A DNA stretch of 64,000 nt from Dehalogenimonas sp. WBC-2 (GTDB lineage: Bacteria; Chloroflexota; Dehalococcoidia; Dehalococcoidales; Dehalococcoidaceae), in contig CP011392.1 of the NCBI GenBank assembly GCA_001005265.1, forward strand, positions 1,547,902-1,611,901, given 5' to 3'. Every line of letters starts with the position of its first letter. Position 1 is the first letter of the stretch. The translations under genes were made by a program, and so were the position numbers. Shown piece by piece: positions 1 through 64,000 of the stretch. The notes beneath the pieces are model-generated. The model was not told where the DNA came from. It saw only the letters and a list, made by a program, of their open reading frames with translations, and searched no databases.

Positions 1-52
1 GACAGATATCTAACGGGAATGGAGACATTAACCCTTTACTGACCAAATTTGT

Positions 53-1918
53 CTAAGTATCTTGTGTGTCATCACGTCTGGCTCTCGGGATTGAAAAACG
101 CCGGAGTAACAAAAACCCCGTGCCTGCCAAAAATAGCGGGGCAATAGCCCCGATGAAAAAGAAGAACGGGGACGGCAGCGAGGTCCATATCGACCATATG
201 ATAAAAGACCGGGGCGTAGATGCAATACTGGCATTTCCCGCCCCATCGGTAGCCGACACTCTCCAAAAATAAGGCCTACCATTTGCTGGCAACTTCTCAA
301 ATACATCCATAACACAGGTTGGCGTATCGATTAATCTTTTTTCAATCAGAATGGAGGAAAAGGTTGGATCCTGTGATATTTGCAGCGTGTAAATCACCCC
401 GGACGGGTCAGATAAGGCTTGCCATTCAAAAACAACCGGCTGTTTAATAGCCGTACCATCCAAAGGGGCAATAAGTACGGGTACCAGTGGCGGGGTGCAT
501 TCCATGTAATAGGGAAACGTCCGAGTATTTACACCATCTGAAACTGTTATCACATGAACCCCTGCAGTTGAAGACCGCGCTTTAAACTTGATTGTGAACG
601 CGCCGGTGTTGCTCGCCGTAGCCGACCCTACTGACGTCGCATCATATTTGGCAGTGACCGTTGCTCCGGGATTGAATCCCTTACCTTCAACGATGATTTC
701 CTGTCCAACATAGCCGGGCAAAGTTACATCGGTAATCAGATTGATAGTAGCAGTCAGCGTCGAGGTAAAATAAGCAACCGATGAATTAGTGCCATCAGAG
801 GCTATTACCGCGTGATTGCCCTCAAGAGCACCAGGCACGGTAAAGGTGGCGCTGAAAGTGCCATTCGCTGCAGAGGTTATCACTGCCGGAGTGGTGGTAA
901 CTGCCTTGTCATCATAAGTAATTTGTATCAACTGAACTCCATTAAATCCGCTGCCTTTGATCGTAATAACCGTACCGGCAGTACCTGATACCGGCGTCAT
1001 CCTGATACTTGTACCCAGGATGAATGAAACTGCGGCAGAAGTATTTCTTGCGCTGTCAGAGGCTACTATATTATGGTAACCCCTTGAAAGCGCCGGAATG
1101 GTAATGCTGGTTGAGAAACATCCATCGGATAATACTGCGGCATTAAAGCCAGTTAAATTGACATTATCAATTTTAAAAGTGACGATACTGCCCGCTGCAA
1201 AACCGGCACCGGTAACCAACAGTTGGTCGCCTTCACTAAAGATTTTTATCGTATCCAGCGTTTCCGGTAGCGCAATACTCGACGTGACCGTGAAATTGGC
1301 AGGCGCCGAGGTGTTCCTTTTATCTGAAGCGACTATCGAATAGGCCCCCTGAGGATACTTGGGTACTGTTATATAACTGTTAAGACCACCGGATGCAGTA
1401 GAAATGAGTGAAGTAGTGTTGATGGGAGATGGGTTAATGCTACCGGGTGAACTGCCATAGGTGGCATTGTAGAAGAACAATTCCACAGACTCATTTGGCA
1501 AAAAACCGGCACCGCTAACGGAAAACATGTCACCCGGCCTTCCGCTTGAGGCTGTGATAAAGATCTGCGGCATGATATTCAATAGAGCGCTACTACTCTC
1601 ATGGGTCAGACTGCTGCTTATCTGGACGCTATGTTCACCGCCAGCAGCATCAGGTGGAATGATGATACTGGAAGAGAACTTTCCATTACTGGACACCAGT
1701 GTGTAATAAGTACCGATACCAGTGATACTGATGGAAATCATGTTGGGATTTGCCGATTGGTAATCCGCCGTGCCGGAAACAGTGATGGTATCTCCCGGGA
1801 AAGCTGAACCCGGCAGATTAAAGGTAAGCGTTGCGGCGCTTAAATAGGAAAAGGGCAACAACCAAAAAAGTCCTAATATGATTAGGATTCGGATAATCCA
1901 ACGGTTTGTGTTAGACAT
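53..1918 (-). CDS. Secreted, membrane-anchored TIG/IPT-repeat surface protein
   Basis: The 621-residue product starts with a hydrophobic signal segment (about residues 8-28, ending near SYLSAA). At least five immunoglobulin-like repeats of about 85-95 residues follow, each carrying a G-D-x-(I/F)-x-V-x-G-x-G-F type signature as in TIG/IPT and related adhesive folds. A proline-rich fibronectin-like module lies near residues 480-580. A C-terminal transmembrane helix with an arginine-rich cytoplasmic tail ends the protein, so it is probably displayed on the cell surface and anchored at its C terminus. It lies downstream of, and on the same strand as, the NarL-type regulator at 2025-2675 and next to the archaellum locus, so a role in surface attachment is plausible. 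No catalytic motif was seen. The fold call is good; the biological role is unknown. Confidence 0.8.
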   Translation of the reverse strand: MSNTNRWIIRILIILGLFWLLPFSYLSAATLTFNLPGSAFPGDTITVSGTADYQSANPNMISISITGIGTYYTLVSSNGKFSSSIIIPPDAAGGEHSVQISSSLTHESSSALLNIMPQIFITASSGRPGDMFSVSGAGFLPNESVELFFYNATYGSSPGSINPSPINTTSLISTASGGLNSYITVPKYPQGAYSIVASDKRNTSAPANFTVTSSIALPETLDTIKIFSEGDQLLVTGAGFAAGSIVTFKIDNVNLTGFNAAVLSDGCFSTSITIPALSRGYHNIVASDSARNTSAAVSFILGTSIRMTPVSGTAGTVITIKGSGFNGVQLIQITYDDKAVTTTPAVITSAANGTFSATFTVPGALEGNHAVIASDGTNSSVAYFTSTLTATINLITDVTLPGYVGQEIIVEGKGFNPGATVTAKYDATSVGSATASNTGAFTIKFKARSSTAGVHVITVSDGVNTRTFPYYMECTPPLVPVLIAPLDGTAIKQPVVFEWQALSDPSGVIYTLQISQDPTFSSILIEKRLIDTPTCVMDVFEKLPANGRPYFWRVSATDGAGNASIASTPRSFIIWSIWTSLPSPFFFFIGAIAPLFLAGTGFLLLRRFSIPRARRDDTQDT

Positions 1919-2024
1919 TTTATATCTTTTGGCTATCCGTTATTTCACTTTCAAAGGCTAAATATATTTGCGTCGCCGCTTGGACGAGTGTGTATTGAAA
2001 CTGGACAATTGATTTGGTCTATCG

Positions 2025-2675
2025 TTAGATTATCCCTCTCTGAACCGCCTTTGAAACAGCCTGAGCGCGGTCTTTAGCTTGAAGAATTTGAAGAATCTGC
2101 CGAATCTCACGTTTGGCGGTGGATTGGCTGGTAAAAATCATGGTGGCGATTTGCTTGCTGTTATAACCTTCAGAAATCAATCGCAGTACTTCTAGATGGC
2201 GCCCAGTCAGGCCGCCATCTTTTTTCTGCCCCATGAGCAACGCCGGGAAATCCGATATGATACGTTTAATAAGGACAGGAGAGACCGGATAATAACCGTT
2301 ATTGGCTTGATGTACCGCCTCAATAATGGACTCCGAGTCGCTTTCCTTTAATATAAAGCCGGAGGCCCCGGCTTCAAACGCCTCCTGGACATGATCGTCA
2401 GCAAACAGACTAAGCATTACCACTTTAGCGCTTGGAAATTGGCTCACTATTTGTCTGGTTGCAGCAATGCCGTCCATCCCCGGCATACGGATATCCATGG
2501 TGATAACGTCAGGAAAGAGGGTGCCCGCCATGGTTATTGCCTGGGAGCCATTTCCGGCTTCACCGACCACTTCAATAGACCGGTCGCTGACAAGGATGCG
2601 TTTTAAACCTTCGCGGGCGATCTGATGATCATCCACAAGGAGAACGCGGCAGCACCTATTGGTGTTTACTGTCAT
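2025..2675 (-). CDS. NarL/LuxR-family response regulator (copy 1)
   Basis: The 216-residue protein has an N-terminal receiver domain with the acidic pair D15-D16, phospho-acceptor D61 (in TMDIRMPG) and conserved K110. A LuxR-type helix-turn-helix spans about residues 152-205. The recognition helix reads STAKREIRQI, where most family members have a TVKxH-type sequence. The regulator at 12650-13312 has the closely similar STQKREMREI. The gene is transcribed away from the archaellum operon and has no kinase next to it, so the kinase at 13333-14595 on the other flank is the nearest candidate partner. Control of the archaellum genes is an inference from position only. Confidence 0.9.
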   Translation of the reverse strand: MTVNTNRCCRVLLVDDHQIAREGLKRILVSDRSIEVVGEAGNGSQAITMAGTLFPDVITMDIRMPGMDGIAATRQIVSQFPSAKVVMLSLFADDHVQEAFEAGASGFILKESDSESIIEAVHQANNGYYPVSPVLIKRIISDFPALLMGQKKDGGLTGRHLEVLRLISEGYNSKQIATMIFTSQSTAKREIRQILQILQAKDRAQAVSKAVQRGII

Positions 2676-3166
2676 CTTTTATGCTCTCATACCAAACAAA
2701 TATGAGTGTCATTTTATAGTAAACGTAAGACTCTGCTAAGGCCCAAAGGGTCACTATTGTTGACCTAAAAGGCCTATTTCCAAGAACAAAGGGCTACGGG
2801 CGCAAATATCCCTTGGATTACGCCTACCGGAAGCTGCGGGACATCGGGAAAGCACTACACGCACTTTCCAGCCGCAATTCTGCCGCCCATAAATAGTGAG
2901 TCATTAGGCTCATATCTATGAGTCGATTATCTTTCCAAATTTAGACCTTTGTGCCTACATCGTTGTCAGTGTTTGTGACAAAATTAGCCCAAAGCTGTTG
3001 GGCGATAGGAAGGGGTCAATGAGGAATGGCACAGTTTAATCACCGGTGGTATGACCCCATAGTTCGTCCGTAGAAAGCAGTATCAGGAGGTGACAGGCAT
3101 GTAATGAGGTCTGCATTGGTTTTCAAGTGGTCAATCAATTTTAGATAAAAAACAAAAGGAGCTGAT
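2676..3166. other. Intergenic region upstream of the archaellin gene
   Basis: This 490-base gap separates the divergent regulator and archaellin genes and must hold both promoters. I found no convincing sigma-70 promoter with good spacing. A weak TTGGTT (3116-3121) precedes an A/T-rich stretch near 3140. The archaellin Shine-Dalgarno AGGAG sits just before 3167. Part of the gap (2729-2896) reads as an open frame without a start codon. Confidence 0.4.
2729..2896 (+). pseudogene. Possible 3' remnant of an unidentified gene
   Basis: After a TAA at 2726-2728, a frame stays open for 55 codons to a TAG at 2894-2896. It has no ATG, GTG or TTG start that fits. The predicted peptide is basic and protein-like (YGRKYPLDYAYRKLRDIGKA), which suggests the tail of a lost gene, perhaps from a mobile element. 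I cannot name a family. The call is weak because an open run of this length can occur by chance. Confidence 0.2.
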
Positions 3167-3751
3167 ATGTTCTCAAAATTAAATGCGTTAACCACAAAAA
3201 TCTTTCGTGGCAAAAAAGGCATTACCGGCCTTGAGACAGCCATCATCCTGATCGCCTTTGTCACTGTTGCGGCGGTTCTTGCCTACACCGTACTGTCCGC
3301 CGGCATCTTCTCCTCCGAGCGCGGCAAGGAAGCCGTATACAGCGGCCTTGAGTCCGCACAATCTACCATGACGGTCAAAGGCTCGGTCCTTATTGTCGAC
3401 AATGCAGACCTTCAGTTTAATCTGGCCATGGCTGTCACCGGCGGAAGCGTGGACCTAAACAAGATGGTTGTAAATTACTTTGATAGTAACGGCGCCAATG
3501 AAAACGGGGCGACTGCACCAACTGTGGTGTTCACTGATTCTGACGGGGTTGAAGTGACTGCATTGACCGGCAATGAAACCGTCACCGTCACTGTCACTGC
3601 CGCCGGTTTATTAGATCTTGCCTCGTACGACACTTTCACCGTTGAGATAATCCCGCCCACCGGTGCCACTCTCACCATCAAGCGAACTATTCCCCCCCTG
3701 GATGGCGATACTGTAGCTGACGCCACTGCCACTTTAATCAACTTGAACTAA
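3167..3751 (+). CDS. arlB: Archaellin (archaellum filament subunit)
   Basis: The 194-residue product has the hallmarks of an archaellin. A short basic leader ends in RGKKG (residues 14-18) before ITGLETAIILIAFVTVAAVL. This is a class III (type IV prepilin-like) signal, expected to be cut after G18 by a prepilin peptidase, followed by the hydrophobic helix that packs the filament core. The rest is a Thr/Val-rich beta domain, as in archaellin outer domains. AGGAG precedes the ATG at good spacing. It is the first gene of the locus and the only archaellin in the window. A perfect hairpin follows the stop codon, consistent with more archaellin transcript than downstream transcript. No signal peptidase gene is present in the window. 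Confidence 0.92.
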   Translation: MFSKLNALTTKIFRGKKGITGLETAIILIAFVTVAAVLAYTVLSAGIFSSERGKEAVYSGLESAQSTMTVKGSVLIVDNADLQFNLAMAVTGGSVDLNKMVVNYFDSNGANENGATAPTVVFTDSDGVEVTALTGNETVTVTVTAAGLLDLASYDTFTVEIIPPTGATLTIKRTIPPLDGDTVADATATLINLN

Positions 3752-3780
3752 AGACCTCCAATCTGTGAACTATTGAGGAG

Positions 3781-3815
3781 AACAGAGCCCTCGAGGAATC
3801 CTCGAGGGCTCTGTT
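3781..3815 (+). terminator. Perfect 16-bp hairpin between archaellin and the motor genes
   Basis: Bases 3781-3796 are perfectly complementary to 3800-3815, with a 3-base loop (AAT). Only a short TTT (3814-3816) follows, so this is either a leaky terminator or a processing and stability element. Position after the most highly needed subunit, and before the next Shine-Dalgarno (GAGGAG at 3824-3829), suggests it sets the ratio of archaellin to motor proteins. Confidence 0.75.
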
Positions 3816-3836
3816 TAGAACCCGAGGAGAATGTCA

Positions 3837-4667
3837 ATGGATGTAAATACCAGGGTAACCCAGCTTGAAGATGAAATAAAAGTGCTTAAAAATGAAGTCC
3901 TGGCTGTGCTGTTGGACATGAAAGAAAGTCTGCTGAATGCTGAAAATCCGTTCTCCAAACCAGCGGCAAGAGAGATGCCAACGATTAATTTCACCCAATC
4001 TGCCCCGTCCACCTCACCCAGTCATGGTGATCATTTTTCCGGTAACGGCAATAACAATGGCAATAATCTAAGCCGGAATAACGGAAACGGGCATATCGGC
4101 CATGAGGCTGAAGAAAAAACACTGAAGTCCGTAGACAATGAACCAAAACCACAGCACAAAGAGGAACAAAGACCAGCACTGGAAGAGCCTCATGTAACAC
4201 CCAGAGAAACTAAAGAACCCAATAATACACTGCATGACATTCCATCACCCAATGGCTTTATTACCGAAGACACGTTCAGGTCATGGCCGTCAAGCATGAA
4301 AGTTCAGGGTGCCACGCAGACCGCGGCACCGGAAGCTGAGAACGGCGCTGATTTGGTATCACTAGACAGTCTTTCCTCTTTGATAGGCTGGGTTCAGACA
4401 ACCTCGATGAGAATGGGAGTCGAGAGAACACAGACGATACTTGATATATCAGACATGATGGGACAGATACCATCAAAGCTTAAAATAGTCCTGGAAAATT
4501 TCATACCGGCCCCTACAAATTGCGCGGTGCCGGATAAGATACCGGCCAAAATATACCTTGATTCATTGAAAGAACTTGCCAGATTACTCAACAAAAATAA
4601 TACTTCTGATTTCGTTGTGCTTCATATCGTTTCTCATGGCTTGAGTTCTATCACGCGGACCGGTTAG
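3837..4667 (+). CDS. ArlD/E-like archaellum accessory protein with N-terminal coiled coil
   Basis: The protein is about 276 residues. A coiled coil (first about 35 residues, in ArlC style) is followed by a long Asn/Gly/Pro/Glu-rich disordered linker (about 40-165). The C-terminal domain (about 170-275) contains a SLSSLIGWVQ...MGVERTQTILDISDMMGQIP pattern. This resembles the FlaD/E domain of archaeal ArlC, ArlD and ArlE, which link the motor to the switch or chemotaxis machinery. The upstream ATG at 3831 is only one base from GAGGAG, so the ATG at 3837, with about 7 bases of spacing, is the better start. Its place between archaellin and the ArlF/G-like genes matches archaeal gene order. Sequence divergence makes the exact subunit name uncertain. 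Confidence 0.7.
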   Translation: MDVNTRVTQLEDEIKVLKNEVLAVLLDMKESLLNAENPFSKPAAREMPTINFTQSAPSTSPSHGDHFSGNGNNNGNNLSRNNGNGHIGHEAEEKTLKSVDNEPKPQHKEEQRPALEEPHVTPRETKEPNNTLHDIPSPNGFITEDTFRSWPSSMKVQGATQTAAPEAENGADLVSLDSLSSLIGWVQTTSMRMGVERTQTILDISDMMGQIPSKLKIVLENFIPAPTNCAVPDKIPAKIYLDSLKELARLLNKNNTSDFVVLHIVSHGLSSITRTG

Positions 4668-4669
4668 CC

Positions 4670-5137
4670 ATGGATAAAGCAATTGTAACCGTGCTGCTCA
4701 TTATTTGTGGAGTTACGGCTACGCTGGCAATTTTCAACGGCGTCTATCCGGCGCTGACCCAAAGTCAAAGTGCCATCAGTTCCGCGGCGGATCAGGCTAA
4801 CGACAGGATGCAAAGCCGGATCACTATTATCCAGGCTGGGAGTTCCGGCAGCGAGGTAAATCTATGGGTGAAAAATGTAGGTCTTACCACTATCTACAAT
4901 ATCGGCCAAAGCGACCTCTTTTTGGAAAGTTCCGTCTCATACACCCGCATCCCTTACTCTGAGACAGACATTCCTTCCTGGTCATATATAATCTCGGACG
5001 GACAAAGCGATTGGTCACAGACAGTCACCATCGGGATTACGATCAGGCTCACTTCACCGCTGGCCACCGGTAATTATCAGGTAAAAATGGTGCTGCCTAA
5101 TGGTGTAAGTGATGCAATCATGTTTGGTGTGAACTAA
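4670..5137 (+). CDS. ArlG/ArlF-like archaellum stator protein (first)
   Basis: The 155-residue protein has a single N-terminal transmembrane helix (about residues 4-25) and a beta-rich external domain. The domain includes LWVKNVGLTTIYNI, which is reminiscent of the (V)KNTG motif of ArlF and ArlG, the stator proteins that bind the S-layer and pseudoperiplasm. It starts two bases after the stop of the preceding gene, with no clear Shine-Dalgarno, so translation is probably coupled. The C-terminal PNGVSDAIMFGVN resembles the end of ArlG. I favour ArlG, but the two small stator families are hard to separate by eye. Confidence 0.7.
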   Translation: MDKAIVTVLLIICGVTATLAIFNGVYPALTQSQSAISSAADQANDRMQSRITIIQAGSSGSEVNLWVKNVGLTTIYNIGQSDLFLESSVSYTRIPYSETDIPSWSYIISDGQSDWSQTVTIGITIRLTSPLATGNYQVKMVLPNGVSDAIMFGVN

Positions 5138-5141
5138 GATA

Positions 5142-5648
5142 ATGGAAACGATATTTGTCTCACTCATAGCGATTGTAATGGTGGTACTGAGCACGATATT
5201 TATGGTCACCACTTCCATGAATTCGGCGGAAAAGATCAGTGATTCCTTGAAAAACCTGGACACACAGTCCACCAGTATCCAATTGACCGCTATTGACGCT
5301 AACTTCATCGGTGTGCAGGAACAACTGATACAAATATCGGTAGCCAATATCGGTCAAAGAGATATGACCGATCTGACGCAATGGGACGTGATGTTACAAC
5401 GACAGGATGGCGGTATCACCCGGCTCTCCCTATCTCCAGCCCCTGACCCGGGTGCCAATCAGTGGGCGATAGAACACATCTATATTCCAAATGGCACCCT
5501 GGAAATATTCGATCCAGGCATCCTTAACCCGGATGAATATATGATAATTCTAATAAACGCAGGAATGGCACCCGGCAACGGAGAGGTGTTTAAAATCACC
5601 GTGGCCACCAGTAATGGAATAACCAGCCAGTGTCTGGCAATCGGGTGA
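5142..5648 (+). CDS. ArlF/ArlG-like archaellum stator protein (second)
   Basis: This 168-residue protein repeats the architecture of its upstream neighbour: an N-terminal transmembrane helix (about 5-26), then a beta-sandwich-like external domain with IQISVANIGQRDM and a later LNPDEYMIILI segment. Archaellar ArlF proteins carry a comparable glycine- and acid-rich turn (PGE/PDE) near the end of the domain. The gap to the upstream gene is four bases. With the previous gene it would form the ArlF-ArlG stator pair outside the membrane. Family membership is supported by position and architecture; exact identity is inferred. Confidence 0.7.
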   Translation: METIFVSLIAIVMVVLSTIFMVTTSMNSAEKISDSLKNLDTQSTSIQLTAIDANFIGVQEQLIQISVANIGQRDMTDLTQWDVMLQRQDGGITRLSLSPAPDPGANQWAIEHIYIPNGTLEIFDPGILNPDEYMIILINAGMAPGNGEVFKITVATSNGITSQCLAIG

Positions 5649-5673
5649 TCGGCCCAAACTGGGAGGTGCAACA

Positions 5674-6399
5674 ATGGTGATGTCAATGGACAATAAAGAG
5701 GAACAAGCCAAACGGATCATTTCTACCGGTCAATCGGAAATTAACAAGAAACTCGGTGGCGGTATTCCAGTAAATTCCCTGGTATTGATCGAAGGTCAAT
5801 CTGACGCCGGCAAATCGGTTCTATGCCAGCAAATGACCTGGGGCTCCCTCAACAGTGATTTCAAAGTGGTAATGTTTTCAACTGAGAACACTATCAAGAG
5901 CCTGGTCAGCCAAATGGACAGCCTTGGCCTGGATATCATGGGACACCTGTTGATGGGCGACCTGAAGATATATCCCATCAAGGCTTCCCAAATCAAAGCG
6001 GATTCGCATGAGGTTTTTGATCGTATTCTGGACACCATCGGCTTGCTGGATAAGTTTGAACTGTTCATTGTTGACTCACTGACGCCAGCTATCACTCAAT
6101 CCAGTGGCGACCGAGTCCTGCGATATTTTGAGCGGTGCAAAGAATTCTGTGATGAAGGGAAGACAATCATCAATGTTATTCATACCTACGCCTTTGAGCA
6201 GGATTTTTTGATCCGAACTCGTTCAGTTTGTGATGCCCATCTCAAACTGACCATTGAAAAAGTGGGTGACAAGCTGGTCAAGAGCATGGAAGTTGCCAAA
6301 ATACGTGGCGCCGCTCAGACTACCGGCAATGTGCTGGCCTTTGATGTAGAGCCACAAATCGGCATCAAGATAATGCCGATTTCCAGGGCAAAGGCGTAG
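5674..6399 (+). CDS. arlH: ArlH, RecA-like regulatory ATPase of the archaellum motor
   Basis: The 241-residue protein is a KaiC/RecA-fold ATPase with Walker A GQSDAGKS (residues 41-48) and Walker B FELFIVDS (about 128-135). Its length and motifs match archaeal ArlH, which binds ATP and docks on the ArlI hexamer to control assembly and rotation. GGAGGTG lies 5-6 bases before the ATG at 5674; further ATGs at 5680 and 5686 are possible starts. It sits directly upstream of the ArlI genes, as in archaea. No KaiC circadian partners are nearby, which favours the motor role. Confidence 0.9.
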   Translation: MVMSMDNKEEQAKRIISTGQSEINKKLGGGIPVNSLVLIEGQSDAGKSVLCQQMTWGSLNSDFKVVMFSTENTIKSLVSQMDSLGLDIMGHLLMGDLKIYPIKASQIKADSHEVFDRILDTIGLLDKFELFIVDSLTPAITQSSGDRVLRYFERCKEFCDEGKTIINVIHTYAFEQDFLIRTRSVCDAHLKLTIEKVGDKLVKSMEVAKIRGAAQTTGNVLAFDVEPQIGIKIMPISRAKA

Positions 6400-6421
6400 T
6401 GCATATGGAGGCAGTTGGGCG

Positions 6422-8158
6422 ATGACAACGACCATTATGCCGTTTGATTGGGAAACTGAGGTGCAATCGTCACGAAAATCACGTATCGAGGCATTGAATC
6501 AAAATATGCCCCCGGAGTTGTTTGAGGTAACCCAGGCTAATCCCCATCTCCTTGAGTATCTCAGTATGTTGCCTCTATCACAGATTGGTTTACCGGAATA
6601 CCATTCCGTACTTACAAAAGAACTAGGCGACCTAATGAATCCCAACGTTATTTATCCCATCAAGGATAATCTATTCGTTCACATTGTGGTTGATCAGAAG
6701 GACAGCCGAAATTGCTATATCCCTATTGAACCATCTTCTACATATGATGTAAGTTCCCTGTTGCAACGAGTGGAGGTAGCCTGTATTGATTACGGGCATG
6801 AACTGCCGGAATTTGACGATAACGGTGACCGGGTCAAACAATTACTACACTATATCGATCTGGTGACAACAGCCAGTAAAGTATCTATACCGGTTGGTGT
6901 TAAAGACAAATCGCTCTCTCCTTTGAAGAAGAAAAAACACTTGGAGAAGATCAGGGCGACACCCCGAGAAGCTGAAATTGTCAAGTATCTTTTCATCCGG
7001 GACAAGCTGGGGATGGGAGAACTGGAACCGCTGGCATGGGATCATTACATTGAAGATATTGGCTGCGCCGGTCTGGGGCCAATATTCATCGAGCATAAAA
7101 TATTTAAAAGCTTAAAGTGTTCCATAAACTTTACGGACATGGAAGACCTGGATAATTTTGTGCTCAGGTTAGCTGAAAAGATTCAGAAACCATTGTCTTT
7201 AAGCAGCCCTATTATAGATGCCACTTTGGAGAGCGGGTCACGTATCAATATTGTGTACGGCAGTGAAGTTTCCAAACGCGGTTCTAATTTTACTATCCGC
7301 CATTTTGAGAAAATCCCGATCTCCATTTTTGACCTGATCAATTTCGGTACAGTTAATTACCTGATTTTAGCCTATTTATCCATGGTCATCAGCAATGGCA
7401 TGAACCTTTTTGTTGCCGGTGAATCAGCTTCAGGTAAAACCAGCATGCTCAACGCTATCACTACTTTTATCCATCCGTTATCCAAGATTATAACCATTGA
7501 AGATACCCCGGAGCTGCAGGTGCCGCACGATAATTGGATTCGCGAAGTGGTACAGACTACCCGTGCCAACGATACCACCGGGGTCACGACTTTTGACCTC
7601 TTGAAAGCTGCCTTGCGCCAGCGTCCCAACGAAATACTGGTCGGTGAAATCAGAGGTCCGGAGGGTAATGTGGCCTTTCAGGCTATGCAAACCGGTCACT
7701 CGGTTATGACTACCTTCCACGCTTCGTCAGTGGAGAAATTGATTCAGCGTATTACTTCAAATCCGATTCTGGTGCCTAAGTCATACATTGACAATCTGAA
7801 TGTGGTAGTTCTGATGAATATGGTAAAACTGAGAAATGGCAAATATGCACGGCGTATTACCAGCATTGCCGAGATCGCCGGATATGATTCACTCAGCGAT
7901 TCATTTAATATTGTCGAAGTATTTCGCTGGGATGAAGTGACCGATAAGTTCAATTTCACCGGCCACATGAGCAGCTATATTCTTGAATATAAGATTGCCC
8001 CCAGGCTGGGTTTCTCCTCTACAAAAAAGACAAAAGTCTACGACGAGCTCAATAAAAGAGCCAATATCCTCGAAAAACTCCACAGGGATCAAAATATCAC
8101 AGGTTTCTACGAGATATTGTCGGTCCTTGGTAAAGCGCAACGCGAGGGACTCTTTTAG
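6422..8158 (+). CDS. arlI: ArlI archaellum motor ATPase, copy 1
   Basis: The 578-residue protein belongs to the secretion/archaellum ATPase superfamily. Visible motifs are Walker A GESASGKT (333-340), the Asp box TIEDTPEL (358-365), Walker B EILVGEIRG (404-412) and the His box GHSVMTTFHA (425-434). The N-terminal 300 residues form the ArlI-type N domain with a conserved nucleotide-proximal RIN motif near 274-276. ArlI hydrolyses ATP to power filament assembly and rotation at the cytoplasmic face of ArlJ. GGAGG lies about 10 bases before the ATG. A second full-length paralog follows immediately, which is unusual since archaeal loci normally have one arlI. Confidence 0.9.
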   Translation: MTTTIMPFDWETEVQSSRKSRIEALNQNMPPELFEVTQANPHLLEYLSMLPLSQIGLPEYHSVLTKELGDLMNPNVIYPIKDNLFVHIVVDQKDSRNCYIPIEPSSTYDVSSLLQRVEVACIDYGHELPEFDDNGDRVKQLLHYIDLVTTASKVSIPVGVKDKSLSPLKKKKHLEKIRATPREAEIVKYLFIRDKLGMGELEPLAWDHYIEDIGCAGLGPIFIEHKIFKSLKCSINFTDMEDLDNFVLRLAEKIQKPLSLSSPIIDATLESGSRINIVYGSEVSKRGSNFTIRHFEKIPISIFDLINFGTVNYLILAYLSMVISNGMNLFVAGESASGKTSMLNAITTFIHPLSKIITIEDTPELQVPHDNWIREVVQTTRANDTTGVTTFDLLKAALRQRPNEILVGEIRGPEGNVAFQAMQTGHSVMTTFHASSVEKLIQRITSNPILVPKSYIDNLNVVVLMNMVKLRNGKYARRITSIAEIAGYDSLSDSFNIVEVFRWDEVTDKFNFTGHMSSYILEYKIAPRLGFSSTKKTKVYDELNKRANILEKLHRDQNITGFYEILSVLGKAQREGLF

Positions 8159-8180
8159 ATGGATATTGCCGTTGCCTAGG

Positions 8181-9911
8181 ATGCTTATGCCCTTCGAAGG
8201 CATTGAACATCCGGCTTCTGGCCGGATGACTGAGACCGCACTCTTGAACGCAGTACCGGATGATTTCAGGGATGTCATCGGTAATAATCCCCACCTGTTG
8301 GAATATTTGCTCAGGCTACGTCTCGATGAGTTAGGAATACCTAAATACTTGAACAAAATATCACGCAATCTGGGGGATGATAAGAAACCAAATTATATCT
8401 ACCCGTCCAACGATGAAGGAGTATTTGTTCATATTCTTTTTAATACCACTGACAGCCGTCATAGTTATATCCCGATAGAACCCAGTTCAACCAGGGATTT
8501 TATGCCGTTAGTGAGATCGGTGGAGCATAAGTTGCTTGAATTAAGGAGCGAATTATCGAACGTTGTCACCAGCGATAACAGACAGGAACAACTGCTGGAA
8601 TGGATTTTCAGCGTTACAACCAGCCCTGGGCGGCAGGAGTTACCCAACAGAAACCCTGGTATCAGATCCCGGAGAAGAAAAGCCACGGGGTTTAAAAAAC
8701 TGGCTCTTACCAGGCAGGAAATGGATGGCTTGCGCTATCTTTACATGAGAGATAAATACGGCCTGGGAGCCTTGCAGCCTCTTATCGCCGACCCTAACAT
8801 CGAAGATATCAGTTGTTCGGGCTTAGGCCACGTTTTTATAGAGCATAAAGTGTTCAAGGCTTTAAAAAGCGCCCTCGTATTTGAAGATATTGATGACCTG
8901 GATCAGTTTGTCCTATGGCTGGCGGAACGTATTAAGAAGCCGATCACCTTCCGCAATCCCATTTCCGATGCCACTTTACCGGACGGTTCACGTATCAATA
9001 TGGTCTTTGGGAAGAACATCTCCAAGCGCGGCTCAAATTTCACGATACGTAAATTTGCCGGTGTGCCGACTTCCATATTTGAACTAGTAGACTTCGGCAG
9101 TATCAACTACCTGATGCTGGCTTATCTTTCACTGGCTATCGGTAATGGTATGAATGTATTTGTATCCGGAGAAACAGCCTCCGGTAAAACGACGTTATTG
9201 AACGCTGTAACCGCATTTATTCACCCGCTGGCCAAAGTAGTGACGATTGAAGATACCCCTGAATTACAGGTACCACACAAGAACTGGATACGCGAGGTAG
9301 TGCAGACTACAAAAACCGACGATAAAAGTAATGCTGTTAACATGTTTGACTTATTGAGAGCTGCGTTGCGGCAGAGGCCGAACCAAATAATAGTAGGTGA
9401 AATCCGCGGCCCGGAAGGTAATGTCGCTTTTCAGGCAATGCAGACCGGCCATGCCGTGATGGCTACCTTCCACGCCGCTTCAGTTGAAAAACTGATACAG
9501 CGGATTACCGGTAATCCAATTTCCGTGCCCAAAACCTATGTGGATAACCTTAATATTGTGCTATTGACCAGTATGGTCAAACTGCCAAACGGGAAAATGG
9601 GACGCCGTGTACTGGGCATCAATGAGATCGTGTCGTATGATTCTTCTTTTGACGCTTTCACATTCATTGAGGTTTTCCACTGGAATGAAATAAATGATAC
9701 CTTTGAATTCCCAGGCTATATGACCAGCGAAATTCTTGAAAACCGGATTGCCCCCAAATTCGGAGTCGCCAACCGCAACAAGCATTGGATCTATTCAGAG
9801 CTTAATCGCCGGGCAAAAATACTGGAAAAGTTGCATAAAGAACAGGGAATCACCGACTTTTATGCCATACTCGATGTGCTAAGCAAAGCGCAACGTGAGG
9901 GCTTATTCTGA
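8181..9911 (+). CDS. arlI2: ArlI archaellum motor ATPase, copy 2
   Basis: The open frame extends back into the first arlI, but the protein should start at ATG 8181 (or 8187), 22 bases after the first stop. That gives about 576 residues, aligning from the N terminus with copy 1. All catalytic motifs are intact: Walker A GETASGKT, TIEDTPEL, IIVGEIRG and GHAVMATFHA. The two proteins share long identical stretches in the ATPase core and nearly identical C termini ending KAQREGLF, but differ more in the N domain. Tandem duplication followed by divergence is the simplest reading. The stop overlaps the arlJ start by one base. Whether both form one mixed hexamer or two alternative motors is unknown. 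Confidence 0.88.
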   Translation: MLMPFEGIEHPASGRMTETALLNAVPDDFRDVIGNNPHLLEYLLRLRLDELGIPKYLNKISRNLGDDKKPNYIYPSNDEGVFVHILFNTTDSRHSYIPIEPSSTRDFMPLVRSVEHKLLELRSELSNVVTSDNRQEQLLEWIFSVTTSPGRQELPNRNPGIRSRRRKATGFKKLALTRQEMDGLRYLYMRDKYGLGALQPLIADPNIEDISCSGLGHVFIEHKVFKALKSALVFEDIDDLDQFVLWLAERIKKPITFRNPISDATLPDGSRINMVFGKNISKRGSNFTIRKFAGVPTSIFELVDFGSINYLMLAYLSLAIGNGMNVFVSGETASGKTTLLNAVTAFIHPLAKVVTIEDTPELQVPHKNWIREVVQTTKTDDKSNAVNMFDLLRAALRQRPNQIIVGEIRGPEGNVAFQAMQTGHAVMATFHAASVEKLIQRITGNPISVPKTYVDNLNIVLLTSMVKLPNGKMGRRVLGINEIVSYDSSFDAFTFIEVFHWNEINDTFEFPGYMTSEILENRIAPKFGVANRNKHWIYSELNRRAKILEKLHKEQGITDFYAILDVLSKAQREGLF

Positions 9912-11416
9912 TGGCTAAACAGGAAATAATCCAGAGCGGCGTTGAAAAAAGAAAAAAAAGCGGCAAATGGTCGCCTGACCTGCAAATGCTGCATTTTGAT
10001 TTTTTCTGTCATTTAACATACATGGCAGCGATTGCCACCTCAGGCATATCACGGAGTGGGCTATTCAATCACTCCGCAAAGATACCTCTTATTTCCGCAC
10101 ATTATTTTCAAAAGATCAACGTGGTCGCCCGTGCATTCAACCACGATTACGCGGAATCATGCCGTATTGTTGGAGAGGCGACCAAGGAACCGGACGTAAA
10201 AGCTCTCCTGCTTCGTCTTTCCGGAGCACTGGCGTCAGGGGAAGATATTGCCGCCTTTTTGGAAAAGGAAGCTGAAGTCGCCTCCGAGAAATATGGTGAC
10301 CGCTTTGAAGGCGCTATTGAATCATTGAAGAAATGGACCGACGCATATGTGGCGTTGATTATGACCTCAGCCATTGTTGCCGTCATGACCGTCATTACAA
10401 TGATTATCGGTTCAGGTAGTACCGTATATATCCTGGGATTCGGACTACTAACAGTACTTGTCACCCTTGCCGGAGTATGGTTGATTTACAGCGCCGCACC
10501 AAGAGAACCGAAAGTACATTCGCTTCCTATCCGCTCTCGGGAGCAGAATCTGGCGAATAGACTATTCCGGATATGTGTCCCTCTGGCTGTTGTGCTCTGT
10601 GCGGGTACCTATATATTGAATATGCCTTTAGGAATATCGGTTCTTGCAGCTGGGCTCAGTATATTTCCATTTGGATTGGTCAGCATGATCAATGATAGCA
10701 AAATAGATAAGTACGAAAGTGATATCGGTGGTTTCCTTCGCTCCTTGGGAGGCGTTACTCAGGCTACCAACATCACAGTGAACGAGGCTTTAACCCGGAT
10801 CGATTTCAGGTCAATGGTTTCACTGAAAGATAGCGCCACACTGCTTTACACCCGATTGCAGGCGGGTATCGAACCGAAACTATGCTGGGACCGGTTCGTC
10901 GCTGAAACAGGGTCAGAAATGGTTGCCCGTAGCGTGCGTATTTTTTTGGACAGCATCAGTATCGGTGGGGAAGCTGAGAGAGTTGGCCGCGATGCCGGGT
11001 TTTTCGCGCTAAAGATCGCGCTGCTGCGTATTAAAAGAAGCACAATCGCAACTGGTTTCACCTGGTTGGCTGGTATTATGCACATTGTCCTGGTAGTGCT
11101 GGTGCTGTTCATTTTCCAAACTATCGGTCAGTTTTCAGATATGGTGAGAGAGATACTTCCAGCCAATTCCAGCGTCCCAGGAGCACCAAGTTTCGGTATT
11201 TTTACACCGGATTCCGGACAGTTAGGCTTATTACAGTTCATGGTAATCGGAATATCATTGGTCCTGTCGGTGTCTAACGCCACTGCGGTTTATGCGACGG
11301 GCGGCGGCCACTATTATAAATTATTCTTTTATCTGGCAGTGACTTTAAGTATCACCGGAGCTGCACTATTGATTGTTCCTGTGGTCGTCGCTTTCATGTT
11401 CAATATGATGAATTGA
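9911..11416 (+). CDS. arlJ: ArlJ archaellum platform membrane protein
   Basis: The 501-residue polytopic protein has two T2SF/GspF-like halves separated by membrane clusters. Hydrophobic segments fall near 150-220, 225-260, 385-420 and 430-500. Cytoplasmic four-helix regions contain conserved charged residues such as the KYESDIGGFLRSLGG segment. ArlJ is the membrane platform on which ArlI and ArlH assemble and the filament is built. Its start overlaps the arlI2 stop as TGATG, so translation is coupled. Architecture and position after arlI match archaeal arlH-arlI-arlJ order. Confidence 0.88.
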   Translation: MAKQEIIQSGVEKRKKSGKWSPDLQMLHFDFFCHLTYMAAIATSGISRSGLFNHSAKIPLISAHYFQKINVVARAFNHDYAESCRIVGEATKEPDVKALLLRLSGALASGEDIAAFLEKEAEVASEKYGDRFEGAIESLKKWTDAYVALIMTSAIVAVMTVITMIIGSGSTVYILGFGLLTVLVTLAGVWLIYSAAPREPKVHSLPIRSREQNLANRLFRICVPLAVVLCAGTYILNMPLGISVLAAGLSIFPFGLVSMINDSKIDKYESDIGGFLRSLGGVTQATNITVNEALTRIDFRSMVSLKDSATLLYTRLQAGIEPKLCWDRFVAETGSEMVARSVRIFLDSISIGGEAERVGRDAGFFALKIALLRIKRSTIATGFTWLAGIMHIVLVVLVLFIFQTIGQFSDMVREILPANSSVPGAPSFGIFTPDSGQLGLLQFMVIGISLVLSVSNATAVYATGGGHYYKLFFYLAVTLSITGAALLIVPVVVAFMFNMMN

Positions 11417-11424
11417 GGGGTAAT

Positions 11425-12069
11425 ATGAACATCAGTAGCATAATGGCGGATCCCACTTCGGCGCTTATTGCCGGAATACTTTTCAGCCTTATCTTAATAT
11501 TAGTGGCCCTTATCGCTCTTTTATTGGTACGCCGGGCAAACAATAGGACCAGACAAACAGTATCAACATCCAGAATCAAAACTATTTCTGATTCCTCGCA
11601 AGTAAATATTTCGCGGCCAGTAGCGAAGAGGGAAAATAAAAATGGTATAGGCCTTGACAACGAACTAGGTGACTATATACAAGTCCGCAAACCTGCAAAA
11701 CCTGACACAATTCAAGCGGTGGCAATACCGGAAAAACCAGAAGCAGTGGTGGCGCAATCAATACCGGGGATGGAAAAAACGGCACCCGCTGAACTCAGGG
11801 TATCACCCAATTTAGTAACAGTGCAGAATAGTTCCGCTTCTCAATCCGAGGCAACGGTACTGGAGAGTGAGAATATACCAGAGCAAAAGGAAAAAAACGA
11901 TGATCCGTTTAGTGTGTTCAACGAAGTCACCATGGAACAATCCCCGACAAGTAAATTCGCAGCTACATTAAAAGATGTGGACATTCACGATCTCAACCGC
12001 CAGACCCAAGCCACCATGAAGATATTGAAGAGCAGAACAGGATGCCAGAAGGGAAACATTCCTCAATAA
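11425..12069 (+). CDS. Single-pass membrane protein at the end of the archaellum locus
   Basis: GAGGGG at 11415-11420 points to the ATG at 11425, giving about 214 residues; a TTG at 11413 would overlap the arlJ stop. One strong N-terminal transmembrane helix (about residues 13-36) ends in a basic RRANNRTRQ stop-transfer. A long, low-complexity, mostly cytoplasmic tail rich in Pro, Glu, Ala and Ser follows, with a more ordered C-terminal segment (KFAATLKDVDIHDLNRQTQA). I do not recognise a family. By position it is part of the archaellum operon. A motor-ring or scaffold role comparable to archaeal ArlX, for which no homolog is visible here, is a speculative possibility. Confidence 0.75.
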   Translation: MNISSIMADPTSALIAGILFSLILILVALIALLLVRRANNRTRQTVSTSRIKTISDSSQVNISRPVAKRENKNGIGLDNELGDYIQVRKPAKPDTIQAVAIPEKPEAVVAQSIPGMEKTAPAELRVSPNLVTVQNSSASQSEATVLESENIPEQKEKNDDPFSVFNEVTMEQSPTSKFAATLKDVDIHDLNRQTQATMKILKSRTGCQKGNIPQ

Positions 12070-12156
12070 CACTGGCAACTTAGCGCGACCGCACTCGTCA
12101 TATCAAAAATGACAGATACCGCTAGGTATTGAAGCGTAGCGGTCAAATAAGTGTTT

Positions 12157-12552
12157 TTACATCAATACACTCATATTCCAAAAAAGAACGCCATTATAAA
12201 ATAGTAACATGCTGAGCAAAATGATCATGCAGATACGTGGCAGGCGACGGTAAATCCACCACAGGACAGCGGAACTGATTATTAGACCGGCAATCTTTAA
12301 GGGTATAAAAAGGCCGGAACCGATCATATTTGATACAAATGGGTTTGACTCTTTGACCAGACCGACAGTAACCAGAGACTGGGTCATCAACGCGTCCACG
12401 GCTTGAACCAATATCAACAGTCCCAAGAGCAAGGCGAACTTACGGTCAAGGGAAACCGGCTTATGCCACAGCTCATCATACTCATTAAGATGGCGGAGTC
12501 CACCGGCCCACGGATGGGACTTTATATGTTGATTGACCCAAATAGACCACAT
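12157..12552 (-). CDS. DUF5658-like membrane protein
   Basis: The ATG at 12552 has AAGGGG at good spacing and gives about 131 residues; a TTG eight codons upstream is less likely. The protein has three predicted membrane segments. The first, LLLGLLILVQAVDALMTQSLV, is followed by a VKESNPFVSNMI loop. An acidic residue in the first helix and an E-x-NP motif after it are the pattern I associate with DUF5658 proteins. Function is unknown. It lies just downstream of the NarL regulator on the same strand and convergent with the archaellum operon. Confidence 0.65.
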   Translation of the reverse strand: MWSIWVNQHIKSHPWAGGLRHLNEYDELWHKPVSLDRKFALLLGLLILVQAVDALMTQSLVTVGLVKESNPFVSNMIGSGLFIPLKIAGLIISSAVLWWIYRRLPRICMIILLSMLLFYNGVLFWNMSVLM

Positions 12553-12649
12553 AAATGACCCCTTTGACCATTCCAAGATAGACCAAATGGGTCATCAAGT
12601 CAAACAATGTTGAGTATTGTGATTCCGGTAATGGCGGGGGGGGATATCA

Positions 12650-13312
12650 CTAGTCGTGGACTATTTTGATAATACCAGCTTTAATCGCGATCGAACACGC
12701 GTGTGCACGGCTGTTTACACCCAGCTTATTGTAAATTTCACGCATCTCCCTTTTCTGGGTTGACAAACTGATGCATAACTGGTGACAGATGGCTGTAATA
12801 GCAAAACCTTCGCATACAAGTTTCAGTATTTCTTTTTGCCGGTTCGTCAGAGCTAATGAGTTTTGTTTATGGAGTCTGTAATACTCGGTAAGCAATTTTT
12901 TATTTAAGGCCGGGGATACAGGATTGATTCCCTGATGTATCTGCTGTATCGCCTGGGCTATTTGGTGACTATCTCCATCCTTGAGCATGAACCCGCCTAT
13001 GCCAGCGTCAACACCTTCTGGAAGTAAATCATCTGCGTACATGGTAAGTGCCAGCACCGCCACATCTGGCAGTTTTTTTTTAATCTCTCGGGTAGCCTGT
13101 ATTCCATCCATTTGCGGCATATGCAGATCCATAACAATGACATCTGGTAATAGTGACAGGGCTTGTTTCACCGCCTCAAGTCCATTTTTTGCTTCACCGA
13201 CAACCTTAAAACCACCTTCGTTCTCTAAGACACGGCGCAAACCCTGCCTTACGACTTCATGGTCATCAACAAGCATCACTCTAATTGGCGTCTTAACAAC
13301 GCATTCAGACAT
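12650..13312 (-). CDS. NarL/LuxR-family response regulator (copy 2)
   Basis: The 220-residue protein has receiver acidic pair D16-D17, phospho-acceptor D62 (VMDLHMPQMDG) and K111, then a LuxR helix-turn-helix near 155-205. The recognition helix STQKREMREI closely matches that of the copy-1 regulator (STAKREIRQI) on the other side of the archaellum locus, so both may bind related sites. It lies about 20 bases downstream of the histidine kinase stop, so the two form a two-component pair. Targets are not evident from the sequence. Confidence 0.9.
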   Translation of the reverse strand: MSECVVKTPIRVMLVDDHEVVRQGLRRVLENEGGFKVVGEAKNGLEAVKQALSLLPDVIVMDLHMPQMDGIQATREIKKKLPDVAVLALTMYADDLLPEGVDAGIGGFMLKDGDSHQIAQAIQQIHQGINPVSPALNKKLLTEYYRLHKQNSLALTNRQKEILKLVCEGFAITAICHQLCISLSTQKREMREIYNKLGVNSRAHACSIAIKAGIIKIVHD

Positions 13313-13332
13313 AATTCAACCAACTTCGCTAA

Positions 13333-14595
13333 TTACTTCTTCAGCCTTAATGATAGTTTAATTACTGTTCCAATACCTGGACTGCTGTTAACTACCAAAT
13401 CTGCCCCTATCAATCTGGCCCGGGTGAGCATCCCCTTCAAGCCATTTGTAAAAAGTGGTGGGGAGGGTTGTCCTACGCTGTTGTTAGAAAATCCCTTCCC
13501 ATTATCCATGATAGTCACATTCAACGAATCTGATTCGGATGCTATATCGACGGTAATGGAATCTGCCTGAGCATGTTTCCGGGCGTTGTTCAATGCTTCT
13601 TCAACTATCCAATAAATGGTTCTTTCCTCGGAATCAGTAAGAGGTGGTAATTGAGAACCCAGCGCAACCACACAATTAATGCCGTATCGATTGAATTCTT
13701 CAGCTTTGCTGTTTATCGCGCCAACCAAACCATATTTTGCCATCTCAACCGGTTTCAGATCTGCAATTGCTCGCCTGACCTCTTGTGTGCATTTCTGGAT
13801 AGTTTTTTTGGCCGAAGATAACGACTTCTTCAATTCCGGGATATTCCCAATGGCCGCCATGGCGCGGCATATATCGATATCATAAGCCACACCGAGCATC
13901 CATTGGGCCACACCATCATGAAGGTCAGCTGCAATACGCTGCCTCTCCTTTTCTCTACATTCAGCCAAATGTGCCATAATCTTTGGATCATCATGATGAT
14001 GGGTGTCCCCGTCTTCATTTCCGTGAATAGCATCCAACTTCATGTTACACCAATGACCTAGCAGGGAAGCTGCCGCCAACTCACTTTCCGCATATTCCGC
14101 GCCATCGTAGGCCCTTACTACCAGAATCCCACCCAAGATCTGTTTGCGTTTAACCAATGGAATACACATAAGATAATGAGTCTTATTACGTAATGTTAGT
14201 TTACTCAGGCAGGGCAGATACATGTCATCACGTTCAAACAGGCTTGTCAGCAGGCTAAGCATTATTTGTTGACAGTTTCGTTCAGACAACGAATCGAGTT
14301 CACCATATTTTGATTTAATAACCCAATCACTTGAATTACTCTCTCTTATGATACTTGATACGAAATCTGATTTTGTTAGGAAGGGCATCAATTCAACGGC
14401 TAGATTCAATACTGCATCTAGCCTAATATCATCACTGGATGAACTAGAAAAAGTCTCAAGTTTCTTATGCCATTTTCCCAGGTCGTCACTATGTCTGAGG
14501 TCAACTTCAGAGGCATGGGGCAAGATTGGGGAAGCCTTCAATAATGCGGCCGATGTTTTAGGCAGGTTGTCCGAATTATCTTCGCGTGATAGCAT
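13333..14595 (-). CDS. NarX-type (HisKA_3) sensor histidine kinase with GAF-like domain
   Basis: The 420-residue kinase has a GAF-like sensor region (about 57-192) and the HisKA_3 phosphoacceptor H226 in DLHDGVAQWMLG. An HATPase domain follows, with EEALNNARKHA, DNGKGFS and GLKGMLTRARLIGA. No transmembrane helix is present, so it is cytoplasmic. A small membrane protein ends six bases upstream of its start and may serve as its membrane partner. The cognate regulator follows about 20 bases downstream. The histidine run HHHDDP near residue 199 is unusual and could bind metal. Confidence 0.88.
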   Translation of the reverse strand: MLSREDNSDNLPKTSAALLKASPILPHASEVDLRHSDDLGKWHKKLETFSSSSSDDIRLDAVLNLAVELMPFLTKSDFVSSIIRESNSSDWVIKSKYGELDSLSERNCQQIMLSLLTSLFERDDMYLPCLSKLTLRNKTHYLMCIPLVKRKQILGGILVVRAYDGAEYAESELAAASLLGHWCNMKLDAIHGNEDGDTHHHDDPKIMAHLAECREKERQRIAADLHDGVAQWMLGVAYDIDICRAMAAIGNIPELKKSLSSAKKTIQKCTQEVRRAIADLKPVEMAKYGLVGAINSKAEEFNRYGINCVVALGSQLPPLTDSEERTIYWIVEEALNNARKHAQADSITVDIASESDSLNVTIMDNGKGFSNNSVGQPSPPLFTNGLKGMLTRARLIGADLVVNSSPGIGTVIKLSLRLKK

Positions 14596-14601
14596 CAGTA
14601 A

Positions 14602-14853
14602 TTAGCCATTCCTCTTCTGTCGCATTCTAATTATCTTTAAAAACATGAGCACCACGGCCGCGAAAACTAAGATATAAGAACTGAGCCACAGGGAGATTAT
14701 GAACACCCTATTGACACTTTCGACCAATGCAAAAACCGTTTGCGCCAAACCAAAAAACATCCACCCTGCTGCAAGTACCAGCCATGCCACCCACTTCTCA
14801 CCTAGACGTTTTACCGTAACAAAATAACCTACTAGAGATAGAAGAAACAGCAC
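14602..14853 (-). CDS. Small three-helix membrane protein upstream of the kinase
   Basis: The 83-residue product from a GTG start at 14853 has three hydrophobic segments (about 1-16, 21-43 and 52-74) and a basic C terminus. The frame continues open upstream to a stop near 14913 but contains no ATG, GTG or TTG there, although IFGW just before the GTG would extend the first helix. The true start is therefore uncertain and might be a rare codon. It ends six bases before the kinase start, so it belongs to the same operon and is a candidate sensory membrane subunit. No family recognised. Confidence 0.6.
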   Translation of the reverse strand: MLFLLSLVGYFVTVKRLGEKWVAWLVLAAGWMFFGLAQTVFALVESVNRVFIISLWLSSYILVFAAVVLMFLKIIRMRQKRNG

Positions 14854-15370
14854 CCAACCAAAGATACCGTTAATAGCGTAGATATGGTTCTCTATTTTGG
14901 CCTCTCCGGATCATTCTTTTGAATTCCAGTAAACAAAATAAACACCCATTTGTAAAGGGTTTTTCTTTTTATGTCGTATAATCGCCAGTGGTTAAGATTA
15001 GCCCGTTATAGTATCACTGTGGCGAGCTAAACACTTCAGGTCTTTGCTATAGTCAATTATACTCTAACTCTAGGACTGAGGTGGTGAGATGGCCCCAATC
15101 TAATCCAATTTGATGGAGACACCAATTTCGGTTGAATCTAGTCTAATGGCCAGTAATAATCCAGTCTTTCGCACGGTGTATAACCCAAAGCTGATGCTTA
15201 TACTAGTGCACATGAACCGCCACCAAATGGGAAATTCCTTGGCTTTCATCCTATTTGTTAATAACCCCTGCCAAGAGTTTCTAGCAGTGGTTCCTAGCTC
15301 CAGGTGCTAGGATTAAAACAAGAACACACTTTGAACGTATAAACAGAAGGACAAAAGGAGAGCCATAACA
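14854..15370. other. Gene-less stretch between divergent operons
   Basis: About 500 bases separate the - strand kinase operon from the + strand membrane-protein/hydrolase pair. I see no plausible gene or RNA. The only clear signal is AAGGAG just before the start at 15371. Short imperfect repeats of TCTAATCCAATTTGA type occur around 15100-15150. Confidence 0.4.
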
Positions 15371-15751
15371 ATGAAAAAACCTGATTTAGTAATCTTAATC
15401 GCAGTTTGGGAATTCATAACTGCTTTCTTTGCTCTTATTGGTATGAGTGCCCTGGCGTTTGTCGCCCTGGCACCGGAGTCATGGTGGTATCCTGATACCC
15501 CTTATATTGATGGTATGCATGGTTGGATAGTATTTGGTGTAGGTATTGGAATATTGATTTTGTGCGTCTATATGGCACTCGGAATTATCTCAGGCATCGG
15601 TCTTCTCAAAGGCCGGGAATACGGACGCGTTCTAGGCACCGTCCACGGAGCTCTCAGTCTACCGGCATTCCCGGTTGGCACAGCTATAGGTATACTTCAG
15701 ATGGTTTACCTGATGCGCACCGATGTAAAAGAATACTTTAAGTCACTTTGA
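15371..15751 (+). CDS. Small integral membrane protein
   Basis: The 126-residue protein has three hydrophobic segments (about 6-32, 52-80 and 92-116), separated by an aromatic loop (PESWWYPDTPY) and a GLLKGREYGR turn. AAGGAG precedes the ATG. It ends about 30 bases upstream of the alpha/beta hydrolase gene and is probably co-transcribed. I do not recognise a characterised family; small proteins with this GLLKGRxxGR turn are common as uncharacterised membrane proteins. Confidence 0.7.
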   Translation: MKKPDLVILIAVWEFITAFFALIGMSALAFVALAPESWWYPDTPYIDGMHGWIVFGVGIGILILCVYMALGIISGIGLLKGREYGRVLGTVHGALSLPAFPVGTAIGILQMVYLMRTDVKEYFKSL

Positions 15752-15781
15752 TTTGCTAAGTGCAGGGTATGGAGGTTCAGT

Positions 15782-17278
15782 ATGACACAGTTTTCTTCTA
15801 AAGGCTCTTGGCTTAATTGGCACCACAGAATAGGTGTGGCAATTGGGATTGCAGCAGCATCTGGGTTATTGAGTGCATGGCTCACTCCCCGCGGCCCGAT
15901 TACCGCTTCTGAAGCTCTTGTTTCCTTAATTGGGGCACTTGTGATAGGTATAGTCGGCGGTTTCTTTACAAAAACACGCTGGAGCATGCTGGTGATGCCA
16001 GCGGTGTTCATCATCGTGTTCGAACTCGTACGCCTCGGCACAGATGGCCCAACAGTTGATGGCATCCACCTCGGGACAACCTATGGAATCATCGCCTTTG
16101 TGCTTGGACGTGGCGTTCATGCATTGATCGTCATATTACCAATGATTCTAGGAGTTGTGATTGGGGTTATGATCGCAATGCAGCTAGGACGCAGTAGAAT
16201 AGGTGTGGTAGGGCGTATCGGGCAGATCTTCACCAGTCTCGGTATGCTTGCACTTATCGCGTTCACTTTCTTTATCGCACAACCTGCGCATACCGAACCA
16301 ATTTTAGGCCCAGATGGCAAGCCCTTACCTGGAAGTGTCACTGAGTTGACTACAGTCAGAATTGGCAACTCTGACCAGGCGTTAATGATTCGGGGAAAGA
16401 GCGTTGATAATCCTGTCCTGCTCTATCTGGCGGGTGGTCCTGGTGGCACAGACCTTGGAGCCATGCGCCTGAGCGGCGCTTTGCTTGAAAATGATTTCGT
16501 TGTTGTCACATGGGAACAACGTGGCAGCGGTAAATCATATTCAGCGCTTGATCCACAAGAGACATTAACCCTAAGCCAGATGGTGGCCGATACGATTGAA
16601 CTAACCAATTATCTCCGGAACCGTTTTAACGAGGGCAAGATCTATCTGGTAGGTAACTCGTGGGGAACAATACCGGGTGTGCTGGCTGCACAACAGCATC
16701 CCGAACTCTATCATGCCTACATTGGGACCGGGCAGATGGTGAGTCCGCGAGAAACGGATATAATGTTCTACGAGGATACCCTCGCCTGGGCAGAGCGAAC
16801 AGGTAATGACGAACTGGTAACCATCTTACGGAAGAACGGACCCCCTCCATATAATGATTTCCGTGCCTATGAACCGGCGCTCTCTTACGAACATGATTGG
16901 AACTCTTACTCAATGAGCGGCACTAACAAGGAGATGCCAGCTAACCTATTCGTTCCTGAAAACACGCTGATGGATAAGGTAAACGGGTTGCGGGGATTTC
17001 TTGACACCTTTGCAGTTCTATACCCGCAGTTGCAGGATATCGACTTTCGAAGAGATGTACCCAAACTCGGCATCCCAGTCTATATGGTTATTGGCAATTA
17101 CGAAGCCAGGGGACGGGCCGTACTCGCCAATGAATGGTTCGAAACTCTTGATGCACCTTTTACAGAAATGATTGTATTCAAATCGTCTGGACACCGTCCC
17201 AGTTTTGAAGAACCACATGCATTTGCATCGCTCATGGCCGAAGTGTTGAGCGATACGTATGCAGTTTCACACGCATGA
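15782..17278 (+). CDS. Membrane-anchored alpha/beta hydrolase (S33 proline iminopeptidase-like)
   Basis: The 498-residue protein has five or so N-terminal transmembrane segments in the first 175 residues, then an alpha/beta hydrolase domain. That domain shows the oxyanion loop LYLAGGPGGTD, the WEQRGSGKS motif, nucleophile elbow GNSWGT and a C-terminal SSGHRPSFEEP histidine. These are features of the S33 prolyl aminopeptidase family. The usual acid strand (G-x-x-D) reads IGNYEARG, so glutamate may replace aspartate in the triad. The domain probably faces the outside of the membrane. Substrate unknown. Confidence 0.82.
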   Translation: MTQFSSKGSWLNWHHRIGVAIGIAAASGLLSAWLTPRGPITASEALVSLIGALVIGIVGGFFTKTRWSMLVMPAVFIIVFELVRLGTDGPTVDGIHLGTTYGIIAFVLGRGVHALIVILPMILGVVIGVMIAMQLGRSRIGVVGRIGQIFTSLGMLALIAFTFFIAQPAHTEPILGPDGKPLPGSVTELTTVRIGNSDQALMIRGKSVDNPVLLYLAGGPGGTDLGAMRLSGALLENDFVVVTWEQRGSGKSYSALDPQETLTLSQMVADTIELTNYLRNRFNEGKIYLVGNSWGTIPGVLAAQQHPELYHAYIGTGQMVSPRETDIMFYEDTLAWAERTGNDELVTILRKNGPPPYNDFRAYEPALSYEHDWNSYSMSGTNKEMPANLFVPENTLMDKVNGLRGFLDTFAVLYPQLQDIDFRRDVPKLGIPVYMVIGNYEARGRAVLANEWFETLDAPFTEMIVFKSSGHRPSFEEPHAFASLMAEVLSDTYAVSHA

Positions 17279-17345
17279 TCTTAATATCTAAAATTTTCCC
17301 ACTGCCGCTGGCAAGAGTAAAATCAACAGTGAGCCGTCTTGCAGG

Positions 17346-18017
17346 TCAGATTTCTAACCGATAACTATTATTTTTAAGCCACAATTGCCGTTGACGGAAT
17401 TCCGGACAAAAGCGTTTAACAAAATCCCAGAACTCCCGGGAATGGCCGCGATGCTTGAGATGCGCCAGCTCATGGACCACCAGATAATCAATGACTTCCT
17501 GAGGTGCCATGACCACTTTCCAGTTAAAATTGAGTCCCCCGCCTGCGCCGCATGAACCCCAGCGCCGCTCCGGGCTGGTTATCCGCAGGGCAGAGGGCTG
17601 ACACCCCATCAGCGCAGCATAATGAATAACACGTTCAGTAAAGATCTGGCGCGCCCGGGACTTATACCACTTGATAATCACATCTCTAGCTCGCGGTAGA
17701 GCCCCAGTTGATAGAAGAAGATCGCCGTCATAAGCGACAGGCGGCACGACAATATCAATCAGCCGTAATCGGCAGATATGCCCAAGATATAAGAACTCTT
17801 CACCGTCAATGAACATCTTAGGTTCGGGGTGGGGACGTTCAAGCGCAACTTCTTGTTTGAGTTTGATCCACTCACTGTGTGTTCCGATAAAACGATGAAC
17901 CTGTTCCAAAGAAGTGCGTCTGGGAGCCCGCACTACCAATGAGGCGTCAGGTTTGATTTCCAGCGCCATTGTACGACGAGACGATCGTATTAAAAGAAAA
18001 GTGTCTTGGTGACTCAT
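17346..18017 (-). CDS. YgjP-like (DUF45) zinc metallopeptidase
   Basis: About 223 residues if started at the ATG at 18017; an in-frame TTG at 18038 is an alternative. The signature HELAHLKHRGHSREFW contains the gluzincin-like HExxH and a third histidine, and ERRWGSCGAGGGLNFNWKVVMAP precedes it, as in YgjP/WLM-type metal-dependent hydrolases. Cytosolic; substrate not known for the family in general. No Shine-Dalgarno is visible near either start. Confidence 0.85.
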   Translation of the reverse strand: MSHQDTFLLIRSSRRTMALEIKPDASLVVRAPRRTSLEQVHRFIGTHSEWIKLKQEVALERPHPEPKMFIDGEEFLYLGHICRLRLIDIVVPPVAYDGDLLLSTGALPRARDVIIKWYKSRARQIFTERVIHYAALMGCQPSALRITSPERRWGSCGAGGGLNFNWKVVMAPQEVIDYLVVHELAHLKHRGHSREFWDFVKRFCPEFRQRQLWLKNNSYRLEI

Positions 18018-18080
18018 AGTATCGGCAAACAACAGCAATTATTAAGAAAACGGAACTTACAAATACAGGAACGCAGCTGG

Positions 18081-18920
18081 CTAATCTGAAGTTAAAACCG
18101 CAACCCACAGGGTGCCCGGGCCAGCATGAGTTCCCAATACCGCCCCTAATTGGCAGATCATGATCTTTTCTCTGGGAAGACATACCGCCAGACGTCCGGC
18201 CAGCACGTCAGCTTCATCAGGAGTAGTACTTTGGGCGACTGCAAGCGCCGCAACATTATTGAAACCCTTAGCCCAATCAACCAGGCGCTCGATACTCTTT
18301 TCCCGGCTTCTAACCTGGCCCACCGGTACAAACTCACCTTCTTTTATAGCCAATAATGGTTTAACATTCAGAACGGAACCCAGAAGTGCCTTGCCTCTGC
18401 CGATACGTCCGCCAGCTGCCAGGTATTTAAGGGTGTCAAAAATGCCCATCAGATGCATCCGGGGAACAGCATTTTCGACTGCATCCTTGATTTCACCCAG
18501 ACTGGCACCCTGTTGCGCCATCCGGCCGGCAAGCACGACCAATAGACCCAAGCCCATGGAAACTGACAAAGAGTCAATAACCTCAATAGGCACTTTGCCG
18601 GCCATCATCTGTTTTGCCTGAATTGCCGAATCATAGGTACCGCTGAGCTTTTTTGAAATATGAATGGAGATAATACCATCCGTATTTTTATCCAGCTTCT
18701 CATATACCTCCAGGAAATCCTGGGGCGACGGCTGGGATGTACTGGGATGCACTGGGTCCACCGGTAACCGTGTATAGAAATCCTCATGGCTGATATCAAC
18801 CCCATCTCTATACACCTGTTTTCCGAACCGGACATACAACGGTACGACTTTAATATCCAATTCAGCGATTATAGCGGGCGGTAGGTCGGCAGTGGTATCG
18901 GTGACTACTTTGACGGCCAT
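18081..18920 (-). CDS. DegV family fatty-acid-binding protein
   Basis: The 279-residue protein begins AVKVVTDTTADLP and includes STSQPSPQDF, HISKKLSGTYDSA and DSLSVSMGLG, the conserved blocks of the DegV fold. DegV proteins bind a fatty acid in a deep pocket and act with fatty acid kinase (FakA) in incorporating exogenous fatty acids. No fakA gene is adjacent. AAAGGGA precedes the ATG. The gene ends about 60 bases upstream of the YgjP-like gene on the same strand. Confidence 0.9.
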   Translation of the reverse strand: MAVKVVTDTTADLPPAIIAELDIKVVPLYVRFGKQVYRDGVDISHEDFYTRLPVDPVHPSTSQPSPQDFLEVYEKLDKNTDGIISIHISKKLSGTYDSAIQAKQMMAGKVPIEVIDSLSVSMGLGLLVVLAGRMAQQGASLGEIKDAVENAVPRMHLMGIFDTLKYLAAGGRIGRGKALLGSVLNVKPLLAIKEGEFVPVGQVRSREKSIERLVDWAKGFNNVAALAVAQSTTPDEADVLAGRLAVCLPREKIMICQLGAVLGTHAGPGTLWVAVLTSD

Positions 18921-19123
18921 CAGAATTCCCTTTAAGTTTATTTTCGGGATAATGGAGGTGATGAGATATAATATCTTGAATCATCGTTCAATGTAAAGGA
19001 TTATTTTGATTCTTCGCTACTTTTGCATATACCTGCTTGCAACTTCGAGGTGATATATACACCCGGCTGAAAAGAGGCTGGTATTGCTGAACGGTATCGC
19101 CATCGCCACCTCCTAGACTAACA

Positions 19124-19153
19124 TTGACACACCAGCGTCGTTATGACTATATA
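19124..19153 (+). promoter_or_regulatory. Sigma-70 promoter for the PMT-like gene, near-leaderless
   Basis: TTGACA (19124-19129), an 18-base spacer and TATATA (19148-19153) lie only 11 bases from the ATG at 19165. Transcription should begin about 5 bases before the start codon, and no Shine-Dalgarno is present. Confidence 0.6.
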
Positions 19154-19164
19154 TCGGTATCTTT

Positions 19165-20346
19165 ATGAGAAGCCTTAAGCAGAATTTCTTTCGTTTTCAG
19201 CGCTGGCAGCATGCCTGGGTAGCTATTATTATCATCGCCTCAGCGCTGTTGCACCTGGGGCTGATGTGGTTTCCCAATGACCTGGTGCTGGACGAGCAAT
19301 ACTATATAGAAGCCTCGCGGGATTACCTGCAACAGGGAGCGTTACACCAGCCGGAACACCCGCCACTGGCTAAGTTGTTCATCACCGCCGGAATGCAGAT
19401 TTTCGGCGACAATCAGTTCGGCTGGCGCATCATGCCGATAATATTCGGCCTATTGGGTATCTTCTTTTTTTACCGCATTTGCCGGCATTTTCAATTCTCA
19501 AATACCGTAACAAATGTCACCACAGCACTCTTCGCTTTTGAAAACTCAGCCTTCCTCATGGCCAGCGTAGCCATGCTCGATATCTTTTCCATAACCCTGA
19601 TGCTGGGCGGGTTCTGGGCTTACCTATCCAGAAAATATCCTCTATCTATCGCCTTTCTAACCCTAGCCGCGTTATGCAAACTCACCGCCATTTTTGGAGT
19701 CTCCGCTATAGGGTTACACTGGCTTTTATTCCGCCGCGATCAGGTGTTGACCCTGGCTTTATCCGCTCTGATAGCTTACGCATCTGGTATATTGCTTATA
19801 TCAGGATTGGAATGGGTTCTGATCGGTGAATGGCAGAATCCCCTCACCCGCGCTGGCACACTTATCAGCATACCCACCACCATCACCTTTGCCAACTCCA
19901 GCCATCCCTCAGCAGTTCACCCGTGGCAATGGGTGCTGGGTTATCAAGTAATGCCCTTTTGGTGGAACCCGCAATACATCAGCGCAGTCAATCCAACCAC
20001 CTGGGCGCTGACGCTGCCTATCTTCGGCTATACCACCTGGCTTGGTCTCCGCAAGAAGCATGAAGCCGCTTTCTTTGCCGCCGCCTGGATATTCGCCACG
20101 CTGATCGTCTGGATAGTAATCGGTTTCATCACCGACCGCATCACTTATATTTTTTACTTTGCGCCTATTGTCGGTGGGGTGGTGCTGGGACTGGCTGTCT
20201 TAATGGAAAAAGCCATCGAGTGGGGCCGGGAGCGCGGGCGTCTAAAGAAGGTTTACTGGGGCATCGGCGTTTTCCTGGCACTGCATCTGTTATTCTTCTT
20301 GGCGCTGTCTCCTTTTACCGGTTTATGGCCGGTAACTGTCAAGTAG
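19165..20346 (+). CDS. PMT-like (GT39 fold) membrane glycosyltransferase
   Basis: The 393-residue polytopic protein has about nine to ten transmembrane segments. The first external loop contains LVLDEQYYIEASRDYL, with the acidic motif used by dolichyl-phosphate-mannose protein mannosyltransferases and ArnT-like enzymes, and then QPEHPPLAKLF, typical of the PMT_2 family. It would transfer a sugar from a lipid-phosphate donor to an external acceptor, perhaps a surface protein. It is shorter than most PMTs because the C-terminal extracellular MIR-type region is absent. The promoter is directly upstream, suggesting a leaderless message. Confidence 0.8.
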   Translation: MRSLKQNFFRFQRWQHAWVAIIIIASALLHLGLMWFPNDLVLDEQYYIEASRDYLQQGALHQPEHPPLAKLFITAGMQIFGDNQFGWRIMPIIFGLLGIFFFYRICRHFQFSNTVTNVTTALFAFENSAFLMASVAMLDIFSITLMLGGFWAYLSRKYPLSIAFLTLAALCKLTAIFGVSAIGLHWLLFRRDQVLTLALSALIAYASGILLISGLEWVLIGEWQNPLTRAGTLISIPTTITFANSSHPSAVHPWQWVLGYQVMPFWWNPQYISAVNPTTWALTLPIFGYTTWLGLRKKHEAAFFAAAWIFATLIVWIVIGFITDRITYIFYFAPIVGGVVLGLAVLMEKAIEWGRERGRLKKVYWGIGVFLALHLLFFLALSPFTGLWPVTVK

Positions 20347-20368
20347 CCAGTTGTGGATTTAGCAGCGC

Positions 20369-21229
20369 TTAGGATAAATGCCCGATAGTCCGCGACAGGT
20401 ATGTTTCCAATTTGCTCCCCTTGAGCGTGCGATAAACCTTCTCTGCCTCTGCCTTATCCCGATGCAGGCTGAAAAGCGCCGGACCGGCGCCGGAAAGATG
20501 AACGTGGTAAGCCCCTGCCTCAAGAAAACGCCAATGATATTCCTCAATTTCCGGCCACAACACCCCCGCTGCCCGTTCAAAAGCATTGCCGAAAAAGGCG
20601 GCGTCAATGTCACCACCCTTGATGAGTGAATCAACCATATCTTCTGTCCTGACTCCGTCGCTGAAGTCCTCTGCTGGTTTGAGATTACCGTAAAGGCGGG
20701 CTGTCTTGCCGTTCTCCGGAGTAACTGGCGGAACTAATAGCACTACCCATGCCGGTGGCAGTGCTGGTAGCGGAGCCACCAGTTCTCCCCGTCCTTCAAT
20801 CATCGCTGTCCCGGCACAGAAGAAAAACGGCACGTCAGAACCCAGGGCTGCTCCTATTTCCATGAGAGCCCCCTGTCCCAGACCCAGACCCCACAAGCGA
20901 TTAAGACCCATCAGTGCTGATGCACCATCAGAGGAATCACCACCCAGCCCCGACATTAACGGGATACGCTTCCTAACCCGGATGAGCGCACCATATGGCA
21001 CTGGGCAGTAAGGTGCCAGAAGTTGCGCTGCCTTATAAATCAGGCTTTTGGCACCGTCCCAACCAGGCAAATCAGCGGTAATGGCCAGATGGTCACAAGG
21101 CTCAAAGTCCAGTTCATCACTCAGATCAATAGTCTGAACTACGCTCTTGATCTCATGGTAGCCGTCGGAACGTTTAGCCAAAACTTCCAGCGCCAGGTTG
21201 ATCTTGGCCGGAGCGGTAATTTTAAACAT
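20369..21229 (-). CDS. ispE: 4-diphosphocytidyl-2-C-methyl-D-erythritol kinase
   Basis: Starting at the ATG at 21229, preceded by AGGAGG, the protein is 286 residues. It begins KITAPAKINLALEVLAKRSDGYHE, the IspE substrate motif, and contains the GHMP-kinase ATP loop PLMSGLGGDSSDGASAL and the C-terminal VHLSGAGPALF. IspE phosphorylates CDP-methylerythritol in the MEP isoprenoid pathway. The gene overlaps the end of rsmA by eight bases, forming a phosphoesterase-rsmA-ispE operon, a common bacterial arrangement. Confidence 0.94.
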   Translation of the reverse strand: MFKITAPAKINLALEVLAKRSDGYHEIKSVVQTIDLSDELDFEPCDHLAITADLPGWDGAKSLIYKAAQLLAPYCPVPYGALIRVRKRIPLMSGLGGDSSDGASALMGLNRLWGLGLGQGALMEIGAALGSDVPFFFCAGTAMIEGRGELVAPLPALPPAWVVLLVPPVTPENGKTARLYGNLKPAEDFSDGVRTEDMVDSLIKGGDIDAAFFGNAFERAAGVLWPEIEEYHWRFLEAGAYHVHLSGAGPALFSLHRDKAEAEKVYRTLKGSKLETYLSRTIGHLS

Positions 21230-22082
21230 ATCCCTCCTTCCAGGAGGCCAGAAGGCGCAACCAATCTTCAATAGTCAGTGTTTCGGCGCGCCGCGCCGGG
21301 TCTATGCCGCTTTTTTGAAGTAATTCAATTATGATCATCTTTTCAAGGTCAAGACCGCCGGAAAGGGCGTTAGCCAGTTGTTTGCGCCGGGTGCCGAAAC
21401 CAGCCCGCGCCAGCTTGAAGAATTGTTTCTCATCTTCCGATGACAGGCGGCGCTCAGGTAATACCTCTATCTGAAGTATCGCTGAGGCCACTTTAGGCGG
21501 CGGATGGAAGGCTCCAGCGGGAATGTAGCTCACTACTTTCGGCTTACCGAATAGCTGCACGCTGATGGAGAGCAGACTCATCTCAGGCGGTTTAGCCGTA
21601 ATCTGCCGGGCAACCTCTTTCTGAACCATAACCGTGAGCGTCCGGGGTTGCCGCTGCGCTTCCAGAAAATGCCGCAGCACCGCCGATGTGATGTAGTAAG
21701 GCAGATTGGCAACCACTTTATAATAAGGTGCATCGCCGGCAAGAGATGACGGTGACTCTTCCATGATATCTCCGGAGACAATCTCAACCGCAGGAGTTTC
21801 AGCCAGCGTTTGCCGTAACAAAGCCACCAGATCACGATCAATTTCGACGGCGATAACTTTTCCGGCACGCTCAGCTAGGGCTTTGGTCAGGATACCTAAC
21901 CCGGGGCCAACCTCGACGACGGTGTCATCACTGCCAATGTTGGCTGCAGCCATGATCTTATCCAATACGCCACGATCTATAAGGAAGTTTTGCCCCAGAC
22001 CTTTACGGGCGCTGACACCAAAACGTTCCAACAAGGCACGAGTCTCAGCCATCAAAGAAAGAGGTGGTGGCGACGTAGTCAT
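21222..22082 (-). CDS. rsmA: 16S rRNA dimethyladenosine transferase
   Basis: The ATG at 22082 has GGAGAAAGGG upstream, inside the end of the preceding gene, and gives 286 residues. Visible motifs are KGLGQNFLID, the SAM-binding VVEVGPGLGILT and the catalytic NLPYYI. RsmA (KsgA) dimethylates two adjacent adenosines in 16S rRNA helix 45. The longer upstream frame to 22169 is read-through of the overlapping region and is rejected. The gene sits four bases after the phosphoesterase stop. Confidence 0.94.
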   Translation of the reverse strand: MTTSPPPLSLMAETRALLERFGVSARKGLGQNFLIDRGVLDKIMAAANIGSDDTVVEVGPGLGILTKALAERAGKVIAVEIDRDLVALLRQTLAETPAVEIVSGDIMEESPSSLAGDAPYYKVVANLPYYITSAVLRHFLEAQRQPRTLTVMVQKEVARQITAKPPEMSLLSISVQLFGKPKVVSYIPAGAFHPPPKVASAILQIEVLPERRLSSEDEKQFFKLARAGFGTRRKQLANALSGGLDLEKMIIIELLQKSGIDPARRAETLTIEDWLRLLASWKEGYV

Positions 22083-22086
22083 CAGA

Positions 22087-22827
22087 CTATAACCCTTTCT
22101 CCAAACGGGTAGCCAGATACAGCGGCAGGTTTTGAGACTTGATCTTGGCTTGAGTGGCGGCAATATCATAGTCCACCCGGAAAAGCCTTATGCAAGCCGT
22201 GTCACTGTCATAAACAGTATAACTTGCTCGAGGGTCGCCATCCCGCGGCTGCCCGACGCTGCCGGGATTGATGATAAATCGTCCTTTTTGAAGCATTACT
22301 CCGGCACCTGGATGAAAAGGCAGATACACCGTACCGCCGTCGTCCTCTTGCTTAAAAATCGCGGGCTGATGAGTATGGCCTACCATAGCGTGGGGTGTTT
22401 TCAATTGGCTGAAGTTCTGGTGTGCTACATGAACTGATGAAACATATTCCCGGTCCGGTTGGCAGGGACTGCCGTGCACCAGAGTAAAACCTCTCCGTTC
22501 GATGGTAAGAGGCAGTGAGTGCAGATAAGTGATATCTTCTGCAGTGAGCTGCGTTTCAGTCCAATGAACCGCGGCAGCAGCGTCAGCATTGAAATTGAAG
22601 GATTGGCCGGTATGCCGCCGGACAGCCGCCAAATCATGATTGCCGGCAACTACCGTGTCAGACAGGTTCTTAACGATTTCGATACAGGCACGGGGATCTG
22701 AGCCATAACCGGTAATGTCGCCAAGTACCCAGTATTCATCAATCTGACCGCGGCTTTCAATGTCAGCCACAACCGCTGTTAGGGCTTCCAGATTGGCGTG
22801 AATATCGGCAATAATAGCGTAACGCAT
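22087..22827 (-). CDS. Calcineurin-like metallophosphoesterase (YfcE-type)
   Basis: The 246-residue protein carries the dimetal motifs IADIHAN, GDITGYG, GNHD, LVHGSP and VGHTHQP in the family order. The narrow family resembles small cytosolic phosphodiesterases; substrate is not predictable. An extended -10 element (TGG-TATTAT, 22840 to 22835 on the - strand) ends seven bases before the ATG, with no Shine-Dalgarno, so translation may be leaderless. First gene of the operon with rsmA and ispE. Confidence 0.88.
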   Translation of the reverse strand: MRYAIIADIHANLEALTAVVADIESRGQIDEYWVLGDITGYGSDPRACIEIVKNLSDTVVAGNHDLAAVRRHTGQSFNFNADAAAAVHWTETQLTAEDITYLHSLPLTIERRGFTLVHGSPCQPDREYVSSVHVAHQNFSQLKTPHAMVGHTHQPAIFKQEDDGGTVYLPFHPGAGVMLQKGRFIINPGSVGQPRDGDPRASYTVYDSDTACIRLFRVDYDIAATQAKIKSQNLPLYLATRLEKGL

Positions 22828-23126
22828 TGAGCCAATAATACCATAGGCGTTAGCGGCGGGGGGAGGGCGGGATCTCGTAATATCTACATATAATCTTAAT
22901 TATGAATTAGCGTTAATTTATTATATTCAAATTCAAACAACGCTACCAGAGATGCTAGTTTTTGTCTATTGGCTGGTATCACCTATCTTAATGGTTTGGG
23001 ATCATTTTGATTGTTTTCTGCTTAAGACTAAAGGCATATCCAACATGAGAAGCTTCTAAAATGATTCTCGATTGTTAGATCCCCGGCACCAGCTATATGC
23101 CGCATGACACTCTTCCACTCATCCGG

Positions 23127-23843
23127 CTATTTTAACGCTGACAGACCTAGGCTGATAGTAACGGCTGCCACTATTGAGCCTAATACTGCCAGAATAATTA
23201 TTGTTGTCAGTTCTCCAGATGATAGTACTTTCTTTACCAGAGTACGGAAAAGCGCTTCTTCGGCTTTTTGTATCGCGGATTCAGCCTTTGTTCCGGCTTC
23301 ATTAGCAGCACGTTCTGCCGCCAACTTAGCTCCAGTGCTCGCTTGCTCAGCTCTCACAGCAGCAGCCTCAGCTTTAGCTTCCGCTTCTGCCGCAGCCTTC
23401 ATCGCGGAAGTCTTAACTTCAGCAAGCGCCCGTTCCATCCTGGTAATAGCTTCGTCTGCATTATTCCTTAAAGATTCAATTGCAGCTCTGATTTCGGCTC
23501 GGATTTGTTCGGCTTTGGCTGCAGCTTGTTCGGCTAGCATTTGAGCAGCAATGGCCACGTTTTCAGCTTTGGTTGCGGCACCCATCGCTGCACGGGTAGC
23601 GTCCAAGGCCGCATTTTCACCAGCAATTTTGGCCTCCTCAGCACGTTTTTCGGCTAAATATGAGGCCATATGAGCAGATTCAGAGGCTTCTTTTGCGGTC
23701 CTGGCCGCCAATTCAGCCCTCTCTAATGCAATTTCAACATTTTTGATATGACATTCCAATTCATCCAAGATGACAGGCAACGGTTGCTTTAAAATCTTCA
23801 TTCCTTCATCTTCTCTTGCAAGTCCGACTGAACTGTTTTTCAT
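23127..23843 (-). CDS. Alanine-rich coiled-coil protein with C-terminal membrane anchor
   Basis: The ATG at 23843, preceded by AAGGTG, gives about 238 residues; an ATG ten codons upstream is less likely. Residues from about 30 to 200 form one continuous Ala/Glu/Lys-rich coiled coil with heptad-like AEKAEAKA patterns. A single C-terminal transmembrane helix (TTIIILAVLGSIVAAVTISLGL) follows. The bulk is therefore probably cytoplasmic, hanging from the membrane, or periplasm-facing if inverted. It resembles apolipoprotein-like or LEA-like helical repeats. Compositional bias makes homology calls unreliable, and no function is assigned. Confidence 0.75.
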   Translation of the reverse strand: MKNSSVGLAREDEGMKILKQPLPVILDELECHIKNVEIALERAELAARTAKEASESAHMASYLAEKRAEEAKIAGENAALDATRAAMGAATKAENVAIAAQMLAEQAAAKAEQIRAEIRAAIESLRNNADEAITRMERALAEVKTSAMKAAAEAEAKAEAAAVRAEQASTGAKLAAERAANEAGTKAESAIQKAEEALFRTLVKKVLSSGELTTIIILAVLGSIVAAVTISLGLSALK

Positions 23844-24188
23844 GTGTTCACCTTGTTTCCTCTCTAACAACACAATTAGTTAAACCGGCCTAAAAAGACC
23901 GGTTCATTATTAACACCCAACTCTACAAACAACCAATGCGGAGAACATAACATACTTCTTCTGTGTCAATTCCCGTCTGTGATACGATACTAATCTGTTT
24001 GTTAAGCCAAATCAATAGTCCTGAACAAACATATTTTATTATGTCTAGTCACTAAAATGTCCGTATGTGCGAATTCGCGCCGTTCGAGCCAAGAGTATTA
24101 TTTTATGGTAATTGCAGGCATTGACATGGCATAACTTATGCGCTTTGATAAGTATAATAAAAAGACCAGAGCGGAGACGGAAAAAGAA
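23844..24188. other. Gene-less stretch upstream of a small ORF
   Basis: The first 200 bases hold the promoter region of the coiled-coil gene and nothing else recognisable. A TTGACA (24121-24126) and a TATAAT (24153-24158) occur on the + strand, but their 26-base spacing is too long for one promoter. Confidence 0.35.
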
Positions 24189-24269
24189 ATGATAGGTTGT
24201 TTGATTGTTATCACTTGTGCACTTGTTTATCTGGGCTACGAGACTGAATGGGGGACTATTCGCCTCTAG
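24189..24269 (+). CDS. Candidate 26-residue single-helix membrane peptide
   Basis: ATG at 24189 to TAG at 24267-24269 encodes a 26-residue peptide that is mainly one hydrophobic helix (IGCLIVITCALVYLGY) with an acidic tail. A TATAAT lies at 24153-24158, GGAG at 24173-24176 (spacing 12, long) and a strong terminator at 24296-24331, so a short transcript is plausible. It could be a small membrane protein, a toxin-like peptide or an RNA with a chance ORF. Confidence 0.35.
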   Translation: MIGCLIVITCALVYLGYETEWGTIRL

Positions 24270-24295
24270 CAACCATCGTACTTTATGTTGTTAAC

Positions 24296-24331
24296 AAAAA
24301 GACCCACTCAACGGTGTTGGTGGGTCTTTTT
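24296..24331. terminator. Bidirectional rho-independent terminator
   Basis: GACCCAC (24301-24307) pairs with GTGGGTC (24320-24326), extended inward by CAAC/GTTG and flanked by five A and five T. It can stop transcription from both sides, serving the - strand metallo-beta-lactamase gene (ending 24348) and any + strand transcript through 24189-24269. Confidence 0.85.
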
Positions 24332-24347
24332 ACATGACCATTAGCTT

Positions 24348-24980
24348 TTAAGTTTCCAGCACCACTACCTGCATAGAAAGCGGCAAGTTGGCGCGGCTGA
24401 CGTTGAGCTTCGGCTGCGGTGTAACCGGACTAGACCCCATTTCAGACAGGAAACGTTCAACCGGTTCCAGTTCCCGGGTACTTTCCGGCAGTTTGTAATG
24501 CATGGGGATGACAATAGACGGTTCAATCTGCCGCACCAGCCTCGCCGCCGCGGCGGCGTTTAAGGCACTCATGTCGCCCACCGGCACCATCAGGATATCA
24601 ACCTTACCAAATTCTTCTATCTCATCGTCCTTGAGAGCTACGCCTAAATCACCCAGGTGGCAGATGGTGAGTTCGTCCATCTCAATGACAAAGACGACAT
24701 TTTTGCCGCGAATCATGCCTTTTTCAGCGTCATGGAATGTTGACAGGCCGATAATTATGGCATCGCCGATCTCATATTCACCCGGCTTGCTGACAACTCG
24801 GGGCGCACCACCGATCCCATCTATGAAATTATGGCCCAGGTGCTGGTGGCTGACCGTCACGATATTAGCCGTCTGCTTGCCCAAAGTCAGACCCAGCTCC
24901 GGCGCAAAGGGGTCAGTAATAACAATAGTATTTTTGCCTTTTATCCGAAAACAGGAGTGTCCGAGGTATTTAATTTCCAT
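24348..24980 (-). CDS. Metallo-beta-lactamase-fold hydrolase (UlaG-like)
   Basis: The ATG at 24980 gives 210 residues beginning MEIKYLGHSCFRIKGKNTIVITDPF, the N terminus of the UlaG-like group. The zinc motif reads SHQHLGHN, so the usual HxHxDH aspartate is replaced by glycine. CHLGDLG and IPMHYK supply later metal-binding positions. Such proteins are hydrolases of unknown substrate in many bacteria. TTGACC-17-TATAAT ends six bases before the ATG, so the message appears leaderless; the upstream in-frame ATG at 25025 lies beyond this promoter and is rejected. Confidence 0.85.
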   Translation of the reverse strand: MEIKYLGHSCFRIKGKNTIVITDPFAPELGLTLGKQTANIVTVSHQHLGHNFIDGIGGAPRVVSKPGEYEIGDAIIIGLSTFHDAEKGMIRGKNVVFVIEMDELTICHLGDLGVALKDDEIEEFGKVDILMVPVGDMSALNAAAAARLVRQIEPSIVIPMHYKLPESTRELEPVERFLSEMGSSPVTPQPKLNVSRANLPLSMQVVVLET

Positions 24981-24986
24981 GCTGCG

Positions 24987-25015
24987 ATTATAACAAGGCC
25001 GGGGCAAGGGGTCAA
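24987..25015 (-). promoter_or_regulatory. Promoter of the metallo-beta-lactamase-fold gene (leaderless)
   Basis: On the - strand TTGACC (25015 to 25010), a 17-base spacer and a consensus TATAAT (24992 to 24987) end six bases before the ATG at 24980. The start of transcription is expected at the A of the start codon. Confidence 0.75.
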
Positions 25016-25047
25016 AGCGCATCACCGCCGTTCACCCTACCTCAGAC

Positions 25048-25530
25048 CTATTCACAACCGCAAGAAGGGTTAACAGTACTGCCGGTCACTGCTTCTATCA
25101 CTAAAGAGTCCGACGCGGTGCGAGTCAATACTTTACCGGTTTCAGCGTCTATTTCAAAGGTCAGGTAGCGAAAAATGTTCTGGGGCAGGATTCCGGCATT
25201 CAAAAATCTCGTTTCCTCACCTTGTGTCCAGCCCAGTTCTTCACCGTTTACGCTATTGTGTATAAACGAGCAGCGTACAATCCAGGTACTATCAATCCGG
25301 TTCCCGGAAAAAGTACCCTTCAGCATGATACCTTGAGGAATTTCAGCACCCGCGATGACAATCGCCTCTTCCTGACTCAAATTACCCCCCGCAATGACCA
25401 GATCATTCATGTCTACTGTTGGTGTCACCCCGAGCGAAGCTTGTGGCTCCGGCACATTACGCGCACAACCGGCAGTCTGCATTAGCAGCAGACTTAGCAT
25501 AACTACTGTCACCATTATTGTTTTTCTCAT
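25048..25530 (-). CDS. Small lipoprotein
   Basis: The 160-residue protein has a basic start (MRKT), a hydrophobic h-region and a lipobox-like LMQTAGC with cysteine at about residue 22, so it should be lipidated and exported. The mature part has no domain I can name; it includes a VRCSFIHNSVNGEELGWTQG stretch and a C-terminal CGCE. TATAAT on the - strand (25542 to 25537) lies six bases before the ATG, again a leaderless arrangement, though the -35 is poor. Confidence 0.72.
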   Translation of the reverse strand: MRKTIMVTVVMLSLLLMQTAGCARNVPEPQASLGVTPTVDMNDLVIAGGNLSQEEAIVIAGAEIPQGIMLKGTFSGNRIDSTWIVRCSFIHNSVNGEELGWTQGEETRFLNAGILPQNIFRYLTFEIDAETGKVLTRTASDSLVIEAVTGSTVNPSCGCE

Positions 25531-25646
25531 ACTTCCATTATAACCTATGTGCCAAATTAAGAATCTCCAGTGATCTAATCAGCAAGGCCATCAAACAAGA
25601 TAGCATTATCCACTCATCGAAATTCACCCTGATTCTCTCTATAACC

Positions 25647-25675
25647 TTGACAAAATCACCTTAAAAGTGTTAAAT
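25647..25675 (+). promoter_or_regulatory. Sigma-70 promoter of hrcA-grpE-dnaK
   Basis: TTGACA (25647-25652), 17-base spacer and TTAAAT (25670-25675). The start of transcription would fall at about 25682, immediately before the CIRCE palindrome, so bound HrcA would block it. Confidence 0.85.
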
Positions 25676-25683
25676 TGCATTGA

Positions 25684-25710
25684 TTAGCAATCAACATGAT
25701 AGATTGCTAA
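25684..25710 (+). promoter_or_regulatory. CIRCE operator (variant) bound by HrcA
   Basis: TTAGCAATC (25684-25692), 9-base spacer, GATTGCTAA (25702-25710): a perfect 9-9-9 inverted repeat. The classical CIRCE arm is TTAGCACTC, so one position (C to A) differs symmetrically in both arms. Placed right after the promoter of the hrcA operon, it implies heat-shock repression by HrcA. Confidence 0.92.
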
Positions 25711-25723
25711 TAGGTATAAAAAG

Positions 25724-26770
25724 ATGCTTGGCACTAGATCTGAAACAATACTCTCGAGTATCATCCGGCAGTACGTTGAAACCGCCGCACCGGTGTCATC
25801 GACAGCGGTTCTAGCTGAATGCGGTATTGATGTTTGTTCGGCCACGGTCAGAAACGAAATGGTGCGCCTGGAAGAAGAGGGTTATATTCTTAAGCCGCAC
25901 CACTCTGCTGGTAGTATCCCATCAGACAAAGGCTACCGGTACTATGTGGAGAGTATCAAGAATGCTCGGATGCCAGTTACTGACCAACTTCTTATCAACC
26001 ACCTGTTTCACCAGGTAGAAAAGGAAATGGAAAATTGGCTGTCGCTGGCAGCCGGTCTGGTATCCCAGCGGGTACACAATGTTGCCATCGTCACTCAGCC
26101 TAAACAGGTCAGCGCAAGATACCATCATCTGGAACTGGTGGTGTTGCAGGAAAGCCTGGCTTTGGCGGTGCTCATCATGCGCGGCGCGCGTGTTAGACAA
26201 CAACTGGTCAGTTTTGATGCTCCCGTTGGACAATTTGAACTCAACGGCATGTCTGGAAAGTTGAACGAAGCTTTTGACGGACAATCGCACACCGTTATTG
26301 AGAAAAGCAATCTGTTTCTCAATGAGAATGAGAAAAAAGTTCGCGACGCCGTGGTCAAAATGCTCCATGCCGAGGACCAGCAAACCAATGAGGAACCTTA
26401 CTTGGACGGCCTGAACTACCTGCTGGAACAGCCAGAATTCACCCGGAACCATCGCGCTCAGTCTCTTATGGAACTGGTGGAAAATCGGCGTTTGGGAAAG
26501 ATGCTGGGTGAGGCTGAATTTGAAGGCCAGGACATCAAGGTTTATATCGGCCAGGAGAATCGTGAGGAGACTATCCGAGATTACTCAGTAGTGCTCGGCA
26601 GCTATGGTTTGGCCGATGAGGCTCGCGGCACCCTTGGCGTCATCGGCCCGACACGGATGAATTATGAAAAGACTATCGCCGCAGTGCGCTACCTATCGCT
26701 GGTAATGAGCGCACTGGTCGCCGAATTGTACGGTCGGCAACCCGACTCTCAGACTGAAAACGAAACCTGA
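25724..26770 (+). CDS. hrcA: Heat-inducible transcription repressor HrcA
   Basis: The 348-residue protein has the N-terminal winged helix (about 1-80, with SSIIRQYVETAAPVSS and SATVRNEMVRLEEEGYI) and the GAF-like HrcA domain. Conserved PSDKGYRYYV follows the helix-turn-helix. It represses its own operon by binding the CIRCE element at 25684-25710 and loses activity on heat shock when chaperones are titrated. First gene of hrcA-grpE-dnaK. No strong Shine-Dalgarno is seen; AAAAAG precedes the ATG. Confidence 0.95.
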   Translation: MLGTRSETILSSIIRQYVETAAPVSSTAVLAECGIDVCSATVRNEMVRLEEEGYILKPHHSAGSIPSDKGYRYYVESIKNARMPVTDQLLINHLFHQVEKEMENWLSLAAGLVSQRVHNVAIVTQPKQVSARYHHLELVVLQESLALAVLIMRGARVRQQLVSFDAPVGQFELNGMSGKLNEAFDGQSHTVIEKSNLFLNENEKKVRDAVVKMLHAEDQQTNEEPYLDGLNYLLEQPEFTRNHRAQSLMELVENRRLGKMLGEAEFEGQDIKVYIGQENREETIRDYSVVLGSYGLADEARGTLGVIGPTRMNYEKTIAAVRYLSLVMSALVAELYGRQPDSQTENET

Positions 26771-26841
26771 ACTGGATTAGTTCTAAGTCGCGGATAGCGG
26801 TATTATTTAGATAGAAACTATCTTTTTACAAGGGGTAATAA

Positions 26842-27357
26842 ATGGTACGGGATAAACACGAAACAGTCGCAGAAGATGATATCCAGGGAGAGTTTGACAG
26901 CGTCCAGGCATCGCTGGAACAGGAAAAAGCACGTGCTGAGGAAAATCTACATAATTTCAAACGCGCCCAGGCTGATTTCATCAACTACAAACGCCGTACC
27001 GATGTGGAAAAGGCGGAATCACTGGGATTCGGTAAGAGCTTGGCCTTTCTTTCAGTGCTGCCGGTGCTTGACGACCTGTCCCGCGCTCTGGCGGCAGTGC
27101 CGGAAAACCTGGCTGGCGAATCCTGGGTTCAGGGTATGTCCCTCATAGAGAAGAAATTCCTCCAGTTGTTGGAGCGTGAGGGGGTCAGCCGCATGAGAAC
27201 GGTAGGAGAACAATTTGATCCAAGTCTCCATGAAGCCGTACTCCGTTGCGCCGGTGAAGAAGGCGTTATTGTTGAAGAACTGCTGGCTGGTTATATGTAC
27301 CGGGACAAGGTGCTGCGGCAGGCGCAGGTCAAAGTAGCCTGTGAGGATATTTCATAA
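26842..27357 (+). CDS. grpE: Nucleotide exchange factor GrpE
   Basis: The 171-residue protein has a charged N-terminal coiled coil (about 10-65, with FKRAQADFINYKRRT) and the C-terminal beta-wing domain ending in YRDKVLRQAQVKV. It releases ADP from DnaK. CAAGGGG provides the ribosome site. It lies 71 bases after hrcA and 71 bases before dnaK. Confidence 0.94.
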   Translation: MVRDKHETVAEDDIQGEFDSVQASLEQEKARAEENLHNFKRAQADFINYKRRTDVEKAESLGFGKSLAFLSVLPVLDDLSRALAAVPENLAGESWVQGMSLIEKKFLQLLEREGVSRMRTVGEQFDPSLHEAVLRCAGEEGVIVEELLAGYMYRDKVLRQAQVKVACEDIS

Positions 27358-27364
27358 ACCTGGT

Positions 27365-27394
27365 TTGGGACTTGGCATTTCCAGGCAGTATAAT
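27365..27394 (+). promoter_or_regulatory. Possible internal promoter for dnaK
   Basis: TTGGGA (27365-27370), 18-base spacer and TATAAT (27389-27394), 35 bases before the dnaK start and with no CIRCE palindrome. It could give basal DnaK synthesis independent of HrcA. Confidence 0.45.
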
Positions 27395-27428
27395 CAAATA
27401 GGTCAATGCAAGGAGGAATAAACAACAA

Positions 27429-29351
27429 ATGGGCAAGGTAATCGGTATCGATCTCGGCACCACTAACTCAGAAGTGGCTGTCATCCAGGCTGGTGAGCCT
27501 GTAGTCATTCCCTCAGCCGAAGGCGGCACACTGGTGCCCTCGGTAGTAGCCGTCAATAAGAACGGTGAACGTTTAGTCGGCCGTCAAGCCAAGAATCAGT
27601 CTGTCTTAAACCCGGATAATACCATTTACAGCATCAAGCGTTTCATGGGACGCAAGTGGGGCGAGCCAGCCGGACGTGAACTGCCGGTAGAAGAGGACGC
27701 CAAGCGGAAGTCCTACAAAGTTATCAAAGGCCCCAATAATGAGGTTAAAGTGGCTCTCGGCGGCAAAGAATACACTCCGCCAGAGGTCTCGGCCATGATT
27801 CTCCAAAAGCTCAAGGCTGATGCCGAGGCTTTTCTGGGCGAAACCGTTACCGAGGCAGTTATCACGGTTCCGGCCTATTTCAATGACGCCCAGCGTCAAG
27901 CCACCAAGGACGCCGGCCAGATCGCCGGTCTTAAGGTCCTACGTATCGTCAACGAACCCACCGCCGCGGCTTTGGCTTACGGCTTAGATAAGAAAAAAGA
28001 GGAGACAGTGGCCGTCTATGACCTTGGTGGCGGTACCTTCGACGTCTCTATCCTGGAACTGGGCGAAGGCACATTCCAGGTGAAATCCACCAACGGTGAT
28101 ACCCACCTTGGCGGCGACGATTTCGACCAGAAGATTATCGACTGGCTGGTTGCCGAATACAAAAAGGATCAGGGTATTGACCTGTCCAAAGACAAGACAG
28201 CCATGCAGCGCCTCAAAGAGGCGGCCGAAAAGTCCAAGGTGGAGTTGTCGACCGTGCAGCAGACTGAGGTCAATCTGCCGTTCATCACTGCAGATGCCTC
28301 CGGCCCCAAGCACCTCAATATCACCATGACCCGCTCCAAGCTGGAGCAGTTGGTTGCCGACCTGGTAGAAAAAACCATGGGACCCTGCCGCCAGGCGCTT
28401 CAGGACGCTGGCAAGACCACCGCCCAGATCGATGAAGTCATTCTGGTCGGCGGACAGACACGCATGCCGCTTGTTCGCGCCAAAGTTAAAGAATTTTTCG
28501 GCAAAGAACCTAATATGAGCGTCAACCCGGACGAGGTAGTGGCCATCGGGGCCGCCATTCAGGCCGGTGTCATTAAAGGCGAGGTATCTGATGTCCTGCT
28601 GCTCGACGTGTCTCCGTTAACCCTGGGTATCGAGACATTGGGCGGAGTGGCCACTCCCCTCATCCCGCGTAACACCACTATCCCTACCTCTAAAAGTCAG
28701 GTTTTCTCCACCGCCGGAGACAATCAGCCAAGTGTGGAAATCCACGTGCTTCAAGGCGAACGTCCCATGGCCACTGATAACCGTACTCTGGGCCGCTTTA
28801 TGCTGGATGGCATCTTGCCTGCCCCCCGTGGTCTGCCGCAAATCGAGGTCACTTTTGATGTTGACGCCAACGGTATCCTGTCGGTAAAAGCCCAGGATAA
28901 GGGCACCGGCAAGGAACAAAAGATCACTATTACCGCTTCCTCCGGTCTGTCCAAAGAAGAGGTTGCCAAGATGCAGCGCGAGGCCGAAGCCCATGCTACC
29001 GAAGACAGCGCCCGCAAGGAACTGGCTGAGGCCAAGAACCAGGGTGACACTATGGCTTACCAATCTGAAAAAATGCTCAATGACAATAAGGATAAAGTAC
29101 CGGAAGACCTGAAAACCGAGGTCACCAGCAAGATTGGGGCTGTCCGCCAGGCTCTACAAGGTTCGGACACTGCCGCCCTCAAAAGCGCCACTCAGGAATT
29201 GAATGAGGCCATGCAGAAGCTGGGCAGCACCGTTTACAGCCAGCAACAAGCTCAATCACCCCCTCCCGGTGCTGATAGCGCCCCAGGCACCGACGGCGGT
29301 GAAAAGCCCGCTGACGATGGCACCGTCGAGGGTGAATTCCGCGAAGTTTAA
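27429..29351 (+). CDS. dnaK: Chaperone DnaK (Hsp70)
   Basis: The 640-residue Hsp70 begins [17 protein letters not shown]. It has [14 protein letters not shown] and GGDDFDQKI in the nucleotide-binding domain, the linker [16 protein letters not shown] near 385-400 and a Gly/Pro-rich tail ending EGEFREV. AAGGAGG sits upstream. No dnaJ follows; a terminator ends the operon, so DnaJ must be encoded elsewhere. Confidence 0.97.
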
Positions 29352-29370
29352 TCAACAAATCGAACGGCAA

Positions 29371-29404
29371 AAAAGGGGCGGGAGCTTGGCTCCCGCCCCT
29401 TTTT
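29371..29404. terminator. Bidirectional terminator between dnaK and the 5'-nucleotidase gene
   Basis: AGGGGCGGGAGC pairs with GCTCCCGCCCCT around a 3-base loop, flanked by A4 and a T5 run. Position between convergent genes supports use on both strands. Confidence 0.9.
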
Positions 29405-29440
29405 ATTATTCGTGGCGATCATTTTATGCTGGCTGTTAAC

Positions 29441-30904
29441 CTACTTATAAACCAGCCGCCCCTCAACCTTGCGTCCGATATTCTGGTGATTGGTCAGATA
29501 CTCTTCCATCACCTCCGGCACCGACGTGGAGATAAGTTTGCCGGCGCCTGTTGCCTGAAGTTCTTCCAGGCTGATATTCAAATATGCATCGCAGTTACTG
29601 ACGTGATAGCCGATGAGCCCGATACTCAGACGGTCTGCCTCGCCGACTGGCTGGCCGTTGAAAGTTAAACTCACCAGTTGTTCGGTCTTATCATCGTATA
29701 TCGCTTTGATCCTGCCGTTCACCTGGTAGCATTCACCTTCACCGTTGCGGTTAGCCGGGCGCATGATATGGCCGAATATACGCTTAAGCTGGGCACCGGT
29801 AATCACAAAACGTTTAAGATAGTCTTCATAAGGAAAGGCTTCCCGGAAGGTTTTCAGTGTCACTATTGGGCCAAGTTCTTTTTTTCTGATTGAACCGGAA
29901 CCCACCAGCATAACGTCGCATTCAGACATATCCGCCAGCGCATCAGCAAAAAGGTTACCTAGCGCTGTTTCTTCTTCACGTTTGGGATGAGTCATCGTTC
30001 CGGTGAACTTGCAGATAAGCGTATTATACTTCTGATCTACTTCTGTTTTCAGTGAATCGATGTATTTAGCCAGTTCTGCATCGGGTTCAGCAATGCCATC
30101 CTCTATGGGAATCAACTGCCATTTATACTCAACGATTGAATTGGTGTCATCATCAACAACGATATCAAACCTGCCGATTTGATCTGATCCCACACCCGCC
30201 TGAGCGATAAGGATTCCATTTACCTTCGCCGGTTGTTCCAACACGGTGTGGGAGTGTCCGCCGATGATCATATCCACTCCCCACTCAGGGTTCAGCAATT
30301 TAGCCAGTTCGATATCGGATTCAAAACCGATGTGGGTCAAAAGTATAGTCAGGTCAATATCATCATTCTTATAGGCGTTGGTGATCACCCCCACCTCCCG
30401 GCTGGCATCCTCTAAACTTACAAAGCTGCCGATCAATTTGTCTTTCTTGATGGCATCAATAACTTTTTCAGTGACTATTCCGGTGAAAAGAATATCGAAC
30501 CCGGCCTTATTAATAATATGGAACGGTTGCATCAATCGTTTATGGTACTGTTTGATGTATAGATTGGCATTGACGATAGGGAAATTTGCTACCTTTTCCA
30601 GGAACAACAGGTGCGGCAGGCCATAATCAAATTCATGGTTGCCCAGGGTCACCACGTCCGGCGCCAGGTAGTTCATGATGGACATAGTTGACAAGCCTTT
30701 GTATTCAGCGTCGATCAACGAGCCCTGCACCATGTCACCGGCGATAACATATAAAACGTTTTCTTCTTCACGCCGCACTTTGTTGATATAGCCGGATAAC
30801 AAGGCCAGCCCCCCGGTCAGCTTGCCGCCCCCCGCCGCCACCTCAGCCAGGAAATCACCATGCATGTCATTGGAATGCAGGATTGTAAACTTCTTGGTGT
30901 TCAT
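29441..30904 (-). CDS. 5'-nucleotidase / 2',3'-cyclic phosphodiesterase family (UshA-like), cytosolic
   Basis: The 487-residue protein starts MNTKKFTILHSNDMHGDF and shows the family metal motifs: NDMHG, AGDMVQGS, LGNHEFDYG, LLTHIG and GGHSHT. The C-terminal substrate domain includes GSGSIRKKELGP and FPYEDYLKRFVITG. Unlike secreted UshA, there is no signal peptide, so it should act in the cytosol, perhaps in nucleotide recycling. AGGAGTTAACC precedes the ATG. The zinc-ribbon gene ends two bases upstream, so the two are co-transcribed. Confidence 0.88.
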   Translation of the reverse strand: MNTKKFTILHSNDMHGDFLAEVAAGGGKLTGGLALLSGYINKVRREEENVLYVIAGDMVQGSLIDAEYKGLSTMSIMNYLAPDVVTLGNHEFDYGLPHLLFLEKVANFPIVNANLYIKQYHKRLMQPFHIINKAGFDILFTGIVTEKVIDAIKKDKLIGSFVSLEDASREVGVITNAYKNDDIDLTILLTHIGFESDIELAKLLNPEWGVDMIIGGHSHTVLEQPAKVNGILIAQAGVGSDQIGRFDIVVDDDTNSIVEYKWQLIPIEDGIAEPDAELAKYIDSLKTEVDQKYNTLICKFTGTMTHPKREEETALGNLFADALADMSECDVMLVGSGSIRKKELGPIVTLKTFREAFPYEDYLKRFVITGAQLKRIFGHIMRPANRNGEGECYQVNGRIKAIYDDKTEQLVSLTFNGQPVGEADRLSIGLIGYHVSNCDAYLNISLEELQATGAGKLISTSVPEVMEEYLTNHQNIGRKVEGRLVYK

Positions 30905-30906
30905 GG

Positions 30907-31545
30907 TTAACTCCTGATTTTGGCTTTATAAAAATGCTCCAGTATCTTTACCACTTCGTTTAAATCTCCGCCGCTCTGATATTTGTACTTCTCGCTGGCA
31001 GTCTCAAATTCCATCTCCAGGTATTCTTCGCCCGGACCATCATCATCACCACTCCGGAACTTCCGTTTGAGTTTCAGGCTGCTGATACTGGCATGCAGGA
31101 TAGCAAAATTAGCTTTGTCCTCCGCCAGTATGGTGTCGGGGTTCATGTCCATGTACCGCAGATGAGCATTGGCAAAGGCTTTCATCTGGTCGCCGATTTT
31201 CCCCATCCATCCCTTGCCTGCCGCCTTACTTTCCGCTTGCGATTGCCGTATCACATCTTTGATCACATCATTGGATAACTTGGCAAAAATGAGTGAATCG
31301 GCGGTAAAAACCATGGTGTAGTTTTCAGGTATCCCAAATTTGGCTTTCTTGATCTGGGGTAAGGCGGTGATCACCTGCCGGGTATCAGCCGGATACACCG
31401 CAGCAGGAGCGGGTTCCGGCGCCGTCACGTGACGGGGCGCTGTTTCAGGTGCTGATGGTTGAGAGACGGTAGTAGCGGCGCCGCACGAACCGCAAAACCG
31501 CGGGTTGTTTTCCAATTTGGTACCACAATTGCTGCAAAAAGCCAT
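30907..31545 (-). CDS. Zinc-ribbon protein with PH-like domain
   Basis: The protein starts MAFCSNCGTKLENNPRFCGSCGAA, a four-cysteine zinc ribbon of the type found at the N terminus of many bacterial membrane- or scaffold-associated proteins. An Ala/Pro linker (about 25-62) and a 150-residue domain of alternating strands follow. The domain resembles a PH/YokE-like fold, but I cannot confirm it. Start at ATG 31545; the in-frame ATG at 31551 is two codons upstream. Function unknown. Operon with the 5'-nucleotidase. Confidence 0.75.
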   Translation of the reverse strand: MAFCSNCGTKLENNPRFCGSCGAATTVSQPSAPETAPRHVTAPEPAPAAVYPADTRQVITALPQIKKAKFGIPENYTMVFTADSLIFAKLSNDVIKDVIRQSQAESKAAGKGWMGKIGDQMKAFANAHLRYMDMNPDTILAEDKANFAILHASISSLKLKRKFRSGDDDGPGEEYLEMEFETASEKYKYQSGGDLNEVVKILEHFYKAKIRS

Positions 31546-31604
31546 GTTCACTCCTCCGATTTTTTATGTGATTTGCTGCTTTAAAAATGAAATTCGGTTG
31601 TGAG

Positions 31605-32369
31605 TCAGATTGTTGAGGCTCCGGAAACATTCAGGTGGGACTTAATTATCTTGTCTAACACCTCTTTTGCTTCTTTCTCTTTGCCCAGCGGCACCGGCAC
31701 TCTGGCGTTGTAAAAATACCGGTTATACCTGCCCGGAGCCGAATACCCAAAACTCATTATCGCCTGTCCCAGATGTTTGTCATCCATTGAAGCGTTTTCC
31801 AGCCTGGCACCCAGACCTGTCCACGTGTGCAACTCCCTGTTGATATATGCGCCGTCGCGGTTGATGTACACCTCACCGATATACTTTTGGTTCTGAGACC
31901 TTCGGTACCAGGTTACAAAGACGGCTGTGAAACCGATAATAATGATGAGGCCGCCAATAGAGATCAGGGTCGACATCAGTGAGTCAGGTACCGCGATAAC
32001 AAAAATGACGCCGACGATAACCGCTATCACTGAAATCATTATGAACATCGCACGGTTCGTCTCCACCTGTTCACGATGCTCACGTTCAGCATAAGCGCGC
32101 CATTCGTTAGCAGAATAAGTCCAGTGCGCCAGCAAATTCTCGCCTTTAATCATTTTATCCAGCGCCCTGGCGCGCCGGAAATAAATGACCATTATAATGA
32201 TCCCCATGATGAAAACAAAGATGGAAACAAAGGCAAGAGCAAAACCGCCATCAAAACCATCGATACCAAAAAGAACGGTATTGAAAATACCAAATATCGA
32301 AGCCAGTGTGATGATACACCAGGCGATAGCAGTGCGGCGCGGCGGGTTGACCGGGCGTTTTTCAGCCAT
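31605..32369 (-). CDS. Four-helix membrane protein of unknown function
   Basis: The ATG at 32369 gives about 254 residues with four transmembrane segments: two near 14-70 and two near 108-160, separated by a charged cytoplasmic loop (RRARALDKMIKGENLLAHWTY). The C-terminal soluble domain is about 95 residues and includes YINRDGAYINRELHTWTG. The upstream in-frame start at 32450 is unlikely because a promoter ends nine bases before 32369. The preceding gene ends near 32431. No characterised family recognised. Confidence 0.72.
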   Translation of the reverse strand: MAEKRPVNPPRRTAIAWCIITLASIFGIFNTVLFGIDGFDGGFALAFVSIFVFIMGIIIMVIYFRRARALDKMIKGENLLAHWTYSANEWRAYAEREHREQVETNRAMFIMISVIAVIVGVIFVIAVPDSLMSTLISIGGLIIIIGFTAVFVTWYRRSQNQKYIGEVYINRDGAYINRELHTWTGLGARLENASMDDKHLGQAIMSFGYSAPGRYNRYFYNARVPVPLGKEKEAKEVLDKIIKSHLNVSGASTI

Positions 32370-32378
32370 ATTGTTGCC

Positions 32379-32407
32379 ATTATAAGGGTCTAATGTCACG
32401 GCTTCAA
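32379..32407 (-). promoter_or_regulatory. Promoter of the four-helix membrane protein (near-leaderless)
   Basis: On the - strand TTGAAG (32407 to 32402), 17-base spacer and TATAAT (32384 to 32379) end nine bases before the ATG at 32369. The leader would be about two bases. Confidence 0.7.
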
Positions 32408-32430
32408 TGTTTTTGTGTATACTTTTTTGT

Positions 32431-32859
32431 TTATGTGAGTGGCATGACATGATATTTGAAGCTGTAACCGGCTTTCTTCACCGCATCCTCTATCTGCGTA
32501 CGAAGTTTGGAATAATCAAAGTTGTAATTATATCGTTTGCCAAAAAGCATCGACTGTTCGGTAATACCGCCCTTCCTTGCCCCGGTTGTTGCTTTATACT
32601 TCTCCATTTTAAAACCCAGTCCCGGGCTTGTTCCACTTTCACTGCTGCTAAGCCCTGATCCTGTTTCTTTCAACATTTCACTGTATTGCAGTTCTTTTTC
32701 AATTTCATTAAGCCGGAACATCGCCATATATGTCAGCTTCCTGGTAGATAAAAAGGCTTTTCGTTCCGCGACGATAAATCCAAAAGAGTAAAGATTATTT
32801 CGTTCTTCAATCCGTGCAGGGATTGCCGCAATAATTGCCTTGATGTCATCGATCAACAT
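32431..32859 (-). CDS. Hypothetical cytosolic protein
   Basis: The 142-residue protein is mixed helical, with an alpha-helical N-terminal half (IDDIKAIIAAIPARIEERNN) and a Ser/Gly-rich middle (GSGLSSSESGTSPG). A C-terminal half with aromatic and basic residues (KRYNYNFDYSKLRTQIEDAVKK) follows. No domain, signal or membrane segment is recognised. It sits upstream of the membrane protein gene on the same strand, which has its own promoter. Confidence 0.55.
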   Translation of the reverse strand: MLIDDIKAIIAAIPARIEERNNLYSFGFIVAERKAFLSTRKLTYMAMFRLNEIEKELQYSEMLKETGSGLSSSESGTSPGLGFKMEKYKATTGARKGGITEQSMLFGKRYNYNFDYSKLRTQIEDAVKKAGYSFKYHVMPLT

Positions 32860-33124
32860 AGTCGGTCTCCATGGTTATCAGCTTATGCCTGCGTCAAGAA
32901 TACTAGTATAATGACCCCGATAACGTCTAACAACCGAACACAAAGCCGATGCCCTCAGCATTCCGGTTTTCTGTCAACAATTTCTCTATCTCTGACGGTC
33001 AGATGCCTTTTGATGGCACCTGCCAGAGGTTGTTGGGCGAGTGGGATAGGTAGAATGGACTATAAACTACACGAGGTCAGGACTAGTCCCGACCTCGTGT
33101 TTTCCTTTTCTGGTAGATCTGTTT
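32860..33124. other. Gene-less stretch with a hairpin
   Basis: CACGAGGTC (33070-33078) pairs with GACCTCGTG (33091-33099), extended inward by GGAC/GTCC, and TTTT follows on the + strand. It looks like a + strand terminator, but there is no recognisable + strand gene ahead of it. It lies about 25 bases downstream of the rdh leader stub on the - strand. Nothing else is evident. Confidence 0.5.
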
Positions 33125-33166
33125 TCAGGAAGCCTTGCTGCTTACCGTTGAATGAAACTTAGACAT
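33125..33166 (-). pseudogene. Remnant of a second rdhA: Tat-leader stub
   Basis: AAGGAGG precedes an ATG at 33166 whose 13 codons read MSKFHSTVSSKAS before a TGA at 33127-33125. FHSTVS is how Dehalococcoidia RdhA Tat leaders begin (HSTVSRRxFMK), and the broken rdhA just upstream has SDTHSTVSRRTFMKAL. The frame is lost right where the twin arginines should be. I read it as the surviving start of a deleted reductive dehalogenase gene. Confidence 0.6.
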
Positions 33167-33190
33167 AAAACCTCCTTTTTATATCTTTAA

Positions 33191-34578
33191 TTACCACCAT
33201 CTACCATTCGTAGCATCGTATTTATTAGGGATTTCTCTATTCCACCAGTCCTCGTTGCTCAAGTTTCCATAGCCGAATGCATCGTCCATGTTCCTGAAGA
33301 ATCCACTGAATATGCCGGTAGCTGCTACAGTTCCTTTAATGATGTTATGAATATTTGCTTCATCAAACTTTGAAAATACACATACGCCTTGGCAGTTACC
33401 GCAAAGTCCTGCGTACCTCATATTTCTATACGGTAAACAGGTCTTCCAATCGGCATACCATGTCTTAACGCCACCGGCATTCCACGGACCGGTTGTCTCC
33501 CATGATGGTTCAGTCTCTAGGCTTATAGAGTTACTCGGGCAAAGTTCGGCACATTTTTTGCAGGTTTTACAAAAACGCATTGCCCCAAATTCAATTGGGC
33601 TTTCTGTTGGCACTGGTAAATCAGTTAGCACCATATTAGGTACGCGCCCAACCATCCCATAAACAGGATGGATCAATAAATTTGCCCTCCCAAGCTCTCC
33701 TTGACCACCTAGTACTGCAAAACCATTTACATGACCAGGATTGCTTCCCGCCCCTCCATACCCTAATGCTCTAAGAAAGGTCAGTACCCTTCCTTGCATA
33801 AAATTAAGCTCAGAGTACGCCTTCGCTACTGCCGCACCGCCAAGATAACCATCCCAACTTTCCCCTGTTTTGTTGGTAAACATATTCTGCACAACAAGGT
33901 AACTAATGACATATTTGTAGCTTTTTGGAATAACATACCGATCTTTCTCAACCGAAGGCACCTCAGCATCTTCGAAAACATATGGTTTCCCATTTGCTTC
34001 ATCATTGGCAAATATCATCTTGAGCCTGTTATCATCCAACTCTTGGAAACTCACATGTGCCGCACCAAAATAGTGGAAGGCGGCGCGAATCATCTTGGCG
34101 TTTTCTTCTGGACTGCCTTGATATTTGGGCAGTCCAGCTTCCTGTGGAGTGGAGAATGCACCCGGCAATATAACTCTAGGACTAGTTTTGGTATAAAAAT
34201 CGAAATAACTATACGCATCATGTATCCAACCATAGGATGACGCTAAAACTACTCCAAGATCTTTGAGCGTGGCTCCGTCTTTGTTGGATTGAACGCGTGT
34301 GATCATGTCCTGCCGTTGCTCAGCAGCCCATTGTGCAGCCAGCGTGGCATATCCGTTTCCTGGTTCTTTCGATGGGTTAAATTGTAAACGTTTGTCATAA
34401 CGTTTCATTGTTTGCCAATCAATTTCTGAAGTCGGCTTGTCTGTTTGTTTCACAAACCAAGGAAGCTTGTGGCCTTTGTTCCCTGCTGCTACAAGATCAT
34501 CTAAATCTTGAAAAGCTGGGGCAATCGCAGTGCCTTCATGAATGTTCTTCTACTTACCGTGGAATGGGTATCAGACAT
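33191..34578 (-). pseudogene. rdhA: Reductive dehalogenase RdhA with a frame-disrupting deletion in the Tat signal
   Basis: The uninterrupted frame (33191-34453, 420 residues) has the RdhA C-terminal ferredoxin part: FCKTCKKCAELCP for one [4Fe-4S] cluster, CGNCQGVC for the second, and the FFRNMDDAFGYG tail. It lacks a Tat signal. Upstream, an ATG at 34578 preceded by AAGGAT reads MSDTHSTVSRRTFMKAL, a canonical RdhA twin-arginine start, then goes out of frame and stops at TAG 34501-34503. In the other frame the expected continuation appears: IAPAFQDLDDLVAAGNKGHKLPWFVKQTDKP, joining the long frame. The glycine-rich hydrophobic core of the signal is missing and the loss is not a multiple of three. 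The full-length protein is therefore not made, and a shorter internal start would give an unexported enzyme. No rdhB is adjacent. Confidence 0.85.
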
Positions 34579-34610
34579 CTTCTATATCCTTCTTTCTTCA
34601 TTTTTTCTAA

Positions 34611-34868
34611 TTAAACCAGCAGAAATGACCACGCCATAAAGGCAATGTCGTGAAACTGGTGGTACTTACCTTCCGGCAGCAGTCTCAGGAAAGCCATGAC
34701 GTCATCCGATGCGCCGTTTTGCTCCCCTTGTCGTAGCAGGTCATGTTTAGTTGCCGGGTAATTGACGCCCTGCAGACTGGTCTCGACATCAGCCACGCTC
34801 ATATCAAGACAACTGTGAAACCCGGGGCGGGTTCCGTGTTTTGCGGGGGCTACTCTTTCCATTACCAT
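34611..34868 (-). CDS. DUF2795 family protein (copy 1)
   Basis: The 85-residue protein has AGGAGGG eight bases before its ATG. Its core, LQGVNYPATKHDLLRQGEQNGASDDVMAFLRLLPEGKYHQFHDIAFMA, matches the DUF2795 pattern: a YPATKxxL start, an A/G-S-D-D-V helix and an LPxxxYxxxxDI end. The family is small, helical and of unknown function. A paralog lies at 37317-37589, so the two flank the ribonucleotide reductase and HTH genes. It is 31 bases downstream of the reductase stop, so co-transcription is likely. Confidence 0.75.
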   Translation of the reverse strand: MVMERVAPAKHGTRPGFHSCLDMSVADVETSLQGVNYPATKHDLLRQGEQNGASDDVMAFLRLLPEGKYHQFHDIAFMAWSFLLV

Positions 34869-34899
34869 ATTCTCGTTCCCTCCTTCTTCTCTCTAACTT

Positions 34900-36681
34900 C
34901 TATGCTTGCGCCTGGAACAAATCTCTGACCATTTGCAGCCCGATGTCACTGGTGCACAGCGGCTGCAGTTCCCGGCTGTTATCCCGGTATACCGTGATGC
35001 CCTTAAGCCCCTGCTCAAAGGCCATGGTGAATACTTTTGCTATATCCTCTCTGATGGCGCTCTTGGGGAAGTTCACCGTCTTCGAAACCGCATTATCAGT
35101 ATGTCTCTGGAAGGCCGCCTGCAGTCTGACGTGCCAGTCCGGTGACACCCGGTGCGCGGTAACAAATACCTTCCTGACATCCTCAGGAATCTCAGTTCTC
35201 TGGTAGAGGTGGTTGGTCAACACCAGTTGCTCTATAAGCTCCCGGTTAAAGAAACCCCGCTCCCTGGCCACTTCCTCAAAATAGGGGTTGATCTCCAGCA
35301 GGTTCTCACCATCCAGGATGTTTCTGACAAACACGCTGGCAAAGATCGGCTCTATACCGGAAGATACCCCGGCGATGATGGACAGCGTACCGGTGGGGGC
35401 GATGGTGGTACAGCAGGCGTTGCGCATGGTCACGCCCTTGGTCTCGTGGCTGCTGCCCTTATAGGCCGGGAAGACACCTCTCTCTTCAGCCAGTTGATGA
35501 GACACTTCATGTGCCAGGCCGGTAATAAACTCCATCACCTCTTCAGCCACCGTAATCGCCTTGGTTGAGTTATAGGGGATGCCCAGTCTGATAAGCATAT
35601 CGGCAAAGCCCATAATGCCCAGACCTATCTTTCTGGTGCGTTTGGTCGCCTGTTCAATCTCCCGGGTCGGAAAGCGGTTGATATCAATGACGTTATCCAG
35701 AAATCGCACCGCTACCGGCACTATCCTGGCTATCCTGTCGTAATCTATCTCTAACCCGTCATCTGTTGGTTTGATCATCTTGACCAGGTTGATGGAGCCA
35801 AGATTGCAGGATTCATAATCTAACAGCGCCTGTTCACCGCAGCCGGTGATTGTCTCCAGCCGTCCCAGCTGCGGAGTGGGATTATCACGGTTGATGCGGT
35901 CGGTGAACACCAGTCCTGGGTCTCCAGTGTGCCAGGCCTGGTCAACAATATGATTGAGGACCTCTCTGGCATTCAAATATCCGGCTACTCTGCCGGTGTA
36001 GGGGTCAATCAGCGGATAATCCTTACCCTCTTTGACCTTGGTCATAAAATCATCGGTAACTGAGACCGAGTTGTAGAAGTTGGTTAAAGCCAGAGGGTTG
36101 TTCTTGGAATTTATAAAATCCAATATATCAGGGTGGTCTACTGCTAAAACTACTGAGTTGCAGCCGCGTCTGACTCCTCCCTGCCTGATATAGTCAGCCG
36201 CCCCGGCAAAGACATGAATCAGCGCCACCGGCCCGCCAGCCGCATCCGGATGCTCACCTACCGCGCTGCCCTTGGATCTGATATGAGACACATTAAACCC
36301 GATACCGCCGCCGCTCTTATGGATCAGCGCGGTATATTTCACCGCGTCAAAGGTTTCTTCCACTGAATCGGGCACCGGCAGTACAAAACAGGATGACAAC
36401 TGACCGGCTTCAGTTCCGGCATTCAGTAATGTCGGTGAGTTGGGCAGGAACTCAAGGTCTGCCATAACCCGGTAGAACTCTTCGGCAACGGCATCGACAT
36501 TCGTCGTATCATCGTAGAGGAGTTCCGCTGAGGCTACAGCTTCAGCTACCCTTCGGAACATTCCTTCCGGCGTCTCGATGATCTCACCCTTCCGGTTGCG
36601 CCTCAGGTAACGCTTCTCCAGTACCCTCTTAGCGTTAGGGCTCAAACTGGGACGGGCTTCTTTTACTATCTCTAGGACCAT
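34900..36681 (-). CDS. nrdJ: Class II (adenosylcobalamin) ribonucleotide reductase-like protein, C-terminally short
   Basis: The 593-residue protein follows NrdJ from [14 protein letters not shown] through [27 protein letters not shown] and [14 protein letters not shown] to [11 protein letters not shown]. Redox cysteines C98 (SSCFVLP) and C292 (YESCNLGS) are present, as are the thiyl cysteine C281 and E283. The usual N-P-C-G-E active-site sequence reads T279-G-C-G-E, so the conserved asparagine is threonine. The protein ends soon after YRDNSRE, without the C-terminal cysteine-rich region that usually regenerates the active-site disulfide. It may be a specialised paralog, may need a separate reductant subunit, or may be inactive. 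AAGGAGCG precedes the ATG. It uses B12, as does RdhA. Confidence 0.85.
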
Positions 36682-36770
36682 CGTCGCTCCTTAATGCGTC
36701 TGCCCTTTTAACTCAAAATAAAAATGGCAAGCGCTGTGGTGAACTCGTTTTATCGAAATGGTAATTCGTT

Positions 36771-37112
36771 TCATGCGTGTTGTACTCCAGCAAAACCTGT
36801 CATATAGCTTTTGTTTCTGATTTCCTTTTGTCTCCGGTAATAATCTTTAGGCCTGGTTAGCGCAAATATCTCACCCCTGTTTTCTTCTTGTGGTTGGTGA
36901 TACTTTTCAGCGTAATAACCAATCACTTGGTCTCTCTTCTGTATCAGGTCCTTCCTGTATTGGGTCTTTATAATCGTCGAAACTCTCTGCCCTGATACAC
37001 CAAATTCCCTTCCCATCTGCCGGAATGATATCTCGGGATGCTCCAAATGGTAGCTATATATAGATTGGCTCTTTTCGCTGACTTTTATCTTATGTTCTAT
37101 CACGATCTTCAT
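36771..37112 (-). CDS. Small HTH protein, candidate regulator
   Basis: The 113-residue protein has a helix-turn-helix-like segment (SFRQMGREFGVSGQRVSTIIKTQYRKDL, about 29-56) after a basic start, and a highly charged, aromatic C terminus. GGAGG is only one base from the ATG at 37112, so the GTG three codons later (37103) is an alternative start. It is bracketed by the inverted repeats at 36725 and 37266. Its most likely role is to bind those repeats and control its own gene and the reductase, or to serve as a resolvase-like element protein. Neither is proven. Confidence 0.55.
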   Translation of the reverse strand: MKIVIEHKIKVSEKSQSIYSYHLEHPEISFRQMGREFGVSGQRVSTIIKTQYRKDLIQKRDQVIGYYAEKYHQPQEENRGEIFALTRPKDYYRRQKEIRNKSYMTGFAGVQHA

Positions 37113-37158
37113 CCCTCCAAAATCAGTGACATTGTTTTACGTGTTCAACTTAATAAAA

Positions 37159-37282
37159 TGGCAAGCGCCGTGGTGAACCCCGATTACACCCAGGGAGCAC
37201 ACGGGAGGGGTTTCACAGCTAATTAAGCCAGGCTGGTCGCAACAGCCCGGCACCCTGGTTTCCCCCACCACAGTGCTTGCCA
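37159..37282 (-). ncRNA. Candidate structured leader RNA upstream of the HTH gene
   Basis: On the - strand, 37282-37266 pairs with 37175-37159 over 17 bp with two imperfect positions, closing a 90-base loop. Inner helices CCAGGG/CCCTGG and GGCTG/CAGCC can form as well, giving a multi-branched fold. It lies after the DUF2795 copy 2 gene and directly before the HTH gene. No known riboswitch consensus was matched; a cobalamin riboswitch was considered because of the B12 enzymes but the B12 box is absent. Confidence 0.4.
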
Positions 37283-37316
37283 GAAACATACTTCCTTGAC
37301 TGATAATCATTTCGCG

Positions 37317-37589
37317 CTAATCCTGTCCGAAGAAATAGGAGCTCACAAAGGCAGTGAAACTGACGTCGGACACATTTTTGTACTGTCTTATCGGTAGCCG
37401 GTTTATGTAAAAGGCCATCACATTCTCCGGGGCTTTGTTCAACATTGCCCGGTTCAGCACTTCTTGTTTGCTTGCCGGGTACCGCTGCCCGTAGAGATAG
37501 TGCTCAAGCACCGCAGAATTAACTTTTGGCTCATCAATAAGAGCGCTGGAAGGACTTCGTTTATTGCCTGGTTTCTGAAGTGTTATCAT
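37317..37589 (-). CDS. DUF2795 family protein (copy 2)
   Basis: AAGGAGG precedes the ATG at 37589. The 90-residue protein has VLEHYLYGQRYPASKQEVLNRAMLNKAPENVMAFYINRLPIRQYKNVSDV, the DUF2795 pattern also seen at 34611-34868. The two are about 2.5 kb apart with the reductase and HTH genes between, suggesting a functional set or a duplicated insertion hotspot. The C-terminal AFVSSYFF tail is hydrophobic. Function unknown. Confidence 0.75.
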   Translation of the reverse strand: MITLQKPGNKRSPSSALIDEPKVNSAVLEHYLYGQRYPASKQEVLNRAMLNKAPENVMAFYINRLPIRQYKNVSDVSFTAFVSSYFFGQD

Positions 37590-37605
37590 GCCATCCTCCT
37601 TGTCT

Positions 37606-37797
37606 TTATAAGGCCGTTGTGTGTGTCATACCCACCAACCATCGGCTGTACCAACGATGGCTCAGATTTCCACCAGTAATCGTTTCTGTGTGCAAATCTG
37701 GCAAGACGATTTTGGCTTCAGTGATCGATCTGTCCGTGGTAGTTTTCTCCAGGTTTCTCATGAATTCGCCCCGGCTCATCGTTTGTGAATTATTCAT
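37606..37797 (-). CDS. Possible short gene, unrecognised
   Basis: A 63-residue frame starts at 37797, directly after the stop of the receiver-like gene, and ends 17 bases before the DUF2795 copy 2 start. It reads MNNSQTMSRGEFMRNLEKTT at first, faintly like an RdhA leader without the second arginine, and then a soluble-looking sequence. There is no Shine-Dalgarno. It fills a small gap in an otherwise compact operon, which is the main support. Confidence 0.3.
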   Translation of the reverse strand: MNNSQTMSRGEFMRNLEKTTTDRSITEAKIVLPDLHTETITGGNLSHRWYSRWLVGMTHTTAL

Positions 37798-38220
37798 CTA
37801 GTTACAGCTTTCAACTTTATTCGGTGATGGTAGCCAAGCGTGAAGGCTTAACATCTCTTCATTGCATTGCGCATTAGCTTCAATTACTGAAATGAGGTCT
37901 CCTAGTTGTAAGGGTTTAAACAAATAATCCGTTTTTTCAAAAGCTAGTATTTCGGCAGTGTCCATTTGATCCTCGCTGGGGTCAGCCAGATATAACAATG
38001 GAATAACCGAAAGCTTACGGATGGAATTGATGACGTAAACCGCTAAATCTTTAAACATCCCGTCAAAGATAATAGTGTCAAATTCTTTCAAATCAAGATT
38101 AAAAGCCTGCTCCGGTTCGGAAAGAAAAATTGCTTCACCGGAATTCGGCCAGCGCAGGTGGATAGCGGTAGAAATTACTGCGATACACTGATGGTCATCG
38201 GTGACCGCTAATATATTCAT
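37798..38220 (-). CDS. Receiver-like (REC) single-domain protein
   Basis: The ATG at 38220 gives about 140 residues; a TTG two codons earlier is possible. The fold reads as a receiver: NILAVTDDHQ at the acidic start, FDTIIFDGMFKD at the phospho-acceptor position, PLLYLADPSED and a conserved lysine in YLFKPLQLGDL. It has no output domain. It is close in layout to the receiver of the OmpR regulator just upstream at 38384-39070 and may be a phosphate sink or a decayed regulator. Confidence 0.7.
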   Translation of the reverse strand: MNILAVTDDHQCIAVISTAIHLRWPNSGEAIFLSEPEQAFNLDLKEFDTIIFDGMFKDLAVYVINSIRKLSVIPLLYLADPSEDQMDTAEILAFEKTDYLFKPLQLGDLISVIEANAQCNEEMLSLHAWLPSPNKVESCN

Positions 38221-38330
38221 GCCCAAATTCTAGTCTGAGCTGCTTACAAAACGGTTAATTATCGTAACTGTCAATAACACCTTTATGAGGAGGCAATGCC
38301 ACAGTTTTCTAAATTGTTATAACAATGAAT

Positions 38331-38359
38331 AACAAAAGAGGAGGGTGGCCCCTCCTCTT
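38331..38359 (-). terminator. Rho-independent terminator after the OmpR-family regulator
   Basis: AAGAGGAGGG (38336-38345) pairs with CCCTCCTCTT (38350-38359) around TGGC. On the - strand it is followed by TTTTGTT and lies 25 bases after the regulator stop at 38384. Confidence 0.8.
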
Positions 38360-38383
38360 AGATAAAAACTGCAACAGATTTAT

Positions 38384-39070
38384 TTAAGCGTTTGTTTTGA
38401 TCAGTCGGTATCCCAGACCGGTTTCAGTCTGGATCAGTGCCGGGTTTTTTGGGTCATCACCCAGCTTCTTCCTGAGCCGCTCAATATAAACCCTGAGGGT
38501 GGCTGAGGCATCGGTCGAATCGTCACCCCAGATTTTTTGAGACAGACTGCTGTGCGTTACCGTATGCCCGGCATTTTCCATTAAATGGCGTAAAATAATA
38601 TTTTCAGTTCGGGTTAAGCGTACTTCCTGTTCCCCTAAATATGCCATATGTAAGGAAGCGTGCAACCGGAGCAATCCGGCAACTATATATTGGCTGCAGT
38701 CGATTCCTTGCACCCGTCGCATTATCGCTTTTGCTCTTACCAGTAACTCCAGCGGACGTAAAGGCTTGGTAATGTAATCGTCGGCACCCAATTCAAATGA
38801 TCTGATAAGTGAGGATTCGTTCCGCTCGCTGTCGATAACAATTAGTGGCACTGTCGAAAATAAACGTATCTCTTTGATTAAACCAAAACAATCAGTGCCT
38901 GGTACCACAAGGTCAAGGATAATTAACTGCGGCATTTGCTGTCCGATAACGGCCAAAGCCCCTTGCCCGGTTTGTTCTGTCACCAATGACACACCCGGCC
39001 AAAAAACTTTAAATATCGAGTCCATCGCCTCAATATCTGCTTTGGATGCTTCTACCGCTAAAATCTGCAA
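38384..39070 (-). CDS. OmpR/PhoB-family response regulator
   Basis: The 228-residue protein has a receiver (ILAVEASKADIE, phospho-acceptor in IILDLVVPGTD, lysine in YITKPLRPLEL) and a winged-helix Trans_reg_C domain. The domain ends in the SATLRVYIERLRKKLGDDPKNP block and GLGYRLI. One acidic-pocket position reads EASK, rather than the usual DD, so the Mg2+ site is reduced. No kinase gene is adjacent. In Dehalococcoidia such regulators often lie beside rdh loci, so rdh control is possible. Confidence 0.85.
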   Translation of the reverse strand: MQILAVEASKADIEAMDSIFKVFWPGVSLVTEQTGQGALAVIGQQMPQLIILDLVVPGTDCFGLIKEIRLFSTVPLIVIDSERNESSLIRSFELGADDYITKPLRPLELLVRAKAIMRRVQGIDCSQYIVAGLLRLHASLHMAYLGEQEVRLTRTENIILRHLMENAGHTVTHSSLSQKIWGDDSTDASATLRVYIERLRKKLGDDPKNPALIQTETGLGYRLIKTNA

Positions 39071-39348
39071 CGATTACTCCAATATCTCGGTTTAGGTCGG
39101 ATATGGTGTGAATCGTGTTTTGCCTACACGATTATCAAACTCCTCTTCTTTGTAAATGATAATCTTTAGATCCAAGGTTATTATATTAGTCTTCCTAGGT
39201 TATTTCTTCTTATACCACACTCTCATTGAAAAAGCATCGTCCTTTGGTACTAGTACTTAATATATTAATTTCTGTGTGTTATCCCCTCAGGTAGAGGGGT
39301 GTTCTTTTTACCCAAAAAATAAACCCCAAAAAAAGTTCAAAAACCCTA

Positions 39349-39377
39349 TTGACAATCCCGCCCCTGTGCTATATCAT
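39349..39377 (+). promoter_or_regulatory. Promoter of the repeated RNA element, copy 1
   Basis: TTGACA (39349-39354), 17-base spacer, TATCAT (39372-39377). The same hexamers and spacing occur at the other copy, and flanking bases match over about 80 positions. Confidence 0.75.
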
Positions 39378-39669
39378 TTGTTCTCTGTAATTATGGTAGT
39401 GAAGTAGGGTATTTGAATTATTTGTTTTTCCAGAAAACAACCTCCTCAAATCGCTATTTTTAATCGTAAAATGGGAGGTTGTTTCAGTTGTTTTGTTACT
39501 TTTTTGAAAAACAAATCGCCACTGTTTTCTATCCCGGAGATCGGGTATTGAGGGTAAACTGGGTATTGTCTTATGAGTAATCAATGGGTCGCAGGAATCT
39601 CGCCTGTGCCCGATCTGGAAAAGCAAGGAGTACAGCCGATATGTCATTGCGTGAAGCCTTAATCCCTAT

Positions 39670-39703
39670 GTCATTGCGAGGAGCGTAGCGACGTGGCAAT
39701 CTC
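39670..39703 (+). repeat. REP-like intergenic repeat (copy A)
   Basis: GTCATTGCGAGGAGCGTAGC and following ACGTGGCAATCTC form an imperfect palindromic unit, a widespread extragenic repeat. A partial second GTCATTGCG lies just upstream near 39642. The same motif in reverse occurs at 52416, 55911, 56071 and 56739. Confidence 0.7.
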
Positions 39704-39935
39704 ACCTTTAATTGCCAACCGAAACTAACATTATAATTTCAACCACTGAATTGTTGCTTTGAATCAAAACTCTAGGTCAAAAAAAACGCGTATTTGTGTC
39801 AAAACAATTCGCTAACTCAGCTTTTAGGATTTAGTAATTGAAATTTTTTTACTTTTATCCAGGTCGGACAATCTCATCGACCCTTCCGCTATTGCCCGCC
39901 ACTGACTGTATTGCTATACTTACAAGGTTAATTTT

Positions 39936-41405
39936 ATGGAAACGACAACTACCAAATACCAGACGGTCATCGGGCTGGAAGTTCACGCCCAATTGGCCAC
40001 CGCCAGCAAGATGTATTGCCGCTGCGCTTCGGACTACGCCGACGCCGCGCCTAACACCCGCGTCTGCCCAGTGTGCCTCGGTTTACCCGGTGTACTGCCG
40101 GTTATCAACAAGCGCGCCGTGGAGTTCACCATGATGACTGCGCTGGCGCTTAACTGCACTATCGCGCCGCACAGCAAGTTCGACCGCAAGAACTACCCCT
40201 ACCCTGACCTGATGAAAGGATACCAGATATCCCAGTATGACCAGCCCATCGGTCTTGGCGGCTGGCTGGATGTCACCGTGGACGGCCAGGTGCGCCGTAT
40301 CGGCATCACCCGCGTCCACCTTGAGGAGGATGTAGCCAAACTAATCCACCGTGACGAACCTGGCGGCGGTCACTCTTTGGTGGACGTTAACCGTTCCGGC
40401 GTACCGCTGATGGAGATCGTCTCTGAACCGGACATGCGGGAACCGGAAGAAGCCCGGCAATATCTGATGAAACTGCGCACCATCCTGCGCTATCTGGGTG
40501 TTTCGGTTGCCAACATGGATGAAGGATCCTTCCGTTGTGATGCCAACATCTCATTGCGGCCCGTCGGCCAGACAAAACTTTATCCCAAAGTGGAAGTCAA
40601 GAACATGAACAGCTTCCGCGCCGTGTTCCGGGCGCTGGAATATGAGGTCGTTAGACAATCGAAGGATTACGACGCCGGTATAACCGCCAGGCAGGAGACC
40701 CGCGGCTGGGTCGATGACCGGGGCCAGACCGTTTCTCAGCGTTCCAAGGAATTCGCCCATGATTATCGCTATTTTCCGGAACCTGACCTGCCGCCGCTTG
40801 AAATAGACAGCAAATGGATCGATGACATCCGTTCAAGGTTGCCGGAGTTGCCGGAAGCCCGGCAAGCCCGCTTCATGCAGGATTACGGCCTTTCAGATTA
40901 CGACTCCTCACTGCTTACTAGCGACCGCGGCACCGCTGATTACTTCGAGGCGGTTTTAAGCGCCGATATGGCCGTGACCCCCAAGGACGCTGCCAATTGG
41001 GTCAATGGTGAGGTCAGCCGCATCATGAACGCTGATAATATTGATATCGCCGCTTTCTGTGCCAAAGTATCTCCCGCTGCTCTCGCTGACCTGATCATCG
41101 TCACCGGCAAAGGTACAATAAGCGCAGCGACAGCCAAGGCTGTTCTCTTAGACATGTATACTTCCGGCAAAGCCGCCGCAGACATAATCACAGAAAAAGG
41201 ACTAGGGCAGATCTCCGACGATTCAGCCCTCAGAAACATGGCCGCTGACATCATCGCTGCCAATCCGGCCGCCGTCACTGATTACAATGCCGGTAAAGAA
41301 CAATCGCTCAAATTCCTAGTCGGGCAGATGATGAAGCTGTCCAAAGGCCGCGCCAACCCGGCCATCGCCGCCGATATTATTCAGCAGAAGCTCAAGGAAG
41401 GTTAA
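39936..41405 (+). CDS. gatB: Aspartyl/glutamyl-tRNA amidotransferase subunit B
   Basis: The 489-residue protein has YQTVIGLEVHAQLATASKMYC, the cradle-domain GatB_N signature, VCLGLPGVLP, FDRKNYPYPDLMKGYQISQYD and a C-terminal GatB/YqeY helical domain. It converts misacylated Glu-tRNA(Gln) or Asp-tRNA(Asn) with GatA and GatC, which are not in this window. AAGG precedes the ATG. secG follows three bases after the stop. Confidence 0.95.
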   Translation: METTTTKYQTVIGLEVHAQLATASKMYCRCASDYADAAPNTRVCPVCLGLPGVLPVINKRAVEFTMMTALALNCTIAPHSKFDRKNYPYPDLMKGYQISQYDQPIGLGGWLDVTVDGQVRRIGITRVHLEEDVAKLIHRDEPGGGHSLVDVNRSGVPLMEIVSEPDMREPEEARQYLMKLRTILRYLGVSVANMDEGSFRCDANISLRPVGQTKLYPKVEVKNMNSFRAVFRALEYEVVRQSKDYDAGITARQETRGWVDDRGQTVSQRSKEFAHDYRYFPEPDLPPLEIDSKWIDDIRSRLPELPEARQARFMQDYGLSDYDSSLLTSDRGTADYFEAVLSADMAVTPKDAANWVNGEVSRIMNADNIDIAAFCAKVSPAALADLIIVTGKGTISAATAKAVLLDMYTSGKAAADIITEKGLGQISDDSALRNMAADIIAANPAAVTDYNAGKEQSLKFLVGQMMKLSKGRANPAIAADIIQQKLKEG

Positions 41406-41408
41406 AAA

Positions 41409-41627
41409 ATGCTCACCTTTTTACTCATTGCCCAGATTATCATCGCCATCACCCTCGGCTTGTCCACTCTTCTTCAGGTGCGTGGAGGGGGCCTGGGTGG
41501 TATCTTCGGTCAGGCGGACACCGTCTTTCGCACCAAACGCGGTCTGGAGAAAAGCCTGTTTCAATTGACCATTGCTCTGGTGGTGTTGTTCGTTCTGGTG
41601 TCCGTCTGGGTACTGCTCATAATCTGA
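41409..41627 (+). CDS. secG: Protein translocase subunit SecG
   Basis: The 72-residue protein has two hydrophobic helices (about 2-21 and 52-71) separated by RGGGLGGIFGQADTVFRTKRGLEK, the SecG loop. It is the small accessory subunit of the SecYEG channel. It follows gatB by three bases with a weak AAGG site. secD and secF lie later in the window. Confidence 0.92.
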   Translation: MLTFLLIAQIIIAITLGLSTLLQVRGGGLGGIFGQADTVFRTKRGLEKSLFQLTIALVVLFVLVSVWVLLII

Positions 41628-41655
41628 GGCTGTTGACCGCCTCGTCAAACGGGGG

Positions 41656-42495
41656 ATGACAGTAAACGCCGTTATTACGCTTACCACCGACTTTGGTGTC
41701 TCCGACGGTTACGTCGCCGCCATGAAGGGTGTCATTCTGGACACCAACCCTGCCGTACAGTTGGTGGATATAAGCCATCATATCCCGCCGCAGAATGTTT
41801 TCCAGGCAGCCTTCGTTCTATCCACGGTTTTCCGGCATTTCCATCACTCGGCCGTCCACCTGGTAGTGGTTGACCCAGGTGTCGGCACCAACCGCCGGAT
41901 AGTCGCCTTGAAAACACCTGCCGGAACTTTTATCGCGCCGGACAACGGTGTATTGTCGTATGTTATCCGGGATTACGCTGAGCAGGGCAATGTAACGGCA
42001 GACAATGTCCTGAACAAGGTCAAACTTTCAGACCTGGTCCGGGCGGTAACGGTGACTAACAACCGCTTTTTCCGTCAACCGTTATCGGATACTTTCCATG
42101 GCCGGGACATCATGGCACCAGTGGCAGCTTTACTGGCTCAGGGATTTCAGATCAACACTTTCGGCGAAGCCACCGATTGGCTTAACATGCTAGCCTTGCC
42201 GCAACCGCAGCCAAACCCCGACGGCAGTGTAACCGGGCATGTGCTTCACCTTGATAGTTTCGGCAATATCGTCACCGATGTCCGCGACAGTGACCTGCCC
42301 GGCGGGTCAGAAATCCGTATTGATCTGGCCGGGCACCTCATCCAGGGAGTAAAACAAAATTATGCCGAAGGCAGCGGAATGGTGGCCGTTATAGGCTCCA
42401 CCGGCTACCTGGAGATTGCCCTCAAAGGCGGCAGTGCCGCATCGCTGTGCGATGCCCGTATTGGTGACAGTATAAAAATAAGGGCGGGCGCTTAG
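41656..42495 (+). CDS. SAM hydroxide adenosyltransferase (DUF62, fluorinase/chlorinase fold)
   Basis: The 279-residue protein starts VITLTTDFGVSDGYVAAMKG. It has VDISHHIPPQ, VVVDPGVGTNRR, APDNGVLS and a C-terminal beta domain with HLDSFGNIVTDV. This is the family that hydrolyses S-adenosylmethionine to adenosine and methionine and includes fluorinase. Lacking the halogenase-specific loop evidence, hydrolase is the safe reading. GGGGG abuts the ATG. It may be co-transcribed with secG. Confidence 0.85.
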   Translation: MTVNAVITLTTDFGVSDGYVAAMKGVILDTNPAVQLVDISHHIPPQNVFQAAFVLSTVFRHFHHSAVHLVVVDPGVGTNRRIVALKTPAGTFIAPDNGVLSYVIRDYAEQGNVTADNVLNKVKLSDLVRAVTVTNNRFFRQPLSDTFHGRDIMAPVAALLAQGFQINTFGEATDWLNMLALPQPQPNPDGSVTGHVLHLDSFGNIVTDVRDSDLPGGSEIRIDLAGHLIQGVKQNYAEGSGMVAVIGSTGYLEIALKGGSAASLCDARIGDSIKIRAGA

Positions 42496-42536
42496 CTAGT
42501 CCGCTGATACACCCGCCCATAAATTACTATATTCGA
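42496..42536. other. Short GC-rich hairpin after the SAM hydrolase
   Basis: GGGCGGG (42482-42488, in the end of the gene) can pair with CCCGCCC (42512-42518), but the T run that would make a clear terminator is separated by an AT-rich stretch. It may be a weak terminator. Confidence 0.35.
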
Positions 42537-42824
42537 TTTTTTACCCGGGATCGGCTTTTCGCTTCGCTCTTTACTTTTCCCGGACTGGTCAGGAGACCAG
42601 ATGGTTTTCACCCTTTAAACGAAAAGCTCAAGAGCCTTCTTCGGGCTCCCCGCTGTGGTCAATACCTAGTATCTTCCACCTCTCAGCGAGGAGCGATCAC
42701 AAGGAAAGAACCAAGTCCCTAGAACTGCTTGTCTCCGTTCCATCCATCCCTCCCTTCGCTAGAATTTGGGTTCTGTGGGCTCCTCCCACTTCTTCAATCT
42801 ACCAGTAAATACAGCTTTGGTCAA
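42537..42824 (-). ncRNA. Candidate structured RNA, unknown class
   Basis: On the - strand, TTGACC (42824 to 42819), a 17-base spacer and TAGATT (42801 to 42796) form a promoter; the start would be about 42789. The transcript would hold a tight GTGGG/CCCAC hairpin (42785-42789 with 42775-42779), CTGGTC/GACCAG (42585-42600) and GAGCC/GGCTC (42632-42648). There is no protein frame. No - strand T run marks an end. It is purine-rich on this strand, like many catalytic or leader RNAs, but I could not match RNase P, tmRNA, 6S, SRP or a known riboswitch. Confidence 0.35.
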
Positions 42825-43013
42825 GGTGATGGACAGCCGGTCTGAGGGGTTCAGCCAGGTTTGAACAATTTTCCCCAGCGCTATGATGATGTATCCTGTC
42901 TGTAGGACTCATTGAAACGTCCGGTTTCATAATGGTTGCCATTAATCGTGACTGATTTCTGCTAGGGTTGAAAACAATATGGTAAAATCAGGATGATTAA
43001 AATGAGGGAACTT

Positions 43014-43769
43014 ATGCGCATTGATATATTGAGCCTGTTCCCGGAGATGTTTGGCGGACCTTTCGGATCTAGTATCCTGAAGCGTGCCGCCGACAAGGGT
43101 TTGATAGATATTAAGCTCCACAATATCCGCGACTACACCCATGACCGGCATCATGTGGTTGATGATACACCTTACGGCGGCGGTGCCGGTATGGTAATGA
43201 AACCGGAACCGGTCTTTGAGGCCGTGGAGACGATTCTGGAGATGTCCCCTGTCGAACCTTACATCATTCTGCTTTCACCTGGCGGACGCCTCTTTAATCA
43301 GTCTGTCGCCACCGGTTTGGCCACAAAGCCCCGCCTCGTCCTTATTGCCGGGCATTACGAGGGCATTGACGACAGGGTGAAGTCCATCATTAATGATGAG
43401 ATCAGTATCGGCGACTATGTCCTTTCCGGGGGGGAATTGCCAGCGATGGTAATTACCGATGCGGTGGCGCGGTTGATACCGGGCGTCCTCGGATCGGATG
43501 AATCTCACCTCGAGGAATCCCACAGTCAGGGAGTGCTGGAGTACCCCCATTTCACTCGCCCGTCAGAATTCCACGGCATGACAGTACCACCGGTTCTGCT
43601 GTCCGGCAACCATGCTGAAATTGCCCGGTGGCGACGGCGCGAATCGTTAAAACGCACACTTGCGCGTCGGCCTGAACTGCTGGAAAATACCGAGCTTTCC
43701 AGTACCGATCACAGAATTCTAGAACAGTTGAAAAATGATCTTCGTTCACCAAACACCGAAGACGCTTAA
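43014..43769 (+). CDS. trmD: tRNA (guanine-N1)-methyltransferase
   Basis: GAGGGAAC precedes the ATG at 43014, which gives a 251-residue protein starting [13 protein letters not shown], the family N terminus; the frame upstream to 42993 is not used. TrmD methylates G37 of tRNAs using SAM bound in a trefoil knot. [11 protein letters not shown] and [11 protein letters not shown] with [16 protein letters not shown] mark the knot and active-site loop. rplS follows about 110 bases downstream, the usual partner gene. rpsP and rimM, which often precede trmD, are not here. Confidence 0.95.
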
Positions 43770-43878
43770 ATCAGACTTGCTATTTAATACCATTTTATGA
43801 TTTACTATTTAGTCTGTAACGTTTTGATTTTTTCCGTCGGGCGTTGACCCGTTACGGCATTATAAGGAGCCACATAAT

Positions 43879-44238
43879 ATGAGGATTTCAGAACTGGTAC
43901 CGGCGATGGTTAAAGCGGATTTCCCTGAAGTATCTCCAGGTGATACCGTTAAAGTTCACGTCAAAATCGTTGAAGGTGAAAAGGAACGCATCCAGCTCTT
44001 CCAAGGCGTGGTCTTGCGCGTTCGCTCCGGTGGTGACGGCGGCAATTTCACTGTCCGGCGCATTAGTTACGGTATCGGCGTGGAGCGCGTTTTTCCGTTC
44101 GCTTCACCACTGGTTGATAAAATAGAAGTAGTTCGCCATGGTAGAGTGCGCCGCGCCAAACTCTATTACCTCCGCGGGCTTTCCGGCAAGGCCGCCCGCA
44201 TCAAAGAACGGCGTGAACCGGCCGCCAAGAGCGAGTAA
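43879..44238 (+). CDS. rplS: 50S ribosomal protein L19
   Basis: The 119-residue protein has the L19 blocks [26 protein letters not shown] and [40 protein letters not shown] precedes the ATG. L19 lies at the 30S-50S interface. The trmD-rplS pairing is conserved across bacteria. priA follows after 21 bases. Confidence 0.96.
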
Positions 44239-44259
44239 CCAGGAACCGAGAGAAAACTC

Positions 44260-46689
44260 TTGCTTTACGCCGAGGTCAGTGTAAATTCACCGGCCGCCGG
44301 CCGTAACTCTTACAGCTATGAAATCCCGGCCGGGCTAAACATCCGGCCGGGACAGGCAGTTCTGGTACCGTTCGGGCAGAAAACACTCCAGGGGATTGTA
44401 GTTGAAGTAGCTGACTCTCCCCGCTACGCTGAAACGCGTCTCCTGTCAGGCGTCATTGAGCCTCTGACCTGTCTTTCTCCGGCACAGCTGGCAACCGGCT
44501 TATTCATTTGCCGTCATTACCTGTCGCCACTTTTCGCGTCGCTGGCGCTTTGGCTGCCCCCCGGATTCCAGCGGCAAACAGAGGCTGTCATCAAAGCGAC
44601 TGGAGTCACAAACGATGCAGCCCTCTCCCCTTTAGAGCTGACTATTATGGAAAGTCTTGGTTCTGGCAATACCATCGAACAGAAAACCTTGGAGCGGCGC
44701 TTCGGTAAAACAGCGACACAAAGTGCCCTGCGCCATCTGCTAGAATATAATCTCGTAGACCGCAACTATCGTCTCCAGCCTCTCAAGATTAAGCCGAAAT
44801 TAGAGCGTGTCGTCCGGCTAACCACTGGTTTTGATTCCGCTCAAGCAGCCGCTGACAAGCTGTCTGGCAAGGCGCCCAAACAGTCGTTAATCTTATATCG
44901 TTTGGTCAATTCCCGCGGCTCTCTCCCTGCCGCCGAACTCAGAAAAGACCTGGGAGAGATAGATGCCTCATTGGCCAGCCTGAAAACCAAGGGGTTAATT
45001 GAAACTGTAAATGAGGAATTCCGGCGTGCACCGCGTCTGCCTGTTGATATGGAATTACCTCTCCCTCCTACCCTCACCACAGCGCAAGACTCAGCCGTAA
45101 AAGCTGTTGTGGCAGGCATCAACGACACCGCCGCGACCGGCAAGGCTCCTATTTGGTTGCTGCACGGCGTTACCGGTTCAGGTAAAACTGAGGTCTATCT
45201 CAACGCCACCAAATATGTTTTAACGTTGAGGAAACAGGTCATTATCCTGGTGCCGGAGATTGCACTGACTCACCAGATCATCGAACGTTTCACCGCCCGG
45301 TTTCCGGGCCGGGTGGCAGTGCTGCACAGCAAGCTGTCTCTAGGTGAGCGGTTCGACCAGTGGCGCGCCGTATCCGAGGGTACCTTTGATATCGTCATCG
45401 GCCCCAGAAGCGCTCTTTTTGCACCGGTCAGGCAACTTGGACTCATCATCATGGATGAAGAGCATGAGTGGGCTTATAAACAACAGGACACGCCGCCGCT
45501 GTATCACGCCCGCACTGTGGCAAAATGTCTGGCCCAAGAATATGGAGCCACTTTGCTGCTGGGTTCAGCCACACCTGATGTTGAAAGTTATTATAAGACT
45601 GTAACTGAAAAGTATGGTTTACTGGATTTACCCGACCGCCTGACTCCGTATGCCGGTGCGTCTCTGCCGCCGGTTAGCCTCATTGACATGCGGATGGAAT
45701 TAAAAAGCGGTAATCTGTCTATATTTAGTCATAAACTCAGGGCGGAGATAGAGGCGGCGCTTAAGAACCGAGAGCAGATCATACTGTTTTACAACCGCAG
45801 GGGCGGCGCAACCTTTATCCAGTGCCGTGATTGTGGTGAAGTTCTAAAATGCCATAATTGCCTGTTACCATTGGGCTATCATCCGATTGAGAAACGTCTT
45901 GTTTGCCATCATTGTAACGCCGGTTACCGTGTTCCGGAGTTCTGCCCTGTATGCCGCAGCAAGCGCATCAAATATCTTGGATTGGGTACACAGAAACTGG
46001 AGGAGGAAACACACAAGGAGTTCCCTGCCGCCCGTATCCTGCGCTGGGATTCAGATGCTACCCACGGCAAAGACTCCGGGTATCAAATTTTTGATGATTT
46101 CCGCTCCGGACGAGCCGATATTCTCATTGGAACTCAAGTGGTGGCACGCGGCCTTGACCTGCCCCGGGTCAGTCTGGTAGGCGTGATAAACGCCGATACT
46201 GCGCTCAATCTGCCTGATTTCCGGGCAGGTGAACGTACCTTCCAATTACTGGCGCAGGTGGCTGGACGAGCCGGTCGGGGAGAATTCCCCGGCCGGGTAG
46301 TAGTGCAGAGCTATCAGCCGGGACATTACGCTATCACCACTGCAGTTAACCATGATTATCAAAGCTTCTACCAAAAAGAAATCAGCTACCGGGAATTGCT
46401 GGGATATCCGCCTTTTGGTGAACTGGCGGTTATGACCGTCAGCCATATCCACGAGGCGGAAGGACAACAACTAGCTGGAAACTTGATGAAAAAGCTTTCA
46501 CTGGAACGTGACAGCCGGGGTCTCACTAGCATAGAATTCCTTGGGCCGTCACCTGCCTTCGTCCCGCGGCGCGGCGGACGGTACAGGTGGCAAGTTATCC
46601 TTAAGGGGCGTAACCTTTCTGATTTCCTTGTGAAGGCCAATCTGCCTTCCGGAATCAGCGTGGATATAGATCCGTTGGGATTAGACTAA
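44260..46689 (+). CDS. priA: Primosomal protein N' (replication restart helicase)
   Basis: The 809-residue protein has the N-terminal DNA-binding part, Walker A HGVTGSGKTEVYL, the DEEH box MDEEHEWAYKQ, and the zinc-binding cysteine cluster (QCRDCGEVLKCHNC and CHHCNAGYRVPEFCPVC). The helicase C-terminal motif is IGTQVVARGLDLPRV. PriA restarts collapsed forks. The start is a TTG at 44260, no ATG being in a suitable place; LLYAEVSVNSPAAGR is the expected family start. Confidence 0.94.
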   Translation: MLYAEVSVNSPAAGRNSYSYEIPAGLNIRPGQAVLVPFGQKTLQGIVVEVADSPRYAETRLLSGVIEPLTCLSPAQLATGLFICRHYLSPLFASLALWLPPGFQRQTEAVIKATGVTNDAALSPLELTIMESLGSGNTIEQKTLERRFGKTATQSALRHLLEYNLVDRNYRLQPLKIKPKLERVVRLTTGFDSAQAAADKLSGKAPKQSLILYRLVNSRGSLPAAELRKDLGEIDASLASLKTKGLIETVNEEFRRAPRLPVDMELPLPPTLTTAQDSAVKAVVAGINDTAATGKAPIWLLHGVTGSGKTEVYLNATKYVLTLRKQVIILVPEIALTHQIIERFTARFPGRVAVLHSKLSLGERFDQWRAVSEGTFDIVIGPRSALFAPVRQLGLIIMDEEHEWAYKQQDTPPLYHARTVAKCLAQEYGATLLLGSATPDVESYYKTVTEKYGLLDLPDRLTPYAGASLPPVSLIDMRMELKSGNLSIFSHKLRAEIEAALKNREQIILFYNRRGGATFIQCRDCGEVLKCHNCLLPLGYHPIEKRLVCHHCNAGYRVPEFCPVCRSKRIKYLGLGTQKLEEETHKEFPAARILRWDSDATHGKDSGYQIFDDFRSGRADILIGTQVVARGLDLPRVSLVGVINADTALNLPDFRAGERTFQLLAQVAGRAGRGEFPGRVVVQSYQPGHYAITTAVNHDYQSFYQKEISYRELLGYPPFGELAVMTVSHIHEAEGQQLAGNLMKKLSLERDSRGLTSIEFLGPSPAFVPRRGGRYRWQVILKGRNLSDFLVKANLPSGISVDIDPLGLD

Positions 46690-46713
46690 CCAGTTCCTAT
46701 AAACCTCGTTTGC

Positions 46714-46742
46714 TTGCCCCGACATGCGGATACTTGTATAGT
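46714..46742 (+). promoter_or_regulatory. Promoter of the CCA-type nucleotidyltransferase gene (near-leaderless)
   Basis: TTGCCC (46714-46719), 17-base spacer and TATAGT (46737-46742) end 13 bases before the ATG at 46756, leaving about a six-base leader and no Shine-Dalgarno. Confidence 0.6.
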
Positions 46743-46755
46743 TAGCTCATTCACC

Positions 46756-48267
46756 ATGTCAGATATAAGCCTGCCCGCCATTATTGTCACAGACCCCAAT
46801 CAGCGTGTCGTATTAGCCACAATTGCAGCGGCAGCAAAGCTAAGTCAGGTAAAGGCTTTTATCGTCGGTGGGTTTATTAGGGACAATCTATTAGGGCGTC
46901 ATGTTTGTGACCTAGATATTGTAGTATCAGGCGACCCGCAAAACATGATTCTGGTTCTTAAGAACCAGTTCAACGGCACATCTTTTGCTCTTGATAACGC
47001 CGCAGGAATGTTTCGCCTCACTCTGCCATCAGGAAGTGCTTTCAGCCAGATAGACATCACCACTGCTACGGGCACGCTGGAAGAAGATCTGTGGCGACGG
47101 GACTTCTCAATAAACACCATGGCATGCTCTCTGTCTAATTTTGATATCACAACAGGACGATGTAGCATAATTGACCCAACCGGGGGACTGAATGATCTGC
47201 GTACAAAAAACATCCGCTCCGTCACTATTGATGTGTTCCTGGAAGACCCTGCCCGCTTGCTACGTGGTGTCAGACTGGCCGCAGAATTGGGATTCACCAT
47301 CGAACCGGCCACAGAGGCAGCGATTACCAGTCAAGCCGGATTAGTGGCTACAGTGGCCGGTGAACGTACGCGGGAAGAACTTGTCCGATTACTGTCTTTA
47401 AAGGCCTCCGGGGCAACCATAGAGTACCTGGACAAGTTATCATTGTTGACCTACATCTTCCCTGAACTTGAGCCCTCCAGAGGCGTTAAACAGCCACTTG
47501 AGCACGCCTGGGATGTCCTGAATCATCAATTGAAAACCGTGATTTCCCTGGACTGGGTTTTGAGGCGCGGACAATGGCCTTATGCTACAAACAGCACCCG
47601 ACAACTGATACCCTGGAACCAGACGCAGGAAGAATATTTCTCATCCTCAATTGGAAGCGGTGCCTCGCGACTGGCATTAACACGGTTGGCCGCCATCCTC
47701 CACGATATTGCCAAGCCGGAAACCAGAATACTTACGGAATCCGGCCGTATCCGTTTCTTTGGGCATGCCCAAAAAGGGGCGCTAGTAGTCGAAAGAATAT
47801 TGGAGCGGTTGCGTTTTTCTAAACGAGAGATCAGCTTTGTCTCGGCGATTGTCAAGGCGCACCTCCGTCCGGTGCAGATGGGACCTGATACGACGCTACC
47901 TACACCCAGGGCAGTATACCGTTACCTCCGGGACACCGGTGACGCTGCTGTGGCCACTCTTTATCTGAGCCTGGCAGACCACCTGGCTGCCCGTGGTCCA
48001 TCACTTGAGCTTGATAACTTTCGTGAACATGTTACAATAGTGGACTATATTCTTAAAGAATTGGGGCGGCAACTAAAAGGAGCCGGCAAACCCCGGTTAT
48101 TGAACGGGAATGAGTTACAGTCATATTTTGGACTCAAACCGGGACCTGAAATGGGTGAAATTCTTGCCGCGGTCGAAGAGGCGCAGACTACCGGCGAGAT
48201 AAACACACGAAATGAAGCAATTGAGTATGTTCATGAAATACTGCAAACCAGAGAAGGCGCCCGGTAA
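46756..48267 (+). CDS. CCA tRNA nucleotidyltransferase/poly(A) polymerase family with HD domain
   Basis: From ATG 46756 the protein is about 503 residues. The head domain carries the nucleotidyltransferase signature AFIVGGFIRDNLLGRHVCDLDIVVSGD with the DxD metal pair; RDFSINTMACSL and EDPARLLRGVRLAAELGF follow, as in class II CCA-adding or poly(A) polymerases. An HD domain (LAAILHDIAKPETR) follows at about 325. The most likely role is CCA addition or repair of tRNA 3' ends. The upstream in-frame start at 46714 lies within the promoter and is rejected. Confidence 0.88.
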   Translation: MSDISLPAIIVTDPNQRVVLATIAAAAKLSQVKAFIVGGFIRDNLLGRHVCDLDIVVSGDPQNMILVLKNQFNGTSFALDNAAGMFRLTLPSGSAFSQIDITTATGTLEEDLWRRDFSINTMACSLSNFDITTGRCSIIDPTGGLNDLRTKNIRSVTIDVFLEDPARLLRGVRLAAELGFTIEPATEAAITSQAGLVATVAGERTREELVRLLSLKASGATIEYLDKLSLLTYIFPELEPSRGVKQPLEHAWDVLNHQLKTVISLDWVLRRGQWPYATNSTRQLIPWNQTQEEYFSSSIGSGASRLALTRLAAILHDIAKPETRILTESGRIRFFGHAQKGALVVERILERLRFSKREISFVSAIVKAHLRPVQMGPDTTLPTPRAVYRYLRDTGDAAVATLYLSLADHLAARGPSLELDNFREHVTIVDYILKELGRQLKGAGKPRLLNGNELQSYFGLKPGPEMGEILAAVEEAQTTGEINTRNEAIEYVHEILQTREGAR

Positions 48268-48321
48268 GACAAAAAATGATTACCAAAATACTTGAGATTT
48301 AGGCTGGATTCGGAATAAGGA

Positions 48322-49668
48322 ATGAAAAAACATCTTCCCGGTCTCATCACCATATTTGTGTTGCTGATACTCTCAGCGCTGATCGTGTTGCCAATGGGCA
48401 AGGGGGTGCTTTTCGGTAAACCCATCTCATTGGGACTTGACCTTCAGGGCGGTATCCATCTGGTATATCAGGCCGACCTTTCTGGTGTCGCAGAAGCTGA
48501 CAAGGACGCTACCATAGAAGGCATCCTGGGTGTCATCAACAACCGGATCAATCCTTTGGGTGTCAGCGAACCGAGCATCTACCGTCAGGGTGAAGACCGC
48601 ATCGTGGTGGAATTGCCCGGAACATCACTCTCTGACGCTCAAAAACAGCGTATAGGCTCCACAGCGCTCCTTATATTCGGAGAATTGGCCGCCGATGATG
48701 AAGAGGCTACCTGGGAAAATGACCTTGGCCGCTGGAAACCGGCCACCGCCGAAATCGACGGCGTTGTCCTGGAACTCGATTCAAGCTATTTCAATGAAAA
48801 CACTTACGTTACTACCGACCAGTTCGGCAGCATCCAGCTCCACTTTGAATGGAACGCCGAAGGCACCAAGATATTTGAGTCAGTCACCAGCCGTCTGGTG
48901 GGTAAAAGAATTGGACTTTTTGAAGGCGATACCGCTCTGCTGGGTGATGATGGAAATCCCATCGCGCCGGTGGTCCAACAAGCCCTTTCCGATTCCGGTG
49001 TGATTACCGGTCTGTCAACCCATGAAGCACAGTTGCTATCGCAGCAACTCAACGCCGGCCGACTGCCGGTCCCGTTGGAAGTCATCTACGAAAACACCGT
49101 GTCTCCCATACTGGGTGCCGATTTTGTGGACCTGAGCGTCCTGGCCGGGGTCATCGGCTTCATTCTGGTTATCATATTCATGACCATTTTTTACCGCCTG
49201 CCCGGCGCACTAGCCAGCCTGGCATTGGTTATATATGTGGCGCTGGTACTGGCCATATACAAACTGGTGCCGGTGACACTGACGCTGGCCGGTATCGGGG
49301 GGTTCATCTTGTCCATCGGCATGGCAGTAGATGCCAACGTGCTTATCTTTGAGCGTATGAAGGAAGAACTCAGGTCCCGCCGCACTGTCGGCGCGGCTAT
49401 TGAGGCTGGTTTCTCCCGCGCCTGGAGCGCTATCTGGGACGCTAATGTCACCACGCTTATTGTGTGCGCCATTCTCGTCTGGGTCGGCGGCAGTGTGGCC
49501 GCCGGTGCGCCGGTTCAAGGGTTTGCCTTGACATTAGGCATCGGTGTATTAGCCAGTATGTTTACCGCCATCTTCATTACCCGCACCTTCCTTCGGGCGC
49601 TCATCGGCTCCAGCATCTCCAAAAAACTTAATCTATTCACCACCGAAACAGGGGATCAGAATGCCTAA
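48322..49668 (+). CDS. secD: Protein translocase subunit SecD
   Basis: The 448-residue protein has an N-terminal helix and GLDLQGGIHLVYQ, the SecD signature. A periplasmic P1-like domain (about 40-270) and a six-helix SecD-SecF type membrane domain with SIGMAVDANVLIFERMKEEL follow. It drives late steps of export using the proton motive force together with SecF. ATAAGGA precedes the ATG. It overlaps the secF start by eight bases. Confidence 0.95.
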   Translation: MKKHLPGLITIFVLLILSALIVLPMGKGVLFGKPISLGLDLQGGIHLVYQADLSGVAEADKDATIEGILGVINNRINPLGVSEPSIYRQGEDRIVVELPGTSLSDAQKQRIGSTALLIFGELAADDEEATWENDLGRWKPATAEIDGVVLELDSSYFNENTYVTTDQFGSIQLHFEWNAEGTKIFESVTSRLVGKRIGLFEGDTALLGDDGNPIAPVVQQALSDSGVITGLSTHEAQLLSQQLNAGRLPVPLEVIYENTVSPILGADFVDLSVLAGVIGFILVIIFMTIFYRLPGALASLALVIYVALVLAIYKLVPVTLTLAGIGGFILSIGMAVDANVLIFERMKEELRSRRTVGAAIEAGFSRAWSAIWDANVTTLIVCAILVWVGGSVAAGAPVQGFALTLGIGVLASMFTAIFITRTFLRALIGSSISKKLNLFTTETGDQNA

Positions 49669-50581
49669 TATCATCGGTAGAAGAAAACTCTTTCTCAGCA
49701 TTTCGGGGGCGCTAATCGCTCTGTCATTGATATTCCTGGCGGTCTTCGGGCTGAAATCCGGCATCGATTTTTCCGCAGGATCCCTGCTTACGGTAGCTTT
49801 TGATTCTACTCCGACCCTGGCCGACCTAAAAAATGAGCTTTCAAACCAGGGTTATAGCACCGCCATAGTTCAGGAGACCGGCACTCAGGATTTCATCATC
49901 CGGCTACCCACCCTGACCGACGCCGAAAAGAACAGTCTGGAAGACGGCCTGGAGGCCACTTTGGGGACACTGACCGAGCGCGGCTTTGAGACGGTTGACC
50001 CGGTCATTGCCAGCCAGACATCCCGGATAGCCTTGATCGCTGTGGCACTGGCCGCTGTCGGCATTCTGTTATACCTTACTTACGCTTTCCGCCGTATGCC
50101 CAAACCGTTGCATTACGGCACCGGCGCGGTGATTGCCGTTCTGCACGATGTTTTGGCAGTCCTTGGCATTTACGCCGCTTTGGCCGCCGCCTTCGGTTGG
50201 GAAATCAATCTGGTGTTCATTATCGGCATCCTGGCAGTTATCGGCTACAGCGTCAATAACACCGTAGTGGTATTTGACCGAATCCGGGAGAACAAACTTC
50301 GCGGCGTTGCCCCTACCTTTGAGGGTGTGGTCAACCGCAGCATATCTGAAACTCTGGTCCGTTCTCTGAACACCTCTCTAACCACCATCATCGTTGTGCT
50401 GGCACTGATGCTCTTTGTGGGCACCACCATCCAGAACCTGGCAGCGGTCATGCTCATCGGCATTATCGTCGGCACTTATGACTCTGTTTTTGTTGCCCCG
50501 GCCATACTGGTCATCTGGGATAATTTTGACCGCAGGCGCATCGGGGCCACCACATCCCGACCCGTGTCTGCCAAATCCTAA
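49661..50581 (+). CDS. secF: Protein translocase subunit SecF
   Basis: The 306-residue protein has GLKSGIDFSAGSLLTVAF, a P1-like region and the six-helix core with IGYSVNNTVVVFDRIREN, the SecF signature. Partner of SecD. The overlapping start (8 bases) implies translational coupling. The C-terminal tail is basic. Confidence 0.95.
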   Translation: MPNIIGRRKLFLSISGALIALSLIFLAVFGLKSGIDFSAGSLLTVAFDSTPTLADLKNELSNQGYSTAIVQETGTQDFIIRLPTLTDAEKNSLEDGLEATLGTLTERGFETVDPVIASQTSRIALIAVALAAVGILLYLTYAFRRMPKPLHYGTGAVIAVLHDVLAVLGIYAALAAAFGWEINLVFIIGILAVIGYSVNNTVVVFDRIRENKLRGVAPTFEGVVNRSISETLVRSLNTSLTTIIVVLALMLFVGTTIQNLAAVMLIGIIVGTYDSVFVAPAILVIWDNFDRRRIGATTSRPVSAKS

Positions 50582-50688
50582 TATCTAAATCCTAAATAAA
50601 TTAAAATATCGAATTACTAAACTCAAAACGAGTTCAGGGATGTTTTGATGTTAGAATTTTAGTGTCTAGTGCTTAGGATTTATCGTTG

Positions 50689-51633
50689 ATGGTTCATTCT
50701 AAAAGCCGCGCCGCCGCTTTGTCAGTGGGTTCTAACGCTGTCCTCTTCATTCTTAAAGTAACCGTTGGACTGGCCACCGGCGCCGTCAGCATACTGGCTG
50801 AGGCCATCCATTCCGCGCTTGATCTGACGGCTGCAGTCATCGCTTTTTTTGGCGTGCGCGCCGCTGACAAACCCGCTGACCGGGAGCATCCTTTCGGGCA
50901 CGGCAAGTGGGAGAACGTCTCTGGCACTATTGAAGCGCTGCTTATTTTCATCGCCGCAGCCTGGATCATCTATGAAGCGATCAAAAGGATCATCCACGGC
51001 GCTGAAGTTGAGTTATTAGGCTGGGGCATGGCGGTAATGCTGGTGTCAGTGATTGCCAACACCATAGTCAGCCGTCACTTGTTCAAAACAGCCAAAGCCA
51101 CTGATTCTATAGCTCTGGAAGCGGACGGCCAACACCTCAGAACCGATATCATGACCTCTGCGGGGGTATTGACCGGACTGGTGCTGGTGCAAATCACCGG
51201 ACTGAAAATGCTTGACCCTGTTGTCGCCATAGCGGTGGGGCTGATCATCATTAAGGCGGCTTACGATATCCTTAAAAAATCCTTCGGCGATATTGTGGAC
51301 ACCGGACTGCCGCCTGAAGATGAAAAGATCATCGTTGGCATTCTCAAGGAGCACCGGCAGCAATTGGCTGGTTTTCACGGCCTGCGCACCCGCAAAGCCG
51401 GCGCTCAGCGGTTTGCCGAGCTTCATGTGGTGATGCCGCGTGATATTACAGTGGAAAAATCCCATCAAATATGCGACCACCTTGAGTCTGAGCTGAAAAA
51501 ACGTCTGCCGCGGCTGGAAATAACGCTCCATGTTGAACCCTGCGATGACGACTGCCCGGAATGCCAGGTCAGTTGCGATTCACGGAAGTCTCCGCCCGGT
51601 AAGAACCGCAGGAAGGTTAAACCTGCCGGATGA
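50689..51633 (+). CDS. Cation diffusion facilitator (CDF) metal transporter
   Basis: The ATG at 50689 gives about 314 residues; a TTG one codon earlier is less likely. The membrane part (SVGSNAVLFILKV, SILAEAIHSALDLTAA, DREHPFGHGKWENVSG) carries the CDF HxxxD/HxxxD-type metal sites. A cytosolic C-terminal domain follows, ending CDDDCPECQVSC, a cysteine/aspartate-rich tail that should bind metal. It expels divalent cations such as Zn or Fe; specificity is not predictable. It is preceded by AT-rich intergenic repeats. Confidence 0.88.
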   Translation: MVHSKSRAAALSVGSNAVLFILKVTVGLATGAVSILAEAIHSALDLTAAVIAFFGVRAADKPADREHPFGHGKWENVSGTIEALLIFIAAAWIIYEAIKRIIHGAEVELLGWGMAVMLVSVIANTIVSRHLFKTAKATDSIALEADGQHLRTDIMTSAGVLTGLVLVQITGLKMLDPVVAIAVGLIIIKAAYDILKKSFGDIVDTGLPPEDEKIIVGILKEHRQQLAGFHGLRTRKAGAQRFAELHVVMPRDITVEKSHQICDHLESELKKRLPRLEITLHVEPCDDDCPECQVSCDSRKSPPGKNRRKVKPAG

Positions 51634-51912
51634 GCCTGTGTCAAGCGGCTTGCCGCCTGACCGGGAGCAGCAGAGCAGATGAAGCGCCTCCTTTGTTTTT
51701 TTAGCTGAAATCCCGGTGGGGCGTGAAGGCCTGATGACCGAACAGACGCACCCGGACAGTCATGTGACCAATCAGACACCCCGCACTCCGCCACGGCCTC
51801 TATAACCGCCACAGCGCCCCAGACAGCATATTGCGCCGCCTCCTGCCCCTGTTTCATGAAAAGACAAGGCATCACAAAAACATGGAACCGGTTTTTGCAT
51901 TTTTTCCATCCG
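51634..51912. other. Gene-less stretch between the CDF transporter and the RNA element
   Basis: I see no supported gene. An antisense frame over the transporter end is explained by the coding strand. The stretch runs into the 3' end of the repeated RNA element (copy 2). Confidence 0.35.
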
Positions 51913-52398
51913 GTGAATTGTTTTGACACAATTCGCTATTTTTTACCACCTGGAGTTTTGATTCAAAGCAACAATTCAGGTTATGCTGCTCAAGCCGGAT
52001 TGATTCCTTTGTTTTGACTATAACACCTTATTAAAGGGCTAAAAAGCCGGTAAATTGTTAACATAAAACCTCTTTCTACGGTTGGATGGCACTTCATGCC
52101 TGGCTGTCCAGTTACACCGGAACCAGCTCAACAGGTGCCGTGTCCCGGTAACCGGCACCTGGCCTCAAGAACCGGAAAGCAGATGTCCGGGAGGTTGTTT
52201 CTCTGAAAATTGAAAAACACTGAAACAACCCCCTTTTTACGATTGAAAATGGCAAAAACAACCGGTTGTTTGCCCAAATCAACCTGTAAAACAAATACTT
52301 ACTCTTTTTAATAACCATATAATCAGAGAACGGATGATATAGCAGCGGAGCGGGATTGTCAATGGGGTTTTGGAACTTTTTGAAGGTTTATTTTTGGA
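51913..52398 (-). ncRNA. Repeated non-coding RNA element, copy 2
   Basis: Read on the - strand it begins with the same promoter block as copy 1 (52397-52313), followed by a hairpin block with CAATCGTAAAA and a GGTTGTTTC/GAAACAACC stem (52193-52201 with 52222-52230). Nearby GGCAAACAACC/GGTTGTTTTTGCC can form a competing hairpin. It ends with the same 3' block (51948-51980 and 51915-51936). It is downstream of the S-layer-like gene and on the same strand, but has its own promoter. The middle region has no similarity to copy 1. Confidence 0.6.
52334..52362 (-). promoter_or_regulatory. Promoter of the repeated RNA element, copy 2
   Basis: TTGACA (52362 to 52357), 17-base spacer and TATCAT (52339 to 52334), identical hexamers and spacing to copy 1. 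Confidence 0.75.
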
Positions 52399-52415
52399 TA
52401 AGATAAGAGAGGGTA

Positions 52416-52450
52416 CCGGGATTGCTTCGGCGCAGCCTCGCAATGACGAG
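52416..52450 (-). repeat. REP-like intergenic repeat (copy B)
   Basis: CCGGGATTGCTTCGGCGCAG and the following CCTCGCAATGACGAG are the reverse-oriented form of the repeat at 39670. A G10 run follows on the + strand, just before the terminator of the S-layer-like gene. Confidence 0.7.
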
Positions 52451-52464
52451 GGGGGGGGGGTAAA

Positions 52465-52494
52465 AGAGGGAAGCCCCTTGCGGGGCTTCCCTCT
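52465..52494 (-). terminator. Terminator of the S-layer-like gene
   Basis: AGAGGGAAGCCCC pairs with GGGGCTTCCCTCT around a TTGC loop; on the - strand TTTTA follows. It lies 26 bases after the gene's stop. Confidence 0.85.
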
Positions 52495-52519
52495 CCATTA
52501 TCCGTTGCTTAAGTAGTTT

Positions 52520-55486
52520 TTAGACTACGCGGCGGGTGCGGACAATCAGGACGATCACCAGGATGGTCAGCAAGCCGCCGACACCGATGATTATCCAGAT
52601 GTAACCGGGAGTCTCAGACGCGGGTACGGTCAACGTGATGTTGCCCGGGGAGGTCTGAGTTACGGTCACCGGAGGAGTGGCGGCATCAGCAGTGCGGAAC
52701 ACGCTGGTGACCTCAGCGCCAGTGCCGGTGTTGGAAATGGCCCGTACCTGCCAGGTGTAGGTCGTGCCAGCCTTCAGCGCGGTCGCCGGAGCATAGAAGT
52801 TGTTGGCCACAGGAGTCCACGCGCCGGTCGGCAGCGTAGTGCCTTCGGTAATCCGGAACTCATAGCTGGTAGCGCCGGGAACTGCATCCCAGGCAAAGGT
52901 GCTGGTCAGGGCTACGCCCTGCGCACCGTGTACCGGGGACAGATGCGGGGTCCAGGTGGGAATCTCAGGAGGAGTGCCCACGCTCACCGAGGCCCTGAAG
53001 CTGGTTACCGGATATGTACCGCTAACCACAGCGAAGTCCTCAGCTACCCACAGGCTGACATAGTAAACCACATTGGAGGTCAGACCGGTGACGGCTACCG
53101 ATGTGCCGGCAGTATTGGTCACGGCGTTGCTGCCGTTAACGATGATGCCGGGACCATTGGCCGCAGTGTAGTAGTTGGTCTGCGCGACGGTGTTGACTAC
53201 CACACGGTAATCAACGAAACCGGCTCCCAGAATGCTGGCCAGCGTGTCAGCGCCTACCTTGAAGGCATCCCAGGAAACGGTGAACGAGGTCGGGGTGACA
53301 GCGGTGGCGGTAACCGCAGGAGCGGCTACATCCAGCGCCGGAGTGTAGGTCATGATGATACCATTGCCATTGATGGTCCACAGCTTGCCGTTGTAGACCC
53401 ACAGATCAATCTTGCTTTGGTCACGATGATCAAAACCAAGATCATTAGTGGCTTCATCAACGGTGGCATTGCCCTTGATGCGGCTCAGGGTGTCGCCGAT
53501 ACCATCATAGTCAATACCGTAAACGACACCGGTGCCCTCATCGGCGTTGCCGGCGGCAGGCATGGTGACCAGACCACTGTAACCAACATCAGTCTGGTTA
53601 GTGGTCAGGGCGGTCCAGGCGGTGGAAACGCCGTTGGTCATGCGGAAGATGTCGGTATCACCGCCAGTGGCATAACCGCTGGCGAAGACAGCACGATTGG
53701 TGGCGGAGTAGTCAGCCGCCGGAGTAACCAGGGCGAAATTGGTGGTACCGCCGCCAGTGGCGAAGGTGGCCATAGCAGTAGAGTTAGCGAATTTTAAGGT
53801 AGTCCAGGTCTGGCCGTTATCGGTGGAGTAGGCTACAGCAATAGTATCGGTAGTATTGTTATAAGCCGCAGCCAAGAGTTCTCCATTGGCAGCCATGCGG
53901 ATGTCGGAAACGACATAGTTGGCGCCAAACGGGCTGGATTCTACCCACCAGTAAGCGCTGGTATTGGTGGTGATGATGCCAGCATTAGAGCCGACAACTA
54001 CGGTGGAATTGCTCAACACCAGCAACGAGCGAACAGCATCGGCACCGCCGGTAATGCTGCCCGGGGCAGAGGACATGGCATCAAATTTGTTGCCATTCGT
54101 GGTGGAAACCCGAAGTGCGTTAGCTGAACTCTCTTCAGCCAGGAATACAGCCTTGTCGGTGGCATAGTTCGGGGAAACACGAACCATATCCTCAGCAATA
54201 CCAACAGCAATGCGTTCCCAGACGCCGCCGAAGTAGCGCCAGAGATTGTTGTTGTTGGTAATCATGAACATATCGCCATTGGAGGCGATGGCCAGGTCAT
54301 TGTCAAAGTCTTCACCAATGGTATCGTTGATCAGACTCCACTGGTTGAAGTAGCTCATGCCGTCAATAGTGACATTGAAAGCACCATTAGCACCGCCAAC
54401 GTTGAGAACATAGGCTTTCTTGTTGGCGGCATAATCCTTGTCAAACAGAACAAAGGCGGTAGCACCATTGCTGGAGCGCAGGGTAACAGCAGAGAAGCTG
54501 AAGCCAGCATTGGTGCTCTTGCGCACGGTGCCATCAGTGCGGCCAACCAGGATATTGGCAGTATTAGCATTGAATGAACCACTGATGTCTACATTTGAAG
54601 TCAAAGCGCTGGCATCAACGTTGGTAGGAGAGTTGCCGATCAAACGCCATAAACCACCGTCATTGGCATCAGTAATGGCAACAAAGTAGATCGGGTTGGT
54701 CATAACGTTGAAATCAGACGGGAAGGCAATGTCGGCGCCAGTAGCATCAGCACCGGAACCAATAACAGTATCAGCAACAGTAGCACCCCAGGCGCCACCA
54801 TTGACATTAACCTTAACAACAGTAGAAACACCGGTATTAACGCCAACAGCGACTACGGCACGATCAGTAGCAAAGGTCGGGGCCATAGCCAAGGCAATTA
54901 CCGGCAGACCAAAACTGGTGGTACCAACAGGATAGAGATTATTGAAGGGCTGGGTCTCATCCCAATAGTACACACCAATACCGGAACTACCACCATTGTT
55001 GGTACCGATCACAGCGAGATAATGGCCACTGAACACGGCAACATCAAGAGCGGTGATAGAATCACCGGTCGGTGCGTTTGCAATAGTGGTAAAAGTGGTA
55101 CCGCCGTCCATCGACTTAAAGAAGGTGGCAGCAGTAGCCACAAACACCACACCGGCTTCAGTATCCGAGGGAACAATGGCAATTACCGCACTTGTGAAAT
55201 CATCATTGGCAATTTCCCAAGTCCGGCCGCCGTCATCGGATTTGAGCACCATATAAGTGCCGCCATCTCTGACACTGGCGTAGAGCGCACCGTCAACCGG
55301 TGACTGCGCTAAAACATAAGACTGATCCAGAGCTGTATTCAGCACCATGCCAGTGGTGGACGGGAAGGGGCTGAAAGCACTCCATGACTGGGTAGCGGCG
55401 GAGACCGGTATGGCGGAGGTGATCAGCAAGCTGGTCATTATCGCCGCGGTCAGCACCACACTAAAAATTTTGTTTAACTTTTTCAT
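52520..55486 (-). CDS. Large S-layer-like surface protein with beta-propeller and FnIII repeats
   Basis: The 988-residue protein has a clear signal peptide (SVVLTAAIMTSLLITSAIPVSA, about 10-31). A long region (about 35-720) of repeated S-x-D-x-G-x-T-W-like and DGGRTWE motifs, as in sialidase/BNR-type beta-propellers, follows. FnIII-like modules lie near 770-950, and a C-terminal transmembrane helix (IWIIIGVGGLLTILVIVLIV) has an RTRR tail. It is probably anchored and highly expressed; a major surface-layer protein is the likely role, as described for Dehalococcoidia. AAAGGTCG precedes the ATG. Ala/Thr/Val-rich composition is typical of such proteins. Confidence 0.82.
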   Translation of the reverse strand: MKKLNKIFSVVLTAAIMTSLLITSAIPVSAATQSWSAFSPFPSTTGMVLNTALDQSYVLAQSPVDGALYASVRDGGTYMVLKSDDGGRTWEIANDDFTSAVIAIVPSDTEAGVVFVATAATFFKSMDGGTTFTTIANAPTGDSITALDVAVFSGHYLAVIGTNNGGSSGIGVYYWDETQPFNNLYPVGTTSFGLPVIALAMAPTFATDRAVVAVGVNTGVSTVVKVNVNGGAWGATVADTVIGSGADATGADIAFPSDFNVMTNPIYFVAITDANDGGLWRLIGNSPTNVDASALTSNVDISGSFNANTANILVGRTDGTVRKSTNAGFSFSAVTLRSSNGATAFVLFDKDYAANKKAYVLNVGGANGAFNVTIDGMSYFNQWSLINDTIGEDFDNDLAIASNGDMFMITNNNNLWRYFGGVWERIAVGIAEDMVRVSPNYATDKAVFLAEESSANALRVSTTNGNKFDAMSSAPGSITGGADAVRSLLVLSNSTVVVGSNAGIITTNTSAYWWVESSPFGANYVVSDIRMAANGELLAAAYNNTTDTIAVAYSTDNGQTWTTLKFANSTAMATFATGGGTTNFALVTPAADYSATNRAVFASGYATGGDTDIFRMTNGVSTAWTALTTNQTDVGYSGLVTMPAAGNADEGTGVVYGIDYDGIGDTLSRIKGNATVDEATNDLGFDHRDQSKIDLWVYNGKLWTINGNGIIMTYTPALDVAAPAVTATAVTPTSFTVSWDAFKVGADTLASILGAGFVDYRVVVNTVAQTNYYTAANGPGIIVNGSNAVTNTAGTSVAVTGLTSNVVYYVSLWVAEDFAVVSGTYPVTSFRASVSVGTPPEIPTWTPHLSPVHGAQGVALTSTFAWDAVPGATSYEFRITEGTTLPTGAWTPVANNFYAPATALKAGTTYTWQVRAISNTGTGAEVTSVFRTADAATPPVTVTQTSPGNITLTVPASETPGYIWIIIGVGGLLTILVIVLIVRTRRVV

Positions 55487-55910
55487 CGACCTTTAAATTT
55501 CCTTTTACGATTTATTTAGTTTTGGTTATTTTTATTGTCTTTGGTTATTCCCTTAGACATGTGGAAATCTGCATCACTATCACTTGCCAGCCTCATGGTT
55601 CTCTACACAATTACCTTATATAAAGGAAGCAAAGGCTTTAACGGCTCCTTTCGTATTCCATCACCTGCCTTTCATTATGTTTACGAGTAAATATCAAAAC
55701 AAACAACCATGCAGCCTGCTATTTCTGCACTATTAACATGATACCATGGGTGTCAATACCCCAGGGGGTGAATTACAAAAGTTCTTGGCCGGTTTCACTA
55801 CTGTATAAACGCCGGGTGAGGAATGAAGTTAGGGGGTAGGCTTTTTATGTCAATATAATGAAGCGCTAATATCAAATACTAAATTCCTAATGGCTGAAAC
55901 GGGGGAACAA
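55487..55910. other. Leader and promoter region of the S-layer-like gene
   Basis: A long AT-rich leader (about 130 bases) precedes the start at 55486. On the - strand TATATAAGG near 55620 is a possible -10, but spacing to any -35 is poor. No coding sequence is evident. Short TAATATCTAAATCCTAA-type repeats occur nearby and near 50585 and 56695. Confidence 0.35.
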
Positions 55911-55968
55911 CCGAGATTGCTTCGTTCCTTGCAATGACGATGGGGGGGGCTATATAAAGGAAGAGAGG
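55911..55968 (-). repeat. REP-like intergenic repeat (copy C)
   Basis: CCGAGATTGCTTCGTTCC and CTTGCAATGACGATGGGGGG precede a shared tail, TATATAAAGGAAGAGAGGG. The tail is also present after copies D and E, so the repeat unit is longer than the palindrome alone. Confidence 0.7.
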
Positions 55969-56070
55969 GCTGTTATTCCGTCGGCCATTGGTCGTGGCTA
56001 ATCCCCGCCTGGCGCAGGATTCTGGACAACACTTCCCCGAGTACTCACTCAGGACAGGCGGCGGGAGGAT

Positions 56071-56150
56071 ACCGAGATTGCTTCGTTCCTCGCAATGACG
56101 ATGGGGGAGTTTCGCAATGACGGAGTGGGGGTATATATAAGGAAGAGAGG
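56071..56150 (-). repeat. REP-like intergenic repeat (copy D)
   Basis: CCGAGATTGCTTCGTTCCTC and GCAATGACGATGGGGGAG, with a second partial GCAATGACGGAG at about 56113-56124, then TATATAAGGAAGAGAGGG. Lies just before the hicA end. Confidence 0.7.
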
Positions 56151-56181
56151 GTAATGCACTCTGCACTTCACAAATTTGAGG

Positions 56182-56406
56182 TTACTCTTTCAAGAGTCTG
56201 ACGAATTCATCAACGCTGACACCGATGCTGCGGAGGATGGATCTGAGGGTGCCACGATCTAATACATCATGCAGGGGAACGGTTACAGGTTTGCGGTCAA
56301 GGCAGCGCAATCTGGCATGGCTTCCTTTGGTCCTGGCTGCTACATAACCAAGTTTTTTCAGTGTTTCAATGCAATGAGTACCTGAAACAACAGGCAATGG
56401 AGGCAA
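56182..56406 (-). CDS. hicA: HicA-family toxin (mRNA interferase fold)
   Basis: The 74-residue protein starts with a TTG immediately after the hicB stop, reading PPLPVVSGTHCIETLKKLGYVAARTKGSHARLRC, the HicA double-stranded-RNA-binding-like motif with the catalytic histidine in KGSHARL. HicA cleaves mRNA and is neutralised by HicB. The pair is in the HicB-HicA order, as in some loci, and the coupled start gives tight stoichiometry. Confidence 0.85.
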   Translation of the reverse strand: MPPLPVVSGTHCIETLKKLGYVAARTKGSHARLRCLDRKPVTVPLHDVLDRGTLRSILRSIGVSVDEFVRLLKE

Positions 56407-56619
56407 TTAAACGCCGACCTCGACCTGTCCCAGGGTATATTTATCCGGCAGTTTCCAGCCTTCCGCTTCCATGCTCTCAAGGCATAGTTCTGCTGCTTCC
56501 TTTATATTGGCATAGGCCTGAGCGCGGGTTTTCCCCTGGGATATGCAGCCGGGCAGCACCGGCACTTCAGCCACGTAATAGCCGTCTTCACCGATTGAAA
56601 TAAGCACGGGCAGTTTCAT
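56407..56619 (-). CDS. hicB: HicB-family antitoxin
   Basis: The 70-residue protein has the HicB half-RNase-H-like core: VLISIGEDGYYVAEVPVLPGCISQGKTRAQAYANIKEAAELCLE. It lacks a clear C-terminal DNA-binding domain, being short. It should bind and inhibit the HicA encoded directly downstream. GGAGACATC precedes the ATG at 56619. Confidence 0.82.
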   Translation of the reverse strand: MKLPVLISIGEDGYYVAEVPVLPGCISQGKTRAQAYANIKEAAELCLESMEAEGWKLPDKYTLGQVEVGV

Positions 56620-56738
56620 GATGTCTCCGCCGTTTTGATATTAACCAGTATAGGCTATAGGGCGGGGAGGGGCAAGGGGGAACGAATACCTAAACCCTAA
56701 TATCTAAATGCTAATAATCAAACAGGGAGGACGGGAAA

Positions 56739-56803
56739 ACCGAGATTGCTTCGGCGTAGCCTCGCAATGACGGAGGGGGCGATGTATATATTAAAGGAAG
56801 GGG
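56739..56803 (-). repeat. REP-like intergenic repeat (copy E)
   Basis: CCGAGATTGCTTCGGCGTAG and CCTCGCAATGACGGAGGGGG, followed by GATGTATATATTAAAGGAAG. It lies in the 357-base gene-less stretch between hicB and rho, which also contains short TAATATCTAAATGC repeats and nothing else supported. Confidence 0.7.
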
Positions 56804-56976
56804 GTGTTTAGTATTGTTCTGATTTAGTTGTTTTCCACTTACTTGGTGAGGGATATATCATGCTGAACAACCAATGTGGAACGATACCTGGTGTTTTAAA
56901 CCTTTGGTATTTGAGGCGGGGGTGCTGCTTCTCGGCAGCCCCCCCCCTACTGGATTTACTTCCTTATTATATACCG

Positions 56977-58335
56977 CTATGGTTTTTCCCGTGTCAGGTT
57001 GGTCAAGAACTCATTATTGTTGCGGCTCTTCTTAAGCTTGTCCAATACGCGCTCGGTAACTTCAGCAAAGTTGTTGGAGTCATCGGCGATGATACCCACC
57101 ATGCGGCGCAGTAGTTGTACCTGCTTGAAGGTGGCTTCCGGCAGCAGCAGTTCTTCACGGCGGGTGCCGGAGCGGGGGATATCAATGGCCGGGAAGACGC
57201 GGCGTTCAGCCAGGCGGCGGTCAAGATGCAGTTCCATATTGCCGGTGCCTTTGAATTCCTCATAGATGACGTCATCCATACGGGAGCCGGTATCCACCAA
57301 GCAGGTGGCGATAATAGTTAAAGAACCGCCTTCAGCGGTGTTGCGGGCGGCACCGAAGAACTTCTTGGCAGGGTGCAGCGCCACGGGATCAAGACCACCG
57401 GACAGGGTGCGGCCGGAAGGGGGCATAGCCAGGTTGTAGGCGCGGGTGAGGCGGGTGATGCCGTCGAGAAGGATAAAGACGTCCTTGCCGCTTTCCACCA
57501 TACGTTTGGCACGTTCCAAAGCCAGTTCGGCAACGCGGGTCTGGTTTTCAACCGCTTCATCAAAGGTGGCGGCCATGACCTCTCCTTTAACGGAGCGGCG
57601 CATGTCGGTGACCTCTTCAGGACGTTCACCGATAAGGACGATCATCATGTGAATATCGTTATAATTGGTGGTGGCGGCATTGGCGATGTTCTTCAAAAGC
57701 ATGGTTTTGCCGGCCTTGGGCGGCGATACCACCATGCCCCGCTGGCCACGGCCGATGGGAGCAACCAGGTTGATCAGGCGGGTAGAGAGCATGTTAGGCT
57801 CAGTTTCCAGATTCAACAACCGGTCAGGGAAAGTAGGAGTCAGGGAACCGAAATAGGGACGGCGCTTGGCGGCCTCAGGGTTCAGATCATTGATGGCCTC
57901 AACACGAAGCAAACTGTAGTATTTCTCACCGGGCTTGGCATGGCGGGACTGACCGATGACCATGTCTCCGGTGCGCAGACCGAAGCGGCGGACCTGTGAC
58001 TGCGAGACGTAAATATCAGAAGGCGAAGGCAGCAGCGACGCCTGGCGCAGGAAGCCGTAGCCATCCGGCATGATCTCAAGAATACCGGAGCAGAAGATGT
58101 TGCCCTGCATCTCGGTGGACGCCTGCAGCAGCCGAAGCACTATCTCCTGCTTCTTGGCGCCGGTGACACCGGTCAGCTTCATGCGCTTGGCCAGTTCCAG
58201 CAGATCCTCCCGGCTCATCGTCTCCAGGGTGGATAATCCGAGCGCCGGAGGCGGCGGCGGCGGGGCGGGGGGCTGGGGCGGTGAAGGTGCCATTTGAAAT
58301 GGTTCCGGGGTTTCGGTGGGATCAATTTCGGTCAT
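56977..58335 (-). CDS. rho: Transcription termination factor Rho
   Basis: The 452-residue protein starts with a proline-rich linker ([17 protein letters not shown], about 17-33), then the Rho N-terminal domain and the cold-shock-like RNA-binding domain (DGYGFLR). The ATPase domain has Walker [22 protein letters not shown] and the [13 protein letters not shown] motif near the Walker B position. Rho ends transcription at C-rich sites. GGAG TATCATT precedes the ATG. The proline-rich N-terminal insertion is a lineage feature. Confidence 0.96.
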
Positions 58336-58351
58336 AATGATACTCCAGTTA

Positions 58352-58537
58352 TCAGCTATCAGCTATCAGTTTTTTTGTTTTGATTTTTTGGATCAAAGCG
58401 GTCAACATACCACAGCGCCTCATCTGAGAAGTAAGGCTGTAAACTTCAGTGCTCGGAAACCTACTGGTCATTCTATACACATCAATTGCCAGATCATGCG
58501 CTTTCTGCCAAACATTAAGCTTCTTGAAATCTTGCAT
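58352..58537 (-). pseudogene. Truncated four-helix-bundle (23S rRNA intervening-sequence) protein
   Basis: The frame reads QDFKKLNVWQKAHDLAIDVYRMTSRFPSTEVYSLTSQMRRC, the N terminus of the four-helix-bundle IVP family, then departs into MLTALIQKIKTKKLIADS and stops at 61 residues, about half the usual length. A fuller relative is at 59340-59651. The departure point lies before the SIPANIAEGCGR signature, so the protein is broken. Confidence 0.7.
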
Positions 58538-58598
58538 CTGCCAGTTATCGTTTCATAATCATAAAACTGACTACTGAAAACTGACGGCTGGCAACTTC

Positions 58599-59264
58599 TT
58601 ACTCGTTCGTTGCACCACTCTTCTTCCAGTCGGCCAGAAATTGGTCTATGCCTTTGTCTGTCAAGGGGTGTTTAAGCATTTGTTCAAGGATTTTATAGGG
58701 AATAGTAGCGATGTGGGCTCCTGCTTTGGCTGCGGCGATACAATGCAGCGGGTGGCGAATAGAGGCAGCAATGACTTCGGTATCGAAGCAGTACATATCA
58801 TATATCTCAATGATGTCTTTTACAACCTGCATGCCGTCATGGCCGATATCATCCAGGCGTCCGACAAAAGGGCTGATAAAAGCCGCGCCGGCGTGGGCGG
58901 CCAGGAGCGCCTGATTGGCCGAGAAACACAGCGTCATATTAACCTGAATGCCATCTTTTGCCAGTTCACGGGTGGCTTGAAGGCCCTCAGCATTGGTCGG
59001 CAGCTTGACTACCACATTATCCGGCGCCCAGGTGTGGAAACGCCTGCCGTCGGCAACCATCTCAGAGACGGTCTCAGAGACGACTTCAACGGAGATGGGC
59101 GAGGCGGGGGGCAGTATGCCGACAATCTCTTTAATCACCGACTGGTAGCTCTTGTGTCCGGCGCGGGCTACCAGCGTCGGGTTGGTGGTTACACCATGAA
59201 CCACGCCCATGGCGGCCCCTTTTTTGATCTCTTCAATGTCGGCAGTATCTAAGAAAATGCGCAT
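58599..59264 (-). CDS. Small transaldolase / fructose-6-phosphate aldolase
   Basis: From ATG 59264 (AAGGAG upstream; a start one codon earlier is possible), the product is 221 residues. It begins RIFLDTADIEEIKKG and has GVTTNPTLVARAG, DNVVVKLPTNAEGL (Schiff-base lysine) and VNMTLCFSANQALLAA with PFVGRLDDIG. This is the short TalC/MipB class. It may act as transaldolase in the pentose phosphate pathway. The two adjacent four-helix-bundle genes bracket it. Confidence 0.92.
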   Translation of the reverse strand: MRIFLDTADIEEIKKGAAMGVVHGVTTNPTLVARAGHKSYQSVIKEIVGILPPASPISVEVVSETVSEMVADGRRFHTWAPDNVVVKLPTNAEGLQATRELAKDGIQVNMTLCFSANQALLAAHAGAAFISPFVGRLDDIGHDGMQVVKDIIEIYDMYCFDTEVIAASIRHPLHCIAAAKAGAHIATIPYKILEQMLKHPLTDKGIDQFLADWKKSGATNE

Positions 59265-59339
59265 CAATGACTCCTTAAGAAGCTGTCAGCTATCAGTTGT
59301 CAGCGTTCAGCTTCTGAATTAGTGACGTTATCATCCGTT

Positions 59340-59651
59340 TTATCTCGCAAACTTGGCTGTCAAGTTCTCCGTGGTCTTCTGTTTTAATGTATTCAAATCA
59401 CTAGCTAGCAAGAGGTGATATTCTAATTCACTGGCAGAACCCATGGCAATTCCCAAAAACCTACCAAACTCTGCCTCTCCCTTACGGCCGCAGCCCTCGG
59501 CTATATTAGCCGGAATTGAGACACTGCACCGGCGTATCTGGGAAGTGAGCCCGTAAGCTTCATCGCGAGGGAAATCCTTTGTGATTTTGTAAACCGCGAG
59601 TGTCAGCCGATGGGCTTTATCCCAAACATTCAGTTTCCTGAAATCTCTCAT
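59340..59651 (-). CDS. Four-helix-bundle protein (23S rRNA intervening-sequence family)
   Basis: The 103-residue protein has RDFRKLNVWDKAHRLTLAVY, LTSQIRRCSVSIPANIAEGCGRKG, FLGIAMGSASELEYHLLLA, the family's main signatures. It is slightly short at the C terminus, ending in TTENLTAKFAR rather than the usual helix. Family function is unknown. Its partner at 58352 is truncated. Confidence 0.8.
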   Translation of the reverse strand: MRDFRKLNVWDKAHRLTLAVYKITKDFPRDEAYGLTSQIRRCSVSIPANIAEGCGRKGEAEFGRFLGIAMGSASELEYHLLLASDLNTLKQKTTENLTAKFAR

Positions 59652-59673
59652 ATTATCGGTTAATGGTTTTCTA

Positions 59674-61335
59674 TCATGGACCCGCTGATGGCTGAGAGCT
59701 GACGGCCGTCAGCGGCAGGGCTGTCTGGGCACCCTCACGCAAGACATTCATGGCGGCGCCGACAAAGTCACGGAACAACGGCTGCGGCTTGCCGGGGCGG
59801 GAGGTGAACTCCGGGTGGAACTGGCAAGCCACCATCCAGGGATGATCCTTGATCTCACAGATTTCCACCAGTTTACGATCCGGCGACAGCCCGGAAAAAA
59901 TCATACCAGCGGATTCATATTGCTGCCAGTAGTTATTATTGAATTCAAAGCGGTGACGGTGGCGTTCATGCACCAGTTGCTGACTATAAGCGGCGGCCGC
60001 TTTGCTGCCGGGCTTAAGCTGGCACGGCCAGTTACCCAGGCGCATGGTGCCGCCCTTGCCGCAGATATCCTTTTGTTCCGGCATGATATCGATGACCGGA
60101 TGGGCGGTTCCGGTATCAAATTCGGTGGAATTGGCGTGTTCGGCAGCGATGACGTTGCGCCCGAATTCAATGACCATTATCTGAAGTCCCAGACACAACC
60201 CGAAATAAGGCACCTTGTGAACACGGGCATATTCGGCGGCCTTAATCATGCCTTCAATACCACGGTCGCCGAAACCGCCGGGAACAATGATGCCCTGAGC
60301 GTGGTCCAGGAGTCTCTCACCACCGGGTTTCTCCAGGTCTTCAGATTGTATCCAATCTATCTGAACTTTGCGGCCGTGATGCAGCCCGGCATGAGATAAG
60401 GCTTCACGTACCGAATAGTAAGCGTCCTTAAGTTCAACATATTTGCCGACGAGGGCGATCCTGATTGGGTCGCAGGCACCTTTCAAACAGTCAATCATCG
60501 CCCGCCATTCATCAAGTTGCGGCGGTCCGGCCTTGAGGTCAAGGCGGCGCACCAGAAAATCACCCAGCCCCTCTGATTCAAGCACCAGCGGCACTTCATA
60601 TACGGTTTCAACGGTGGGCGCAAAGATGACCGCCTCACGGTCAACATCGCAGAAAAGTGAGATTTTATCGCGGATGCTCTCCGGAATAGGTACGTCGGAA
60701 CGCAGAACAATGACGTCCGGCTGGATACCGATGCGGCGGAGCTCATTGACGCTATGCTGCGTCGGTTTGGTTTTAAGTTCCTGAGTAGGAACTATATAAG
60801 GTAACAGCGTCACGTGAATATAAAGCACATTGTCACGGCCAACATCTTTGCGCATCTGCCGGATGGCTTCCAGAAACGGCTGGCCTTCAATGTCGCCGAC
60901 GGTGCCGCCGACTTCAATCAGCACCACATCGGCGCCGGACTTTTCGGCCAGCTTGTGGAAGCGGGATTTGATCTCACCGGTCAAGTGTGGCACAACCTGG
61001 ATAGTGCCGCCCAGATAATCGCCGCGGCGCTCTTTGGCGATAACGGCGGAATAGACCTGGCCGGAGGTGACGTTAGATTCGGCAGAGAGGTCAATGTCAA
61101 TGAACCGCTCGTAATTGCCGAGGTCAAGATCAGTTTCGGCACCGTCACCGGTGACAAAGACCTCACCATGCTGGTAAGGCGACATGGTGCCCGGATCTAC
61201 GTTTAAATAGGGGTCTAGTTTCTGTACCGAAACGCGCACGCCCCGGCTTTTCAGTACAGTCCCGATGCTGGCGACAGTGATACCCTTGCCTACGGAACTG
61301 ACCACGCCGCCGGTCACGAAGATGTACTTAACCAT
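59674..61335 (-). CDS. pyrG: CTP synthase
   Basis: The 553-residue protein has KYIFVTGGVVSSVGKGITVASIG (synthetase P-loop), DPYLNVDPGTMSPYQHGEV and a C-terminal glutamine amidotransferase domain with GLCLGLQIMVIEFGRN (Cys) and HPEF near the end. It makes CTP from UTP and glutamine. The frame ends in a tail rich in Ser/Ala/Gln. No clear Shine-Dalgarno is seen; the AT-rich upstream region may hold a promoter. Confidence 0.96.
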   Translation of the reverse strand: MVKYIFVTGGVVSSVGKGITVASIGTVLKSRGVRVSVQKLDPYLNVDPGTMSPYQHGEVFVTGDGAETDLDLGNYERFIDIDLSAESNVTSGQVYSAVIAKERRGDYLGGTIQVVPHLTGEIKSRFHKLAEKSGADVVLIEVGGTVGDIEGQPFLEAIRQMRKDVGRDNVLYIHVTLLPYIVPTQELKTKPTQHSVNELRRIGIQPDVIVLRSDVPIPESIRDKISLFCDVDREAVIFAPTVETVYEVPLVLESEGLGDFLVRRLDLKAGPPQLDEWRAMIDCLKGACDPIRIALVGKYVELKDAYYSVREALSHAGLHHGRKVQIDWIQSEDLEKPGGERLLDHAQGIIVPGGFGDRGIEGMIKAAEYARVHKVPYFGLCLGLQIMVIEFGRNVIAAEHANSTEFDTGTAHPVIDIMPEQKDICGKGGTMRLGNWPCQLKPGSKAAAAYSQQLVHERHRHRFEFNNNYWQQYESAGMIFSGLSPDRKLVEICEIKDHPWMVACQFHPEFTSRPGKPQPLFRDFVGAAMNVLREGAQTALPLTAVSSQPSAGP

Positions 61336-61503
61336 TTAATAGCATACCGAACGTCCTGAAATGTTTGTTGTGATGTTCATTGGAAACGGACTCATTGGGG
61401 AAAATCTCAAGCCCGTAGCTCATTATAGGAGCGGGTAAGATGGATGTCAACTGGTTGCACCAAAAGTTATTTTAGCCTCAATTTGAAGTGCTGATACTGG
61501 CAG

Positions 61504-62040
61504 CTAAGCTTTTGTTCTTTTTTGGCGACGAACCAAGGTCATAAAAGCCAGCAGGCCGCGCATGATTTCTGTTGGTGTCGGCGGGTTACCCGGAATCTTG
61601 AAAGCCACTGGCAGTATTCTATCTGCCCCGCCAAGCACCGCAAAACTGTCATTGAGCAAGCCGGTGCCGCAGGCATCATCACCTACCGCCACCACCCACC
61701 CCGGCTGGGGCATGGCATGGTAAGTCTTACGCACAGCCTCAGCCATATTCAAGGTAACGGCACCGGTAATGATGATGACGTCAGCATGACGCGGTGAGGC
61801 CACAAAACTGATGCCAAAGCGCTCGACGTCATAATAAGGGGTAGAGAGATTGTTAAGCTCAATTTCTGCCGCATTATCACTGCCGGAGTCCAATGCCCTG
61901 ATAGCCAGACTGCGGCCAAAAACCTGATCGATTTCACCTTTTAACGACAGCCCGATTTGATCTAACTCCTTGTCATAAAGAGAGATAGCCGAGGCATACT
62001 TCGGTTTAAACATATTGCCGATTATTTTTTGAAGACTCAT
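61504..62040 (-). CDS. Complex I-like small subunit (NuoB/HycG family) lacking cluster cysteines
   Basis: The 178-residue protein aligns with the NuoB/HycG small subunit: ALDSGSDNAAEIEL, VVAVGDDACGTG and PGNPPTPTEIM. In the family the equivalent sequences are GSCNGCEIE, G-x-CA and PGCPPRP. Here the ligand positions are D55, A58, D122 and N152, so all four Fe-S cysteines are missing. The subunit is part of the operon with the genes at 62037 and 63619 and starts with ATGA overlap. It may be a structural rather than redox subunit, as in energy-converting hydrogenase-related (Ehr) complexes. Confidence 0.85.
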   Translation of the reverse strand: MSLQKIIGNMFKPKYASAISLYDKELDQIGLSLKGEIDQVFGRSLAIRALDSGSDNAAEIELNNLSTPYYDVERFGISFVASPRHADVIIITGAVTLNMAEAVRKTYHAMPQPGWVVAVGDDACGTGLLNDSFAVLGGADRILPVAFKIPGNPPTPTEIMRGLLAFMTLVRRQKRTKA

Positions 62041-63611
62041 AGGTCGTTACCTGCGTATGATAAGTTCAGGCTTTTGTTGATCACCGGAAAGTCCGGAACA
62101 ATATTGCCGATGACAGCATGCTCAATAGCCAGCCAGTTACAAAATGAAGCCGTGCGGATCTTCCAGCGATCTATAAGTCCATCTTTAATGTAAACCCATT
62201 GCACGCTCTGCCCCCGTGCGGCCTCGATCAAAGTAATAGCGTAGCCGTCTTTGGGCTGGCAGACCGCTTTCACCGGTTCATCTGCCTCTATATTCACCGC
62301 ATCACAGATAAGACGCAGTGAGTCACCGATCTCACCGGCTTTAACCTTAAAACGGGAAAGAACATCGCCATCCCCGTCAGTGATAATTTCCGGCTTGATT
62401 TCACCATATATTCCGTAGGGATGGTCAATACGGGTATCAATGCAGGCACCGGAGGCCCGGGCAGTGGGACCGGTCAGGTTAAGTGCCGGGATCAGCGTAG
62501 GGCTGACCACACCGGTGGTTTCCAGTCTGTCTATCACCCATGCGGAGTCATAGATACCTTTAAGCGCCTCGTCAAAAGGTATTTTGAATTCTTCTATATA
62601 TACCAGCAGTTCTTTGAGCTTAACATCTGGTATATCCCGCTCCAAACCACCGGGGATGATGACGCCTTTCAGAAAACGGGAACCGGTTAGTGCAGCATTC
62701 CAGCGCAGTACCTGTTCTCGCAGTATATAAAATGGCGCTGCTCCCACCGGATATGCCACGTCAACTGCCATTCCGCCCAGGTCACCTAAATGAGAGTAGA
62801 TACGCTCCAGTTCCAGCAGGACCGTCCTCAATTTCCAAGCCCGTCGCGGCACTGAGACACCCGAGATATATTCGACAGCCATAGCAAAGGCGCAGGCATT
62901 AGCGGCACTTTCATCACCAGAGATCGTTTCCGCCAGCTTTATCACCTGATCCGGTTTCTTATTCTCAGCCAGTTTCTCCAAACCGCGGTATTTCCAAAAA
63001 TGCCGTATTTCCAGATTGAAGACGGTCTCCCCGATGACACTGAAACGAAAATGCCCTGACTCAATGATGCCGGCGTGTACCGGGCCCACCGGTACCTGGT
63101 ATATCCCCTCACCCTGGAATTGCCTGAAACAGTATTCCCGTTCCGGGGTTACGTTGACGGGTTCAATGGCATGCCCGTCAAACGATTTCCGCAGCGGATG
63201 GAAATTATCGGGATATGATTCATGCAGCAACAAACGGCGGTTATCAAAAGCGCCGTCAAATTGGAGGCCGAAACCATCGGTCACTTCCCGTTGGAAATAG
63301 TTGGCCACCGGGAAATCCCTGGCAATTGACAATGCCCGATTGTCTACGAGATGAACCTCAAGTAAGAGCAAGGTAGCAGTGCCGCGGCGTTCAAAACAGT
63401 AAAACAAGGTAAAACCGGGCATTCCGAAATTCTCAACCGCCCACAAGCCAATGAGAACCACACCGGCGGTTTTTTTCAATACCTGGACTGCTTCAACCAT
63501 GGCAACGACACTAATGGCCAGGTATTCCTCACCATACGGCCCTTTGCGGCTGCGGCCATCAAAACCCTTGCGTTTTAACTGTTGTTCAACGATTTTAGTC
63601 AGATTATCCAT
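62037..63611 (-). CDS. NuoC-NuoD fusion / hydrogenase large-subunit-like protein without NiFe cysteines
   Basis: From ATG 63611 (eight bases after the upstream gene's stop), the protein has about 524 residues. The first 150 or so residues form a NuoC-like domain, then comes a NuoD/HycE-like domain: FRFSVIGETVFNLEIRHFWKYRGLEKLAE, ISGDESAANACAFAMAVEY and INKSLNLSYAGNDL. The N-terminal CxxC of the NiFe centre reads SGDE and the C-terminal DPCxxC is also absent. So it cannot hold a NiFe site, consistent with an Ehr-type complex. It overlaps the small-subunit start by four bases. Confidence 0.85.
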   Translation of the reverse strand: MDNLTKIVEQQLKRKGFDGRSRKGPYGEEYLAISVVAMVEAVQVLKKTAGVVLIGLWAVENFGMPGFTLFYCFERRGTATLLLLEVHLVDNRALSIARDFPVANYFQREVTDGFGLQFDGAFDNRRLLLHESYPDNFHPLRKSFDGHAIEPVNVTPEREYCFRQFQGEGIYQVPVGPVHAGIIESGHFRFSVIGETVFNLEIRHFWKYRGLEKLAENKKPDQVIKLAETISGDESAANACAFAMAVEYISGVSVPRRAWKLRTVLLELERIYSHLGDLGGMAVDVAYPVGAAPFYILREQVLRWNAALTGSRFLKGVIIPGGLERDIPDVKLKELLVYIEEFKIPFDEALKGIYDSAWVIDRLETTGVVSPTLIPALNLTGPTARASGACIDTRIDHPYGIYGEIKPEIITDGDGDVLSRFKVKAGEIGDSLRLICDAVNIEADEPVKAVCQPKDGYAITLIEAARGQSVQWVYIKDGLIDRWKIRTASFCNWLAIEHAVIGNIVPDFPVINKSLNLSYAGNDL

Positions 63612-63618
63612 GTCACAC

Positions 63619-64000
63619 CTAAAAACCGAGATCCGCCACAATAGTATTGAGGATTGTTGCCAGCCAGTGGGGCAGGTACAGTCCCATCAGGAATAGCATC
63701 AATACCACGGCGACGATCGGCAGTTTCATTGCCAGCGGCACCGGATACCGCTCAAGCAAGCCGTCATCACCTTGAGAGAAGGCGCGGATTAAGTAATATC
63801 CAAAACCCGCCGCTACCAGTAAGAACAGGAGCAAAACACCGATAAAAAGCGGCAGTGTTTGAGAGGCCAGAATAGTGAGGATATTGAACTTGGCTAAAAA
63901 CACAGGCAGCATCGGCGTGCCAATGGCGGCGGCGGCACCAATAACAAGGCCCCAGGCTGCCAGAGGCTGTAGACCAAAAGGATTCTTGATGGCGAAAAAC
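63619..64000 (-). CDS. NuoL/HyfF-like proton-pumping membrane subunit (3' part, runs off the window)
   Basis: The frame is open to the window edge and ends at 63619; visible residues include LAAWGLVIGAAAAIGTPMLPVFLAKFN and helices near the C terminus (PLFIGVLLLFLLVAAGFGYYLI and LPIVAVVLMLFLMGLYLPHWL). It matches the C-terminal transmembrane part of complex I/Hyf antiporter-like subunits. With the neighbouring NuoCD- and NuoB-like genes it forms an operon coding for an ion-translocating complex. The rest lies outside the window. Confidence 0.8.
   Translation of the reverse strand, partial: FFAIKNPFGLQPLAAWGLVIGAAAAIGTPMLPVFLAKFNILTILASQTLPLFIGVLLLFLLVAAGFGYYLIRAFSQGDDGLLERYPVPLAMKLPIVAVVLMLFLMGLYLPHWLATILNTIVADLGF

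Follow-up and report, generated by a model that had tools for sequence, protein, structure and literature searches.

The archaellum locus of the bacterium Dehalogenimonas sp. WBC-2 carries two adjacent, full-length genes for the motor ATPase ArlI. On the grounds of co-occurrence, conservation, and convergence, all read from sequence, we lean modestly toward the view that this arl2-type locus specifies a motor using two non-equivalent ArlI ATPases together. The locus spans positions 3167 to 12069 of the window, meaning the whole 64,000-nucleotide stretch of DNA analyzed, and comprises nine ORFs in the window's ORF list, all on the plus strand:

3167..3751, plus strand: arlB, archaellin of 194 aa with a class III signal (KKG preceding ITGLE); Pfam Arch_flagellin, 76.3 bits (cut-off 29.5).
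3831..4667, plus strand: arlCDE-like gene, cytoplasmic protein of 278 aa; profile match to the archaeal counterpart.
4670..5137, plus strand: arlG, stator of 155 aa; profile match to FlaG 5tug, E 3e-15.
5142..5648, plus strand: arlF, stator of 168 aa; profile match to FlaF 4p94, E 4e-13.
5674..6399, plus strand: arlH, KaiC-like regulator of 241 aa; NF004723 FlaH, 280 bits (cut-off 194).
6422..8158, plus strand: arlI-1, first motor ATPase, 578 aa; NF058587, 613.0 bits (cut-off 550); P-loop GESASGKTS.
8187..9911, plus strand: arlI-2, second motor ATPase, 574 aa; NF058587, 612.7 bits (cut-off 550); canonical P-loop GETASGKTT.
9911..11416, plus strand: arlJ, membrane platform of 501 aa; NF004703 ArlJ, full length, E 8e-117.
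11413..12069, plus strand: orfX, final gene of the locus; membrane segment at the N terminus, then a long linker and a conserved C-terminal motif.

We are nearly certain that these genes constitute an archaellum locus. The components are a class III archaellin, an ArlCDE-like protein, the ArlG and ArlF stators, ArlH, two ArlI proteins, and ArlJ, all encoded by intact ORFs with complete motifs. The original prediction of a complete archaellum-type locus on one strand is borne out in its named parts. It placed a single ArlI between ArlH and ArlJ, all three of which are indeed present, where there are in fact two full-length genes, and it overlooked both the tandem pair and the conserved orfX. 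The archaellin, already recognized there by its class III signal, also passes the archaellin N-terminal model TIGR02537 (24.2 bits; cut-off 20). The protein that had been called ArlD/E-like itself matches no Pfam model; a profile built from its family aligns with the same-position protein of archaeal loci (hhalign, 99.7%, E 1e-26). Two predicted ArlF/G-like stators, weak in single-sequence searches and clear by profile and fold, resolve into ArlG and ArlF. Specifically, the ArlG model (pLDDT 91) finds FlaG 5tuh as its top Foldseek match, and the ArlF model (pLDDT 90) matches FlaG and FlaF about equally. ArlH reaches 213.5 bits against NF052589 ArlH, 1.5 below the cut-off of 215, and ArlJ scores 390.7 bits against NF004703, below the curated cut-off of 570. 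Inspection of start codons identifies 8181 as a possible alternative to 8187 for arlI-2.

Misreading of a type IVa or Tad pilus as an archaellum is vanishingly improbable. The likeness of the two ATPases to pilus enzymes is of the superfamily level only: against the 613 bits to the archaellum motor model stand 54 bits for PilB (cut-off 676), 64-67 for PilT (319), and 136-146 for TadA (373), all far below their cut-offs. The original prediction had named grouping with PilB or PilT as what would count against it; instead, in a tree of ArlI proteins, both WBC-2 sequences branch with Chloroflexota and euryarchaeal ArlI. ArlH and the ArlF and ArlG stators are likewise archaellum parts. The sequence evidence thus refutes a pilus identity, the ATPases belonging to none of the PilB, PilT, or TadA families.

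Archaella in Chloroflexota have a history. An archaeal flagellar operon was noted in a Chloroflexi bin in 2013 (PMC3971608), and in 2025, 243 archaellated Chloroflexota genomes, Dehalococcoidales included, were published, with filaments and swimming demonstrated in Litorilinea aerophila (PMC12488501). Thus, the novelty first attached to an archaellum in a bacterium has mostly been anticipated, correct as the identification was. Similarly, ArlX is indeed missing and an ArlCDE-like protein stands in its place; this had been taken for a departure and is the stated norm for Chloroflexota archaella, which have the arl2 order, ArlCDE rather than ArlX, and a prepilin peptidase outside the locus (PMC12488501). 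WBC-2 shares all of these features along with a bacterial host, and its stator order, G before F, is of the arl2 type. Its locus is an arl2-type archaellum, and the transfer of this kind from archaea to Chloroflexota has been shown before. Unlike the published Chloroflexota systems, it has tandem ArlI genes, a single archaellin, and no CheW, and it is known here from its genes alone. With the euryarchaeal arl2 archaella of Archaeoglobus and Methanophagales it shares homologs of ArlB, ArlCDE, ArlG, ArlF, ArlH, ArlI, and ArlJ, whereas the archaeal loci examined carry one ArlI beside ArlH and lack the orfX motif.

ArlI is regarded as a single-copy protein. A census of archaea found one copy of FlaI (PMC4858521), and ArlIJ was chosen for use in the Chloroflexota study since it is single-copy (PMC12488501). 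By the archaeal yardstick of one ArlI per locus (PMC4858521), WBC-2, with two, stands apart; because each copy is an ArlI, we treat the locus as a variant of the archaellum and not as a non-member. The main texts of PMC12488501 and PMC13319060, to which our comparison was confined, make no mention of a double arlI, and the tandem full-length pair appears to be new.

The two WBC-2 genes lie on the same strand, 28 bases apart, and their products are 56% identical. Comparable pairs occur in a first group of nine sampled genomes (WBC-2, G040, G041, G042, G044, G048, G062, G110, and L092) and in a second case in another family, f155, represented by L110 (in G665, one chromosome-sized contig) and L117 (in G578). 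ArlJ and ArlH are each encoded once per tandem locus. Among the other arl loci examined, from Chloroflexota and archaea alike, nearly all have a single ArlI, next to ArlH. In one further instance, the Methanophagales contig L169, about 6 kb separates the arl locus from a second, distant ArlI-like ORF (1304-3160; 42% identity).

In a tree of 128 ArlI proteins, the 18 proteins of the first tandem group form one clade (support 100), within which first genes separate from second genes (82 and 92 SH-aLRT). The f155 pair is placed elsewhere and is of independent origin. When the tree was built more carefully, first and second copies still separated, with weak bootstrap (43/90); trees of half-proteins leave this separation unresolved. 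Three alignment columns tell the copies apart (C in first and L in second copies at 121, I or V and L at 122, I and F at 497), and at columns 121 and 497 the first-copy state is rare or absent in single ArlIs. Because of the separation of the copies, these diagnostic columns, and the conserved position, the sequences favor, without proving, one old duplication in the first group. The tandem pair is old and has been retained across several families. Other histories were considered and set aside. Open frames of about 1180 aa hinted at a fused ArlI-ArlI protein; the loci show separate ORFs. A very recent duplication is contradicted by the trees, in which same-genome copies are not sisters. Gene conversion in the ATPase half was assessed by comparing half-protein trees, whose resolution is weak.

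The catalytic residues of both copies are intact. Each retains the Walker A Lys and Thr, the IEDTPE box, GEIRG, TGH, and the Arg of the DGSR loop. Where it is measurable, in the trio G040, G041, and G042, dN/dS ranges from 0.14 to 0.30 in copy 1 and from 0.15 to 0.18 in copy 2, values indicative of purifying selection on both. Neither the catalytic motifs nor the dN/dS values support a reading of copy 1 as a decaying pseudogene. Copy 1 and copy 2 distances are correlated, both mutually and with those of ArlJ and ArlH (r 0.74-0.87). The copies are not equally conserved, however: at the 121 columns that are at least 97% conserved among 105 single-copy ArlIs, copy 1 shows 68 deviating cells versus 15 for copy 2. 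Across all polarized sites the asymmetry is mild and mostly not significant; it reaches significance in three genomes, and we therefore do not ascribe the difference to generally faster evolution of first copies.

The clearest difference lies in the P-loop. Residues 335 and 341 correspond in alignment to Sulfolobus FlaI T264 and T270, which neighbor the Walker lysine K268. Among single-copy ArlIs, position 341 is Thr in 105/105 and position 335 in 104/105, and none of the 105 has replaced both. By contrast with these singles, seven of nine first copies carry Ser or Ala at both positions, the other two (G048 and G110) keeping the canonical P-loop, and both f155 second copies have independently made the same double replacement. 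On the tree, the double change takes four steps, all in clades that account for 17.6% of tree length. A scan of 393 genomes of the class for GE[S/A]ASGKT[S/A] matched three, all of them with tandem ArlI (G578, G665, and G705, in which the bases matched belong to L092), and no genome with one ArlI. Serine codons of the AGY type escape the pattern, and WBC-2 itself therefore went unmatched.

Might the pair simply be redundant? A dosage duplication would make the copies interchangeable and the P-loop changes near-neutral drift allowed by redundancy. The substitutions are conservative, a T to S/A change may be mild in effect, both copies are canonical elsewhere, and the first copies of L048 and L050 have a canonical P-loop. 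Nevertheless, we give this explanation little credence, given long retention, the signs of purifying selection on both copies in the G040, G041, and G042 trio, and the joint replacement of one and the same pair of residues in each of two independent duplications, seen in none of 105 singles.

The notion we favor is that ArlI-1 and ArlI-2 would be produced jointly and would share one motor, working on its single ArlJ platform either within a mixed ring or in coordinated rings. ArlI-2 would serve as the canonical ATPase for assembly and torque; ArlI-1, with a retuned nucleotide site, would modulate the cycle. We put forward more tentatively, as something a little short of an even bet, the stronger form of this idea: a hetero-oligomeric archaellum motor whose ATPase subunits are two paralogs with distinct kinetics. 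Chloroflexota would have arrived at it at least twice, with the same P-loop change in one of the partners.

An analogy exists in the PilT and PilU proteins of type IVa pili (PMC6821130), two paralogous ATPases of the same superfamily that serve one filament machine. They belong to another family and act in pilus retraction, so the comparison is one of working principle only. It nonetheless frames an alternative, in which the two ArlIs form separate homohexamers, one assembling the filament and the other rotating it, or cooperate as PilT and PilU do. A motive for splitting roles is plain, since the sole ATPase of the archaellum, ArlI, must switch from assembly to rotation (reviewed in PMC12024892). 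The copies are less alike in their N-terminal parts (26-57% identity) than in their ATPase parts (65-77%), and both are catalytically intact. However, the genes are adjacent and probably co-translated, they share one ArlJ and one ArlH, and no differential regulation is visible. We consider such a division of labor unlikely.

All of this presumes that the locus is used, and its setting bears on that point. The WBC-2 genome is one contig of 1,725,728 bases, 99.75% complete, in which the window occupies bases 1547902-1611901, and mis-binning of the locus is accordingly very unlikely. The remainder of the window is bacterial, as had been stated, with the following landmarks:

25684: CIRCE-like site with 2 mismatches.
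25724-26770: HrcA.
27429-29351: DnaK.
33191-34453: RdhA.
56977-58335: Rho.
59674-61335: PyrG.

Neither Rfam matches nor tRNAs were found in the 64,000 nucleotides, and a promoter scan gave sites not above chance. The arl locus sits in a 21-kb variable stretch. Because the flanking genes adjoin, in inverted order, in the relative G036, gain in WBC-2 and loss elsewhere are both possible; a recent island insertion was not adopted, the G+C of the locus (46.3%, versus 49.3% for the window) giving no clear sign of it. No ArlI occurs in seven other genomes of Dehalogenimonas or in three of Dehalococcoides, and the WBC-2 genome contains no CheW domain. This absence, the patchy distribution, and the variable stretch could be taken to mean that the locus is a relic, acquired horizontally or left over, that makes no rotating archaellum. 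We judge that improbable: all ORFs are intact with complete motifs, a resident prepilin peptidase is present, and some other loci, tandem as well as single, also occur in genomes without CheW. CheW matches do share a contig with arl in G044, G062, and G110. Because the one Peptidase_A24 of the WBC-2 genome has counterparts in all seven Dehalogenimonas congeners without ArlI, the archaellin would likely be cleaved by this resident bacterial enzyme.

Genes on the minus strand adjoin the locus. Two LuxR-type response regulators and a histidine kinase flank it (2025-2675, 12650-13312, and 13333-14595), and similar response regulators lie near arl in L044, L046, L049, and L050; control of the archaellum by these proteins is possible in a genome without CheW. 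A DUF5658 membrane protein (12157-12576) has homologs near arl in L044, L046, L047, L048, and L049.

Other arl loci show peculiarities of their own. ArlF-like ORFs of L044 (10314-11921) and L046 (8604-10049) reach 535 and 481 aa, roughly triple the normal length, which suggests an extra domain on the stator. L053-L060, L062, and L063 have arlJ upstream of arlH-arlI, and most of them carry a second, longer ArlF-like ORF. Finally, L166 (QNDS01000161.1), a contig named Candidatus Fermentibacteria, has an arl locus whose ArlI falls within Methanosarcinales at very short distance; this closeness makes mis-binning likely, and we do not count it as an archaellum in a further phylum.

The last gene, orfX, recurs in this position in almost every Chloroflexota arl locus inspected, with homologs after arlJ in L044-L047, L049-L052, L092, L096, L099-L101, L106, L110, L114, and L118. 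A profile of its last 75 residues matches 62 of the 79 bacterial arl loci with room downstream, a count that is partly non-independent since 18 loci besides WBC-2 supplied the profile. The same profile matches none of 20 archaeal arl loci and no reversed ORFs. Where arlJ precedes arlH-arlI, the match lies about 3.7-3.9 kb past arlJ and so follows arlI. Of 56 distinct orfX proteins, only 18 have a clear N-terminal membrane segment, that of WBC-2 among them. The gene is not named in the text of PMC12488501 that we consulted and is seemingly unreported. That study suggested a bacterial fitting part as possible, the archaeal adaptor CheF being absent (PMC12488501). We propose that orfX links the archaellum motor to the bacterial cell.

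From the host side, orfX is thus a candidate for the bacterial part that fits an archaeal motor to its new cell. From the motor side, two copies of the ATPase offer a way to test whether building and spinning the filament must fall to a single enzyme, and a natural two-ArlI motor would let assembly and rotation be separated genetically and structurally. If our reading is true, a homomeric ATPase motor has gained a second type of subunit, and has done so twice.
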